A stretch of 64,000 bases of DNA from Ascidia mentula (taxonomy: Eukaryota > Chordata > Ascidiacea > Phlebobranchia > Ascidiidae), in contig OX387201.1 in NCBI GenBank assembly GCA_947561715.1, forward strand, positions 3,118,001-3,182,000. The letters run 5' to 3'. The notes under the pieces were generated by a model, which worked only from the letters and a program-made list of their open reading frames with translations, was not told the DNA's origin and searched no databases. Shown here one piece after another: positions 1 to 64,000 of this stretch. The position numbers and the translations under genes are program-made. Position 1 is the first letter of the stretch. Every line of letters starts with the position of its first letter.

Positions 1-1336
1 TTTTACTTGGTAACGTAACAACTAGCGCGGTTAAATTTAACATATTATTCCCCTTGATAAAGCTTCAGTTATTTGTTGTCAATATGAAATAGACCGAGCG
101 TGGAGATTTTATCCTGCAAGTGCTTAGTTCCTGCATTGTTACCGGAAAGGCAAACAGTGACCGCCAGGGCAAGTTATCGTTTGCAGTTGTGACTTAGATC
201 ATCATATATTCATAAACTCGGAGTTATCTTATTGTTTTTTGCCAAACGTTGAAACGTTGATACTCTTGGTAAAGGTTCGTAACGGTTGGTCGAACAAGCA
301 CGTGACCAGGCAAACAAATATTGACGTAACAATTGACTTCATATCAGTCTGAGCGTAACGGAAGTAGTTAATGTTCGATTAGTTCAGGTAGGCGTTTAAG
401 TCTTTGTGAAGGTGACGCTTTAGTTTGATGTTAACCAGGCAACATTACCGCGAAGCAAAAACTGTTCATTATATTTAATCAGCCAAGTTTAATCTTATGA
501 ATGGCAAAAAGAAATCGTAAATATAACAAAACATTATTTCAGATATTATTTGAGCTACCTAGTATTTTGTTATTGTGGGAATTTCGATACAAGCTTGGTT
601 TGGAGTTGAGACCGAAGCATTGAGAGCGTCACAGAAAATATATACAAGCATATCCGTGAAGGATTGTTAATCTGTCAGCCGTTATATTCTTTGCATAATA
701 CCGTTTTACAGCCATTTTGTTGACTTGTGCCTTGCATAGAATTGTCTTTCAACACTTGCTGACTGTTACTTCATTGCTAAATCAGTATTTATATACTACA
801 CAAAAAACGAAAAAAATCTTTTGCACCAACCACTTTCTATTATCAACGTGTTAAATTGGTTGGAAAATGAATGCATTGCAGAACCACACAGTTCATGTGC
901 ATCTATCATGTCATATTAGAGAACAGTTCCCAGTATTGTTGTGCTATTGTTTAACACGCAATTTCTTTGTCCTGACATCAACCTGTTACAATTAGCCACG
1001 GGCACTTCCCAGACTCACGTCAACTCGTTTAGAGAGAGAGAGAGGGAGATACATAGAGAGAAGAGAGACGCAAGCCATTTGGGTTGATTGTCGCCTAGCT
1101 ATACGAGCTATTGTTTAGGACCCGATTGGATGCGTGGTTTGTAAGTTGTCGATGTGTTTTTGTTTGTGTTTCAACGAATTAAAATTGGAGGGTAAATCTT
1201 AAATGTCTACAGACTTTGTTTAACGCTTTTATAGGCTTAAAGCTAAATGTTTAATTACAGTTGTAGGTTAAGTTATCGATGTTAACTAAGAGAGCTAAGA
1301 ATATACAACAAGTACCTTTGTCTTTTTTAGTCGAAA
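1..1336. other. 5' flank of the first NTase-TPR gene
   Basis: No protein-coding gene recognised. A GA-rich microsatellite lies near 1,030-1,070. The last bases show a pyrimidine-rich splice acceptor ending at 1,330, so a 5' UTR exon is probably spliced to position 1,331, six bases before the ATG. Positions from about 265 to 487 and from 1,217 onward match the flank of the second gene copy at about 26,898-27,250; the stretch between (about 490-1,217) is missing there. Confidence 0.6.
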
Positions 1337-4115
1337 ATGGCCTTTAACCGGCTAATCCTGTATTATGAGTTTGTCGACAGTGTCTACAGAAAAACAAAAA
1401 GCGACGGGGCAGACGCCATCATTAGGGACCAGCACATACTGGCGGCGTGCGAATACTTCCTGGGCGCGACTATGCGAAAATACTGCGACCACAGAGGTAA
1501 AGAAAAAAACCCGCAAGTCACGAGTAGAATTATCCAGCAAATAGGGTGCATTTACAGAATGCGGAGCCCAGATAAGATGTCGCTGATAAAGGCCGCTGTA
1601 CTTTACAACGCGGCTCTGCAAAGACAGCCGAGCAATATTGGTGAAGTTGACAATGACCTGAAGGAATTGTGCGCCCACATACTGGACCTGGCTGGCGCAC
1701 CTGATCGAAACGTTGACGTATTGAAACAAGCGAAAAACGCGAAAGACGAGATGGGGAAGTTAAGAGAAATGGTACAGGAGGAGTTAAACGGCCCACCGTC
1801 AGTTCGTTTGGACGACGAGGCTCAGAAAACGGTAAAAATCGTAGCTGTGGAAAATCTTCAAAACCGGATTACTGAAGGTTACAGATTGACCATGCAACAC
1901 ATCATGGAATTCTGCGTCAATGCTTTAGGCCCAGCTCCGTGCAAATACTCACTTGTAGGCATGGGTTCGCTCGCTAAAAAAGAAATTACTCCTTACTCAG
2001 ACTTCGAAAACCTCATAGTTTTGCAAGACGGAATTCAGAACGAAAAAAATTACGAAAGCGTACTGGAGTTCTACCGCTGGGTGGCAGTGTTGTTTCAAGT
2101 GATATTGATCAGCATGGGTGAGACCATTCTCCCATTTATGGACATTTTTGCGTTGAGAGGTTGGCTGTACGACGCTTTTACTACCTGCGGTGTTTCGCCG
2201 GACGGTTTCGCTCCCCAGGCAAGTAAGAATCCATTGGGAAGACAGCAAGGCACCTCTGCCAAGCCGTGGACTACCGAACTGATCAGGCCTGTTAAGGAGA
2301 TGCTTAAATACACTAAACCCATTCACGACCTGAAGAACGGATACCACTTGGCTGACATGCTTGGAAAGACTTGTTTTGTGGCTGGAGATGAAGGCTTGTA
2401 CGGAGATTTTGCAAGTGGTGTGCGAGAGAATGTCGGCTCACAGGAGAAGAAGTTTTTTGAAGAGGTGGGTATAATTTGGATAGCATTTCCTAACATGCTC
2501 TGCTGGTTACGTATAAACTTACCTATTATACATTCCGTTCCAATAGTGGATTAATCGTTCATGTGTAATTTCCTTTAGTTTATATTTATACAAAACAAAG
2601 AAAATGTAAATATTCCATTTAACACGTACACTCTTTCAGGTGCGCGCCGACTTAAAAAGCTTCTCCGTCATGTCGCGTCTACCCTATGTGCAGGATTCCC
2701 AGCAATTGGACGTAAAGCGGGTTCTCTTCCGCGTCACAACTCTCTTCATCTCAGCGCTTGGGAGGTTTAAAGGAATCCATTCAATATCATCGTTTGAAAT
2801 TGCCCGGGAATTACATCGAATCGGCGCAATAAGTAAAAACTTTTTAAACGACATTCTGTTCGCACTTGCAGTCGCTTGCGAGGTCCGACTCAAGGTCTAC
2901 AGCAGTCAACAAGCGCAGGCCGACCGCTTGCGGAACCGAAAACGAGAAAACGAATCCACCATAGTTGATCTACTGGGCGAAGACACGGCGGTGCAGTACT
3001 TTGAAATAGCGTGGAAGTTACAATGCTTCGTTGCTCGCATTGTAAACAGTGATCAACAACAAATGAACGATGATCCACAGATGACGAGGATTTGGATATA
3101 TTACTCTTTGGGCAGGTGGAGCCAGAGCTTAGAAACTTTCAACAAACTTGGAGTTCTTCACCTTCCACCTGGCGAAATTGACACTAAGCAAGCCTTGCTG
3201 ATAGGTCTGTGTTATCAGAAACTAGAGCAGTATTGGAAGGCATTGGATTACTTTAAAGTCGTTGAAAACAAATTAAAAGACAGCGAAAGTCTGGACCTTT
3301 TGGTAAGCCAACGAGAAATGCGCGACTGTCTGATGAAGACCGGGCATGTATCGGAAGCGTTTCAGCTTCTTGAACAAACCCATGACTTTTATAATAAGCT
3401 CGCAAAAGGCGTTGATATGCCCCCACTTTGGGATGCGGTACAACTGATGGCAAAAAACAAGGTACACCATCCACAAATTGATCCACGGCTGGAAAACCAT
3501 CACACCATAGCTAAGCGCCTCCATTTCAGCGGAAACGTCTGTCGCGGGAGACAGAACGACGACTTGGCTCTTGAGTTTTACAACAGAGAGTTGGAGATAC
3601 GGAAACGTTTAACCGCTGATCCAATACATGACAAAAAGATCGCCAAGTGTTACTTGTACATGGGCGAATGCTTGATAAACCTACGTCGCCTGGAAGAAGC
3701 TGAAAATATTCTAAGACGAGCGGAGGCCATGTACGAGGTGAACAACTTTACGCCTGCCAAGGACATGGTGCTGGAAATGAGTCTCGGTCAGATCGCAATA
3801 TTCAAAAAGGATTATGATCAATCGATGATTCACTTTCGCAAGCAGCTCGATCTGGAACTGCAACGGGAAGATTTAAACTACAAGCGTATTGGTTCTTGTC
3901 ATTGTGGTTTAGGCGCAAATCTTCTGTACAAAGGTGAATTCGAGGCGTCGCTGGAACAGTACAGAATGGCGAGGGAGGCTTTCCTTAAGTCCAAAGTGGA
4001 GACACTTCGTGATGCTGGGTTGGCGTCATGTAACCGCTGCATGAACGAGGTGTTTAGGCAGCAGAAGTTAAAAGCACGCGAGGAGCAACCACACACGTCC
4101 TCGTCAAATTCATGA
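1337..4115 (+). CDS. Nucleotidyltransferase-like / TPR protein, copy A (two exons)
   Basis: Exons 1,337-2,464 and 2,640-4,115 join in phase 0 (donor after GAA GAG, acceptor TTTCAG) to give about 867 residues. Around residues 206-226 is a nucleotidyltransferase-like signature: a Gly-Ser pair followed by PYSDFE, the arrangement of metal-binding Asp/Glu in the DUF294/GlnD-type NTase fold. The C-terminal half (about 540-850) is a run of TPR-like helical pairs with repeated Ala/Tyr/Leu spacing. The start is the first ATG after a 5' UTR splice acceptor. If the intron is retained, the frame stops within about 30 codons. The protein looks cytosolic, with no signal peptide or TM segment. Family-level function in invertebrates is unknown to me; a sensor or scaffold role would be a guess. 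The copy at 27,252 is about 95% identical by eye, and both are open. Confidence 0.85.
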
Positions 4116-4298
4116 GACATTCCTGTATCCGAAGTTTGGAAAAAACAAATCGGAAAGAACGTGTAAGAAAATATTGTCCGCCATGTGATTTTTTTCCATG
4201 TGATTTTTCTTTTCTTTTTCTACTGCATGGTTTTCATGTCACATTTTTCGACGATGTTTTTCTGAGGTGGCCGCGGATCCCTTGACAACGCTCTAGGA

Positions 4299-4582
4299 CA
4301 GTGGTTTTTAACTTTTTTCTCTCATTTTCCGCTTTCTGTTCTAACGTAATCCTTATTACCACAAGGATTAAAATTTTTTGACATAAGAATTTAATGATTG
4401 CAATTTCGCTTTATCTGTTACGCTTTTTAAACTTTTTCTACCGCATGGCATGACCAACTGCCAATACGTGTACGACACACAGTGAATACAGATCATTATA
4501 TTTGCAACTACTTTTGTGTATTTCGGTGCCGACTTATTACCCACCTACAACCTTATAATTTCCCACCAGTTAAAAACCACTG
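4299..4582. mobile_element. hAT-like MITE, copy A
   Basis: The ends are inverted: CAGTGGTTTTTAAC at the left and GTTAAAAACCACTG at the right. Flanks CTCTAGGA and CTCTATAG look like a partly decayed 8-bp target duplication, which fits the hAT superfamily. The interior is AT-rich with no coding capacity. The orthologous copy is at 30,362-30,586 and is shorter because of internal deletion. Confidence 0.7.
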
Positions 4583-6589
4583 CTCTATAGGACCATTGGT
4601 TTAAAACTATTGGTATAAGAACTTCTTAACAGCAAGCATTGCTGTACATGTATATCGATTTTGACCAAACACGTCCTCGCAAAATTTATGACACACTTTT
4701 GAAATATTAGTTTAAACGTTTTCGATGGAATGTGAAAAAAGGGATTGTTCACTACCTAATATTTTATCTTTTGATATGTCTTGTTATGCGAATTGCTCGC
4801 CAGTATACCCTTTTTCCTGTTTTGTAATTTACAGCAACAAATTTGGAGTTTAATTTAGCATATGCGAGTGTAAAAAATAATGTGCAGTTAAATATTAAAT
4901 CTCCCTGTCAATATTGGAACAAAACCTTTTTTTAAGTTTGCTCAGAGTTGGGGTGAACAATGTTTCTAAGCACTTCCAAAAACAGTGGAGATTAAATCAA
5001 TATAAAAAGATAGTGTTGTCGTCATGTTCTCAAACCATACGGAGACCGTCATTGCTCAAGAAAAATGTTTGTAAACTTTGCAAAAAAGCTAGTAGGCGTA
5101 TTTAGCTTGAGAACGTAACACTGTGTTTCGTATTACAATAGCTGCCGGTTTATTTGCACGAGGTAATTTAGATGAAAGGCTTTTGTTGCACGAAAGTTAA
5201 GTCCAAATTCCCCAAAACCCAGTCTGTCCTAATTCTGTTTTTAGAGCAGCAAAGTTAAAACGTATTTACGGCACAAGAAGCACGCCACCACAGAGCGATG
5301 AAATTTCTACACACACCGATAACATTTGAAGAATACAGTTAATTTTTATACCCGTGTTTTTGTGAAAATAGACACCGAAATATAGCCGGTCGGTTTTAGG
5401 TTTTGCTTTACCAACTGTCTCGCGATCAGCTTTGTACAAATTTCGACAACCTGCATGCTACTTTATCTGGGAATTATAAATATGTTAGTATAGATCAAAT
5501 TATGTAATGCATCAAAATTGTGGCCGCCATCGGTTTAACAACGTGGTTTCGCTTTGTTGTATTGAGTAAGTTGTACACAAAGTTACAAAAAGTGATAAAA
5601 AAATTTGCAATTCGAAAACGAACGCCTTGGTTGGCTACACGGTCTTCGCCGCAGAACAAATATTGACAGATTTCCCGTTGGTTCCTTTGAGCGTGGCATT
5701 CGCTTGTATCGGTTTAGAAATGAAAGGTGATAAGGCTGTAGTGGGAAGCTGCGCAGTAACCCTGTTGACACGTCAAAACCGGGTCACGTGATTCCCAAAT
5801 TCAACAAAGGTCACAATTAAAAGCCAGTGGTATAAATTCTTCTGCTGTATCTCAGAACCAAAGCAATAACGCGAATTTTGAATTCAGACCTAGTAACTTT
5901 CAGCTTTAGTGTATTCAGGACCAACAATTTTTTCTTGGTTTATAAAGTTATACTGTCTGCTGAAAGCATGGACTTTTCTATGTGACAAAGTTGGCAATTA
6001 AAACATTATTATTTTCTGTTATTTCGTCAAACTAAACATTTATCCAGAAAAAAACATCCGTTTACGAAATGCCTACCGATGCGCTTAGCTTATCAGCCTA
6101 ACCACGTAACCTCCGACAGAAAGGCTGCCGATTTTGTGGTGAGTGGTGACTCACACTTTTGTTCTGCGACGCCCGACGCTTAGCGCTAAACTTGATTATT
6201 TTGTTTCTGTTCCGAAGAGTCGGCGGTCAAACTTTGGATCTGTGCATTATAACCCAAAACCCTATTGCTTTAGCAAACTTAATTTGTGTGTTCGTTACAC
6301 CGACGATGTAAGCCATAACATTGTTTGAGCAAACTTGATTTATGTATAATGTTTTTGTTGCTGCCAGGCATATTGTAACTTAATAATCTGTTCTTCTGGC
6401 AAAGATAAAACGTAACTTTATTCACCGACGTTTCGCCTGTTATTCAACAAGGCTTTTCAACAAGGCTTCCTTGATTTATGTGTTCGCGACATGAGCAGCT
6501 GAACGTAAATTCTCCTTGTGGGACTGAATTTTTTGTAGATTAAAACAGGCGATGTGGCGACAAGTCTTCCTCAGACCGGGACTGATGTC

Positions 6590-6800
6590 GATCACGTGAT
6601 GTATGACGGGTAACAGGGCATAAACCTGCTTGGAAAAAGTTTGAACGTCGCCCATCAAGCCTCGCGACCACGACATTGCGAGGCATAAACTCGAGTAGCA
6701 ACACATCGATTAACCGCGTATAAGTATTTAACCTGGAAAAGAGGAATTCTTTACCTCGGCTTTTCACACCCCAACAAAACGTGAAACGCTTGTAAACAAC
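6590..6800. repeat. Dispersed module 'ATGCGAGGC' (copy A)
   Basis: Contains TTGCGAGGCATAAACTCG, then AACACATCGATTAACCGCG. Near-identical at 33,610-33,820. Clearly related but diverged versions lie at 43,680-43,860, 38,040-38,140 and 40,170-40,270, keeping the order GCGAGGC, AAAC, AACAACR, GGTTAA. The nature of the element is unknown. Confidence 0.6.
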
Positions 6801-8342
6801 ACAGCGAATCATATCCTATCTACAGCAAGGCATTGGGGTAGGAATTCAGTTCTACTCAATCGTAGCGTCGCACATCGAATTCTTTCGTCATGACTATTAC
6901 TTCTCTTACGGCGCCCCGACTCGGTGAGAATACTGCTCCGTACGCGCCAACTACATTAAACACATTCAGCACTTGCGTCAGAGACGCTTTGCGAAATTAG
7001 GACGATGGCAGACTGCAAGGTGCACTACGAAGGACATGGCAAGGCAAATTGATGTTTCTGATAGGCGTTTCGTGGTAGCTACTCTACCTGTGAATTCTGC
7101 ATAAACTGGTTGTATAGTTGTACGGTGTATTTTGATGTTATTTTATTGGCAGTTGAGTGGTTGTTGTCACTACGATACGTTGAAAATGTGGGCTTCAGTC
7201 AGTATAAGGGTCCTAGTTTTCAAATTAGTACTTAGTCTGAATAGTTTGTTGTAAGGGACATATAGCAACAAAACACTACCCCGCATAGCAAAATCTGTAA
7301 AGCAATTTATTTGGGCGTACCAACCCCTGTACTTGCGGTTGTAAGAAATTATGCCAATGGAGAACTCGAGAGTGTGGTCGTTACTCGTTAGCTCGTAGTT
7401 GTAGTTTAGTGAGGTCAACAGCAAGAGTATACCCCGTGTCGCGTTGTCGCGTCCCTTTTCGCCTTCCTTATTGTTGTCAGTGAGTTTCTTGCACATGTCA
7501 AGCTTGCCATTCTCTTCAGCAGCGAAAAGGCAAATGCCACGAGAAATGCGTTGTAAATCCAATAGGAGGAGCAAGGCGTTTCAACTGCGGTTGTCCGGAC
7601 AGCTGCAGGGATATACTTACCTGCGCTAGGTCGATTACGCAAGATTTGGCGGGAAAGACGCGGGGTACAAGTTTTGCCCATGCGCATGCAAGAAGTAAGC
7701 AGTTAGCTTGTTTGTTCTTTTGTAGACTACATGTTTAGAAACGCCTGTGCACATAACAGATTTTGGTGTTCCGCGAACGTTTTATGAACTTCGCACAGTT
7801 TTATTGTAGAACAGATGAAAAGACAATTTAACAATGAAGGCTTTTAAAATATTTTTTTTATATATATGTTAGATACATTGATCGACTATCAAGTAACGTT
7901 ACGATTGTCTACTAACGGTATAAGCTTTGAAGTTTCTCCTCATTCTGGTTCAAACGTTAGCGTGTAGTCTCGCCACTCGTACACGGGTCTCATGATTTTG
8001 GGAAAGGTGGTTGGGCGGAATGGATTTTTTTGCAACGTATGTCAACTGAACGCAATTCCTTTGTCCCTTTTTGTAGGAGAGAAAATTGAACAGAACGAAA
8101 GCGGCAACTTAAAGTGCAATGGGAAAATGTACTGGCATTTATTATAATAAAGAACATAAAAAATAACCACATGAAATGTGAGGATTTGGATCAAATAAAG
8201 TTGTATTACTCCGTAATGTAGATTCCAACAATTCTCGATCAAGATATTTTACTTCCGAAAGTGGAAATAACATCTTCAACATTAAGTTATTTATGACGTA
8301 ACGACGTTAATGTATTTTGTTGTCGATGTTGGCTTTCTCCCA

Positions 8343-9194
8343 CGCTGTCGAGGTCGCGATTCAACGCCTTTATGCAACGGTGCGTGAAGTAGAAAAGCAG
8401 TGTGTGGCAACATGTACCGCCGACAGATTATTGGTGCATTGTCTGTTATTGAAGTATTACTTGCAGCAGTAAAGCAACTTGCTTTAATTACATCGAGTAA
8501 CAATAAATTAATATAAAATCGAACATAAAAAGCAACGAAACGAAAGGAAAATCACACCTGACGGGTTAGATATTTGGTCTTTGCAGCCAAACAATAATGA
8601 ATGAACGAAATCTCGTGTTTGTTCCGTGTCAAGGTTATTTCAACAGAGACAGAGGCTCGCCTTTTGCCGATATCGGTTAGTCAGTTTTCCGCGGACGTAT
8701 ATTCCCTGCCCCTTAGTCGGTATTATATTTGGCGGGAAAGCGCATAAGAGCGAGTGTGCTGCGTGATGTGTGAGGAAAATATGAAAGAGTTGCTGTGCAA
8801 ACGATTGCAGGTTTTTTAACCATAAAGAAGTCTCACCTGCTGTTAGACGAAACGTAGGTTGCAATAAAAAATCTCTTAACTTTATGCCAGAATAACCGAC
8901 GTTGCTTTGTTCGTATTCCGCGGGTATATTAACCTGCTCTCAGTCGGTTGGTAATCGGGAAAGCGCATATGCGGGGTGCCGCGTGATGTGGACAACATAA
9001 AAAGGAATTTTTGCCATGTTTTTTTAATCCACCAGATATCCGTATTGTTACGCGATGTAATTAAAGCACGTTGTTTTGCTGATGGATGTAATGCTTCAAT
9101 AACAGTTAATGCACCATGATCTGAACTCGTTGCCACACACTGCTTTCTACTTCACGCACCGTTGTAAAGGCGTTGAACCGCGACCTCGACAGCG
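8343..9194. repeat. Long inverted repeat with ~155-bp arms (copy A)
   Basis: The left arm (about 8,343-8,502) begins CGCTGTCGAGGTCGCG. The right arm (about 9,041-9,194) is its diverged reverse complement, ending CGCGACCTCGACAGCG. The interior carries two direct, diverged copies of a module containing TTCCGCGG and GGGAAAGCGCATA. The same structure is at 35,819-36,659, and a left-arm-only copy starts at 39,252. It looks like a foldback or MITE-type element; I see no transposase. Confidence 0.7.
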
Positions 9195-10739
9195 CGTGTT
9201 GTTTTAATCCGTCCGAGGCCCAACCTTCGAGTCTCTGCATGATAGCCATAAAATTAAATTGCTGAGAAAAACCCAAATTTTTAAGTTAGCGACACCAGTT
9301 TGTTTGTTTTAAACCAGTGTAATGTGTAGAAATTGAGGGTCCTAGTTTTCAAATCAGCAGTTAGTTTGGGTAGTTTGTTGTGAGGGACAACAAAAAACAA
9401 TTGATTCGTGCATATCAATCCCTGTACTCGCGGTTGGAACAGAGGGATCGCGACGCCTGAATAAATAACTAGCCGATTTTGGGGTGAGTGACGCTTCATT
9501 TGTCGGGAGAATATTGTACGTGAATAAACCGCATTAATTACAGAACTTACAAAAGATAAAACTGAATATGCATTTTTGTACACTTCCAAAATCTATCACT
9601 CAAAGTGCGTGTGTTAAATTGACCGGAAACCTATAATTTCACCACCGAAACTTCTACAGTTGCTACGCTACGGCTTTAAACTGGCACACGGAACATATAT
9701 ATATTGACGCTCCCAAACATAATGTCGGGCGTCTCGCGAGCGGTTTTCGAGGTCAGGTCACGCTTAACTGTTAATTCAAGTAGTATTGTTCGCCACGTCT
9801 GTATATAAAAATACAACAAAGCAAAAGTAATTAGTCCTTGTAAAGTGAAGAGTGGCAAAAACCATAGATAGTAACAGGGTAACCAGTTTTTTTCGCTATA
9901 CATATACTGCCTCGCTGCGCGTTTCAAGGCTCCCCAAAGAAGAGAACACGACGATTGACACAGAAATACCACTCAATTTAAAAGCTTCCTCGATTTCAGG
10001 TCAAGGCAGTCTGCAAGTTTATTAAACTTAATCAGGTATTATAAAACCAAACATTCTTCGCGCCACTCAAAGATAGAAAATCCGCTCAAAATGGCAGTTT
10101 GGCTTTTTTCCGCTCTAGAGGCGGCTGTGTTTGCAGCAAGCTTAGTATTTTTTTTAGCAAAAACGCCAACTTTACGTCATAGGGAATAGGACCTGAAATG
10201 TTGAACGGTGCGACGTTTTTTTCGTTTTAATGACTGCAAGTGGGCAAGCATGTGGATTTATTTTAGTAATTAACACCGCAAATAAATTTATACCGTCGTT
10301 AAGGTCGCGTTACTGACATCCATGTGAAAATTCCCACGCCCGTTCCCCTGTGGATACTGTATGTATAGGGTGTCGCGCTTCCTTTCAGCTATTGGCTTTA
10401 TTAGCTGTAGCGATAAAATCCGGTCTTGCGCGATGTGTACATGAACGTCTTTTGCGCTACCTGTTGCTTCCACTGTTTGAATGATACTTCACTGTTGTTC
10501 CCCTTTTTTGTAAGGGACTAACAATAGCAATTAACAGCGTAATATTCCTCGAGTAAACAAATCCGTGCTCATAGATAGATACACAATTACCGATGTTAAA
10601 GCATTCAATCAACATTCCCAATTCATTTTTCGTGTTTGAAGTGCCGTCCCTGCCACACCCTTTGTTGACTCTTGAAGTAAAAGACATCCAAGCGAGCGTC
10701 ATTTTGATTGTCGCTCTTTGTTACGCGTGAGCGAGCAGC

Positions 10740-10980
10740 CTTCGCGAAGAATCTGGGTTTGGCCACAGTAGGTAGGTCACGACGAACCGTGAGAGAGATG
10801 CGCAAAAAAGGGGGGACACATCTGCTGAACAACAAAACCAATGTGCTGTAGCAAGTACAGGCGCCAGTTGCTCTGTGCGTTGTGTCGTTAGGAACCATCA
10901 ATACCGGCAGTAGATGTTTAGACATAGATGTTTCGAAATAATTGAGCAAAACAACAGTTGTAAGTTATAGTGAAGTGTGG
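10740..10980. repeat. Dispersed module containing GTGAGAGAGATGCGC
   Basis: A ~240-bp block with this motif, a G-run and a TGTTTAGACATAGATGTTTCG segment recurs at 12,560-12,810, 38,930-39,130 and 41,565-41,840. A degraded form is at 46,985-47,060. The copies include non-allelic positions inside the same duplicon, so the module was multiplying before or besides the large duplication. Confidence 0.65.
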
Positions 10981-11251
10981 AAAAAGCCAAGGGATACAAT
11001 GCAGCGTAGCCTCGTCTGTTTGCTGTGGTTCTTTCGTATTAACCGGTATTGCCCTGACTGCAGCGACCGCCTAACAAAACAAAACGCACAAAACAAAACA
11101 TAGAAATATCGCAATGTTCTAATTTTTAGCAATCACCTGATCGCATTCGAATCATCTCGCGCGGCCATTTGTCGCGTATGCGGACAAAACCTCCAAGGCG
11201 AGTAAGAGGGGGCAAATAATGCAAATTTTAATATTTAAATGCGCTACCTCC

Positions 11252-12115
11252 AATCGCTCCTCCCGTTTTTGCGCTAGTGGAGCGACGGAGCGCTCAATAG
11301 CTCTCGGGCTTGAACCCATAGGTCCCCGGAATGCGCTTATCGCAATTAACCTAAGTTTAGAACAGATAAACGGAAAGGGTTTTCTTTGTTAATTTTGTCA
11401 CATTATATATCAAACATTCCAGGCAACACACACCTCCTTTGAACGAATTGAGCGCGAGAGCGATTAAGCGCTTCGTCGCTCCTTTTGCGCAAAAAACGGG
11501 AGGAGCGATGTAGACGGGTTTTTGTGGTGATCATCTTGCTGTGGCACAGCGGAAACTTAATTCCTGCGTATGGATTTGCGTTGATTAAGATCAAAAAGTT
11601 CGAAGGACAACAAAGCCATCCTAATTTAGACTGGTACATCTGCAAATTTAGCTTTCTGAATAGGTACAAACTGGCACACCTTGACAAACAAGGTTAAACA
11701 GTAGGGCCACTAAGAAGAAATAATGATCCGATGCGAGGACGCTTTCGTTATATGTTGTTGTAGGGGCAAAAATTTGCAAATATGCGACTTCTTCACACTA
11801 ACCCACCGCACCCTAAAACCCGAGAGACAATTCGCAATGGAAATGGCACCTGGCGTTGTCAACGCGCAATCGCTTTGCTTTTTCGCTCCTCTCATTTTTT
11901 TGTGCAAAGAGGAGCAACAGGGCGATCGCAGAACGGATTGAAGGCTTTGCCTTACGTATTTGTATGCTATATATAGACAGAGTGTAGTTAGTTGGGCACC
12001 CGTCACACGTGACAGATTGTTGACGAAATCCATCCAATATGTGGATATCGGTCAAGAAGCGCGATTTGCTCAATCGCTCCTCTTGTTGTTTGCGAAAGAG
12101 TAGCCACAGGGCGCT
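11252..12115. repeat. Cluster of hairpin elements built on AATCGCTCCTC
   Basis: Arms at about 11,252-11,312 and 11,447-11,509 are inverted copies of a ~60-bp sequence starting AATCGCTCCTCCCG. Two smaller hairpins with the same core lie at about 11,866-11,930 and 12,055-12,115 (GAAGCGC against GCGCTTC). The set is repeated in duplicon B at about 42,070-42,940. Probably old MITE relics. Confidence 0.6.
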
Positions 12116-12141
12116 TCGTCGTGACGTTAAAATCCTTTAAT

Positions 12142-12414
12142 ACCTTTTCAAGTTGTTTTAGAGAATAACGGTGATAAGATATCACAGACGGTCAGGTATC
12201 AGCCAAGGGGGAACTACTCAGCAAACAATGACACCACAAAACCGCGATGCGATTTGTTCGTTTGTTGTGTTACAGTTGAGTGCGCTCACGGCATCGAGGA
12301 ACTTGTGTTTCAACAATGCGTTTGCAATGAAGGCTTTACTGGCAGCAATTGTCGAACACGTAGGTATTTTTCTTTGAAGCTTTTGACATACATTTTTGCA
12401 CACTACGTTGTTTA
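12142..12414 (+). pseudogene. Orphan duplicate of an EGF-like exon
   Basis: This ~273-bp block copies 49,315-49,590, part of the EGF/polysaccharide lyase gene 37 kb away. It includes the end of the preceding exon, the intron, the whole 84-nt EGF-like exon (12,276-12,359) with its splice sites, and part of the next intron. The exon frame is intact (C-x11-C-V-C-x8-C) with two visible replacements, but no neighbouring exons are present, so it is unlikely to be expressed as protein. Confidence 0.85.
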
Positions 12415-13350
12415 ATGAATACCAAAGCTTACGACGACAGCCTTAACTCCTTCAACAATTAATAGATCAACAATCGCGTCGTCTCCTCACATAAAAAAAA
12501 TTTCCACAACACGATTTACTGCTTCGCTACACTTAATAAAATCTCGGTTTCAATAAAGAATCTCGGTTTCGCCACAGGAAGGTTTCGACGAACCGTGAGA
12601 GAGGTGCAAAGGGGGGACGCATCTGCTGAAGAACAAAACCAATGTGCTGTATCAATTACAGGCGCCAGTTGCTCTGTGTGTTGTGTCGTTAAAAACCACC
12701 AATACTGGCAGTAGATGTTTAGACATGGATGTTTCGAAATAATTGAACAAAACAACAGTACAGTGAAGTGAAGTGTTGTAAAAGCCAAAGGATACATTGC
12801 AGCGTAGCCCTTGGCTATCTCTGCCACCCACCTTGAAAGTGCTAAGTTTGTCGTACACAAGAAGAAAACGAAGGTCGATATTTGAATACCAAACTATTAT
12901 TATCAGTATTGCAAATTTCCTTGTATATCTCTAGGCGTCTGAAATCGCTAGCATACCGTTGGCACCAGATCAGGGATAGACAACGCAATAAAATGTTTGG
13001 CACGTGGTGGATAGTTTAGAACAAATATAGCTCGCATAATCGTTTTGGGTTGTGCATCTCGTGCCTGCGTTGTTGTCTGTCGCATTTCCAATGACGCCAC
13101 GAGTTCATTGAAACCAGAGCACGTGGCGCGCGAACAACAGTCGAAGTATTCACTCGTGTCAAGAAACAAAGGCTTGGGTTCTCCTTCAGAAGCGGCAGAA
13201 TGTAAAATGAACACCGGTCATTCAAGCTAATGGAAGTTGGGCTAAACAATATTATGGAGTTTTCGGCACTTAATACCGCAGTACAACGCAATAGTATAAG
13301 GTTTTTGTTTTCTGATGACGTCAGCATAATTCATTTACTGCTTTGTCATA
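12415..13350. other. Gene-free stretch before the satellite
   Basis: The left part holds the 12,560-12,810 dispersed module. The rest, about 12,850-13,350, is single-copy within this window. Overlapping reverse-strand open frames exist there but show no splice structure, domain or paralogue, so no gene is called. Confidence 0.55.
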
Positions 13351-16300
13351 AAAAAAAACGGGCGGGCATATGTTGCGAAGCAAACCCTAGTCGGTCGACG
13401 TCACAGCCGGGCGAAGTAGCGTTGGGCGCAAAGGAAAAAGGGGCGGGCATTTATTGCGAAGCAAACCCTAGTCGGTCGACGTCACAGCCGGGCGAAGTAG
13501 CGTTGGGCGCAAAGGAAAAAGGGGCGGGCATTTATTGCGAAGCAAACCCTAGTCGGTCGACGTCACAGCCGGGCGAAGTAGCGTTGGGCGCAAAGGAAAA
13601 AGGGGCGGGCATTTATTGCGAAGCAAACCCTAGTCGGTCGACGTCACAGCCGGGCGAAGTAGCGTTGGGCGCAAAGGAAAAAGGGGCGGGCATTTATTGC
13701 GAAGCAAACCCTAGTCGGTCGACGTCACAGCCGGGCGAAGTAGCGTTGGGCGCAAAGGAAAAAGGGGCGGGCATTTATTGCGAAGCAAACCCTAGTCGGT
13801 CGACGTCACAGCCGGGCGAAGTAGCGTTGGGCGCAAAGGAAAAAGGGGCGGGCATTTATTGCGAAGCAAACCCTAGTCGGTCGACGTCACAGCCGGGCGA
13901 AGTAGCGTTGGGCGCAAAGGAAAAAGGGGCGGGCATTTATTGCGAAGCAAACCCTAGTCGGTCGACGTCACAGCCGGGCGAAGTAGCGTTGCGGCAAAGG
14001 AAAAGCGGGCGGGCATTTGTTGCGAAGCAAACCCTAGTCGGTCGACGTCACAGCCGGGCGAAGTAGCGTTGCGGCAAAGGAAAAACGGGCGGGCATCACA
14101 GCCGGGCGGTGTAGCGTTGGGCGCAAGGTAAAAACGGGCGGGCATTTATTGCGAAGCAAACCCTAGTCGGACGACGTCACAGCCGGGCGGTGTAGCGTTG
14201 GGCGCAAGGTAAAAACGGGCGGGCATCACAGCCGGGCGGTGTAGCGTTGGGCGCAAGGAAAAACGGGCGGGCATTTATTGCGAAGCAAACCCTAGTCGGT
14301 CGACGTCACAGCCGGGCGGTGTAGCGTTGGGTGCAAGGTAAAAACGGGCGGGCATTTATTGCGAAGCAAACCCTAGTCGGTCGACGTCACAGCCGGGCGA
14401 AGTAGCGTTGGGCGCAAAGGAAAAAGGGGCGGGCATTTATTGCGAAGCAAACCCTAGTCGGTCGACGTCACAGCCGGGCGAAGTAGCGTTGGGCGCAAGG
14501 TAAAAACGGGCGGGCATTTATTGCGAAGCAAACCCTAGTCGGTCGACGTCACAGCCGGGCGAAGTAGCGTTGGGCGCAAAGGAAAAAGGGGCGGGCATTT
14601 ATTGCGAAGCAAACCCTAGTCGGTCGACGTCACAGCCGGGCGAAGTAGCGTTGGGCGCAAAGGAAAAAGGGGCGGGCATTTATTGCGAAGCAAACCCTAG
14701 TCGGTCGACGTCACAGCCGGGCGAAGTAGCGTTGGGCGCAAAGGAAAAAGGGGCGGGCATTTATTGCGAAGCAAACCCTAGTCGGTCGACGTCACAGCCG
14801 GGCGGTGTAGCGTTGGGCGCAAGGTAAAAACGGGCGGGCATTTATTGCGAAGCAAACCCTAGTCGGTCGACGTCACAGCCGGGCGAAGTAGCGTTGGGCG
14901 CAAAGGAAAAAGGGGCGGGCATTTATTGCGAAGCAAACCCTAGTCGGTCGACGTCACAGCCGGGCGGTGTAGCGTTGGGCGCAAGGTAAAAACGGGCGGG
15001 CATTTATTGCGAAGCAAACCCTAGTCGGTCGACGTCACAGCCGGGCGAAGTAGCGTTGGGCGCAAAGGAAAAAGGGGCGGGCATTTATTGCGAAGCAAAC
15101 CCTAGTCGGTCGACGTCACAGCCGGGCGAAGTAGCGTTGGGCGCAAAGGAAAAAGGGGCGGGCATTTATTGCGAAGCAAACCCTAGTCGGTCGACGTCAC
15201 AGCCGGGCGGTGTAGCGTTGGGCGCAAGGTAAAAACGGGCGGGCATTTATTGCGAAGCAAACCCTAGTCGGTCGACGTCACAGCCGGGCGAAGTAGCGTT
15301 GGGCGCAAAGGAAAAAGGGGCGGGCATTTATTGCGAAGCAAACCCTAGTCGGTCGACGTCACAGCCGGGCGGTGTAGCGTTGGGCGCAAGGTAAAAACGG
15401 GCGGGCATTTATTGCGAAGCAAACCCTAGTCGGTCGACGTCACAGCCGGGCGAAGTAGCGTTGGGCGCAAAGGAAAAAGGGGCGGGCATTTATTGCGAAG
15501 CAAACCCTAGTCGGTCGACGTCACAGCCGGGCGGTGTAGCGTTGGGCGCAAGGTAAAAACGGGCGGGCATCACAGCCGGGCGGTGTAGCGTTGGGCGCAA
15601 GGAAAAACGGGCGGGCATTTATTGCGAAGCAAACCCTAGTCGGTCGACGTCACAGCCGGGCGGTGTAGCGTTGGGCGCAAGGTAAAAACGGGCGGGCATT
15701 TATTGCGAAGCAAACCCTAGTCGGTCGACGTCACAGCCGGGCGGTGTAGCGTTGGGCGCAAGGTAAAAACGGGCGGGCATTTATTGCGAAGCAAACCCTA
15801 GTCGGTCGACGTCACAGCCGGGCGAAGTAGCGTTGGGCGCAAAGGAAAAAGGGGCGGGCATTTATTGCGAAGCAAACCCTAGTCGGTCGACGTCACAGCC
15901 GGGCGGAGTAGCGTTGGGCGCAAGGTAAAAACGGGTGGGCATTTATTGCGAAGCAAACCCTAGTCGGTCGACGTCACAGCCGGGCGAAGTAGCGTTGGGC
16001 GCAAAGGAAAAAGGGGCGGGCATTTATTGCGAAGCAAACCCTAGTCGGTCGACGTCACAGCCGGGCGGAGTAGCGTTGGGCGCAAAGGAAAAAGGGGCGG
16101 GCATTTATTGCGAAGCAAACCCTAGTCGGTCGACGTCACAGCCGGGCGAAGTAGCGTTGGGCGCAAAGGAAAAAGGGGCGGGCATTTATTGCGAAGCAAA
16201 CCCTAGTCGGTCGACGTCACAGCCGGGCGGAGTAGCGTTGGGCGCAAAGGAAAAAGGGGCGGGCATTTATTGCGAAGCAAACCCTAGTCGGTCGACGTCA

Positions 16301-19300
16301 CAGCCGGGCGGTGTAGCGTTGGGCGCAAGGTAAAAACGGGCGGGCATTTATTGCGAAGCAAACCCTAGTCGGTCGACGTCACAGCCGGGCGGAGTAGCGT
16401 TGGGCGCAAAGGAAAAAGGGGCGGGCATTTATTGCGAAGCAAACCCTAGTCGGTCGACGTCACAGCCGGGCGAAGTAGCGTTGGGCGCAAAGGAAAAAGG
16501 GGCGGGCATTTATTGCGAAGCAAACCCTAGTCGGTCGACGTCACAGCCGGGCGGAGTAGCGTTGGGCGCAAAGGAAAAAGGGGCGGGCATTTATTGCGAA
16601 GCAAACCCTAGTCGGTCGACGTCACAGCCGGGCGGAGTAGCGTTGGGCGCAAAGGAAAAAGGGGCGGGCATTTATTGCGAAGCAAACCCTAGTCGGTCGA
16701 CGTCACAGCCGGGCGGAGTAGCGTTGGGCGCAAGGTAAAAACGGGCGGGCATTTATTGCGAAGCAAACCCTAGTCGGTCGACGTCACAGCCGGGCGAAGT
16801 AGCGTTGGGCGCAAAGGAAAAAGGGGCGGGCATTTATTGCGAAGCAAACCCTAGTCGGTCGACGTCACAGCCGGGCGGAGTAGCGTTGGGCGCAAAGGAA
16901 AAAGGGGCGGGCATTTATTGCGAAGCAAACCCTAGTCGGTCGACGTCACAGCCGGGCGGTGTAGCGTTGCGCGCAAGGTAAAAACGGGCGGGCGAGCAAA
17001 CCTAAGTCGGTCGACGTCGCAGCCGGGCGGTGTAGCGTTGCGCGCAAGGTAAAAACGGGCGGGCGAGCAAACCTTAGTCGGTCGACGTCACAGCCGGGCG
17101 AAGTAGCGTTGGGCGCAAGGTAAAAACGGGCGGGCGAGCAAACCTTAGTCGGTCGACGTCACAGCCGGGCGAAGTAGCGTTGGGCGCAAGGTAAAAACGG
17201 GCGGGCGAGCAAACCCGAGTCGGTCGACGTCACAGCCGGGCGAAGTAGCGTTGGGCGCAAGGTAAAAACGGGCGGGCGAGCAAACCTTAGTCGGTCGACG
17301 TCACAGCCGGGCGGTGTAGCGTTGCGCGCAAGGTAAAAACGGGCGGGCGAGCAAACCTTAGTCGGTCGACGTCGCAGCCGGGCGAAGTAGCGTTGGGCGC
17401 AAGGTAAAAACGGGCGGGCGAGCAAACCTTAGTCGGTCGACGTCACAGCCGGGCGAAGTAGCGTTGGGCGCAAGGTAAAAACGGGCGGGCGAGCAAACCC
17501 TAGTCGGTCGACGTCACAGCCGGGCGAAGTAGCGTTGGGCGCAAGGTAAAAACGGGCGGGCGAGCAAACCTTAGTCGGTCGACGTCACAGCCGGGCGAAG
17601 TAGCGTTGGGCGCAAAGGAAAAAGGGGCGGGCATTTATTGCGAAGCAAACCCTAGTCGGTCGACGTCACAGCCGGGCGAAGTAGCGTTGGGCGCAAAGGA
17701 AAAAGGGGCGGGCATTTATTGCGAAGCAAACCCTAGTCGGTCGACGTCACAGCCGGGCGGAGTAGCGTTGGGCGCAAAGGAAAAAGGGGCGGGCATTTAT
17801 TGCGAAGCAAACCCTAGTCGGTCGACGTCACAGCCGGGCGAAGTAGCGTTGGGCGCAAAGGAAAAAGGGGCGGGCATTTATTGCGAAGCAAACCCTAGTC
17901 GGTCGACGTCACAGCCGGGCGGAGTAGCGTTGGGCGCAAAGGAAAAAGGGGCGGGCATTTATTGCGAAGCAAACCCTAGTCGGTCGACGTCACAGCCGGG
18001 CGGTGTAGCGTTGCGCGCAAGGTAAAAACGGGCGGGCGAGCAAACCTAAGTCGGTCGACGTCGCAGCCGGGCGGTGTAGCGTTGCGCGCAAGGTAAAAAC
18101 GGGCGGGCGAGCAAACCTTAGTCGGTCGACGTCACAGCCGGGCGAAGTAGCGTTGGGCGCAAGGTAAAAACGGGCGGGCGAGCAAACCTTAGTCGGTCGA
18201 CGTCACAGCCGGGCGAAGTAGCGTTGGGCGCAAGGTAAAAACGGGCGGGCGAGCAAACCCTAGTCGGTCGACGTCACAGCCGGGCGAAGTAGCGTTGGGC
18301 GCAAGGTAAAAACGGGCGGGCGAGCAAACCTTAGTCGGTCGACGTCACAGCCGGGCGGTGTAGCGTTGCGCGCAAGGTAAAAACGGGCGGGCGAGCAAAC
18401 CTTAGTCGGTCGACGTCGCAGCCGGGCGAAGTAGCGTTGGGCGCAAGGTAAAAACGGGCGGGCGAGCAAACCTTAGTCGGTCGACGTCACAGCCGGGCGA
18501 AGTAGCGTTGGGCGCAAGGTAAAAACGGGCGGGCGAGCAAACCCTAGTCGGTCGACGTCACAGCCGGGCGAAGTAGCGTTGGGCGCAAGGTAAAAACGGG
18601 CGGGCGAGCAAACCTTAGTCGGTCGACGTCACAGCCGGGCGAAGTAGCGTTGGGCGCAAAGGAAAAAGGGGCGGGCATTTATTGCGAAGCAAACCCTAGT
18701 CGGTCGACGTCACAGCCGGGCGAAGTAGCGTTGGGCGCAAAGGAAAAAGGGGCGGGCATTTATTGCGAAGCAAACCCTAGTCGGTCGACGTCACAGCCGG
18801 GCGAAGTAGCGTTGGGCGCAAAGGAAAAAGGGGCGGGCATTTATTGCGAAGCAAACCCTAGTCGGTCGACGTCACAGCCGGGCGAAGTAGCGTTGGGCGC
18901 AAAGGAAAAAGGGGCGGGCATTTATTGCGAAGCAAACCCTAGTCGGTCGACGTCACAGCCGGGCGAAGTAGCGTTGGGCGCAAAGGAAAAAGGGGCGGGC
19001 ATTTATTGCGAAGCAAACCCTAGTGGGTCGACGTCACAGCCGGGCGAAGTAGCGTTGGGCGCAAAGGAAAAAGGGGCGGGCATTTATTGCGAAGCAAACC
19101 CTAGTCGGTCGACGTCACAGCCGGGCGAAGTAGCGTTGGGCGCAAAGGAAAAAGGGGCGGGCATTTATTGCGAAGCAAACCCTAGTCGGTCGACGTCACA
19201 GCCGGGCGAAGTAGCGTTGGGCGCAAAGGAAAAAGGGGCGGGCATTTATTGCGAAGCAAACCCTAGTCGGTCGACGTCACAGCCGGGCGAAGTAGCGTTG

Positions 19301-22300
19301 GGCGCAAAGGAAAAAGGGGCGGGCATTTATTGCGAAGCAAACCCTAGTCGGTCGACGTCACAGCCGGGCGAAGTAGCGTTGCGGCAAAGGAAAAAGGGGC
19401 GGGCATTTGTTGTGAAGCAAACCCTAGTCGGTCGACGTCACAGCCGGGCGAAGTAGCGTTGCGGCAAAGGAAAAACGGGCGGGCATTTATTGCGAAGCAA
19501 ACCCTAGTCGGTCGACGTCACAGCCGGGCGGTGTAGCGTTGCGCGCAAGGTAAAAACGGGCGGGCGAGCAAACCTTAGTCGGTCGACGTCACAGCCGGGC
19601 GGTGTAGCGTTGCGCGCAAGGTAAAAACGGGCGGGCGAGCAAACCTTAGTCGGTCGACGTCACAGCCGGGCGAAGTAGCGTTGGGCGCAAGGTAAAAACG
19701 GGCGGGCGAGCAAACCCTAGTCGGTCGACGTCACAGCCGGGCGAAGTAGCGTTGGGCGCAAGGTAAAAACGGGCGGGCGAGCAAACCTTAGTCGGTCGAC
19801 GTCACAGCCGGGCGAAGTAGCGTTGGGCGCAAAGGAAAAAGGGGCGGGCATTTATTGCGAAGCAAACCCTAGTCGGTCGACGTCACAGCCGGGCGAAGTA
19901 GCGTTGGGCGCAAAGGAAAAAGGGGCGGGCATTTATTGCGAAGCAAACCCTAGTCGGTCGACGTCACAGCCGGGCGAAGTAGCGTTGGGCGCAAAGTAAA
20001 AAGGGGCGGGCATTTATTGCGAAGCAAACCCTAGTCGGTCGACGTCACAGCCGGGCGAAGTAGCGTTGGGCGCAAAGGAAAAAGGGGCGGGCATTTATTG
20101 CGAAGCAAACCCTAGTCGGTCGACGTCACAGCCGGGCGAAGTAGCGTTGGGCGCAAAGTAAAAAGGGGCGGGCATTTATTGCGAAGCAAACCCTAGTCGG
20201 TCGACGTCACAGCCGGGCGAAGTAGCGTTGGGCGCAAAGGAAAAAGGGGCGGGCATTTATTGCGAAGCAAACCCTAGTCGGTCGACGTCACAGCCGGGCG
20301 AAGTAGCGTTGGGCGCAAAGGAAAAAGGGGCGGGCATTTATTGCGAAGCAAACCCTAGTCGGTCGACGTCACAGCCGGGCGAAGTAGCGTTGGGCGCAAA
20401 GGAAAAAGGGGCGGGCATTTATTGCGAAGCAAACCCTAGTCGGTCGACGTCACAGCCGGGCGAAGTAGCGTTGGGCGCAAAGGAAAAAGGGGCGGGCATT
20501 TATTGCGAAGCAAACCCTAGTCGGTCGACGTCACAGCCGGGCGAAGTAGCGTTGGGCGCAAAGGAAAAAGGGGCGGGCATTTATTGCGAAGCAAACCCTA
20601 GTCGGTCGACGTCACAGCCGGGCGAAGTAGCGTTGGGCGCAAAGGAAAAAGGGGCGGGCATTTATTGCGAAGCAAACCCTAGTCGGTCGACGTCACAGCC
20701 GGGCGAAGTAGCGTTGCGGCAAAGGAAAAACGGGCGGGCATTTATTGCGAAGCAAACCCTAGTCGGTCGACGTCACAGCCGGGCGAAGTAGCGTTGGGCG
20801 CAAAGGAAAAAGGGGCGGGCATTTCTTGCGAAGCAAACCCTAGTCGGTCGACGTCACAGCCGGGCGAAGTAGCGTTGCGGCAAAGGAAAAAGGGGCGGGC
20901 ATTTATTGCGAAGCAAACCCTAGTCGGTCGACGTCACAGCCGGGCGAAGTAGCGTTGCGGCAAAGGAAAAAGGGGCGGGCATTTCTTGCGAAGCAAACCC
21001 TAGTCGGTCGACGTCACAGCCGGGCGAAGTAGCGTTGCGGCAAAGGAAAAAGGGGCGGGCATTTATTGCGAAGCAAACCCTAGTCGGTCGACGTCACAGC
21101 CGGGCGAAGTAGCGTTGCGGCAAAGGAAAAAGGGGCGGGCATTTATTGCGAAGCAAACCCTAGTCGGTCGACGTCACAGCCGGGCGAAGTAGCGTTGGGC
21201 GCAAAGGAAAAAGGGGCGGGCATTTCTTGCGAAGCAAACCCTAGTCGGTCGACGTCACAGCCGGGCGAAGTAGCGTTGCGGCAAAGGAAAAAGGGGCGGG
21301 CATTTATTGCGAAGCAAACCCTAGTCGGTCGACGTCACAACCGGGCGAAGTAGCGTTGGGCGCAAAGGAAAAAGGGGCGGGCATTTATTGCGAAGCAAAC
21401 CCTAGTCGGTCGACGTCACAGCCGGGCGAAGTAGCGTTGGGCGCAAAGGAAAAAGGGGCGGGCATTTATTGCGAAGCAAACCCTAGTCGGTCGACGTCAC
21501 AGCCGGGCGAAGTAGCGTTGGGCGCAAAGGAAAAACGGGCGGGCATTTGTTGCGAAGCAAACCCTAGTCGGTCGACGTCACAGCCGGGCGAAGTAGCGTT
21601 GGGCGGCAAAGGAAAAACGGGCGGGCATTTGTTGCGAAGCAAACCCTAGTCGGTCGACGTCACAGCCGGGCGAAGTAGCGTTGCGGCAAAGGAAAAACGG
21701 GCGGGCATTTATTGCGAAGCAAACCCTAGTCGGTCGACGTCACAGCCGGGCGGTGTAGCGTTGCGCGCAAGGTAAAAACGGGCGGGCGAGCAAACCTTAG
21801 TCGGTCGACGTCACAGCCGGGCGGTGTAGCGTTGCGCGCAAGGTAAAAACGGGCGGGCGAGCAAACCTTAGTCGGTCGACGTCACAGCCGGGCGAAGTAG
21901 CGTTGGGCGCAAAGGAAAAAGGGGCGGGCATTTATTGCGAAGCAAACCCTAGTCGGTCGACGTCACAGCCGGGCGAAGTAGCGTTGGGCGCAAAGGAAAA
22001 AGGGGCGGGCGAGCAAACCCTAGTCGGTCGACGTCACAGCCGGGCGAAGTAGCGTTGGGCGCAAGGTAAAAACGGGCGGGCGAGCAAACCCTAGTCGGTC
22101 GACGTCACAGCCGGGCGAAGTAGCGTTGGGCGCAAGGTAAAAACGGGCGGGCGAGCAAACCCTAGTCGGTCGACGTCACAGCCGGGCAAAGTAGCGTTGG
22201 GCGCAAGGAAAAAACGGGCGGGCGAGCAAACCCTAGTCGGTCGACGTCACAGCCGGGCAAAGTAGCGTTGGGCGCAAGGAAAAAACGGGCGGGCGAGCAA

Positions 22301-22840
22301 ACCCTAGTCGGTCGACGTCACAGCCGGGCGAAGTAGCGTTGGGCGCAAGGTAAAAACGGGCGGGCGAGCAAACCCTAGTCGGTCGACGTCACAGCCGGGC
22401 GAAGTAGCGTTGGGCGCAAGGTAAAAACGGGCGGGCGAGCAAACCTTAGTCGGTCGACGTCACAGCCGGGCGAAGTAGCGTTGGGCGCAAGGTAAAAACG
22501 GGCGGGCGAGCAAACCTTAGTCTGTCGACGTCACAGCCGGGCGAAGTAGCGTTGCGGCAAAGGAAAAACGGGCGGGCATTTATTGCGAAGCAAACCCCAG
22601 TCGGTCGACGTCACAGCCGGGCGGTGTAGCGTTGCGCGCAAGGTAAAAACGGACGGGCATTTATTGCGAAGCAAACCTTAGTCGGTCGACGTCACAGCCT
22701 GGCGGTGTAGCGTTGCGCGCAAGGTAAAAACGGGCGGGCATTTATTGCGATTATTGGGTTCGAAGCAAACCTTAGTCAGTCGACGTCACAGCCTAGCGGT
22801 AAAATGTTGGGCGTAGGAGAAAACGCGTCGGCAAACATGA
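13351..22840 (+). repeat. CpG-rich satellite array, 81-bp and 71-bp units
   Basis: About 9.5 kb of head-to-tail units, roughly 120 copies. The main unit is 81 bp. A short form of 71 bp lacks ten bases (GCGAGCAAACC replacing the ATTTATTGCGAAGC version), an 80-bp form carries TTGCGGC, and a ~44-bp form has the junction GGGCATCACAGCCGGG. Each full unit holds GTCGACGTCAC, a GGGCGGGC box and about nine CpGs. Edge units are the most degenerate, as in other satellites. Because 81 is a multiple of three, the main type leaves a 27-residue repeat open, but the variant AAGGTAA inserts stops; I do not regard it as coding. Confidence 0.97.
16745..18802 (+). repeat. 1,044-bp higher-order repeat inside the satellite
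   Basis: A block mixing 81-bp and 71-bp units (about 16,745-17,758) recurs with a shift of exactly 1,044 bp (about 17,789-18,802). Several rare variant junctions keep the same offset (16,961 and 18,005; 17,041 and 18,085; 17,281 and 18,325). The two copies differ at very few positions, such as CCCGAG against CCCTAG, so this amplification is recent. Confidence 0.85.
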
Positions 22841-23318
22841 GAGTTGGGCGTTCTGCAAAGAAACAAAGTAATATTATTGGCTAAAATTGTTTGCTTTTTT
22901 GGCACGGTCAATGGTACATACTTAGGTTACCACTGGCATTTGCAAATGTCTTTATTCCTCCTATTACATGTTCACTACATCAAATGAAAGAGGCACTGTG
23001 CAAGGAAATGTGACAATATCAGTGTAGAAAATATTCTGCCTCCTCTCAGGAGGCGAGTATATATAACGGCTACGTATAATACCTTCGTGTGGCTTTACGA
23101 TTGAAACTTGCACACCGTTGGCTTCGGTGTGTCTGTTTCCACGTCCCTTGATCATGTACAGAAAGTGGTCAAAAAGGGAAATGGCCCAGGCTAAGTGTCC
23201 TTCTCACCTCATTAATGTATTATGTTGTATCAAATTGTTTGTGTGTGATTATTTTAATGCTTGTTTTATTTTTAGGGAATTTCAGTTAGAATCTGCTTTA
23301 CATTCAATTGCGTACAAT
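22841..23318. other. Flank between satellite and first micro-protein gene
   Basis: No gene up to about 23,275. A splice acceptor (TTTTTAG) ends at 23,275 and opens the exon that carries the micro-protein, so the upstream part probably contains its first intron and an unidentified 5' UTR exon. Confidence 0.5.
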
Positions 23319-23516
23319 ATGGCTGATGTGCTCATTTGGTATGAGGCTAACGGCTTTTTCACTACTTTTCGGGTCGTCGTTGTGAGAGACGAACACGGAA
23401 GCGTGTTATTCAGACATGAAGAGCTTCGTGCTTTCGTTGATAGTGGACCTATAACAGATGGTGGCAATCCTCTGGGCATTCCAATATCGGACGAGATCGC
23501 TGAAGATAATGACTAA
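23319..23516 (+). CDS. Micro-protein of the FRHEELRAFV family, copy 1 (65 aa)
   Basis: I do not recognise the family. The protein is 65 residues, acidic at the C-terminus, and shares the core SV(L/I)FRHEELRAFV, then GPxTDGGNPL and a terminal SDE segment with the genes at 44,427 and 47,542. There is no signal peptide or TM segment. The ATG is the first in an exon opened by a TTTTTAG acceptor 43 bases upstream, and both other copies have the same layout with related 5' UTR sequence. This copy is the most diverged (about 55-60% identical by eye), so conservation of frame and motif argues for a real protein rather than chance. Confidence 0.7.
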   Translation: MADVLIWYEANGFFTTFRVVVVRDEHGSVLFRHEELRAFVDSGPITDGGNPLGIPISDEIAEDND

Positions 23517-23963
23517 ACAAAAATTATTTTGCAAATTGAAATTTTGTGCATCGCTACAATTTGAACAATGTAAAGCGACCTGCCTTTGTTTAAATTATGA
23601 AACTTGCAGGACTACTTCCTGTGAGCGAATATAATGTACTACTATAATTTATATTTTTTGTGTCCAAATTTGTGTAAAACACACTGTATTTTTGTTAAAA
23701 AAAGTTCTTATTGTCCATGTGCCTATACTCCGTTTGCAGTTCATATTTCCTCCCGTTTCAAGTCTGTATTTGAACTTTATTCATTTTTCCCAATGAATTA
23801 AAATATTTTTTTCTTCTGGTAAATCGTACATATGCAAAGTATGGGAATGTAGCTACGTTGACTCAGAAATATAGTTATAGCTGAAATGAACAAACAAAAA
23901 TTTAGCCAAAGAAAACGAAAATCGTTAAGTTAATTTACTGGGCCAATTTGTTCTTACCACAAG
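23517..23963. other. Gene-free spacer
   Basis: AT-rich 3' flank of the micro-protein gene. ATTAAA near 23,797 could serve as its poly(A) signal. Nothing else recognised. Confidence 0.4.
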
Positions 23964-25201
23964 TTTTATGGTGTAAAAAATTCGAAAAAAGTTGGGCTAA
24001 ATTCAATTCAATTGATTTTCGACATTATCAACAAACAATCAAAACTTGGCATAGGTAAAAACGATACATTTAACAAATTGTATCTTGACGAGGGGTCGGT
24101 AAAAACCTCAATTGGTTTTATGAAACCGACCTGGTTTTGGGACTTAACAGAAGAAGTCGGATGGGGATAAGAATAAGGACGAGGAACAAGAGGAACCCAA
24201 AGTGAATGGTGACAACAAACATGTTGATGTAAGCAGATTGTTCTTGAAAGATCGACTGGCCTTATCACTCACAACTTTTCTTAAACAAGACGTTTTTTGA
24301 GTTTTTTGTGGTTGTTTTTTACAAAGATACAAAGTTAAGAAAATAACCCCAAAATACGATCTTATTTTAAACAAAGAAGATTAAACGAGGCAAAATGTCC
24401 ACCGTTGGTTTTTACCTGTGAATAAAAAGACTAACTACCTGAACTACGTTTGTATGTGATGAGTAAATCACTCGTTCACTTAGTTATGTAGAAAAACTAT
24501 CTGTGCAGAAAACTTTTATAACGTAGCTTTTCCATTTTGCAAGAAACCGAACCTGAACCTGAAATTGATTATTTTCAATACGAAGAGGAATACGGAGTGA
24601 CGACAACAACTATAATACGAACTATTATTGTTGAAACTCAAGACCCCAATGAGGTTAATATTGCACAGTCATGTTTTTCCATTTTTTTTTATAACGTCGT
24701 TTAATATAAATAACTTTGTGGGCCCCACTGCCATCAAGTGTAATTATTTATTAAAATATTTGTTTGTCATTTAATTTTTTGGGCAATTTTGCCGAAAAGA
24801 TCGCATACAATAGTTACACCAATCTGCACTGACGCCTAATTTGTCGAAATAGTGGCCATCTGCGTGCATCTCACGTAATTCATATTACTGGCTCCATATT
24901 GCTTACATAGACAATATATAACTTAGTTTTATTCACGGTATATTTTGTGTTAATCGTTTTCGGATAATTATTTGAAATAAATAGTAACACACGTTCCAGG
25001 TGCCTCATATGTCAATGCTGTGCGCTGTCCTTGCGACCAATGTTGATACGTTAATCATCAAGCTTTATTTGAAATTTTTTTCCTCAGTTCAAACTCCCTC
25101 CTCCAAAAGTTGAAGTTGGTGTGAGCGGGGATCACGTGATCGAGGTATCGCGTGAAGTCAAGCGTAAAGTCGTCGACCAATCATCATCGGACAGCGATTG
25201 A
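23964..25201 (+). CDS. 3' exons of an unidentified protein with an acidic tail
   Basis: Four exons join in matching phase: 23,964-24,098, 24,151-24,208, 24,544-24,653 and 25,088-25,201 (stop TGA). The product segment is about 138 residues. A neutral stretch ending NKLYLDEGS is followed by a Lys/Asp/Glu-rich run (DKNKDEEQEEPKV), then ETEPEPEIDYF, a Thr/Ile stretch (VTTTTIIRTII) and a C-terminal SSSDSD. The first intron would be only 52 bp with good GT and CAG ends; an uninterrupted alternative frame reaches a stop sooner. No domain recognised. The 5' exons are not found; they may lie upstream of the micro-protein gene or the model may be incomplete. Confidence 0.5.
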
Positions 25202-25675
25202 ACGTATTTCCCTGTACATACATCACATCACAGCACCTGGTGTTTTAATTGCTTTTATCACTGCTTCGGCCACGCGTTCTACCCGGTTAAACGCGCACAT
25301 TTGTGTGTGTACCTTTTGCTTGCGTGCGTGTAGTATCCTGCCTGTGAGTACTGTGTAGTGCACTGTCAACTGCTCTTATACTTAAAATGTAGACGCTTGG
25401 TTGCCCGCTGCGCTCCTTATACTGCTCGACTATGTTGGTCGCATTGATAGAAGGTTGCTGCTATCAAATTTGAGTCCCTTGCGACAGTCTAATGTTGGTT
25501 TACTGTATATATTTTGGTACCATATGCGCTCGATAGAAAATGTGCGATTTTGTTTCGATTTTCAGCTTTTTGTTCGCCGCCCTTTCACGATCATACTCGC
25601 TGTTCGTAATTCGCTCCGTCGTGCGTCTTTAATTTTATTCTTTAATTCACGCCCGCGTTGGCCGCTGTCACGTGA
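25202..25675. other. Convergent intergenic region
   Basis: Lies tail-to-tail between the forward acidic-tail gene and the reverse four-TM gene. On the reverse strand AATAAA (forward 25,634-25,639) sits about 37 bases past the stop of the four-TM gene and is its likely poly(A) signal. A forward open frame at 25,401-25,769 overlaps the reverse gene and is ignored. Confidence 0.55.
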
Positions 25676-26686
25676 TCACCCATGTCTGTGCAACGCCCGA
25701 AACTCCCAAAGAGCAAAAACTCTTTTCACGTTACAACCATCACAGCACCCGCAGTTCGCAATGTTTTGAAGTAAGTCGACCCAAGGCACAACAAACAAAT
25801 ACAAAAACTTGGGAAGGTTAATTTTTGACACGCCATGAATCTTGATTTTCCTGTAAAACGTGGTTCGGCACAACCCGATCAATGAAAACGAAGCTTGTAC
25901 GCCGACAAAGCCCCCGAATACGAGGCAAAGTAACAAGTAAGTCTCGTATCCCAAGTAATGACAAGTCAGCTGAGATGAACAAGTGGAATTTGTTGGAGCC
26001 AATAGCTTGTTGAAAGTGACCATGGCCGTGTCACAAAGCAATACTCTGCCGTTTTGCGCTGCCTTGGCAAACAAGAGAAGAAACGAGCTCAGGAGCAAAT
26101 AGTAAACAGTCAGTGCCAATTCATGTCTTATTGTCGAAAGAATTACAATCTGTTTACATTGCCCTACTGCGTTTAAACCTTCCCGAACTTCGCGAACTTT
26201 TTGTATAGCTTCTTCACTGACTTGCGCCCCGTCGTGATGATTTTCATGCATAACACGTAAGGCTTCTCTAATCGACCTGTCTGGTAGAAGAAGATTTCTA
26301 CCAGAACGCATTGTTTCTCCGAACGTTTGCAAGGCTGTTTGGACCACGGGCACGTACAGCCACCAGTTGTGTAGCAAATAGGAAACCAATACAGTCAAAA
26401 GTGTAAACCAACCAAACAATCTTTGGGGATACCACATCTCGTTCTGCACACATGTGTCCTTAATGTAACTCAGCACTTCTCCCTTTAACAACCAAAGGCA
26501 ATCTTCGTTAACGCTTACTTGAGGGTCAATGCAAACCAGTTGTTGATTGTACCCTTTGAACGTGTATAGCGACAAAAGGAACATCGCCACTATACAAATC
26601 TTGCCACTCGTTTCCCACCAAGGTCGGACACCAGCTCGAAATAAAGCATCTGAAAGTAATTCCAGCTTCTGTACATACTCTGACAT
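25676..26686 (-). CDS. LRRC8 channel-domain-like four-TM protein without LRRs
   Basis: Single-exon, 336 residues from the chosen start. The family signature is strong at the N-terminus: exactly 24 residues run from Met to RPWW, as in LRRC8 proteins (KPWW), followed by TM1 (about 30-46). A first extracellular loop with three cysteines follows, then TM2 with a YPQRLFGWF...NWWLYVP pattern like the LRRC8 KYFPYL...NFWFKFP block. A charged cytoplasmic loop precedes TM3 (about 188-206), a Cys-rich second loop and TM4 (about 243-263). LRRC8 paralogues form volume-regulated anion channels, but they carry about 16 LRRs after this domain; here the frame ends with a normal stop and nearby poly(A) signal. 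An upstream in-frame ATG would add 27 residues; the inner Met matches the family length. A pannexin/innexin relative is the alternative. Confidence 0.75.
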   Translation of the reverse strand: MSEYVQKLELLSDALFRAGVRPWWETSGKICIVAMFLLSLYTFKGYNQQLVCIDPQVSVNEDCLWLLKGEVLSYIKDTCVQNEMWYPQRLFGWFTLLTVLVSYLLHNWWLYVPVVQTALQTFGETMRSGRNLLLPDRSIREALRVMHENHHDGAQVSEEAIQKVREVREGLNAVGQCKQIVILSTIRHELALTVYYLLLSSFLLLFAKAAQNGRVLLCDTAMVTFNKLLAPTNSTCSSQLTCHYLGYETYLLLCLVFGGFVGVQASFSLIGLCRTTFYRKIKIHGVSKINLPKFLYLFVVPWVDLLQNIANCGCCDGCNVKRVFALWEFRALHRHG

Positions 26687-27251
26687 CTTTCTTTGTTTAG
26701 ACAAATGAGGCGCTATGTGGGTATTCAGATTCCACGGTGTTTTTAACGCAGTTTCACACAGATTCAATGTATGGGAAGCTTGTTTGCGTCACGCTCTGCC
26801 ATCGGCGTAAAACCTGGGTCGCTGCTATACAAAGCTTTTTTGTTGAGCACTTCTACTGTAACCTACTGTAATATTTCGGAAATAATAATTTAAGATCTTG
26901 GTAAAGGTTCGTAACGGTTGGCCGATCAAGCACGTGACCAGGCAACAAATATTGACGTAACAATTGACTACATTCCGCTCTTTCTTCAAACGTTGTGTGT
27001 AACGTTAAGTAGTTCCTGTTCGACTGGTTCAGGTAGGCGTCGATGTCTTTGTGAAGATGGCGCTTCAGTTTGATGTAAACCGTGTAACATTAGCTCTGAG
27101 CTCAAACCGTTCATTATATTTAATCAGCCAAGTTTAACGTTTTTATTGGCTTGCAGCTAAATGTTTAACAACAGTTGTAGGCCACGTTTGTGATGTTAAC
27201 TAATAGAGCTAAGCATATACAACGATGTACCTTTGTCTTTTTCAGTCAAAA
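26687..27251. other. Divergent 5' region between the four-TM gene and NTase-TPR copy B
   Basis: Duplicon B begins at about 26,898. The flank then runs from the equivalent of position 487 straight to the equivalent of 1,217. A pyrimidine tract and CAG acceptor end at 27,245, leaving six UTR bases before the ATG, the same arrangement as copy A. Confidence 0.6.
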
Positions 27252-30118
27252 ATGGCCTTTAACCGGATAATCCTGTATTATGAGTTTGTCGACAGTCTCT
27301 ACAGAAAAACAAAAAGCGACGGGGCAGACGCCATCATTAGGGACCAGCACATACTGGCGGCGTGTGAATACTTCCTGGGCGGGACTATGCGAAAATACTG
27401 CGACCACAGAGGCAAAGAAAAAAACCCGCAAGTCACGAGTAGAATTGTCCAGCAAATTGGATGCATTTACAGAATGCGGAGCCCAGATAAGATGTCGCTG
27501 ATAAAGGCCGCTGTACTTTACAACGCGGCTCTGCAAAGACAGCCGAGCAATACTGGTAAAGTCGACAATGACCTGGAGGAGCTGTGCGCCCACATACTGG
27601 ACCTGGCTGGTGCACCTGATAGAAACGTCGACGTGTTAAAACAAGCAAAAAACGCGAAAGACGAGATGGGAAAGTTAAGAGAAATGGTACAAGAATTAAA
27701 CGGCCTACCGTCAGTTCGTTTTGACGACGAGCCTCAAAAATTGGCAATAATCGTAGCTGTGGAAAATCTTCAAAAACGAATTACTGAAGGTTACAGATCG
27801 ACCATGCAACACATCATGGACTTCTGCGTCAATGCTTTAGGCCCAGCTCCGTGCAAATATGCATTTGTAGGCATGGGTTCGCTCGCTAAAAAAGAAATTA
27901 CTCCTTACTCAGATTTCGAAAACCTCATAGTTTTGCAAGACGGAATTGAGCACGAAAAAAATTACGAAAGCGTACTGGAGTTCTACCGCTGGGTGGCAGT
28001 GTTGTTTCAAGTAATATTGATCAGCATGGGTGAGACCATTCTCCCATTTATGGACATTTTTGCGTTGAGAGGTTGGCTGTACGACGCTTTTACTACCTGC
28101 GGTGTTTCGCCGGACGGTATCGCTCCCCAGGCAAGTAAAAATCCATTGGAAAGACAGCAAGGCACCTCTGCCAAGCCGTGGACTACCGAACTGATCCGGC
28201 CTGTTAAGGAGATGCTTAAATACACTAAACCCATTCACGACCTGAAGAACGGATACCACTTGGCTGACATGCTAGGGAAGACTTGTTTTGTGGCTGGAGA
28301 TGAAGGCTTGTACGGAGATTTTGCCAGTGGTGTGCGAGAAAATGTCGGCTCACAGGAGAATAAGTTTTTTGAAGAGGTCGGTATAATATGGGTAGCATTT
28401 CCTAACATGCTCTTCTAGTTACGTATAAACTTACCTTTTAGACATTCTGTTCCAATAGTGGGTTAATCGTTCATAATTTATATTTATATAAAACAAAGAA
28501 AATGTAAATATTCCATTTGTGAGCAACGTAATAATTTGACACATATTCAGGTAATGATGAAGTTTTAATGCAACATATGGTTGTACATTACCTCGAATAG
28601 CATCAAAATGTGAACATGACTTTAACATGTACACTCTTTCAGGTGCGAGCCGACTTAAAAAGCTTCTCCGTCATGTCGCGTCTACCCTATGTGCAGGATT
28701 CCCAGCAATTGGACGTAAAGCGGGTTCTCTTCCGCGTCACAACTCTCTTCATCTCAGCGCTTGGGAGGTTTAAAGGAATCCATTCAATATCATCGTTTGA
28801 AATTGCGCGGGAATTACATCGAATCGGCGCAATAAGTAAAAACTTTTTAAACGACATTCTGTTCGCACTCGCAGTCGCTTGCGAGGTCCGACTCAAGGTC
28901 TACAGCAGTCAACAAGCGCAGACCGACCGATTGCGGAACCGAAAACGAGAAAACGAATCCACCATAGTTGATCTCCTGGGCGAAGACACGGCGGTGCTGT
29001 ACTTTGAAATAGCGTGGAAGTTACAATGCTTTGTTGCTCGCATTGTGAACAGTGATCAACAAGAAATGAACGATGATCCACAGATGACGAGGATTTGGAT
29101 CTATTACTCTTCGGGTAGGTGGAGCCAGAGCTTAGAGGCTTTCAACAAACTTGGAAATCTTCACCTTCCACCTGGCGAAATTGACACTAAGCAAGCCTTG
29201 CTGATAGGTCTGTGTTATCAGAAACTTGAGCAGTATTGGAAGGCATTGGATTACTTTAAAGTCGTTGAAAATAAATTGAAAGACAGCGAAAGTCTGGACC
29301 TTTTGGTAAGCCAACGAGAAATGCGCGACTGTCTGATGAAGACCGGGCATGTATCAGAAGCGTTTCAACTTCTTGAACAAACCCATGACTTTTATAATAA
29401 GCTCGCACAAGGCGTTGGTTTGCTCCCACTTTCGGATGCAGTACAGCTGATGGCAAAAAACAAGGTACACCATCCACAAATTGATCCACGGCTGGAAAAC
29501 CATCACACCATAGCTAAGCGCCTCCATTTCAGCGGACACGTTTGTCGCGGGAGACAGAATAACGACTTGGCTCTTGAGTTTTACAACAGAGAGTTGGAGA
29601 TACAGAAACGTTTAACAGCTGATCCAATACATGACAAAAAGATCGCCAAGTGTTACCTGTACATGGGCGAGTGCTTGATAAACCTACGTCGCCTGGAAGA
29701 AGCTGAAAATATTCTAAGACGAGCGGAGGCCATGTACGAGGTGAACAACTTTAGGCCTGCCAAGGACATGGTGCTGGAAATGAGTCTCGGTCAGATCGCA
29801 ATATTCAAAAAGGATTTTGATCGCTCGATGATGCACTTTCCAAAGCAGCTCGATCTGGAACTGCAGCGGGAAGATTTAAACCACCAGCGTATTGGGTCTT
29901 GTCACTGTGGTTTAGGCGCAAATCTTCTGTACAAAGGTGAGTTCGAGGCGTCGCTGGAACAGTACAGAATGGCGAGAGAGGTTTTCCTCAAGTCCAAAGT
30001 GGAGACACTTCGTGATGCTGGGTTGGCTTTATGCAACGACTGCATGAACGAGGTGTTTAGGCAGCAGAAGTTAAAAGCACGCGAGGAGCAACCACACACG
30101 TCCTCGTCAAATTCATGA
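27252..30118 (+). CDS. Nucleotidyltransferase-like / TPR protein, copy B (two exons)
   Basis: Exons 27,252-28,376 and 28,643-30,118 join in phase 0 to give about 866 residues, one fewer than copy A (a single Glu near residue 150). The NTase-like signature (GMGSLAKKE, then PYSDFE) is unchanged, as are the TPR-like repeats and the C-terminal SSSNS. Substitutions are scattered and mostly conservative, and there are no stops or frameshifts, so both paralogues look functional. The intron is about 90 bp longer than in copy A because of extra sequence near 28,520-28,615. The start follows a 5' UTR splice acceptor; a longer in-frame start nine codons upstream falls in the presumed intron. Confidence 0.85.
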
Positions 30119-30361
30119 GACATTCCTGTATCCGATGTTTGGGAAAAACAAATTGGAAAGAACGTGTAAGAAAATATTGTCCGCCATGCGATTTTTTTCC
30201 ATGTGATTTTTCTTTTCTTTTTCTACTGCATGGTTTTCATGTCACATTTTTCGACAATGTTTTTCTGAGGTGGCCGCGGATCCCTTAATTTTCTGACCAT
30301 TGATAAATCATGAGCGTGATTATTCTGAGGTGGCCGCGGATCCCTTGACAACGCTCTAGAA

Positions 30362-30586
30362 CAGTGGTTTTTAACTTTTTTCTCTCATTTCCCGCTTTCT
30401 GTTTAAACGGAATCCTTTTTTCCCACTAGTATTTAAATTTTTTGACATAGGAATTTAATGATTGCATTTCTATATTATATTTGTTTGCAACTACTTTATA
30501 TATTATATTATGTTTGCAACTACTTTTGTATATTTCGGTGCCGACTAATTACAACCTTATAATTTCCCACCAGTTAAAAACCACTG
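30362..30586. mobile_element. hAT-like MITE, copy B
   Basis: Same terminal inverted repeats as the element at 4,299-4,582 and the same flank, so it was inherited through the duplication rather than inserted again. The interior is about 60 bp shorter. Just upstream a TTCTGAGGTGGCCGCGGATC segment is present twice in B and once in A. Confidence 0.7.
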
Positions 30587-32489
30587 CTCTATAGGACCAT
30601 TGGTTTAAAACTATTGGTATAAGAACTTCTTAACAGCAAGCATTGCTGTACATGTATATCGATTTTGACCAAACACGTCCTCGCAAAATTTATGACACAC
30701 TTTTGAAATATTAGTTTAAACGTTTTCGATGGAATGTGAAAAAAGTGATTGTTCACTACCTAATATTTTATCTTTTGATATGTCTTGTTATGCGAATTGC
30801 TCGCCAGTATACCCTTTTTCCTGTTTTGTAATTTACAGCAACAAATTTGGAGTTAAAATTAGCATATGCGAGTGTTTTTTTAAGTTTGCTTTGCAGAGTT
30901 GGGGTGAACAATGTTTCTGAGCACTTCCAAAAAACAGTGGAGATTAAATCAATATATAAAAAGATCGTGTTGTAGTCATGCGCTCAAACCATATGGAGAG
31001 CGTCATTGCTCAAGAAAAATGTTTGTAAACTTTGCAAAAAAGCTAGTAGGCGTATTTAGCTTAAGAACGTAACACTGTGTTTCGTATTATCATAGCTGCC
31101 GGTTTATTTGCACGAGGTAATTTAGATGAAAGGCTTTTGTTGCACGAATGTTAAGTCCAATTTCCCCAAAACCCAGTCTGTCCTAATTCTGTTTTTTGAG
31201 CAGCAAAGTTAAAAATTAACGGAAGCACGCCACCGCAGAACGATGGAATTTCTACACACACCGATGACATTTGAATAACACTGTTAAGTTTTTTACCCGT
31301 GCTTTTGCTATTTATTTAACTAAAGCCGCGAAATAGACACCGAAATATAGCCGGTCGGGTTCAGGTTTTGCTTCAACAACTGTCTCGCGATAAGCTTTGT
31401 ACAAATTTCGACAACCTGCATGCTATACTTTATCTGGGAATTATAAATATGTTAGTATAGATCAAATTATGTAATGCATCAAATATGTGGCCGCTGTCCG
31501 TTTAAACAACGTGGTTTCGCTTTGTTGTATTGAGTAAGTTGTACACAAAGTTACAAAAAGTGATAAAAAAATTTGCAATTCGAAACAAGGAGAAAACGAA
31601 CGCCTTGATTGGCTACACGGTCTGAACAAATATTGCCGCTGAACAAATATTGACAGATTTTCCGTTGATTCCTTTGAGCGTGGCATTCGCTTGTATCGGT
31701 TTAGTAATAAAAGGTAATAAGGCTGTAGTGGGAAGCTGCGGTAACCCTGTTGACACGGCCAAGTCTAAACCGGGTCACGTGATTCCCAAATTCAAGGCGC
31801 AAAAACGACGAATTTACACTGGCTTCACGCTCGGGGCTCCAAAGTTCACAATTATTGGCCCATGGTTTAAATTCTTCTGCTGTATCTCAGAACCAAAGCA
31901 ATAACGCGAATTTTGAATTCAGACCTAGTAACTTTCAGCTTTAGTGTATTCAGGACCAACAATTTTTTCTTGGTTTATAAAGTTATACTGTCTGCTGAAA
32001 GCATGGACTTTTCTATGTGACAAAGTTGGCAATTAAAACATTATTATTTTCTGTTATTTCGTCAAGCTTAACATTTATCCAGAAAAAAACATCCGTTTAC
32101 GAAATGCCTACCGATGCGCTTAGCTTATCAGCCTAACCACGTAACCTCCAACAGAAAGGCTGCCGATTTTGCGGTGAGTGGTGACTCACACTTTTTTGCG
32201 GTGAGTGGTGACTCACACTTTTGTTCTGCGACGCCCGACGCTTAGCGCTAAACTTGATTATTTTGTTTCTGTTCTGAAGAGTCGGCGGTCAAACTTTGGA
32301 TCTGTGCATTATAACCCAAAACCCTATTGCTTTAGCAAACATAATTTGTGTGTTCGTTACACCGACGATGTAAGTCCTCGCGTTTCTAAGGACGGCATTA
32401 CGTAGCCAACGGTTTGAACCAAGGGAGCTCACCCACCAAAACATTTCACTGCAAGTAAACTGGCGCGCTGGCGTAATGTGTTTCACACA

Positions 32490-32745
32490 GAGAGAGAAGA
32501 TTTAAACTAAAAGAAACCGAAAGACAAAATCTGCTTGCGGAATTTCTCTGCTAGTTATCACTCTTGGTGCTTTGCTGTGTATAGCATTAAAAAACGCGAG
32601 CATATTGCTGTATATTACTGAAAAGTTCGCGTTGTGGTGTGTAGTGTTGATCATAAGAAAGAAGCAGATAAAAAATGTGCTTGATAAAAACAAAATTACC
32701 AGGGACAACTTTAGTATGTTTGTCTGCACAACTAATGCAATTACG
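32490..32745. repeat. Dispersed module shared with 46.7 kb
   Basis: A ~250-bp block with TAGCATTAAAAAACGCGAG and CTGTATATTACTGAA is clearly related to 46,720-46,960. It is absent from duplicon A at the corresponding place, so it was either lost from A or gained in B. Confidence 0.6.
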
Positions 32746-35700
32746 ACAAATGAAATCCTTTTATTTTGTGGAAATTACTACAAAACATGCATGACGCTTG
32801 ACGCCTGACGCTTAACCGGCTTTGTTGGTGCACAAATCTGTCCAAAGGGTAGTGTCAAGGAAAAAGAGCGGTTTTCGTCGAGACTTTCATTGAAACAGCG
32901 TTCACTCGACGAGGCAAGCTGTATAGAAGACCTTGAACTTCTAGCATAATGTAGTCAGGCCGAAAGTTATTTCGCTTTAATACAGGTATACAGTCTACAT
33001 AAAGCCTTTTTGAGTTTTTATATGACGAAATTGGCAATTGGATCATAAGTTTTGTCATGTTTTTTTATCCAGCAAGTCATTTGATATTGCAAGAACTGTG
33101 TATGAACGAGGTGCTATGCACAAATATGTGCCAGATTTTATGCATGTTATCTGCAATAAACATCGAATAACGTTTCAATGTTGTTGACAAAAGCGACAGT
33201 CTTTGCCGCCGAACAATAATCGAGAAAAGAAATCCCGCGTTTCGTGTCAAGTTGCTTTAGAAGTATCGGTGTCAGGGGGTCGCCTTTTGCGGACATCGCG
33301 AAATCAGTTTTCCGCGGGCGTATCTTTGTCTGACCCGGGGTCTGTATTTCGATATTCGACGGGAAAGCCCAAAGCGATTGTGCTGCGTAATGTGTAAGGA
33401 AAATATGGAAGTGTTAGTGCGCAAACGATTGCAGGTTTGTTTGGATATGTCGGCGGGCATATCAGTCATAACATTGTTTGAGCAAACTTGATTTATTTGT
33501 TCGCGACATGAGCAGCTGAACGTAAATTCTCCTTGTGGGACTGAATTTTTTGTAGATTAAAACAGGCGATGTGGCGACAAGCCTTCCTCGGACCGGGACT
33601 GATGTCGATCACGTGAGGCATGACGGGTAACAGGGCATAAACCTGCTTGGAGAAAGTTTGAACGTCGCCCATCAAGCCTCGCGATCACGACATTGCGAGG
33701 CATAAACTCGAGTAGCAACACATCGATTAACCGCGTATAAGTATTTAACCTGGAAAAGAGGAATTCTTTACCTCGGCTTTTCACACCCCAACAAAACGTG
33801 AAACGCTTGTAAACAACACAGCGAATCATATCCTATCTACAGCAAGGCATTGGGGTAGGAATTCAGTTCTACTCAATCGTAGCGTCGTCACATCGAATTC
33901 TTTCGTCAGGAGAGGCGCCGCCTATCGCTTCTCTTATGGCGCTCCGACTCGGTGAGAATACTGCTCCGTATGCGCCAACTACAATAGAACACAGCACTTG
34001 TGTCAGAGACGCTTTGCGAAATTAGGACGCCGACAGACTGCACGGTGCACTACGAAGGACATGGCAAGGCAAATTGATGTTTCTGATAGGCGTTTCGTGG
34101 TAGCTACTCTACCTGTGAATTCTGCATAAACTGGTTGTATAGTAGTACGGTGTATTTTGATGTTATTTTTTGGCAGTTGAGTGGTTGTTGTCACTACGAT
34201 ACGTTGAAAATGTGGGCTTCAGTCAGTATATTAGTAGCTTCTTGTGATTATAATTGGTGTAGCAAAGAAACACCAAATAAGTGTACAGAAGTAACATCAT
34301 GTCACAATAACAGAGCAACAATGCGAGTTTTGCCAGACGTGCCTAGTAAACATAAAGCGATGAGTAAACATAGAAAGTGCTAGATGCCTACACGAATATG
34401 AACCAGATTCTGTGCACGCTTTTTGTAATAAGCGTCGCAAAACCTTTTAATGTGCGATCGTTGATGGGAAAGAGCATGTTAATTAGGTTTCTGAACTCCT
34501 CCAATAAAGATAAACAAATCACGCGACTAGACAAGTGGCTGATGCCTTGTTCCCGTGCAAGGTTTTTCCCAGGTCACCATTTGCGGATATTTACAAAAGT
34601 GGTAACCTGGTATATATCAAACAAAGTGTCCTGACGAGTGTTGGCTTCAGTGGTGCTACCTGTTTGAAGTGTAATATTTAGAAATTGAGGGTCCTAGTTT
34701 TCAAATCAGTACTTAGTCTGAAAAGTTTGTTGTAAGGGACATATAGCAACAAAACACTACCCCGCATAGCAAAATCTGTAAAGCAATTTATTTGGGCGTA
34801 CCAACCCCTGTACTTGCGGTTGTAAGAAATTATGCCAATGGAGAACTGGAGAGTGTAGTCGTTACTCGTTAGCTCGTAGTTGTAGTTTAGTGAGGTCAAC
34901 AGCAAGAGTATACCCCGTGTCGCGTTGTCGCGTCCCTTTTCGCTTTCCTTATTGTTGTCAGTGAGTTTCTTGCACATGTCAAGCTTGCCATTCTCCTCAG
35001 CAGCGAAAAGGCAAATGCCACGAGAAATGCGTTGTAAATCCAATAGGAGGAGCAAGGCGTTTCAACTGCGGTTGTCCGGACAGCTGCAGGGATATACTTA
35101 CCTGCGCTAGGTCGATTACGCAAGATTTGGCGGGAAAGACGCGGGGTATAAGTTTTGCCCATGCGCATGTAAGAAGCAAGCAGTTAGCTTGTTTGTTCTT
35201 TTGTAGACTACATGTTTAGAAACGCCTGTGCACATAACAGATTTTGGTGTACCGCGAATGTTTTATGAACTTCGCACAGTTTTATTGTAGAACAGATGGA
35301 AAGACAATTTAACAATGAAGGCTTTTAAAATATTTTTTTTTATTTTTATGTTAGATACATTGATCGACTATCAAGTAACGTTACGGATGTCTACTAACTG
35401 TATAAGCTTTGAAGTTCTCCTCATTCTGGTTCAAACGTTGGCGTGTAGTCTCGCCACTCGTACACGGGTCTCATGATTTTGGAAAAGGTGGTTGGGCGGA
35501 ATGGATTTTTTTGCAACGTATGTCAACTGAACGCAATTCCTTTGTCCCTTTTTGTAGGAGAGAAAATTGAACAGAACGAAAGCGGCAACTTAAAGTGCAA
35601 TGGGAAAATGTACTGGCATTTATTATAATAAAGAACATAAAAAATAACCACATGAAATGTGAGGATTTGGATCAAATAAAGTTGTATTACTCCGTAATGT

Positions 35701-35818
35701 AGGTTCCAACAATTCTCGATCAAGATATTTTACTTCCGAAAGTGGAAAAAACATCTTTAACATTAAGTTATTTATGACGTAACGACGTTAATGTATTTTG
35801 TTGTCGAAGTTTCTCCCA

Positions 35819-36659
35819 CGCTGTCGAGGTCGCGATTCAACGCCTTTATGCAACGGTGCGTAAAGTAGAAAAGCAGTGTGTGGCAACATGTACCGCCGAC
35901 AGATTATTGGTGCATTGTCTGTTATTGAAGTATTACTTGCAGCAGTAAAGCAACTTGCTTTAATTACATCGAGTAACAATAAATTAATCGAAAATAGTAA
36001 GCAACGAAACGAAAGGAAAATCACACCTGACGGGTTAGATATTTGGTCTTTGCAGCCGAACAATAATGAATGAACGAAATCTCGTGTTTGTTCCGTGTCA
36101 AGGTTATTTCAACAGAGACAGAGGCTCGCCTTTTGCCGATATCGCTAAGTCAGTTTTCCGCGGACGTATATTCCCTGCCCCTTAGTCGGTATTATATTTG
36201 GCGGGAAAGCGCATAAGAGCGAGTGTGCTGCGTGATGTTTGAGGAAAATATGAAAGAGTTGCTGTGCAAACGATTGCAGGTTTTTTAACCATAAAGAAGT
36301 CTCACCTGCTGTTAAACGAAACGTCGGTTGCAATAAAAAATCTCTTAACTTTATGCCAGAATAACCGACGTTGCTTGGTTCGTATTCCGCGGGTATATTA
36401 ACCTGCTCTCAGTCGGTTGGTAATCGGGAAAGCGCATATGCGGGGTGCCGCGTGATGTGGACAACATCAAAAGGAATTTTTGCTATGTTGATTTAATCCA
36501 CCAGAAATCCGTATTGTTACGCGATGTAGTTAAAGCACGTTGCTTTGCTGATGGATGTAATGCTTCAATAACAGTCAATGCACCATGATCTGAACTCGTT
36601 GCCATGGCTTTCTACTTCACGCACCGTTGTAAAGGCGTTGAACCGCGACCTCGACAGCG
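35819..36659. repeat. Long inverted repeat, copy B
   Basis: Duplicate of 8,343-9,194 with the same arms and the same internal module pair. The left arm's ATCGAGTAACAATAAATTAA at about 35,968 is an empty site for the hammerhead insertion described at 39,391. Confidence 0.7.
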
Positions 36660-37899
36660 CGTGTTGTTTTAATCCGTCCGAGGCCCAACCTTCGAGTCTC
36701 TGCATGATAGCCATAAAATTAAATTGCTGAGAAAAACCCGATTTTTATGTTAGCGACACCAGTTTGTTTGTTTTAAACCAGTGTAATGTGTAGAAATTGA
36801 GGGTCCTAGTTTTCAAATCAGCAGTTAGTTTGGGTAGTTTGTTGTGAGGAACTTGATAACAAAAAACAATTGATTCGTGCATATCAATCCCTGTACTCGC
36901 GGTTGGAACAGAAGGTTTGGAGAACTACGAAGGGTTGCGCAACTTTGATCTTAGACTCGTTTGCGTGTAGTTGATGTGAAGAAGAAGCCTTTTTGCCGAA
37001 GCAGACGCTTATCGCTAAACTTAAATGATTCTGTTTCGATGAGGGGCCATTGTGAAAGAAATTGGCACGCTTTCCGCCAGGAGTTTCATATAAATGTGTT
37101 TTTCTGGACGAAGTAAGTAAAAAATTCCCACGCTTTTCTTGATAGAAATTACCTGCGTTTTATTCGTCATGCAAACATCCATGAACAGATAAGGCAAACA
37201 CATACAGAAGAACAAAGAGAAGGCATCAGGCGCCATGAAACATAGCCCCCCGCTATCACTTTGTCAAATGTAGTCTTTTCATGGTTTGGACGTTGTTGCT
37301 CTTTTACTTGTTGTTATGCTGTATGGAACAGGGCTATAGAAAGTTTAAACTAAGAACTTGGAACAACTCGTCCGCAGATCTTCGTGTAAATAAAATAATA
37401 GATGTGGTGCCAAATAAACTAGGATTGTTGGAGAAATTCAGGTTTGTTACAAAAGTCCGATGAAGGAAGTACGCCGGGCCTGATCGCGACGCCAGAATAA
37501 ATAAATATCCGATTTTGGGTAGAGTGACGCTTCATTTGTCGGGAGAATATTGTACGTGAATAAACCGCATTAATTACAGAACTTACAAAAGGTGAAACGG
37601 AACATGCATTTTTGTACACTTCCAAAATCTATCACTCAAAGTGCGTGTGTTAAATTGACCGGAAACCTACAATTTAACACCAAAACTTCTACATTTGCTA
37701 CGCTACGGCTTTGAACTGGCACACGGAACATATATATATTGACGCTCCCAAGCATAATGTCCGGCGTCTCGCGAGCGGTTTTCGAGGTCATGTCACGAAC
37801 TACTGATGATTAAAGTATAGTATTGTTCGCCACGTCTGCCTCCCAGGATGTTAAATTTACAACAACATGTTAGTTTTGAACTTGACGTTCGGAAAAAAT

Positions 37900-38400
37900 A
37901 CAACAAAGCAAAAGTAATTAGTCCTTGTAAAGTGAAGAGTGGCAAAAACCATAGATAGTAACAGGGTAACCAGTCTTTTTCGCTATACATATACTGCCTC
38001 GCTGCGCGTTTCAAGGCCCCCCAAAAAAGAGAACACAACGTGGGATGTGCATCGAGAATGTTGACACGTTGAAGCGCCGCAATGCGAGGCAAAAACTTGC
38101 GAAACAACGCGTTGGTTAAACTGCGGAATGGTATAAATCCCGAACCAAACGCCTAAACAGTCGAGGCAATGGCAAGCCTTACCCGGATTGACACAGAAAT
38201 ACCACTCAATTTAAAAGTTTCCTCGATTTCAGGTCAAGGCAGTCTACAAGTTAATTAAACTTAATCAGGTATTATAAAACCAAACATTCTTCGCGCCACT
38301 CAAAGATAGAAAATCCGCACAAAATGGCAGTTTGGCTTTCTTCCGCTCTAGAGGCGGCCGGGTTTGCAGCAAGCTTAGTATTTTTTTAGCAAAAACGCCA
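37900..38400 (+). repeat. Locally duplicated block within duplicon B
   Basis: This stretch recurs at about 40,045-40,503 and continues at 40,979 after the hAT MITE. It contains the module TCGCTATACATATACTGCC, also seen near 9,893, in diverged form near 39,928, and more weakly at 46,340-46,400. The copies are nearly identical, so the local duplication is recent. Confidence 0.75.
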
Positions 38401-39390
38401 ACTTTACGTCATAGGGAATAGGACCTAAAATGTTGAACGGACCGACATTTTTTCGTTTTAATGACTGCAAGTGGGCAAGCATGTGGATTTATTTTAGTAA
38501 TTAACACCGCAAATAAATTTATACCGTCGTTAAGGTCGTGTTACTGACATCCATGTAAAAATTTCCACGCCCGTTCTCCTGTGGTTACAGTATAACGTGT
38601 CGCGCTTCCTTTCAGCTATTGGCTTTATCACCAAATGGCGATCAAAGCCGGGCTTGCGCGATGTGTACATAAACGTCTTTGCGCTACTGTTGCTTCCACT
38701 GTTTGAATGATACTTCACTGTTGTTCCCCTTTTTTGTAAGGGACTAACAATAGCAATTAACAGCGTAATATTCCTCGAGTAAATATATCCGTGCTCCCGT
38801 CCCTGCAACACCCTTTGTTGACCCTTTGTTGACTCAAATCACATTCAAGCGAGCGGTGTTTGCTTAGCATTCGTCACGGTAGTTGTACATCGTTGTTTTT
38901 GTTCGCTCTACGTTATGCGTGAGCGAGCAGCCTTCGCGGAGAATCTCGGTTGGGCCACAGTAGGTAGGTCACAACGAACAGTGAGAGAGGTGCGCAAAAA
39001 AGGGGGGACACATCTGCTGAACAACAAAACCAATCTGCTGTAGCACGTACAGGCGCCTGTTGCTCTGTGCGTTGTGTCGTCAGGAACCATCAATACCGGC
39101 AGTAGATGTTTAGACATAGATGTTTCGAAAAAAAGTTATATTTCGATCAAATCAAGGTGTTTTACTTCCGAAAGTGGAATGAACATCTTCAACATTAAGT
39201 TATTTATGACGTAACGACGTTAATTTTGTTGTCGATGTTTGCTTTCTCCCACGCTGTCAAGGTCGCGGTTTAACGCCTTTATGCAACGGTGCGTAAGTAG
39301 AAAAGCAGTGTGTGGCAACGAGTTCATGGTACATTGTCTGTTATTGAAGTATTACTTCCAGCAGTAAAGCAACGTGCTTTAATTACATCG

Positions 39391-39514
39391 AGTACCAATA
39401 ATATGCGCAGAAGAGCCATAATAATCAATTAGAGCTGCAGACAGGGTGTATACACGCACTGTTTCGACCTGTAAGGTCTCATCAGTGCAGCTGTTGATGT
39501 GGCAGTAACAATAA
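39391..39514 (-). mobile_element. Short non-autonomous hammerhead element with 11-bp TSD
   Basis: Inserted sequence 39,402-39,503 (102 bp) is bracketed by AGTACCAATAA (39,391-39,401) and AGTAACAATAA (39,504-39,514). The unoccupied site is visible in the paralogous arms at about 8,495 and 35,972, proving an insertion with an 11-bp target duplication. The element is mostly the ribozyme. Small hammerhead-bearing retroelements related to Penelope-like elements and retrozymes are known in animals; assignment to that group is an inference, as no protein-coding part is present. Confidence 0.85.
39433..39492 (-). ncRNA. Type I hammerhead ribozyme
   Basis: Read on the reverse strand. Stem I is formed by AGCUGCA (complement of 39,486-39,492) pairing with UGCAGCU (complement of 39,433-39,439). 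The CUGAUGA core follows, then stem II GACC/GGUC with a UUACA loop, then GAAA. Stem III is ACAG/CUGU capped by the self-complementary GUGUAUACAC, and the cleavage triplet is GUC. All universally conserved core bases are present. Predicted cleavage falls between the complements of 39,440 and 39,439. Short stems resemble the minimal type I hammerheads of Penelope-like elements. Confidence 0.9.
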
Positions 39515-40495
39515 ATTAATATAAAATCGAAAATAGTAAGCAACGAAACGAAAGGAAAATCACACCTGGGTTGGATATTTGGTCTCTGCAGCCGAACAAT
39601 AATGAATGAACGAAATCTCGTGTTTGTTCCATTCACGGTTATTTCAAGAGCGTAAGACGCGCTTTGAAGTATCGGACCGCGCTTTGAAGTATTAGAGACA
39701 GAGGCTCGCCTTTTGCCGATATCGCTAAGTCAGTTTTCCGCGGACGTATATTCCCTGCCCCGTAGTGGGTATTGTAATGTTTGGCGGAAAAGCGAATAAG
39801 AGCGAGTGTGCTGCGTGATGTGTAAGGAAAATATGAAAAAGAGTTGGTGCGCAAATGATTGCAGGTATTTTAACCATGAAGAAGTCTCACCAGTTGTTAG
39901 ACGAAACGTCGGTTGGGTAACCAGACATTTTCGCCATACAAATATTGCATCGCTGCGCGTTTCAAGGCCCCAAAAATGCAAATGTCAACTGTTAATTCAA
40001 GTAGTATTGTTCGACACGTCTGTAAATAAAAATACAACAAAGCAAAAGTAATTAGTCCTTGTAAAGTGAAGAGTGGCAAAAACCATAGATAGTAACAGGG
40101 TAACCAGTCTTTTTCGCTATACATATACTGCCTCGCTGCGCGTTTCAAGGCCTCCCAAAGAAGAGAACACGACGTGGGATATGAATCGAGAATGTTGACA
40201 CGTTGAAGCGCCGCCATGCGAGGCATAAACTTGCGAAACAACGCGTTGGTTAAACTGCGGAATGGTATAAATCCCGAACCAAACGCCTAAACAGTCGAGG
40301 CAATGGCAAGCCTTACCCGGATTGACACAGAAATACCACTCAATTTAAAAGTTTCCTCGATTTCAGGTCAAGGCAGTCTACAAGTTAATTAAACTTAATC
40401 AGGTATTATGAAACCAAACATTCTTCGCGCCACTCAAAGATAGAAAATCCGCACAAAATGGCAGTTTGGCTTTCTTCCGCTCTAGAGGCGGCCGG

Positions 40496-40978
40496 GTTTG
40501 CAGTAGTGATGTTCCCAGTTCCAAATTATCCGGCCCGGCCGGATCCGGATAGTTATTAATCAAATCCGGCCGGATAATTTGGATCCGGCAGTTTGTTAAC
40601 ACTGATTCGTGTATTATGGCAAAAATGCTATGTTAAGGTTAGCCTGTCATAAGCGGAACAAATCAACTTGGGCATTTATTAATTAATGTCACGAAAAATT
40701 AATTAAATTAATTAATTAATTAATTAATTAATGTATAACACGTCACGAAAAACCTTAATTACAAATAACAAAAAAATCTTACGTCGGCGAGTATAACAGA
40801 CTGGGTCCCCAAAACGAGTAATTTGCGAATTGTTTGTACGCTTTTAGGACAAAAATGCTTTCCCAACTATCCGGTAAAATTAAGTGTATTATCCGGCCGG
40901 GTCCGGGTATTGAAAATTGGTCAATATCCGGCCGGGTCCGGGTACCCGGATCCGGCGCAACCCATCACTAGTTTGCAG
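40496..40978. mobile_element. 467-bp hAT MITE with perfect 8-bp TSD
   Basis: The element spans 40,504-40,970 with terminal inverted repeat TAGTGATG...CATCACTA and is flanked by GTTTGCAG on both sides (40,496-40,503 and 40,971-40,978). Uninterrupted GTTTGCAGCAAGCTTAG occurs at about 10,131 and 38,362, giving two empty sites. Subterminal regions are packed with CCGG/GGATCCGG motifs. The centre has an AATT/TTAA microsatellite (about 40,690-40,735). No transposase is encoded. The intact TSD and absence from the sibling copies indicate a young insertion. Confidence 0.92.
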
Positions 40979-43258
40979 CAAGCTTAGTATTTTTTTAGCA
41001 AAAACGTCAACTTTACGTCATAGGGAATAGGACCTAAAATGTTGAACGGACCGACATTTTTTCGTTTTAATGACTGCAAGTGGGCAAGGATGTGGATTTA
41101 TTTTAGTAATTAACACCGCAAATAAATTTATACCGTCGTTAAGGTCGCGTTACTGACATCCATGTGAAAATTCCCACGCCCGTTCCCCTGTGGATACTGT
41201 ATGTATAGCGTGTCGCGCTTCCTTTCAACTATTGGCTTTATTAGCTGTAGCGATCAAAGCCGGTCTTGCGCGATGTGTACATGAACGTGTTTGCGCTACC
41301 TGTTGCTTCCACTGTTTGAATGATACTTCACTGTTGTTCCCCTTTTTTGTAAGGGACTAACAATAGCAATTAACAGCGTAATATTCCTCGAGTAAACAGA
41401 TCCGTGTTCATAGATAGATTACCGATGTTAAAGCATTCAATCAACACTGTCAATTCATTTTTCGTGGTTGAAGTGCCGTCCCTGCCACACCCTTTGTGGA
41501 CTCTTGAAGTAAAAGACATCCAAGCGAGCGTCATTTTGATTGTCGCTCTTTGTTACGCGTGAGCGAGCAGCCTTCGCGAAGAATCTGGGTTTGGCCACAG
41601 TAGGTAGGTCACGACAAACTGTGAGAGAGATGCGCAAAAAAGGGGGGACACATCTGCTGAACAACAAAACCAATGTGCTGTAGCAAGTACAGGCGCCAGT
41701 TGCTCTGTGCGTTGTGTCGTTAGGAACCATCAATACCGGCAGTAGATGTTTAGACATAGATGTTTCGAAATAATTGAGCAAAACAACAGTTGTAAGTTAT
41801 AGTGAAGTGTGGAAAAAGCCAAGGGATACAATGCAGCGTAGCCTCGTCTGTTTGCTGTGGTTCTTTCGTATTAACCGGTATTGCCCTGACTGCAGCGACC
41901 GCCTAACAAAACAAAACGCACAAAACAAAACATAGAAATATCGCAATGTTCTAATTTTTAGCAGTCACCCGATCGCATTCGAATCATCTCGCGCGGTCAT
42001 TTGTCGATGTATGCGGACAAAACCTCCAAGACGAGTAAGAGGGAAATAATGCCAATATTTGAATGCGCTACCTCCAATCGCTCCTCCCGTTTTTGCGCTA
42101 GTGGAGCGACGGAGCGCTCAATAGCTTTCGGGCTTGAACCCATAGGTCCCCGGAATGCGCTTATCGCTATTAACCCAAGTTTAGAACAGATGAACGGAAG
42201 GGGTTTTCTTTGTTAATTTTGTCACATTATATATCAAACATTCCAGACAACACACACCTCCTTTGAACGAAATGAGCGCGAGAGCGATTAAGCGCTTCGT
42301 CGCTCCTTTTGCGCAAAAAACGGGAGGAGCGATGTAAACGGGCTTTTTGTGGTGATCATCTTGCTGTGGCACAGCGGAAACTTAATTCCTGCGTATGGAT
42401 TTGCGTTGATTAAGATCAAAAAGTTCGAAGGACAACAAAGCCATCCTAATTTAGACTGGTACATCTGCAAATTTAGCTTTCTGAATAGCTACAAACTGGC
42501 ACACCTTGACAAACAAGGTTAAACAGCAGGGCCACTAAGAAGAAATAATGATCCGATGCGAGGACTTTTTCGTTATATGTTGTTGTAGGGGCAAAAATTT
42601 GCACATATGCGACTTCTTCACACTAACCCACCGCACCCTAAAACCCGAGAGACAACTCGCAATGGAAATGGCACCTGGCGTTGTCAGCGCGCAATCGCTT
42701 TGCTTTTTCGCTCCTCTCATTTTTTTGTGCAAAGAGGAGCAACAGGGCGATCGCAGAACGGATTGAAGGCTTTGCCTTACGTATTTGTATGCTATATATA
42801 GACAGAGTGTAGTTAGTTGGGCACCCGTCACACGTGACAGATTGTTGACGAAATCCATCCAATATGTGGATATCGGTCAAGAAGCGCGATTTGCTCAATC
42901 GCTCCTCTTGTTGTTTGCGAAAGAGTAGCCACGGGGCGCTTAGTAATAGAATGAAACACGCCATCCCCAACTTGTCTGCGCCTGCAACGTAAGGGGAAAT
43001 TCTTAAATGCTTGCCGAAACAGTGTAGCAAATACAGGCGCCAGTTCGCTTACTCGTCGTGACGTTAAAGTTCGCTTACTCGTCGTGACTACCACCTATGA
43101 GGGAGCACCGATTCAAACGCATTCGAATTCGTCAGTGTAAAAAGGCTGATACTATTTATTTCTCCTTATGCAAGGTGACAAAAAACAAACTTGGCAAAGC
43201 AAAAGTGGAAAGGAGCACTACACGTGCGTCAAAATAAAGGACCGGTCGTTTCCCATAT

Positions 43259-43441
43259 AGCAGAGAGAAAGCAGAACGCCCACCCCATCCCTCCTCCTAC
43301 TAACTCGTGCGCATACGCTAAGGAAACGATCACGTCGATCGTTTCCCACAGCCGCTTACAAGTATCGCATAGCCGGTTTTAATATGCGCACGAATTTAGT
43401 AAGAGGCGGGGCTAGGTGGGCGTTCCGCGTTCTCTCTGCTG
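43259..43441. repeat. Nested palindrome / foldback element
   Basis: Outer arms of about 60 bp (43,259-43,318 and 43,381-43,441) are imperfect inverted copies sharing CAGAGAGAA, GAACGCCCACC and CGTGCGCAT. Inside is a perfect hairpin, GGAAACGATC and GATCGTTTCC around the 5-nt loop ACGTC (43,322-43,346). No coding capacity. Probably a MITE-like insertion; I see no clear target duplication. Confidence 0.7.
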
Positions 43442-43679
43442 GGGCAGTTCCCGTGTTATGGTGTTTCGTGAACAGTAGCACAGATTAGTCCTTAAAGTTC
43501 AGAAAACATAGCTCAAAACAGCAGTGATTACTTTTAGTGAAGTGTAGTGTGGGAAAACCTATAGATACAATCTAATTAGGTTTGCAATTTTTCTGTCTTA
43601 TGGTAACCGCCACTTTTGCTAAAAACAGGCGACAGATCGACCGACCATCCACAGGCATATGGTCACGTGAGATGTGACG

Positions 43680-43860
43680 AGTAAAAGAATACAAACCTGC
43701 ACGAAGAACGTTTGTGTTCGATCTTCACCTCGCGAACCCGACCATGCGAGGCAGTAAGCCGTGTAACAACATATCGGTTGACCGCGTATGGATTATTAAC
43801 CTGATAAAGAGGAATGATAGACATTTTGCCTTTGATACCCCGAACTAAATGTAAAATTTG
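43680..43860. repeat. Diverged copy of the 'ATGCGAGGC' module
   Basis: Aligns with 6,590-6,800 over most of its length (ATGCGAGGC, then AACAACATATCGGTTGACCG, then TATTAACCTG) but with many substitutions, so it separated well before the large duplication. Confidence 0.6.
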
Positions 43861-44426
43861 GTTGCTCCCTATGTAAATTTTGCGGCCAACCCAAATGCGC
43901 CAAAGAGATGCGAGCGACGAAAGACACGCGCCTGGCTCTGAGCACACACCCATTTATGTTTGCTTTTCTGGGGCCCATATCGCACAATGTAGCAACAAGG
44001 CTGTTATTACATTGTTAAGGATTGTTGGAGTGTGACAAGCCTACCTCAATTTTTAAACAGAGTTTTAGGAATTTTTTTATGACTGCGCGGGATTTCAACT
44101 GTTCCAGAAATAAAAATGAATTGACGTTGTGCGTAAGCGACTTTGTTCCAGGAAATGGTCACTATTCTTTAAGAAGTTTGTGAAACAATTCCAATGACAA
44201 AGAAATAAAAAAGTTTTTTTTAAATCCCGCACCAAATCGTGTTGCATAAACAATAAACGCTATATAAATTATGTCAACAGTAACTGCAGATGAAAAGATA
44301 ATTTGCGTATACTACTTATTTATTGCAATATAGTTATGTTTATGAATAATTTTGTTTGCAGTTTTTAAAGATTGTTTTTTATGTTTTGTAGACATATATC
44401 AGCAGAACATTTGATAAACGTACATT

Positions 44427-44618
44427 ATGCCAGTACACATCTCATATGAAGCTTGTGGCATGTTTGCTACTAACCGGATCATCGTAATAACTGACGAAGA
44501 AGGAAGCGTGATATTCAGACACGAAGAGCTTCGGGCTTTCGTTGGTGGACCTACAACAGATGGTGGCAATCCTCTCGAAAGTCCAGTTTCTGATGAGGAG
44601 ACTGGAGAAAACGTTTAA
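44427..44618 (+). CDS. Micro-protein of the FRHEELRAFV family, copy 2 (63 aa)
   Basis: 63 residues beginning MPVHISYEACG, with the shared SVIFRHEELRAFV, GPTTDGGNPLESP and SDE motifs. The ATG is the first in an exon opened by a TTTTGTAG acceptor, with a 5' UTR (CAGAACATTTGATAAACGTA) close to that of copy 3. No signal peptide or TM segment. It pairs with the gene at 47,542 (about 85% identical) through a local tandem duplication. Function unknown; the family is small, soluble and acidic at its end. AATAAA near 45,131 could terminate the transcript. Confidence 0.72.
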   Translation: MPVHISYEACGMFATNRIIVITDEEGSVIFRHEELRAFVGGPTTDGGNPLESPVSDEETGENV

Positions 44619-45249
44619 CGAAAGAGCGTGATTTGCAAACTTGTATTTCATTTAAGTTTACAAAAACTGTACAACTTTGCTACTAACATCTGATTTTGTA
44701 TCAACTTTTTAAGCGGTCAACGACTTTCATATAACTGGACAGCTCTCAACTCAGGGTAACTCCAAAGATCAATAAACAAGTCTGATTCAACAGTCGAATT
44801 TAAGCAAGAAGATACACTACGATTTTTTGTACACTACGATTTTTTTGCAAACGAAGTAACAAACAAACCGGAGTTTAGATTGTTTCAGTGTCGCTTTTTT
44901 GCGCTAATTTGTTTTATTGTAAATGCGATTTGGAATGAATTCTTTTTTCACTGTACTTTTTTGCATCTCATTGGGTTTAGTAATTGTTTAAATTCCTTAT
45001 GTACAAATTTTGATTAAACGCACTGTGATGTGTTGTTAAAAATATGATTAGTTTTTTATGCCCCTACCGTATAAAATTCGTATCCAATCTTTTGTAGTCT
45101 TTATGTATATATTTGTGTTTTTTTGCCCACAATAAAAAATTGTTTTGATATTTCTGAAACTTTTGCAAAGGTAGAGGAATGTCGGTAGTAATAGTTATAC
45201 CCAGGAGTAACTGAAACCTAATTTGTTTGTCCTATATAGAAAAGTAGAA

Positions 45250-45475
45250 AAAATTTTGGAACGAAAACAAAACAAACGTGGACACCGATATCGATTCAGG
45301 CGCCCTTGTGCATGTAATTCGTAGCAAAGATATGCTTCAATTAACTGGAATAGCGTTTTTGGTTGCGACGATTGGTTGTATCACAACAATTTTTTGAATT
45401 CAAGCCAATGAAAAGAAACAAGCCACAGACTTACAGGATGTTTGTTTTTATCGCAATGATATCGGGTAAACTTTC
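45250..45475 (+). pseudogene. Decayed copy of a hydrophobic-segment exon
   Basis: Homologous at DNA level to about 48,385-48,600. Both encode a stretch like LVA(T/L)IGC.TT.F preceded by HVIR. Here the frame is broken by a stop after the hydrophobic stretch, and the donor present at 48,590 (GAG|GTAAGAAA) reads ATAAGAAA, so the exon looks dead. It may descend from the first exon of the downstream EGF/lyase gene. Confidence 0.5.
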
Positions 45476-46719
45476 GAAAAGATAAGAAAAAAAAACTCGG
45501 GGTTTGAATTGTTAGGCGTGCATTTATTGCCTATGCAAAATGCTGCTGCGATCTGTTTTGTTTTTACAATAAATTATTGCCAATATTCTTGTATTTGCAA
45601 CAGCTTGAGTCGACACCACGTACAAATTAAGACTGGCCAAACAGAAAACAACCGCAATTAATTAGGGAAAACAGGCATCCACATTCCTATGTAATAAGTG
45701 TTGGGATGTGTCTCTGGGTGACAAGTTGATACATACAGGGCACGAAAAATGTCACACTTTACCCATCACAACATGACCAAATCCCCTATTTGGAAACAGA
45801 TCCGGCCTATAAGTGGTGGGATTCGAGTATTTTATCAACCGCTCCACTCACTAGCAGCATGCCATGGTAACCGGGGGAATACAGTACTCGAAGTGTATCT
45901 ACTATATTTACATAAACTGGAAGCTTTTAGCGTCGCTCGAAGGCGGGCGTTTGTCAAACAAAGCGCCAACTATGTTAGGGCAACGTGCGGTGTATTCACG
46001 GGAACTTTCGCGTGGAAGGGTAATTCCCACGTCAATTCGAAGGCACTCTGCTGAATCGCTGCGCCAGTTGTTTACTGAGAGGTGCGACGCAGCGATGGAG
46101 CGACGGAGCGTGCAGTTGCCTTCATGCTGTTTTCAGAAATGAGGCTTGTCGCCACACAACGAAGCAGTAGTAGCTAGGATCATCACGATTTGGACTGTGA
46201 ACTCGACCTGCGACCCGCGAGTAACGGGCGTAAAAGCGGTATGGGCGCGCTTGGCGCAACTCTCGCGTTGGTTTCAGTGTGCCGTGATCTCAGTTTAAAC
46301 GATGCCGATGTTTAGCAAGGGTAAACAAGACGGTCTTTTTCACCATGCAGATCATGCCTCGATGCGCGTTTCAAGACAGCAGAAAATGCGTATGTCAAGG
46401 TAATATGGACTCACGCTGGAAACTATATCAAAATTTGTCACTTGGTAAGAGCGACAAGAGGGTGGATGTAGACGCGTCACTCAAAATACGACAGCAAAAC
46501 ACTTAAAAACTCATCGCTACGCTGGGACCAGCGACGTCGTCATCCTTTCCAAAAAATAAGCAAATTTTGTCCAGACCCACGAAAACTATGCTTTGCTTTG
46601 CACCAATATATTTGACCCCATGGATCCCCTTTTTATGATCTTGGCTGACATTGGTATGAAATTTCCCACGCTTACCTGACTTCCACACAAGCGAATTCGC
46701 ATGTCTTCCCACACAGGGA

Positions 46720-46960
46720 CAGAAACTTTGAGCTGAAAGAAACTGCAAGACCAAATCTACCGGCGGATTTTCTTTGCTAGTTATCACACATAATGATTTG
46801 CGGTCTGTAGCATTAAAAAATGCGAGATTAGTGCTGTATATTACTGAAGAGTTCTGGTTGTGTTGCATGGTGTTAATCATGAAAAAGAAGCAGATAAAAA
46901 TGTGCTTGAAGAAGTAAAATCCCCAGGAACAATTTAAGTGTGTTTGTCTACACAACTAAT
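46720..46960. repeat. Dispersed module shared with 32.5 kb
   Basis: Diverged partner of 32,490-32,745, including AGCATTAAAAAATGCGAG and GAAGCAGATAAAAATGTGCT. Same orientation. Confidence 0.6.
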
Positions 46961-47541
46961 TGTGGGCGTGGGTATGGTGCAGGTTATGTGAGGTCGCGAC
47001 AAACGAGAGAGGTGTAGAAAAAGGGGGTGGGAACGCGCGAAAAAGTGCTGACGAATAAAAAGCAGTGCGCCACTTTCTCAGTTGGGTTACATTTAATATT
47101 CACCCATTTAATTTTGTTCGTATTCAGCCGTTATACAAGGTAACGGAGAAACAAGGCTGTTACTACAAGATTGTTAGAGTGTGGCAAGCTTACCTCGATT
47201 TTCAAAGATAGTTTAAAATTACGTGAGCGAATTCGTCCAAAAAGTGAATAGTCAATTAGAAATGGTTGGTATTCTACGGGATTATGTTTGGCGCACAGCA
47301 AACAAATTCAGATCATTTAAGTGTGCCATGGGCCTAATATTAGGTTTGAGAAACAATGCCACAGACGAAGTTTGGCCAAATGATAAAAAAAAATGCATGA
47401 TGATGAAAACATGATTTGCGCATTGCTTATTTATTGCAACATATTTTATTTCCAAGAGATTTTGTTAGCAGTTTTTAAAGCTTGCTTTTATTTTTGCAGA
47501 CTTTCATTTAGAATCAGCAAAACATTTGGTAAACGTAAATT

Positions 47542-47730
47542 ATGCCAGTACACATCTCATATGAAGCTTGTGGCTTGTTTGCTACTTACCGGATCATCGT
47601 AATTATAGAACACCGAAGCGTGATATTCAGACACGAAGAGCTTCGTGCTTTCGTTAGTGGACCTACAACAGATGGTGGCAATCCTCTCGAAAGCCCAGTT
47701 TCTGATGAGGCCGCTGGAGAAAACGGTTAA
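47542..47730 (+). CDS. Micro-protein of the FRHEELRAFV family, copy 3 (62 aa)
   Basis: 62 residues beginning MPVHISYEACG, one residue shorter than copy 2 after IIVI. The SVIFRHEELRAFV and GPTTDGGNPLESP motifs are unchanged, while the last residues vary (AAGENG). The exon opens at a TTTTGCAG acceptor with a 5' UTR almost identical to copy 2. AATAAA near 48,040 is a plausible poly(A) signal. It lies about 1.4 kb upstream of the EGF/lyase gene on the same strand, echoing copy 1, which lies upstream of the acidic-tail gene. Function unknown. Confidence 0.72.
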   Translation: MPVHISYEACGLFATYRIIVIIEHRSVIFRHEELRAFVSGPTTDGGNPLESPVSDEAAGENG

Positions 47731-48995
47731 CCCAAGGACTTGCAAATTTGCAATTTATTTTACAAAAACTGTGACATTCTGCGACCAACATTTGACATGT
47801 ATCAACTTTTTATACCTAAAGTAGGCAGATATGTTTGTTTTGCTGCTGGATAAAAATGAACAACTGAATTATGTTTGCAATCTGTTTTCTTTGAAAAAAA
47901 ACCGTTACATGTACCTTATATGCATTTAACCGAGTAATTGCAACGCCAATCTCCACGTTTTTGTTCATGCTACTGCACAATATTCCATTTAAAGTTGATA
48001 TCCACCCGTTTTTGGTGTTGATACATAATTTTTTTTGCAATAAAAAAAAGAATGCAATTTAATTACCCAACTTGTGCCTTTGTTTAAGTACCAATGGGTT
48101 CGTACCAAGGTTTCATGGTGTGACACAGTGTTGACAAGTCAAAAAGGGAACCTCCGTTGTGATCCAGAATGGACTTATAAGGGAATCACCAACATGGCAA
48201 ACAGACTCACTAAAATTTCAATTAAATTGATATCCTTCTATCAATCAGGTTAGCGTAGTCCTGCAGCATCGCATCTTTGTAGTGGTCAATATCATGCGAA
48301 AACTGTTTTTTGTATTTTTTGCATAGTTCGTAACTTCTTTACGTAAAAACGATAGTCTCACTAATTAAGTTGAGGCTAGATTGCATGGACATCAATAAAA
48401 CCACAAACTTATCGGGGAAGTGCATGTGATTCGTAACAGCACAATATTATCTAATTCATCTGGAAGAGTGATTTTGGTAGCATTGATTGGTTGTGGAACA
48501 ACGACATTTGGACTTCAAGGCAAAATAAAAGGCATCAGACCCACAGGACGTCGGTTTTTATCGCAACGTTATCAGTTGTACTGGCGAAGAGGTAAGAAAA
48601 AGGGAGAAAGACGAGGTTGTTATATTATTAGGTAAACATTTACTGTGTGTAATCATAGGTTAACGACTCATATTGTTTGTATCTGGCACAGTGTTACATA
48701 TGATATGTGGGTATAGTTCGTCTATTTTTTGACATTTCTGCATGTTGAGGATATCTGCAATTCCTGTTTCGCTTTTTGGTCTTTTACAAAATGCTTGTAT
48801 TACAGAGTGTTCTGAATCAATGCTGTTTCCTATTCTTTCAGTAAACACAAAGAATTTTTACGAATTTTTTACTCTTAAGTTTTACTCTTGAAGTGATGAA
48901 ATCCCTTTATTTGACACTGATCATCTTGGGTTCGTTGAATTTTGCATTATTAACATAACTTTTCTTTCAAGTCGGTTTTAATCTTTTGATTGCAG
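47731..48995. other. Spacer with a candidate upstream exon of the lyase gene
   Basis: About 48,397-48,590 is open on the forward strand without an ATG, encodes a hydrophobic run (VILVALIGCGTTTFGL) and ends at a good donor (GAG|GTAAGAAA) in phase 1, exactly the phase needed by the exon at 48,996. It could supply a signal anchor, but two other frames are also open here, so I keep it separate from the gene model. Confidence 0.4.
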
Positions 48996-51900
48996 CATTG
49001 TTTTGCTATTGCCAAAGTTTTCCTGCTGTGGTTTTACAGCAGAGCGAGAAACTCACGGCGAAGACGACGAACGACGATGGATCATACCAGGTTATTGCCG
49101 ATACTTACGAAATTACTTCGGGGAATGGCGGGAGACTTGTTGTTATTGTATAAGAATAATGTTTAGTTTAAAACAGAAATGGCAAGAATTTTCTGTTTTA
49201 GTTTTTTTGTTGCATGTACGGAAAGACAAGTGATTCCAACGACAATTTTGATGGTCAACAAACAACAAGCGACATGATTGACCCGAAAACGGATGGGAAA
49301 TTCCAACCGATTGATCCTTTTCAAGTTGTTTTACAGAATAACGGTAATAAGACATGACAGACAGTTAGCTATCAGCCAAGGGGAACATTACTCAGCAAAC
49401 AATGACGTCACAAAACCGCGATGCGATTTGTTCGTTTGTTGTGTTACAGTTGAGTGCGCTCACGGCATCGAGGGACTTGTGTTTCAACAATGCGTTTGCA
49501 ATGAAGGCTTTACTGGCAGCAATTGTGAAACACGTAGGTATTTTTGTTTGAAGCTTTGGACATACATTTTTTGCACACTACGTTGTTTAAATTTCTTCAA
49601 TGTAGTGTTATTTTTTTGATCATTGATAACTAGCTAATATTATTGTGTATGTATAACTAAATGCAATCTGGTGTCGTTTTGTTGCAGGAATTTTGCAGTT
49701 TGATGACTCTAATAACACCAGAAGAAGGGGTACACATGAGAATGCTGTGAAGCTTGGCCAAAATTCAGCAACATTTGAAGATAAATGCATTCATGGCATA
49801 CCTGTATATAGAAAAATGTGTTTTTGTGTATTTGACTTTCACGGGGATGCAGGTATGAGGAAATCTTTAACCTAAAACGTGTTACGTGTTGTGAAACAGG
49901 TTATAATATTGCAATGCTAGGGTACATAACTTAACTCAACCATAAAAACCCTTTTCTCCTTAAAAATTTCCCGACACAGTACGATTCTGGAATATCCATA
50001 CATGGGTGAAATATATTTGTTCAGTGAAAATTGACTTAAACAAGCTAGCAAAAGTATTGCATTTCATTATGTGTTATATAATGTGTTGCTCTGTTGGTCA
50101 ATGTTCTAGTTTTTTTATTTTATAAACCATAAAACAAATTTGTGTCAGATCCTATTTATCCTAAATATGTGTCAGATCCAGGAAGTGAAATGTATTCTGG
50201 CCCAGGAATTGCTTCATCGCGTCTTGAAGGTTATGGTTTACAGCATAAGTTAATGTAGTTTTCCGTTAACACTATTACTGTATATATTTAAACTGCATAT
50301 CCATTCATTTTATTTTGGTCAAGCAATTTGTGGACATTGATATCAACAATACATTTTTATGGAGTGATGAGAAATGTTTTTGTGTTCTAGAATCTGGAAG
50401 TGGGATTCAAGTTGGATCGGCGCAGTCCAGAGGTAAAGTGTTTTTTGTTCCACTGATTTGACCACATTGTGAAGGTTTAACCAACCTGCTCATATGCTAA
50501 GGTTTATTGAGGCAAAATAGTTGTTTTTTATCATATTTTTATAAATAATGTTTGTATGTACTTTTTCAAATTGTGTTGTGTGTTTTTTTTTAATTACAGC
50601 AACCACCATGGTAAACACACAACCAATTCAGAGTTTGTGGTTGGAAAATGAAATTGATATGAGACTGTGGACAGATTGGTCGAGCTTTCTGATGCCTTAT
50701 AAAGAACTTGCAATGGACCGTAAGCATTGAATTATATTTTTTCACAGTTTCTAGGTTATGGTTACTGTAAATTTTGTAGACCACACCCTGGAAAATCAGT
50801 TTGCTGTGGTATCAACCGGAATTAAAGGTACAAGGACTGAACTACATTATTCAAACGATCAAAGCAAACAAAATAACATCTACAGGTATGGGTCAATGTT
50901 TTTGTGTAATATAATTCTAAGATGATAACTATATTATGTATTCTGCCTGCATGTGTGTACATTGTTAGCAGTCATAATCATGTATTGGAATAAAATTTAT
51001 TCTACATGAATAACTTATGTTCACCATCTACAGTTTAAACCTTTTGTGATTGTATAAGAACTCAAGAGCACTTTATTAATTAAAACTTTTTGCCCTGGAA
51101 TTCACTTAGATTTTCATTTGCACCCCAAAGAGAAGGATTAAAGTCACGACTAGAACTCACAACTTGCTTCATGACTCTGGAAAATGCAATAAACCTATTT
51201 GGAACACCCAAACTTAATCCATCTATGGGTGAGTGACTTTCAGAACTTACAAAATTGTCCAACATAAGTTTGTGTTGTAGTACCTTAATTTCTCAATACA
51301 ACACAAACATTGCCTGAATGAGCTCCAGACAAAATGGCGAAAAAAGGCAAAAGATATTAAAGAGAAAAGAGTTTGCTCTGCCTTGCCGTGTGCGCCTGGC
51401 ATTTTATTTCATAGAATGACTGAAGTGATACAACTTAAACATCTGTTGAACAATTAATTTTGCCAAGTTGGTATGGACGGTTTTGTTTATGTTGATTTAA
51501 CAAACCTGCAAGTTACGTTATATGGTTAATACATATGAGACAAACATCTTTGAAGGAAAAACAATATACGATTTTGCGTCCCAATAAAACCCGTTTTTTA
51601 AAGGTAATATGTTATCTGAGTTGATACCTTATGTTTACAGTTTCCAACCTTGTCACCGCCTGTCCTGTTGTACATCAGCCCATCGACGCCATTCACAGTT
51701 ACGATTACGAAATGTACTTTCCCCGAGGGAATTTCCCCACACGTGGGCAGTACATCCTAACACAGTGGCACGGATCGGCCGACCCAACCGTTGTGAAAGA
51801 CGAATTCGGTTGTACGGCGCGTCTCAGTAATTTCGATATGTGGAAAATGTGCAAGAGATACAATTGCAAGGAAGGTACTTATGTGTTATTCTTGTAACTA

Positions 51901-53727
51901 TGGTAGTTGTCTCAGACTTGTCGTGTAATTCACATTGAAGAAAGCACAACAATTTTTGCAACTATTTTTGCGAAATAATTTAGTCATAATTTTTGTTGCA
52001 GTGCTTGTAGCTTGGTAAGTCTACTACTTTTTCCGTATCTCAAACACAAGAAATTATGAATATTGAACAAGGGTACATTGAACAAACCTGATCCTCGTAT
52101 TTCCAAAATGTGTCTTGTACTATTATTTAAAGGCTCAGTTTTTGATAACGAAGGAAGATACGTGGGCCTTCAATATGTGCATGGGGGTTACCCTCCACTG
52201 ACACTCTCGTTTGACGAAGGGGAATTCCTTGTCATTGCGAGATCGGATGAGCGGGTCTTCACTGAAAAAGGAGGTTGCGGATGGAATAAATCCCAACCCG
52301 CGTTCTTTCGTTGTCCGTTGCATCCCAAGCAACAGGTCTGACTGCGCCCTACTTTAAAGTTATCACTTAGGTTCAAACGTGGAACAAAGTCGCCTTTTTC
52401 GTGCGCAAATGCATTGCAATGTTTTAGTTTAGTCACAAGCGTTTATTTTTCAGTTTCACCTGTTAGCGCGTTTTCCATTGCAAAATTTCACCTTCAATTC
52501 GTGGCTTCGTTTCGAGTGGAAAATCAAATGGGCGGAATTCGGTGTACGTGCAACACCAGATAATGGTCAAGGTAGGGATTTGGTAAACTGCTTCCAATCT
52601 ATCCATTGCCAGTAATGTTCGCCGTAACAACATAGACTTAACTATCTCCAGTATTTTCAATTTTTTTTACTTCAAAATATTAAATAATTGTTTGTCTAAA
52701 CGTTTTTGTTTTTCGAATATATACATGTTTCTCTTCTGTTGTAAGGTTTTTATTATTTTCAAATTGCCTGTGAAGTTTTAACATACGTCAAGCAAAAAAG
52801 TGTTGCTGGAATAAAGTTAATTTTAAACAGTATATAGGAAGTATACTTCCTTTATCGAGTTTGTTGTAGACAACTTGTAATGGTAGGAAAATATGATGTT
52901 GTTCAGATCCGGGTTATATGCTTTCCAAAGCCTGGATTCGTCTCTCCATTAACAACGTGTCAGTCGTTGATTGGACAGGACCTTGTGGCAGGAACGACTT
53001 AGGGAGAGTCCCCTATTTTAAAATAGGTTTGTGATCGATTTTTTGACAGACAGCTTTTGATTGAAAGTTACTTTTTATAGGGATTTATAATCCTTCCGGA
53101 AGCGAATTCCCCCTGCGTTTATATGTGAGAGGTTATAAGCATCGTCACACTTCAACAGATAGCTTGTCCCCTTCTGAACGGGCGAGAGTGGAAAAATTGG
53201 CCGTAAGTTCCAGACGAAAATGGCCGGAAATTAATTTGAATCAAAATGGTGAGTGCAGATACGGGAGACTAAACGCTCTGAAACGCTAAAAGACAAACAA
53301 CCTGAAAATTGTGCTGCAGCTTATAAGATTCTCGGGATTTGTTCGGTAATACTGGAATCACAAATAAAATTGAACACTTTAAAATTTGAATTCTCTGTAG
53401 CGATCTCCGGCGGTATGACGTTCCGTCACGTGGGACATGGAGGAGGATGTAAGTTGCGCGCCAAAGTCGATCACGTGGCTCAGCTTATGCGCACGAGGTT
53501 TTCTCGACTCAAGGTCAACAAACTGACCTTGGATTTTCTGAAGACAATGACGTACGCTATAGAAGTAAGGGCTTGTTCGTTGGCGAGATCAACAATTTTA
53601 TCCGTGTTGAATCGCATTGTAGGCACATGATCGTAAGATTCGTCAGCTAGAGAAATTATTCGAAGAGAAAGGACTAAAGCTTAACGAAGCGGAACGTGTT
53701 GAAGGTGGATCTGAGGTGCCGAGTTGA
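48996..53727 (+). CDS. EGF-like / polysaccharide lyase protein (16 exons, 5' end uncertain)
   Basis: Exons: 48,996-49,147; 49,202-49,343; 49,450-49,533; 49,688-49,852; 50,149-50,229; 50,391-50,432; 50,600-50,719; 50,780-50,885; 51,110-51,228; 51,641-51,874; 52,139-52,335; 52,454-52,571; 52,907-53,026; 53,081-53,248; 53,401-53,564; 53,623-53,727. Every junction keeps frame (mostly phase 1), giving about 705 residues. N-terminal modules are EGF-like (CVCNEGFTGSNC; CIHG...CFC). The C-terminal half matches the Polysacc_lyase (heparin/glucuronan lyase) jelly-roll pattern: YEMYFP, TQWHG, PPLTL, NSWLRFEWKIKW, INNVSVVDWTGPCG and YFKIGIY. It should beta-eliminate an acidic polysaccharide outside the cell; substrate unknown. 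Such lyases are mainly bacterial, so ancient transfer is possible, though the gene is fully intron-bearing. Confidence 0.85.
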
Positions 53728-54751
53728 TTTTCCGACGGCGATTATATGAATTTGGGCTCTCCAGCACCACCCAGCGATTAGCCTCTATGACGGCGATTAT
53801 AAGAATTTGAGCTCTCCGGTACCACCCAGCGTTTAAAAATGGAGTAGTAGGGTTGATTTAACCACAGGTTGTTAGGTCTGCATGTTTTCTTTGGAACATT
53901 TGTTTTATAAATTGTTTTTTTTAACGCTGGCAACAGAATTTTATTGGCATGTTTTAAGTTTTTATTTAATGTGTTATTTATGCTAGACATTGATTTTTTG
54001 TGCATATGATACTTTTTGACAGAATTTATCTTGTTTTCAAATGATTCTTTTCCTCATTTCGCCGGCGATTAAATATATTATTCTTGCTTTCGTTGATGAA
54101 TTATGACTTTACGCAGTCGAGGAAACAAGAAATGTTGAAGCAAAATGGTAAAAAGTTCATTCGATTTTAACTGGATCCCTATGAGCTCAAGCGAGTATTC
54201 CTTTTGTTCTGACTTACCGCAGGTTGTACGATAATACCTGAAGCTGAGATGGTTCGTCGTCGACATATGGTAACTGCGACATTGTTTCCAACATATCATA
54301 TGCTTACGTAATCAGCAGTATTATGACAGCAGTGTGTAAATGTTTGCATAGGTTTGCTTATATGATCGCTCGCACTAAAGTGCCCAAATTCCGCACCAAT
54401 AAGTGCAGTTGCATTTGCATGTTATGGATCTAAGCTTGGCTTTTGGGGTGCTCTGTTCTGAATTGTCAACACGGTGTTAAGGGGACGCGATTTCTACTTA
54501 GGTTTTACTTAAAGTACTCACAATTTCCTCTCACTCCTACATACATCAGGTAAATTAGTTTAGTTTTTATCCGAGTATTTAAAGTTCCAAGTGATGAGCC
54601 GAACATTGGTTCTAACATGAACGTTTTCTCCCTCAATGTGAAGAACAACAGTATTTTTTTCTTGTGTTAACGAGTGCCAATGAAAAGCATTTCGCAACAA
54701 AACTTTAGTGTATTTCGTGGAATATAGAAGCGTGTTTTAAATAAGATTTAT
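53728..54751. other. 3' region of the lyase gene and convergent spacer
   Basis: Directly after the lyase stop the frame stays open for 17 codons (to TAG at 53,779) and contains DGDYMNLGSPAPPSD. A second 55-bp copy at 53,789 encodes DGDYKNLSSPVPPS in another frame. Beyond about 53,850 nothing is recognised; ATTAAA near 54,067 may be a poly(A) signal. The reverse-strand AXDND1 gene converges from the right. Confidence 0.6.
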
Positions 54752-57700
54752 TTATTTCTTTTTGCTCGATTTCTTCTTGTTCGGTGTCCCTGGAGCCCCG
54801 CGTGATGATGTTCGTTTCACCGTTTCCAGTTTCTCTGTGTCAGCAGGTTTCTGATAAAAGTATTCGCAATTAGAACGGCGATGCAACAGTTCGGACAATA
54901 AGTAACAACTTATTATAATTCGCGACTCTCACCGGTTCAGGAAGTTTTTCTTTGGCAGCCTCGGGTGCTGGACTGCCAGGCTTTGTAGGGTCCACATCTT
55001 CAAACTGTGACACCTGACGAAGCAAAAGTCACCGTGACGGTATTGTACAGATATCGAAGCATAGAGCGACCATATACCAAAACGAATATATTTCATCTGC
55101 TTACAATCAGGCTGCAAACGTTTATAGCGTACTTGATACAAAACCCAGGAGAAATTTGGCTATTTTGTGTTACAATTGTACTGATTCAGTTGGCGTTTTG
55201 AGAACACATCAAAGAAAACATAGCGTAGTAAAAAAAAGTCCCAAAATCTGTTTTTTCGTCCAGACTCTTTTTTTTTTCTTCCAGACGCAAATTCACACCA
55301 TCAGCAAATTATCGCAAGGTCATATTACTTTTTTCTCCAAGGAACGGATGAGCTCATGGGCAGAATTCAATTCTTCCTCAAGATCGAACGCTTTCTCTTC
55401 TGCCTCCTGCGCTCTTTTCTCTGTATTTCTGAAACAAAACGAAGCAGATGCACAAAAAGTGTCGCCAATGCGGTATCTAAGTTTGGTTTGTTGTGGCCAC
55501 AGCGTAATTTACCTTGAGGTGAAAACTATGTTGTAATGTAAGTAAAGTTAAGCGCTCTGTATTTTCAGTGCAACGTCTTAAAATATCCAATTAATGCTCA
55601 AAAAACTTCCTACTACACGTAAGAGGTCAAAATATGTAAAATATTATGTGTTTAAACGAAAAACAACATCTAAATTTGTGCTACACGTTCTGGCAATACT
55701 GCAATCATAATGATTTTAAATGGGAGGCTACGTTTGTTACTTTCTGTCTGAAAAAATCAGTATATTTTACTTACAAAAGTTGGTCCTGGACCTCATCCAT
55801 TTTGGCAATGGCGTCGTACGCAGACTGCGTTAAAGCGGATGAGGGCGGTGTAAGCTCATGGCTGGAAATCGCTCTCACTGTGGCGCCCTCTTTCGGAAGA
55901 ATGGATATCGATTGGACATTTTCGTCTCTTCCAATCGCTTCCATTCTTGTGGGAAGTTCGGAAACTGTCGCTAAAAACGTTTTTAATTAATCAAACATTC
56001 TTATTTCATAAGCAATTAAAAATTTAATGTCCACAAGTGAGTTGTAGATAGGGCCACTATACATATATTAGCTCTCATCAGTAAAGCATGGTGACTAGTG
56101 ATAATCTTGCCCGTTGAATGGATTTTCCATCAAGCTGCAATGATTATACATTATAGGTCAAAACATTGCTCCTGTCTGTAGCATATTGATGTCAAATTTC
56201 AAGCAGGTTTTTACTCGCCAAAAGATTTTTTACTTTCTGATATGGGACATCTAACAACGTGATAACTGAAACAGAATACGTACGAGAAGATGGTGTTTTT
56301 TCGGCGCCGGCAGGATTATCCGGCGTGCCCTGCAAAAAATATAGTTTTGTTTAGTCCCACATGTAAATATAAATAATGTCATTATTCTGTTGCAGCACAT
56401 AGTCGGTTTCAACCCGAAACTCTATCACAATAGCTCGTCACAGTTCACGCATTACAGATATACATCAAAAACCCTTATCTGGTACCACAGAGACTTCAGC
56501 AGTTTCTTCCTTCTTCTCTTCCACCTTCGCAGTAGCAAGGGGTGGTTCCAAGGTCTTCGGATCATCAGAAGTCGACTGCTGTTGTTGCGACGTTTCGGTC
56601 AGTTTCTGGGCATCAGGGATTGTTTCCCCGCCCAGCGCCTCTACTCTCACTGGGACGATTGTCTAGAAAATCCATGGTTGAATTACTCGGCACTGGAAGT
56701 CTTGAAAATGCCACAGAAACTAATTGAAATAAAATTTGCTCGAAAACGTCGTACCATTGAACCAGTTGGTATCCGAATCTACAGTATTCTATAAGCAATA
56801 GAGCCAATAATGTTTGTATAGTGATCTGCAGACAGGGCCACTGTTGTAAGTCACACAAAAGCTGCACTGATGAGACCTGCAGCTCACTATACAGTATTCT
56901 ATTTTACACATAAACAAATTCGCAAGTAGGTTCCTTAACACTTTTATTTCAAGACAAGCGCCGGAACGCACTGACCTCTGACCCCTCTTGCGTCACAGGC
57001 CGACTGCCTGGTGTCTGGGGCGTCTCCTCCCCGTTCTGTGCGTCATCGCGCACCAGCAGCAACTTGCTGACGTCAGAAGAGAGAAGTCTCACGGGGGAAG
57101 GCAGTATGGAATTGAGGAGAATTTCGCATGTGTGAATCCATTCTTTCGCTTCCCTCTGTTTAAGAAATTGTCCTTTAACTATGGATATGGGAAGGACTGC
57201 ATGTAACGCTAACAGTGCCGTTCTGGTTATCAGTTTGATAAATTAGAAGCCATTGGGTATATGACGTTACATGGGTAATTATTACGTAAAATAAGCTAAA
57301 AATGATTGGCCAATGTTGCCGCAACACTTGTTACCTTAACCCGTGAGAAATCCCTGTACTCGTGTTCCGCATCTTCCTCTCGTAAATCCTTCTTCTCCTG
57401 CATAGTTTGTAAGACTATACTGGACGTACATCTGAAAATTTGACATATACTAATCTACGTGAAACAAATCAGAGTCAACAGTCATTACATCAGGCCTGTT
57501 TAAATGTTGGGTGGTTCCATCGTAATCATAAAAACTACGAATTCAATCAAACTATAATGAGCGTTGGGCCTGGTTATCCCAAGGTCGTGAGATTTTTCAA
57601 ATCATAGCTCCGACTTGTCAGGGAAAAAGTGGCTGATCCAGCTAGGCTGCATTGCCTGAAAAACCTTATGATCGCGATACGTTATCTGTGATCGCCAATC

Positions 57701-60700
57701 AAGGACCTGCGCGGTGTGGTGATCCTGCCTATCGTGCCATTGCATGTCATATTACTTCAATCAAACTATTCATCTTGTTTCTTGAGCAAACAACAACATA
57801 CCAAAGAAAAATATGAATAGAAATCTTACTGGCAGAGGTAATTGGTGAACTGGCTCAAGTGGTCTGTGATGTCACTTCCGTTTTTTCCAAGCTCCTCCAT
57901 CGTGCAAGATGCAGTCATGCTTGCTTCGGACGGGGTACTGGTAGTGATGGTGTGGTGGTCGGGGGCCAAATGAAGGAGAGTTTGAACCATCCATTGCACC
58001 ATTTTCGTGTGGATAGTATTTACCTATTGGATAACCTCTTTTATAGAACCGTATATTTTGGGCACAAAAAATATAAATGTGACAATGCGCGAATTTTGGA
58101 AAATGTACTGAAACTTATTCGCAATAAAATCATTTTGACACGTCTAATCTTAGAACCCGAAGGTAGCCGAATCTATTGTTCTTTTTTATACATAAACATA
58201 TTACAAAACTACTTCAGCACCAAGGAAGTGATATTTGAAGTTTAGTAGTTAAAAACACAGCCGACCAACGATTGGGATGTTTCAAAAACACGCCCTGCAT
58301 CACAACCGGAGCAACATCATTCTCTAATTCATAAAAAAAACACAAAGCTTTTTTGGTGCTGTTTGCATTGAGGCCGAATAGAATGTATTTGCACCTTAAA
58401 CTTTATCAGACCAAGGTAAAGTTAACACTAACTTGAGCCAACATTTTTCCGTCTTCTGCTTCGATCTGGGTAAGTGTGGCTTTCATCCAATCTTGCACTT
58501 CCTTCATAGCCCCAACCACCTCGATCCTGTTGAATAAAAATTTTATTGGATATTAGTCGGAAAATCAAGTAACTTAATGTTTCATGAATTTAACTTTTTT
58601 GAGGAAAATAAACTCATGATAAACAATTTTCACTTTTTTACTAAATATTTATGGAAAATCCAAACCAAACACTTTCAACGCAAAGTTACTGCGCAGATGA
58701 ACAGTAGACATCATACATAATATGATACAGACACCGATAAAAACAAAAAGGGTTCGGAATAACTGACATAAAAGGAAAAAAAGTGTCTCAATCGTGTTCG
58801 TATGACGGGAGAAGTCGCAAAGGCAGTTGGCAATAATGAAAACTAAATTTTAGAAAACAATTTTTTGAAATTGTTGTTATGATAAGCAGCATTTACAGTA
58901 GCAAACCTGGAGTGAGGCAAGTTGTTCTGTCTGTCCTCTTCCTTCTGCTGTGAACCGACGCATTTTATGGCTTCGTCCGCCACAGTCCGGTATTCTCCTA
59001 TCTTCTCGTATAGATGCAGCCACTCGCTGTCACTGAATGCTAAACAGGATCACGTTACTGGTGCCAAATCCCTCTAATAACCTAATAAGATGTATGACTA
59101 ATTCACAGTCAGTATAATTGTCCATGTAAGAGTTAAGGATCATGTATGGTTGATCATTTTAAGACAAGAATAATCAAATATACAAATACTTACAATCGGA
59201 ACCGTGCACCATCATGATTAGTTTGTTCACCCAGTTCCCCAAGTTGTTCTGCAACGAAATCATCCCCCGTGCAACGCCTACAAGACAACACATGTCCTGA
59301 CGTACACGTTAAAGCGAAGTTATGCGGGTTTCCATATGTATTTATTGACTGGAATTGACGAGGAATTAAATCATCTGCATTCGTCTTTTCAATTAAATCA
59401 ACGACAGACGGAGTATGGGGAGAGCTGTTTACAGTAAATATAATTTATATTAGGTTTCTTTGTACCGTTTTCTCCACTCGTTCTTATGTCAAGTTGCCTC
59501 AACATATTATGGAGATCTGAGTTAAGTTTGATCATCGTTTGTGAAAGTGGGAAGCTTTCTCCGTCCTTCCTGCAACATGGAAAAACAAAGTTATGTCATA
59601 TTTGCGGATGTGTTATATTGGTAAAAGGCCTCAATGGCACTCTGACGAGGAAAACCTAAGTCAAAATCGTTTGTGCGCATCGCTTTGGTTTATGCGCACT
59701 TTTTAAGCGGTGTACGTTCATATCCTTCCAGTCACTGACGTTTTTACAGGTTTGTAATATACATGACATATTAGTAGGTTAGGTTAGTAACGTTCCAAAA
59801 AGGTGTCCACTCACTTATGTCGCCTGTACACGTTCCACGCTAGTTCAGTCCAAGCCTCGTTCTCACGTGACATGATATTGAGTTGCTCCTGGTTGCTAAG
59901 CAACATACCTCCACCGAACCGCTCCGAATCTTCTCCAAGCATCTAAATGTAAGACGTTACACAAACATCCCAAACCTGATTTTAGATCAATGACGGAAAT
60001 TTATGCATTCCTTGCGTTATGAAATTGTTTACAAAATCAGTGTTACTAATGGCCACAAAATAATTATGCATGGTTGAATTGGAATCTGCAGTTATCTATG
60101 TAGCCTGTGTACTAATGGCCACAAAATAATTATGCTTGGCATGAATTTGGATCTGCACTTATCTATATAGCCTGTGAATCTGGTAGTTATAAAACTCATT
60201 TTCAACTCCAATAGCCATGTCAAACTAAATTTTTGGTAACATTTCATTGTTGTTATGGTTTTTATGCTGGCTCGCAAACGTAATTCACTTTTCAATACCT
60301 CTTCCCAGCTTTTCACTTCCTCGTAAAGCTTCTGTATGGTTTCTTTCGGCGGAATTTTCACCGACCGAACATCGGACAAACTTGCGGCGAGCGAATCTGA
60401 AACGAATGGAAAATCCTTATCCACACAAATAAATACGTAAATTGTATATACGAGGTTGAAGCAGCTGATTCCATCCTGGCTGATTCAAGTTAGCTTTGGT
60501 GAGATACACACTGACCTCGTTTATTCCTCGAATAACTCAACAAACAGTTGAAAAACCTACTGTCAAATGTCTCCGTCCACTTTTCCAAGCCCTCTTTCAC
60601 TTTGGTCAGAGTTTCCGTTGTTTTCTTATCGGCCGACTCAAGCGTTTGATTGAAACTGGTGAAAGAGAACACATGAAAATGTAAAAAAATCATTTAACTG

Positions 60701-63700
60701 CAAAAAGGAATACAAAAAATCAAAATCATAAAAATATGAATTCGCCAAACCGAAGTTAATTATTATTTTTTTTAACTGAGGTAGAATTTACACTAATCAC
60801 GTTTATGCAACGGATTCTTGATAGCGTAATGTTTACATTTGCAGTAACGTAAACATCACGTACAAACAAAAAAATCTTTGCATTCATTTAAATTTTGAGA
60901 ACTTACTGGAACATGAGCTCCCTCCAGCGGACGACGTGCTTCTGCATTTGCGCAAGATTTTCGCTGTCACGGTCGCTTAGCAACACTGCGAAGTGGTTGG
61001 CCAGTTTTGACCAAGCTTTCTCGCTTACATGGATGCGTTTGGCCGAACTTAGTGAATTAACCGACATTACCTGAAAACACACACACTGTTGTAACCAGAG
61101 GTCCGAAATGCCGTATGACGCAACCAAGCACGCAGGATATGTTTGTTATATGTGGCCATTAAATAACATGCAACTACATTGGCTGTAGGCCGTAGATTCA
61201 AAAAATTATTTAAGTCTATATGTAAGCGAAATAAATCAGACAATTGTCAAATAAAGTTTTATATGCATACGACTTTAAATCACAAATTACCACAACCCTA
61301 AAGCGGGAAAGTCTCTCACGTATTATAATTTATATATGTATATCGATGTATAATATAATGTACTGAATATAAGTATATATATATATGTATATATGTAAGC
61401 ATGCCACACAACAGAAGGCAGCACCGCTTGACAAACTTGCCTTCAACGCAAGGTCGTACGCAGCACTGCTCCACATGTCCTTCTCTTCGTTGAGGGTATG
61501 CACGCTCTGCTCTAACCTTCGTCTCTGCATCTCGTACAGATCGTGATACTCGTCAACCAGATTTGCGTTGGTTTGAGATTCCTAAATCACATTCGAGCGT
61601 TTGATTAAGTTGACACGCAACTGTAAGCGTTACTATTAATAATTGCAACGGCAACTATATTTCTGCATGTATAACGGAAACTAATTGTCTGACAATCCGT
61701 TCACACATGAAAACCCAAAATAAGGACCTAATAACATTTCAAGATCTATCCAAGATTCTAGTGTTTATACACGGTTATAGGGTGTTTTTATAAAATCGGA
61801 TGTCATTATGTGGAAAATACTCAACTGTATGAAGGCTAACAAACCTTTAGGGCTTGGGCAAGTTCGGTTTCGGCCACTGCTGCCTCTTGAGTCACTTGTT
61901 CATCGTGTTCACGAACATTTTGTAGCTCTCTGGATGATAAAATTAAACTTTTGAGTGCAAATCACCAGCACAGGCATCAAAAAGGTTTACAAATGCACGA
62001 CAGAAAAGGTGTTTTTAGCAATAACACTTCATTCTGTTATACTCGTTACACAAAATTATAAAAGAGAAATTGGCTCACGTGGTTAGAAATGAAATAGATG
62101 ACTTGAATCGAAGCAGTTCTTCGGTAAGTCTTCTGTCTAACGACCTTTGCGCCATAACTTCTGCGTGAAGGCTTTTAATTTGTGGAGGAACCTGAACCAA
62201 AAACAAGAAGGAAACCATTTTTTGTGAACTAAGTCAGTTGATAACCAGAAGTCCTTTTTTAATTAAAGTCAATCTTACCCTGTTAAGCAGGTCAGCATAT
62301 TTCTGTCGCAGCTTTGAAAGAAGTTGTCCACGCTCAATACATTCAACACTAACTTGTCTGATCACCTAAAAGTGGTTCACATGTACATTGTGATGCTAAA
62401 TAACTTAAATAAGACAAACATACTTCAGCAAAAATAAGGTCATATATGTTTTGCTCTTTTTTGATCAGCTCAAGGAGGTTGTGTATTTGACTTGGACCTT
62501 TGATTTCTGATTCTACATTGTCAATTCCGCTTCTCTCAAGCAAAGCGTCAAGTGTTTTAAGCAGTTGAACAACCTAAAAAAGGATTATATATTGAATCAA
62601 ATGCCCAAATTTTGACCAACACGTTATACAGGTTCTTTGAAACTTTTCCATATTGTACCAATTACTTTAAGTGCCAATAATTATTTGTTTTCTATACACT
62701 ACATATAATAAAAATTTGTGGAATTTAATTTGTATATCAAAGTATGCAAAAAACACACTAACCTCATAACGCTTGGTTGGTTGCAGAGAGGGAAATATTC
62801 TCAGTGTTTGCTCTTGATCAACAATCTTGGTGGACAGACTTTCATCGATGTATTCAAGACCAAGGACTGCCTTTGACTTAACAACGTGGTATTCTTCTGG
62901 GATGACAGAATCAGGAACAGCTAACTGTGACCCACTTGCAGCAATCTAAATATCATGCATGTACGTGTATGTTTGTTTGTGCTAAGAGCTTCAGGAAACT
63001 AGATAAATTATTGGGGTGTTACAGTTTAAAATAAGTACAACTGAAAGTCTTTTAAAATACTGTCATCTCGATTACAATATATATGTCATTAATAAAAAGC
63101 TACAACAATATTTTTGTTAGGTTTAATTTTTTTGGCTCAAATAAAATTTGAAACACTTTTATCTGAAAATCTGTTGGAATTGTTATACAAAAGTAGTGAG
63201 ATTTCATGTCAGTCATACAAAAGTGGTCAGAGTCTAAAACATTATACACATATTTAAATACCTTTCCAGCTTGTTGAGCAGCCTCAAACCTCACAGCACT
63301 CTTGTCAAGTTTGCTTGGTGCAGGAGGTTTGGGTGTTTGGTGAGCTGTGACATCATACAGGAAAGAAATATCTCTTGTACCAACACCTTTACCCAATGAT
63401 CTGGGGTTGTCTGTAAGATGCCTGAATTGTGTACGGCGGCCTTTATGATGCCACACATTGGCTGGGGGACCACGTTTCATGGCCTGAAAAAATACATTCA
63501 TTCCAAATGTTGTAATTTTTAAACAACCACAAAATAAATACACCCATTTTGTTGACACAAGTTATTTCTTTGATTTTTAATAAATGTCTGTGGTGCAAAT
63601 ATGCAAAACAACAACTTTGATGACAATCTCTACACACATATTGTTACTGCCATTCATACAGGAACGTATGTATCCTTCAAATTGTGTGAAGACTTTTTTA

Positions 63701-63983
63701 ATGTTATGTGCACATATTTCTATAGAAGGCAATTTACCATTCTCAGTTTATCGGGAGTTTTGTTTTTCTTAACCGGACCTAGCTGATGTTTCCCCCCATC
63801 TAAGTCAGACTGAGTAAGTGCAAATAACAGTTCCTCTGGAATCATGTCATCTTGTATTACATTTTCTTTGCCTGTTAGATCTGAAAAAAGCATATTAGAT
63901 AATAGTGTTATGCATTGTACATTATCAAGCATACACAAAATCGCACAAGAAAAGTTTAAAAGTATGTAAACATTTTTTCTCAT
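54752..63983 (-). CDS. AXDND1: Axonemal dynein light chain domain-containing protein 1 (3' 25 exons; 5' end outside window)
   Basis: Exons in transcript order: 63,880-63,738; 63,483-63,262; 62,945-62,763; 62,573-62,424; 62,365-62,279; 62,191-62,079; 61,929-61,845; 61,581-61,441; 61,070-60,907; 60,655-60,561; 60,396-60,299; 59,942-59,815; 59,569-59,466; 59,277-59,194; 59,039-58,907; 58,526-58,433; 58,023-57,830; 57,431-57,335; 57,155-56,976; 56,662-56,486; 56,329-56,284; 55,970-55,775; 55,428-55,329; 55,013-54,933; 54,850-54,752. About 1,060 residues, all phases consistent. Diagnostic blocks shared with vertebrate AXDND1 are VWHHKGRRTQF, RDISFLYDV, IPEEYHVV, FPSLQPTKR, IRQVSVECIERGQLLSK and EKDMWSSAAYDLALK. 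It is mostly coiled coil, with a low-complexity linker and a Lys-rich C-terminus (KKKSSKKK). It is a sperm/axoneme-associated protein. The intron after 61,441 uses a GC donor (AAG|GCAAGT). Confidence 0.93.
56047..56100 (-). repeat. Degenerate hammerhead-element relic in an AXDND1 intron
   Basis: The reverse strand contains ACTGATGAGAGC and, further on, CCCTATCTACAAC, in the same order as the ribozyme at 39,433-39,492 (CTGATGAG... CCCTGTCTGCAGC). The GAAA segment and pairing stems are lost, so it would not cleave. Confidence 0.45.
56780..56902 (+). mobile_element. Rearranged hammerhead-family insertion with 13-bp TSD
   Basis: TACAGTATTCTAT occurs at 56,780-56,792 and again at 56,890-56,902, bracketing 97 bp in an AXDND1 intron. 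Inside, GCTGCACTGATGAGACC (the ribozyme 5' half) is on the forward strand, while CTGCAGACAGGG (complement of its 3' half) is also forward, so the halves are inverted relative to each other. GTATAGTGA and TCACTATAC form a foldback. Internal inversion on insertion, as target-primed retroelements often show, is one explanation. Confidence 0.65.
61320..61400. repeat. TA-rich microsatellite in an AXDND1 intron
   Basis: Interrupted TATATA/TATG runs, low complexity, lying just inside the intron that begins with the GC donor. Confidence 0.7.
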
Positions 63984-64000
63984 AAGTCTATCACAATAAC

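Follow-up and report, generated by a model that had tools for sequence, protein, structure and literature searches.

Among described systems, the closest to the locus analysed here are the non-LTR retrozymes of metazoans. According to PMC7229834, these are short tandem repeats of ~150-450 bp, low in G+C and without coding sequence, which carry type I hammerhead ribozymes, produce target duplications longer than the 4 bp known from plant retrozymes, and share their host genomes with Penelope-like elements (PLEs) that bear minimal hammerheads. Its passages on metazoan retrozymes mention neither two-armed insertions nor an end rule of the kind reported below, and its main text lacks the words 'inverted', 'tail' and 'head-to-head'. 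The plant LTR retrozymes, as described in a 2020 review (PMC7761336), are also non-coding, hammerhead-bearing and dimeric or multimeric; their hammerheads are of type III, and they have LTRs, a primer binding site and target duplications of 4 bp. The review states that metazoan retrozyme repeats hold no conserved motif from which the driver retrotransposon could be deduced, and names PLEs and Terminons as likely drivers by co-occurrence (PMC7761336).

PLEs, with their pLTRs and tail, combine tandem and head-to-head arms, bear the tail on a single outward end, produce target duplications of ~8-12 bp, and have a hammerhead near their 3' end region (PMC11167929; PMC3846280). The PLE protein of Anolis was found to cut and extend both strands. 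It initiates reverse transcription internally at a pair of neighbouring sites, and this explains the PLE tail (PMC11167929).

The locus lies in a window of 64,000 nucleotides (the whole stretch of Ascidia mentula DNA that was analysed), and the feature that it holds is a truncated metazoan-type non-LTR retrozyme, an already known kind of element. The retrozymes described below share with those of other metazoans the type I hammerhead, the low G+C, the lack of coding sequence and the company of PLEs with minimal hammerheads; the repeat lengths of the two families, 293 bp and 285 bp, fall within the range of ~150-450 bp, and their target duplications exceed 4 bp (10-11 bp in the window copy). 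Unlike the tandem repeats described, the window copy is a single truncated module without tandem units. The likeness to plant LTR retrozymes extends to the non-coding, hammerhead-bearing, dimeric or multimeric make-up, whereas the type I layout and the longer target duplications set the present elements apart from them. PLE-like traits are the tandem and head-to-head arms, the single outward tail, the length of the target duplications and the position of the hammerhead. Unlike PLEs, however, the retrozyme has neither reverse transcriptase nor endonuclease (an open reading frame for a reverse transcriptase with GIY-YIG is absent, and the 293-bp unit is too short for one), and it carries a full type I hammerhead with a closed stem III rather than the minimal form. 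On the evidence set out below, we consider it probable that the window element is a 5'-truncated copy of a 293-bp non-autonomous tandem retrozyme, moved by the reverse transcriptase of a resident PLE.

The first-pass annotation of the window had reported a hammerhead-bearing insertion at 39391-39514 with an 11-bp target duplication and two preserved empty sites, and direct reading of the sequence bears this out (Table 1). The duplication is present with one mismatch over 11 bp; counting the T of the 5' junction as part of the element shortens it to 10 bp. The flanks belong to a repeated block, whose two paralogues (8238-8861 and 35719-36330) align with them at 80.8-87.7%, both without the insertion and each with a single AGTAACAATAA at the corresponding position. 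Element positions (p) are counted such that the window coordinate equals 39504 - p, position 1 being the G of GCCACATC, and the RNA of the element corresponds to the minus strand, a point on which the first-pass annotation was silent.

Table 1. Retrozyme-related features of the window, in window coordinates.
Feature	Position	Strand	Basis
Inserted element, 102 bp	39402..39503	-	gap relative to two empty paralogous sites
Target-site duplication, copy at element 3' end, AGTACCAATAA	39391..39401	.	sequence and paralogue alignment
Target-site duplication, copy at element 5' end, AGTAACAATAA	39504..39514	.	sequence and paralogue alignment
Unoccupied target, paralogue 1	8496..8506	.	single AGTAACAATAA
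Unoccupied target, paralogue 2	35972..35982	.	single AGTAACAATAA
Stem I, 5' strand GCUGCA	39486..39491	-	fold
Catalytic box CUGAUGA	39479..39485	-	sequence, core pattern
Stem-loop II GACC-UUACA-GGUC	39466..39478	-	sequence, fold
GAAA box	39462..39465	-	sequence, core pattern
C17, predicted self-cleavage 3' of this base (GUC, element position 64)	39440..39440	-	sequence reading
Stem I, 3' strand UGCAGCU	39433..39439	-	fold
Region matching site A (element 74-81 in sister copies)	39424..39430	-	3' ends of sister copies
Site B (element 100-105 in sister copies), end used by the window copy	39402..39404	-	3' ends of sister copies
Decayed hammerhead/retrozyme relic, nearest to family 2 (77% over 108 columns)	24808..24887	+	model R1, 58.4 bits
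Hammerhead relic	56019..56102	-	model R1, 18.4 bits
Decayed hammerhead relic, outer stem CAUCAA/UUGAUG kept	56119..56198	+	member of model R1
Rearranged hammerhead relic	56847..56905	+	26.8 bits with model R1, non-member

The element had been described at first reading as a complete type I hammerhead, and this layout is seen on the minus strand both in the sequence and in the minimum-energy fold of the 102 nt. The fold is the hammerhead three-way junction, in which stem I pairs GCUGCA with UGCAGC and is prolonged across an internal loop by two outer segments, AUCAA/UUGAU and then GCCA/UGGC, while stem III (ACAG/CUGU) has a closed loop; the triplet is GUC. The folding energy does not stand out (z -0.94; 35 of 200 shuffles do as well). 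The window contains a single match to the core pattern, where 0.07 would be expected. A search of the window element against Rfam, including a run at relaxed thresholds, returned no family at gathering score; the best scores were 28.6 bits for RAGATH-1-hammerhead (cut-off 56.3) and 22.6 bits for Hammerhead_3 (cut-off 48.5). Five of eight sister loci matched hammerhead models, all below cut-off (best 29.2 bits), and the other three (L017, L024 and L041) gave no Rfam match at E <=1. The first-pass annotation had named a covariance-model score under threshold as one of two refuting outcomes, and such a score is literally what was obtained, which counts against the hammerhead claim. No Rfam model accepts the element, and the case for a ribozyme therefore rests on anatomy and copy number instead; in our judgement the sub-threshold score, though a result against the claim, is outweighed by the remaining evidence.

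Genome-wide, the core pattern CTGATGAN{4,34}CGAAAC has 4626 matches, compared with 85 for the reversed pattern that served as control; a subset of the 4626, judged by eye from 20 flanks, are the shorter minimal hammerheads of PLEs. This pattern does not constrain stem II. The 100 matches listed gave 48 distinct cores, and in 34 of these stem II has all three of the pairs examined, as opposed to an average of 17.4 and a highest value of 26 in 1000 shuffles of the 3' arms. Stem I gave 7 paired cases in 22 core loci (20 of them chromosome 1 matches only, picked for differing cores), with a shuffle mean of 3.7 and a maximum of 9. Ten hammerheads of the retrozyme type, of which the window contributed three, showed no more covariation when aligned than shuffles did; the structure pairs 82% of cells in these ten, against 19-35% when slid. 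A chance or degenerate hammerhead-like sequence inside an unrelated short transposon would agree with the uniformly sub-cut-off Rfam scores and the unremarkable folding energy, but it would have to coexist with the large surplus of core matches over reversed controls and with stem II pairing far above shuffles, and we regard it as exceedingly improbable. The expression of the retrozymes as linear and circular RNA and their self-cleavage are predictions.

In the genome search, the element is 98% identical to at least 100 nt of sister copies, and the 124-bp region has at least 45 matches, obtained by scoring 40 out of 1853 candidates from a first look. Across the 195.8-Mb genome (79 contigs), exact matches number 120 for the 52-nt ribozyme core, 138 for the 36-nt upstream segment and 138 for the 37-nt stretch spanning the upstream junction. 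Most copies run on upstream into a 293-bp unit, often tandem and often with an inverted arm, and the 102 bp are the end of a unit that recurs every 293 bp (293-295 in direct-tandem loci). The first-pass description of a mobile hammerhead of ~100 bp stands for the size of this insertion and is unsupported for the mobile family, since most copies enter the 293-bp unit. A sample of 39 insertions of this family (family 1) was assembled from the window, 36 loci around the best matches and two more. With a score of at least 6 as the threshold, target duplications were found in 24 of the 39 insertions, or 21 independent ones, as flanks are shared within L009/L013, L020/L021 and L041/L042; among 1482 mismatched flank pairs, 15 reached the threshold. 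Other copies, with target duplications independent of this one, thus exist, as the first reading had anticipated, and its proposal of a non-autonomous family mobilised in trans is supported.

In this family and the second one described below, the 3' ends of two-armed insertions concentrate at two places, which we call sites A and B and which lie, respectively, 10-25 nt and 36-50 nt beyond the ribozyme cut. In family 1, 20 of 39 insertions are two-armed, with the element 3' ends of both arms facing outward. Every two-armed insertion with a target duplication (11 of 11, 10 independent) pairs an A end, at element position 74-81, with a B end, at 100-105. Among the nine two-armed insertions without a target duplication, L034 and L037 lie near A/B, L010 and L026 have B/B ends, and L025, L027, L031, L032 and L038 end elsewhere; L010 and L031 have a right flank in common with L030 and look rearranged. 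The 19 one-armed insertions mostly end at B, with L062, L016 and L036 at A and L017 rearranged; treating them as a class of their own was considered and set aside.

The second family, whose unit measures 285 bp, came to light at C1:3332200-3334500, and 30 loci from the search together with L064 yielded 14 distinct insertions. Two arms are present in 12 of the 14, every one of them A/B, the A ends lying 13-25 nt and the B ends 43-50 nt past the ribozyme cut; because the queries of both families reach past site A, single-unit A/A insertions would escape, and the A/B counts are raw. Target duplications occur in 11 of the 14 insertions, as against 2 of 182 control pairs. Most insertions are two-armed, with parts of several units, and the A/B end rule is the new part of this analysis.

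The 5' end of the window copy also recurs. Its start base is shared by six matches, which reduce to only five independent loci, namely the window, L024, L041/L042, L062 and L063, and in the unselected loci L009-L044 this base is the start of 2 of the 14 independent 5' ends. Such a recurrent start is what would be seen if the 102-bp hammerhead were a minimal mobile family of its own, transcribed as an RNA of ~100 nt and inserted as such. We hold this to be very unlikely, however: L062 spans the common start base to site A, and L063 has the same start base plus an 8-nt inverted arm (read by eye), so that there is no fixed 102-nt unit; the sequence is unbroken upstream at 138 places; and the base before GCC is always T, no copy differing, as expected of a stop inside a larger unit.

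A stop of this kind has a candidate cause in a hairpin predicted directly upstream (-22 to -5; stem pairing probability at least 0.84). In a local fold of -60 to 0 the hairpin closes at -2, whereas in the fold of the whole unit it pairs with the six bases that begin the element. Once past the ribozyme, a reverse transcriptase would run into the hairpin and could halt at U0, and we infer that a strong stop there would explain the start base shared by the five loci. The window would then hold the B arm alone, synthesis having halted one base past the ribozyme at U0, just 3' of the predicted hairpin. A promoter start at element position 0 was weighed as another possible reason for the shared 5' end; among the five loci no longer insertion starts there, and the hairpin stop is preferred. 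On this reading, the '100-bp mobile ribozyme' is a single ribozyme module lying between an internal start site and a stop site, and no separate family.

Which enzyme moves the retrozymes may be read from the same ends. PLEs are resident in the genome: GIY-YIG has at least 121 matches (150 scored of 382 candidates), and each of three PLE open reading frames scanned (892, 732 and 801 aa, without internal stops) contains both RVT_1 and GIY-YIG. As a separate observation, PLEs L057, L055 and L056 stand in tandem with a 2870-bp period, are identical over a 716-bp overlap and also form head-to-head pairs; their recent activity is likely. Ends were measured in three insertions out of 17 PLE loci (L045-L061). 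The outward ends are 32 bp apart in L055 and 33 bp apart in L050, both with a 12-bp target duplication, and 45 bp apart in L047, which has only about 6 bp of duplication. The retrozymes and the PLEs of this one genome, as far as the three measured PLE insertions go, have a rule of one tail per insertion in common. As A/B ends are the published signature of the Penelope tail, they suggest, in a comparison with these PLE ends, Penelope-type reverse transcription as the driver. Comparing the retrozyme with the 17 PLE loci for similarity of the tail gave only a weak match (70% over 61 columns, L046/L053, E 0.002), and the resident 892-aa PLE protein had no match in the window at E 0.01. There is no strong sequence match between the retrozyme tail and these PLEs, and we therefore infer the enzyme from the end pattern.

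LINE insertions, too, are variably truncated at the 5' end, can have inverted arms and are flanked by target duplications of some 7-12 bp; these traits would equally suit a LINE-type reverse transcriptase that moves the retrozyme, in place of a PLE, by target-primed synthesis with twin priming. Classical twin priming, however, gives a single tailed end, the other being internal and variable in position, whereas both outward ends here are element 3' ends, located at two fixed sites ~21-33 nt apart, with one of each per insertion. The same end asymmetry is found in the resident PLEs, and a LINE driver appears unlikely to us.

Under the preferred Penelope-type driver, the hammerhead would cleave multimeric transcripts into pieces of unit length, probably then circularised, and the reverse transcriptase of a resident PLE would take this retrozyme RNA as its template. 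Both strands of a staggered cut would be extended, one start being made inside the RNA at A and the other at B, and the two arms would in this way point their element 3' ends outward, in keeping with the end positions and target duplications observed. Sites A and B both lie past the ribozyme cut, therefore the templates are not cut linear monomers, and uncut multimers or circles remain as possible templates.

Unit likeness bears on the choice between these two. In family 2, units differ on average by 0.33 within an insertion, a value as low as this arising in 0 of 2000 label shuffles, and by 3.52 between insertions. Opposite arms are identical in 9 of 9 pairs, which all come from L069 and L076; three family-2 insertions have an identical unit in another insertion. 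This likeness fits repeated copying of one small RNA, and a homogeneous tandem source would match too. Family 1, with two informative insertions, gave no such signal (9.5 differences within and 7.6 between), as would be the case if tandem arrays moved in the form of linear multimeric transcripts, with no role for circles. The same account agrees with the finding that ribozyme cleavage is dispensable for PLE insertion in vitro (PMC11167929). Set against it are the within-insertion likeness and the identical opposite arms of family 2, although a homogeneous source array would give the same, and we rate transposition as linear multimers as a serious contender that falls somewhat short of an even chance.

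Beyond the choice of template, we tentatively propose, while regarding it as doubtful rather than probable, that one small RNA, probably circular, is read simultaneously from A and B by two Penelope-type enzyme subunits, one per DNA strand. One RNA with a single A and a single B site would explain why the ends are A/B and not A/A or B/B, as well as the identical opposite arms. If this is true, genomes record how Penelope enzymes load their template.

With a Penelope-type driver, the insertion ends would be the trace of the driver that the 2020 review found lacking in the repeats, and the candidate becomes testable, with named start sites. Short retrozyme RNAs could in turn be small templates for the poorly understood PLE reaction. 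A link between retrozyme and PLE ends is reported in no open-access title or abstract that we found, in a search whose scope left subscription papers and bioRxiv preprints largely outside.

Other parts of the window hold further hammerhead relics (Table 1). The relic nearest to family 2 has a broken catalytic box and is itself a member of model R1, the model that scores it. Three relics lie inside 0.9 kb (56019-56905), the first two facing outward like a decayed two-armed insertion. A large G+C-rich satellite array with an 81-bp period and about 110 copies occupies 13968-22738, and the long open reading frames in or beside it (13230-14066 and 18650-19456) have only sub-cut-off Pfam matches. 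Two paralogous pairs of open reading frames, at 1337-4115 and 27225-30118, each encode first a DUF294 nucleotidyltransferase-like protein and then a TPR protein that matches DUF294_C weakly, which suggests a duplicated exon pair or gene. Finally, a long imperfect palindrome at 40508-40596, with a sub-cut-off match to mir-127, is perhaps a foldback element.
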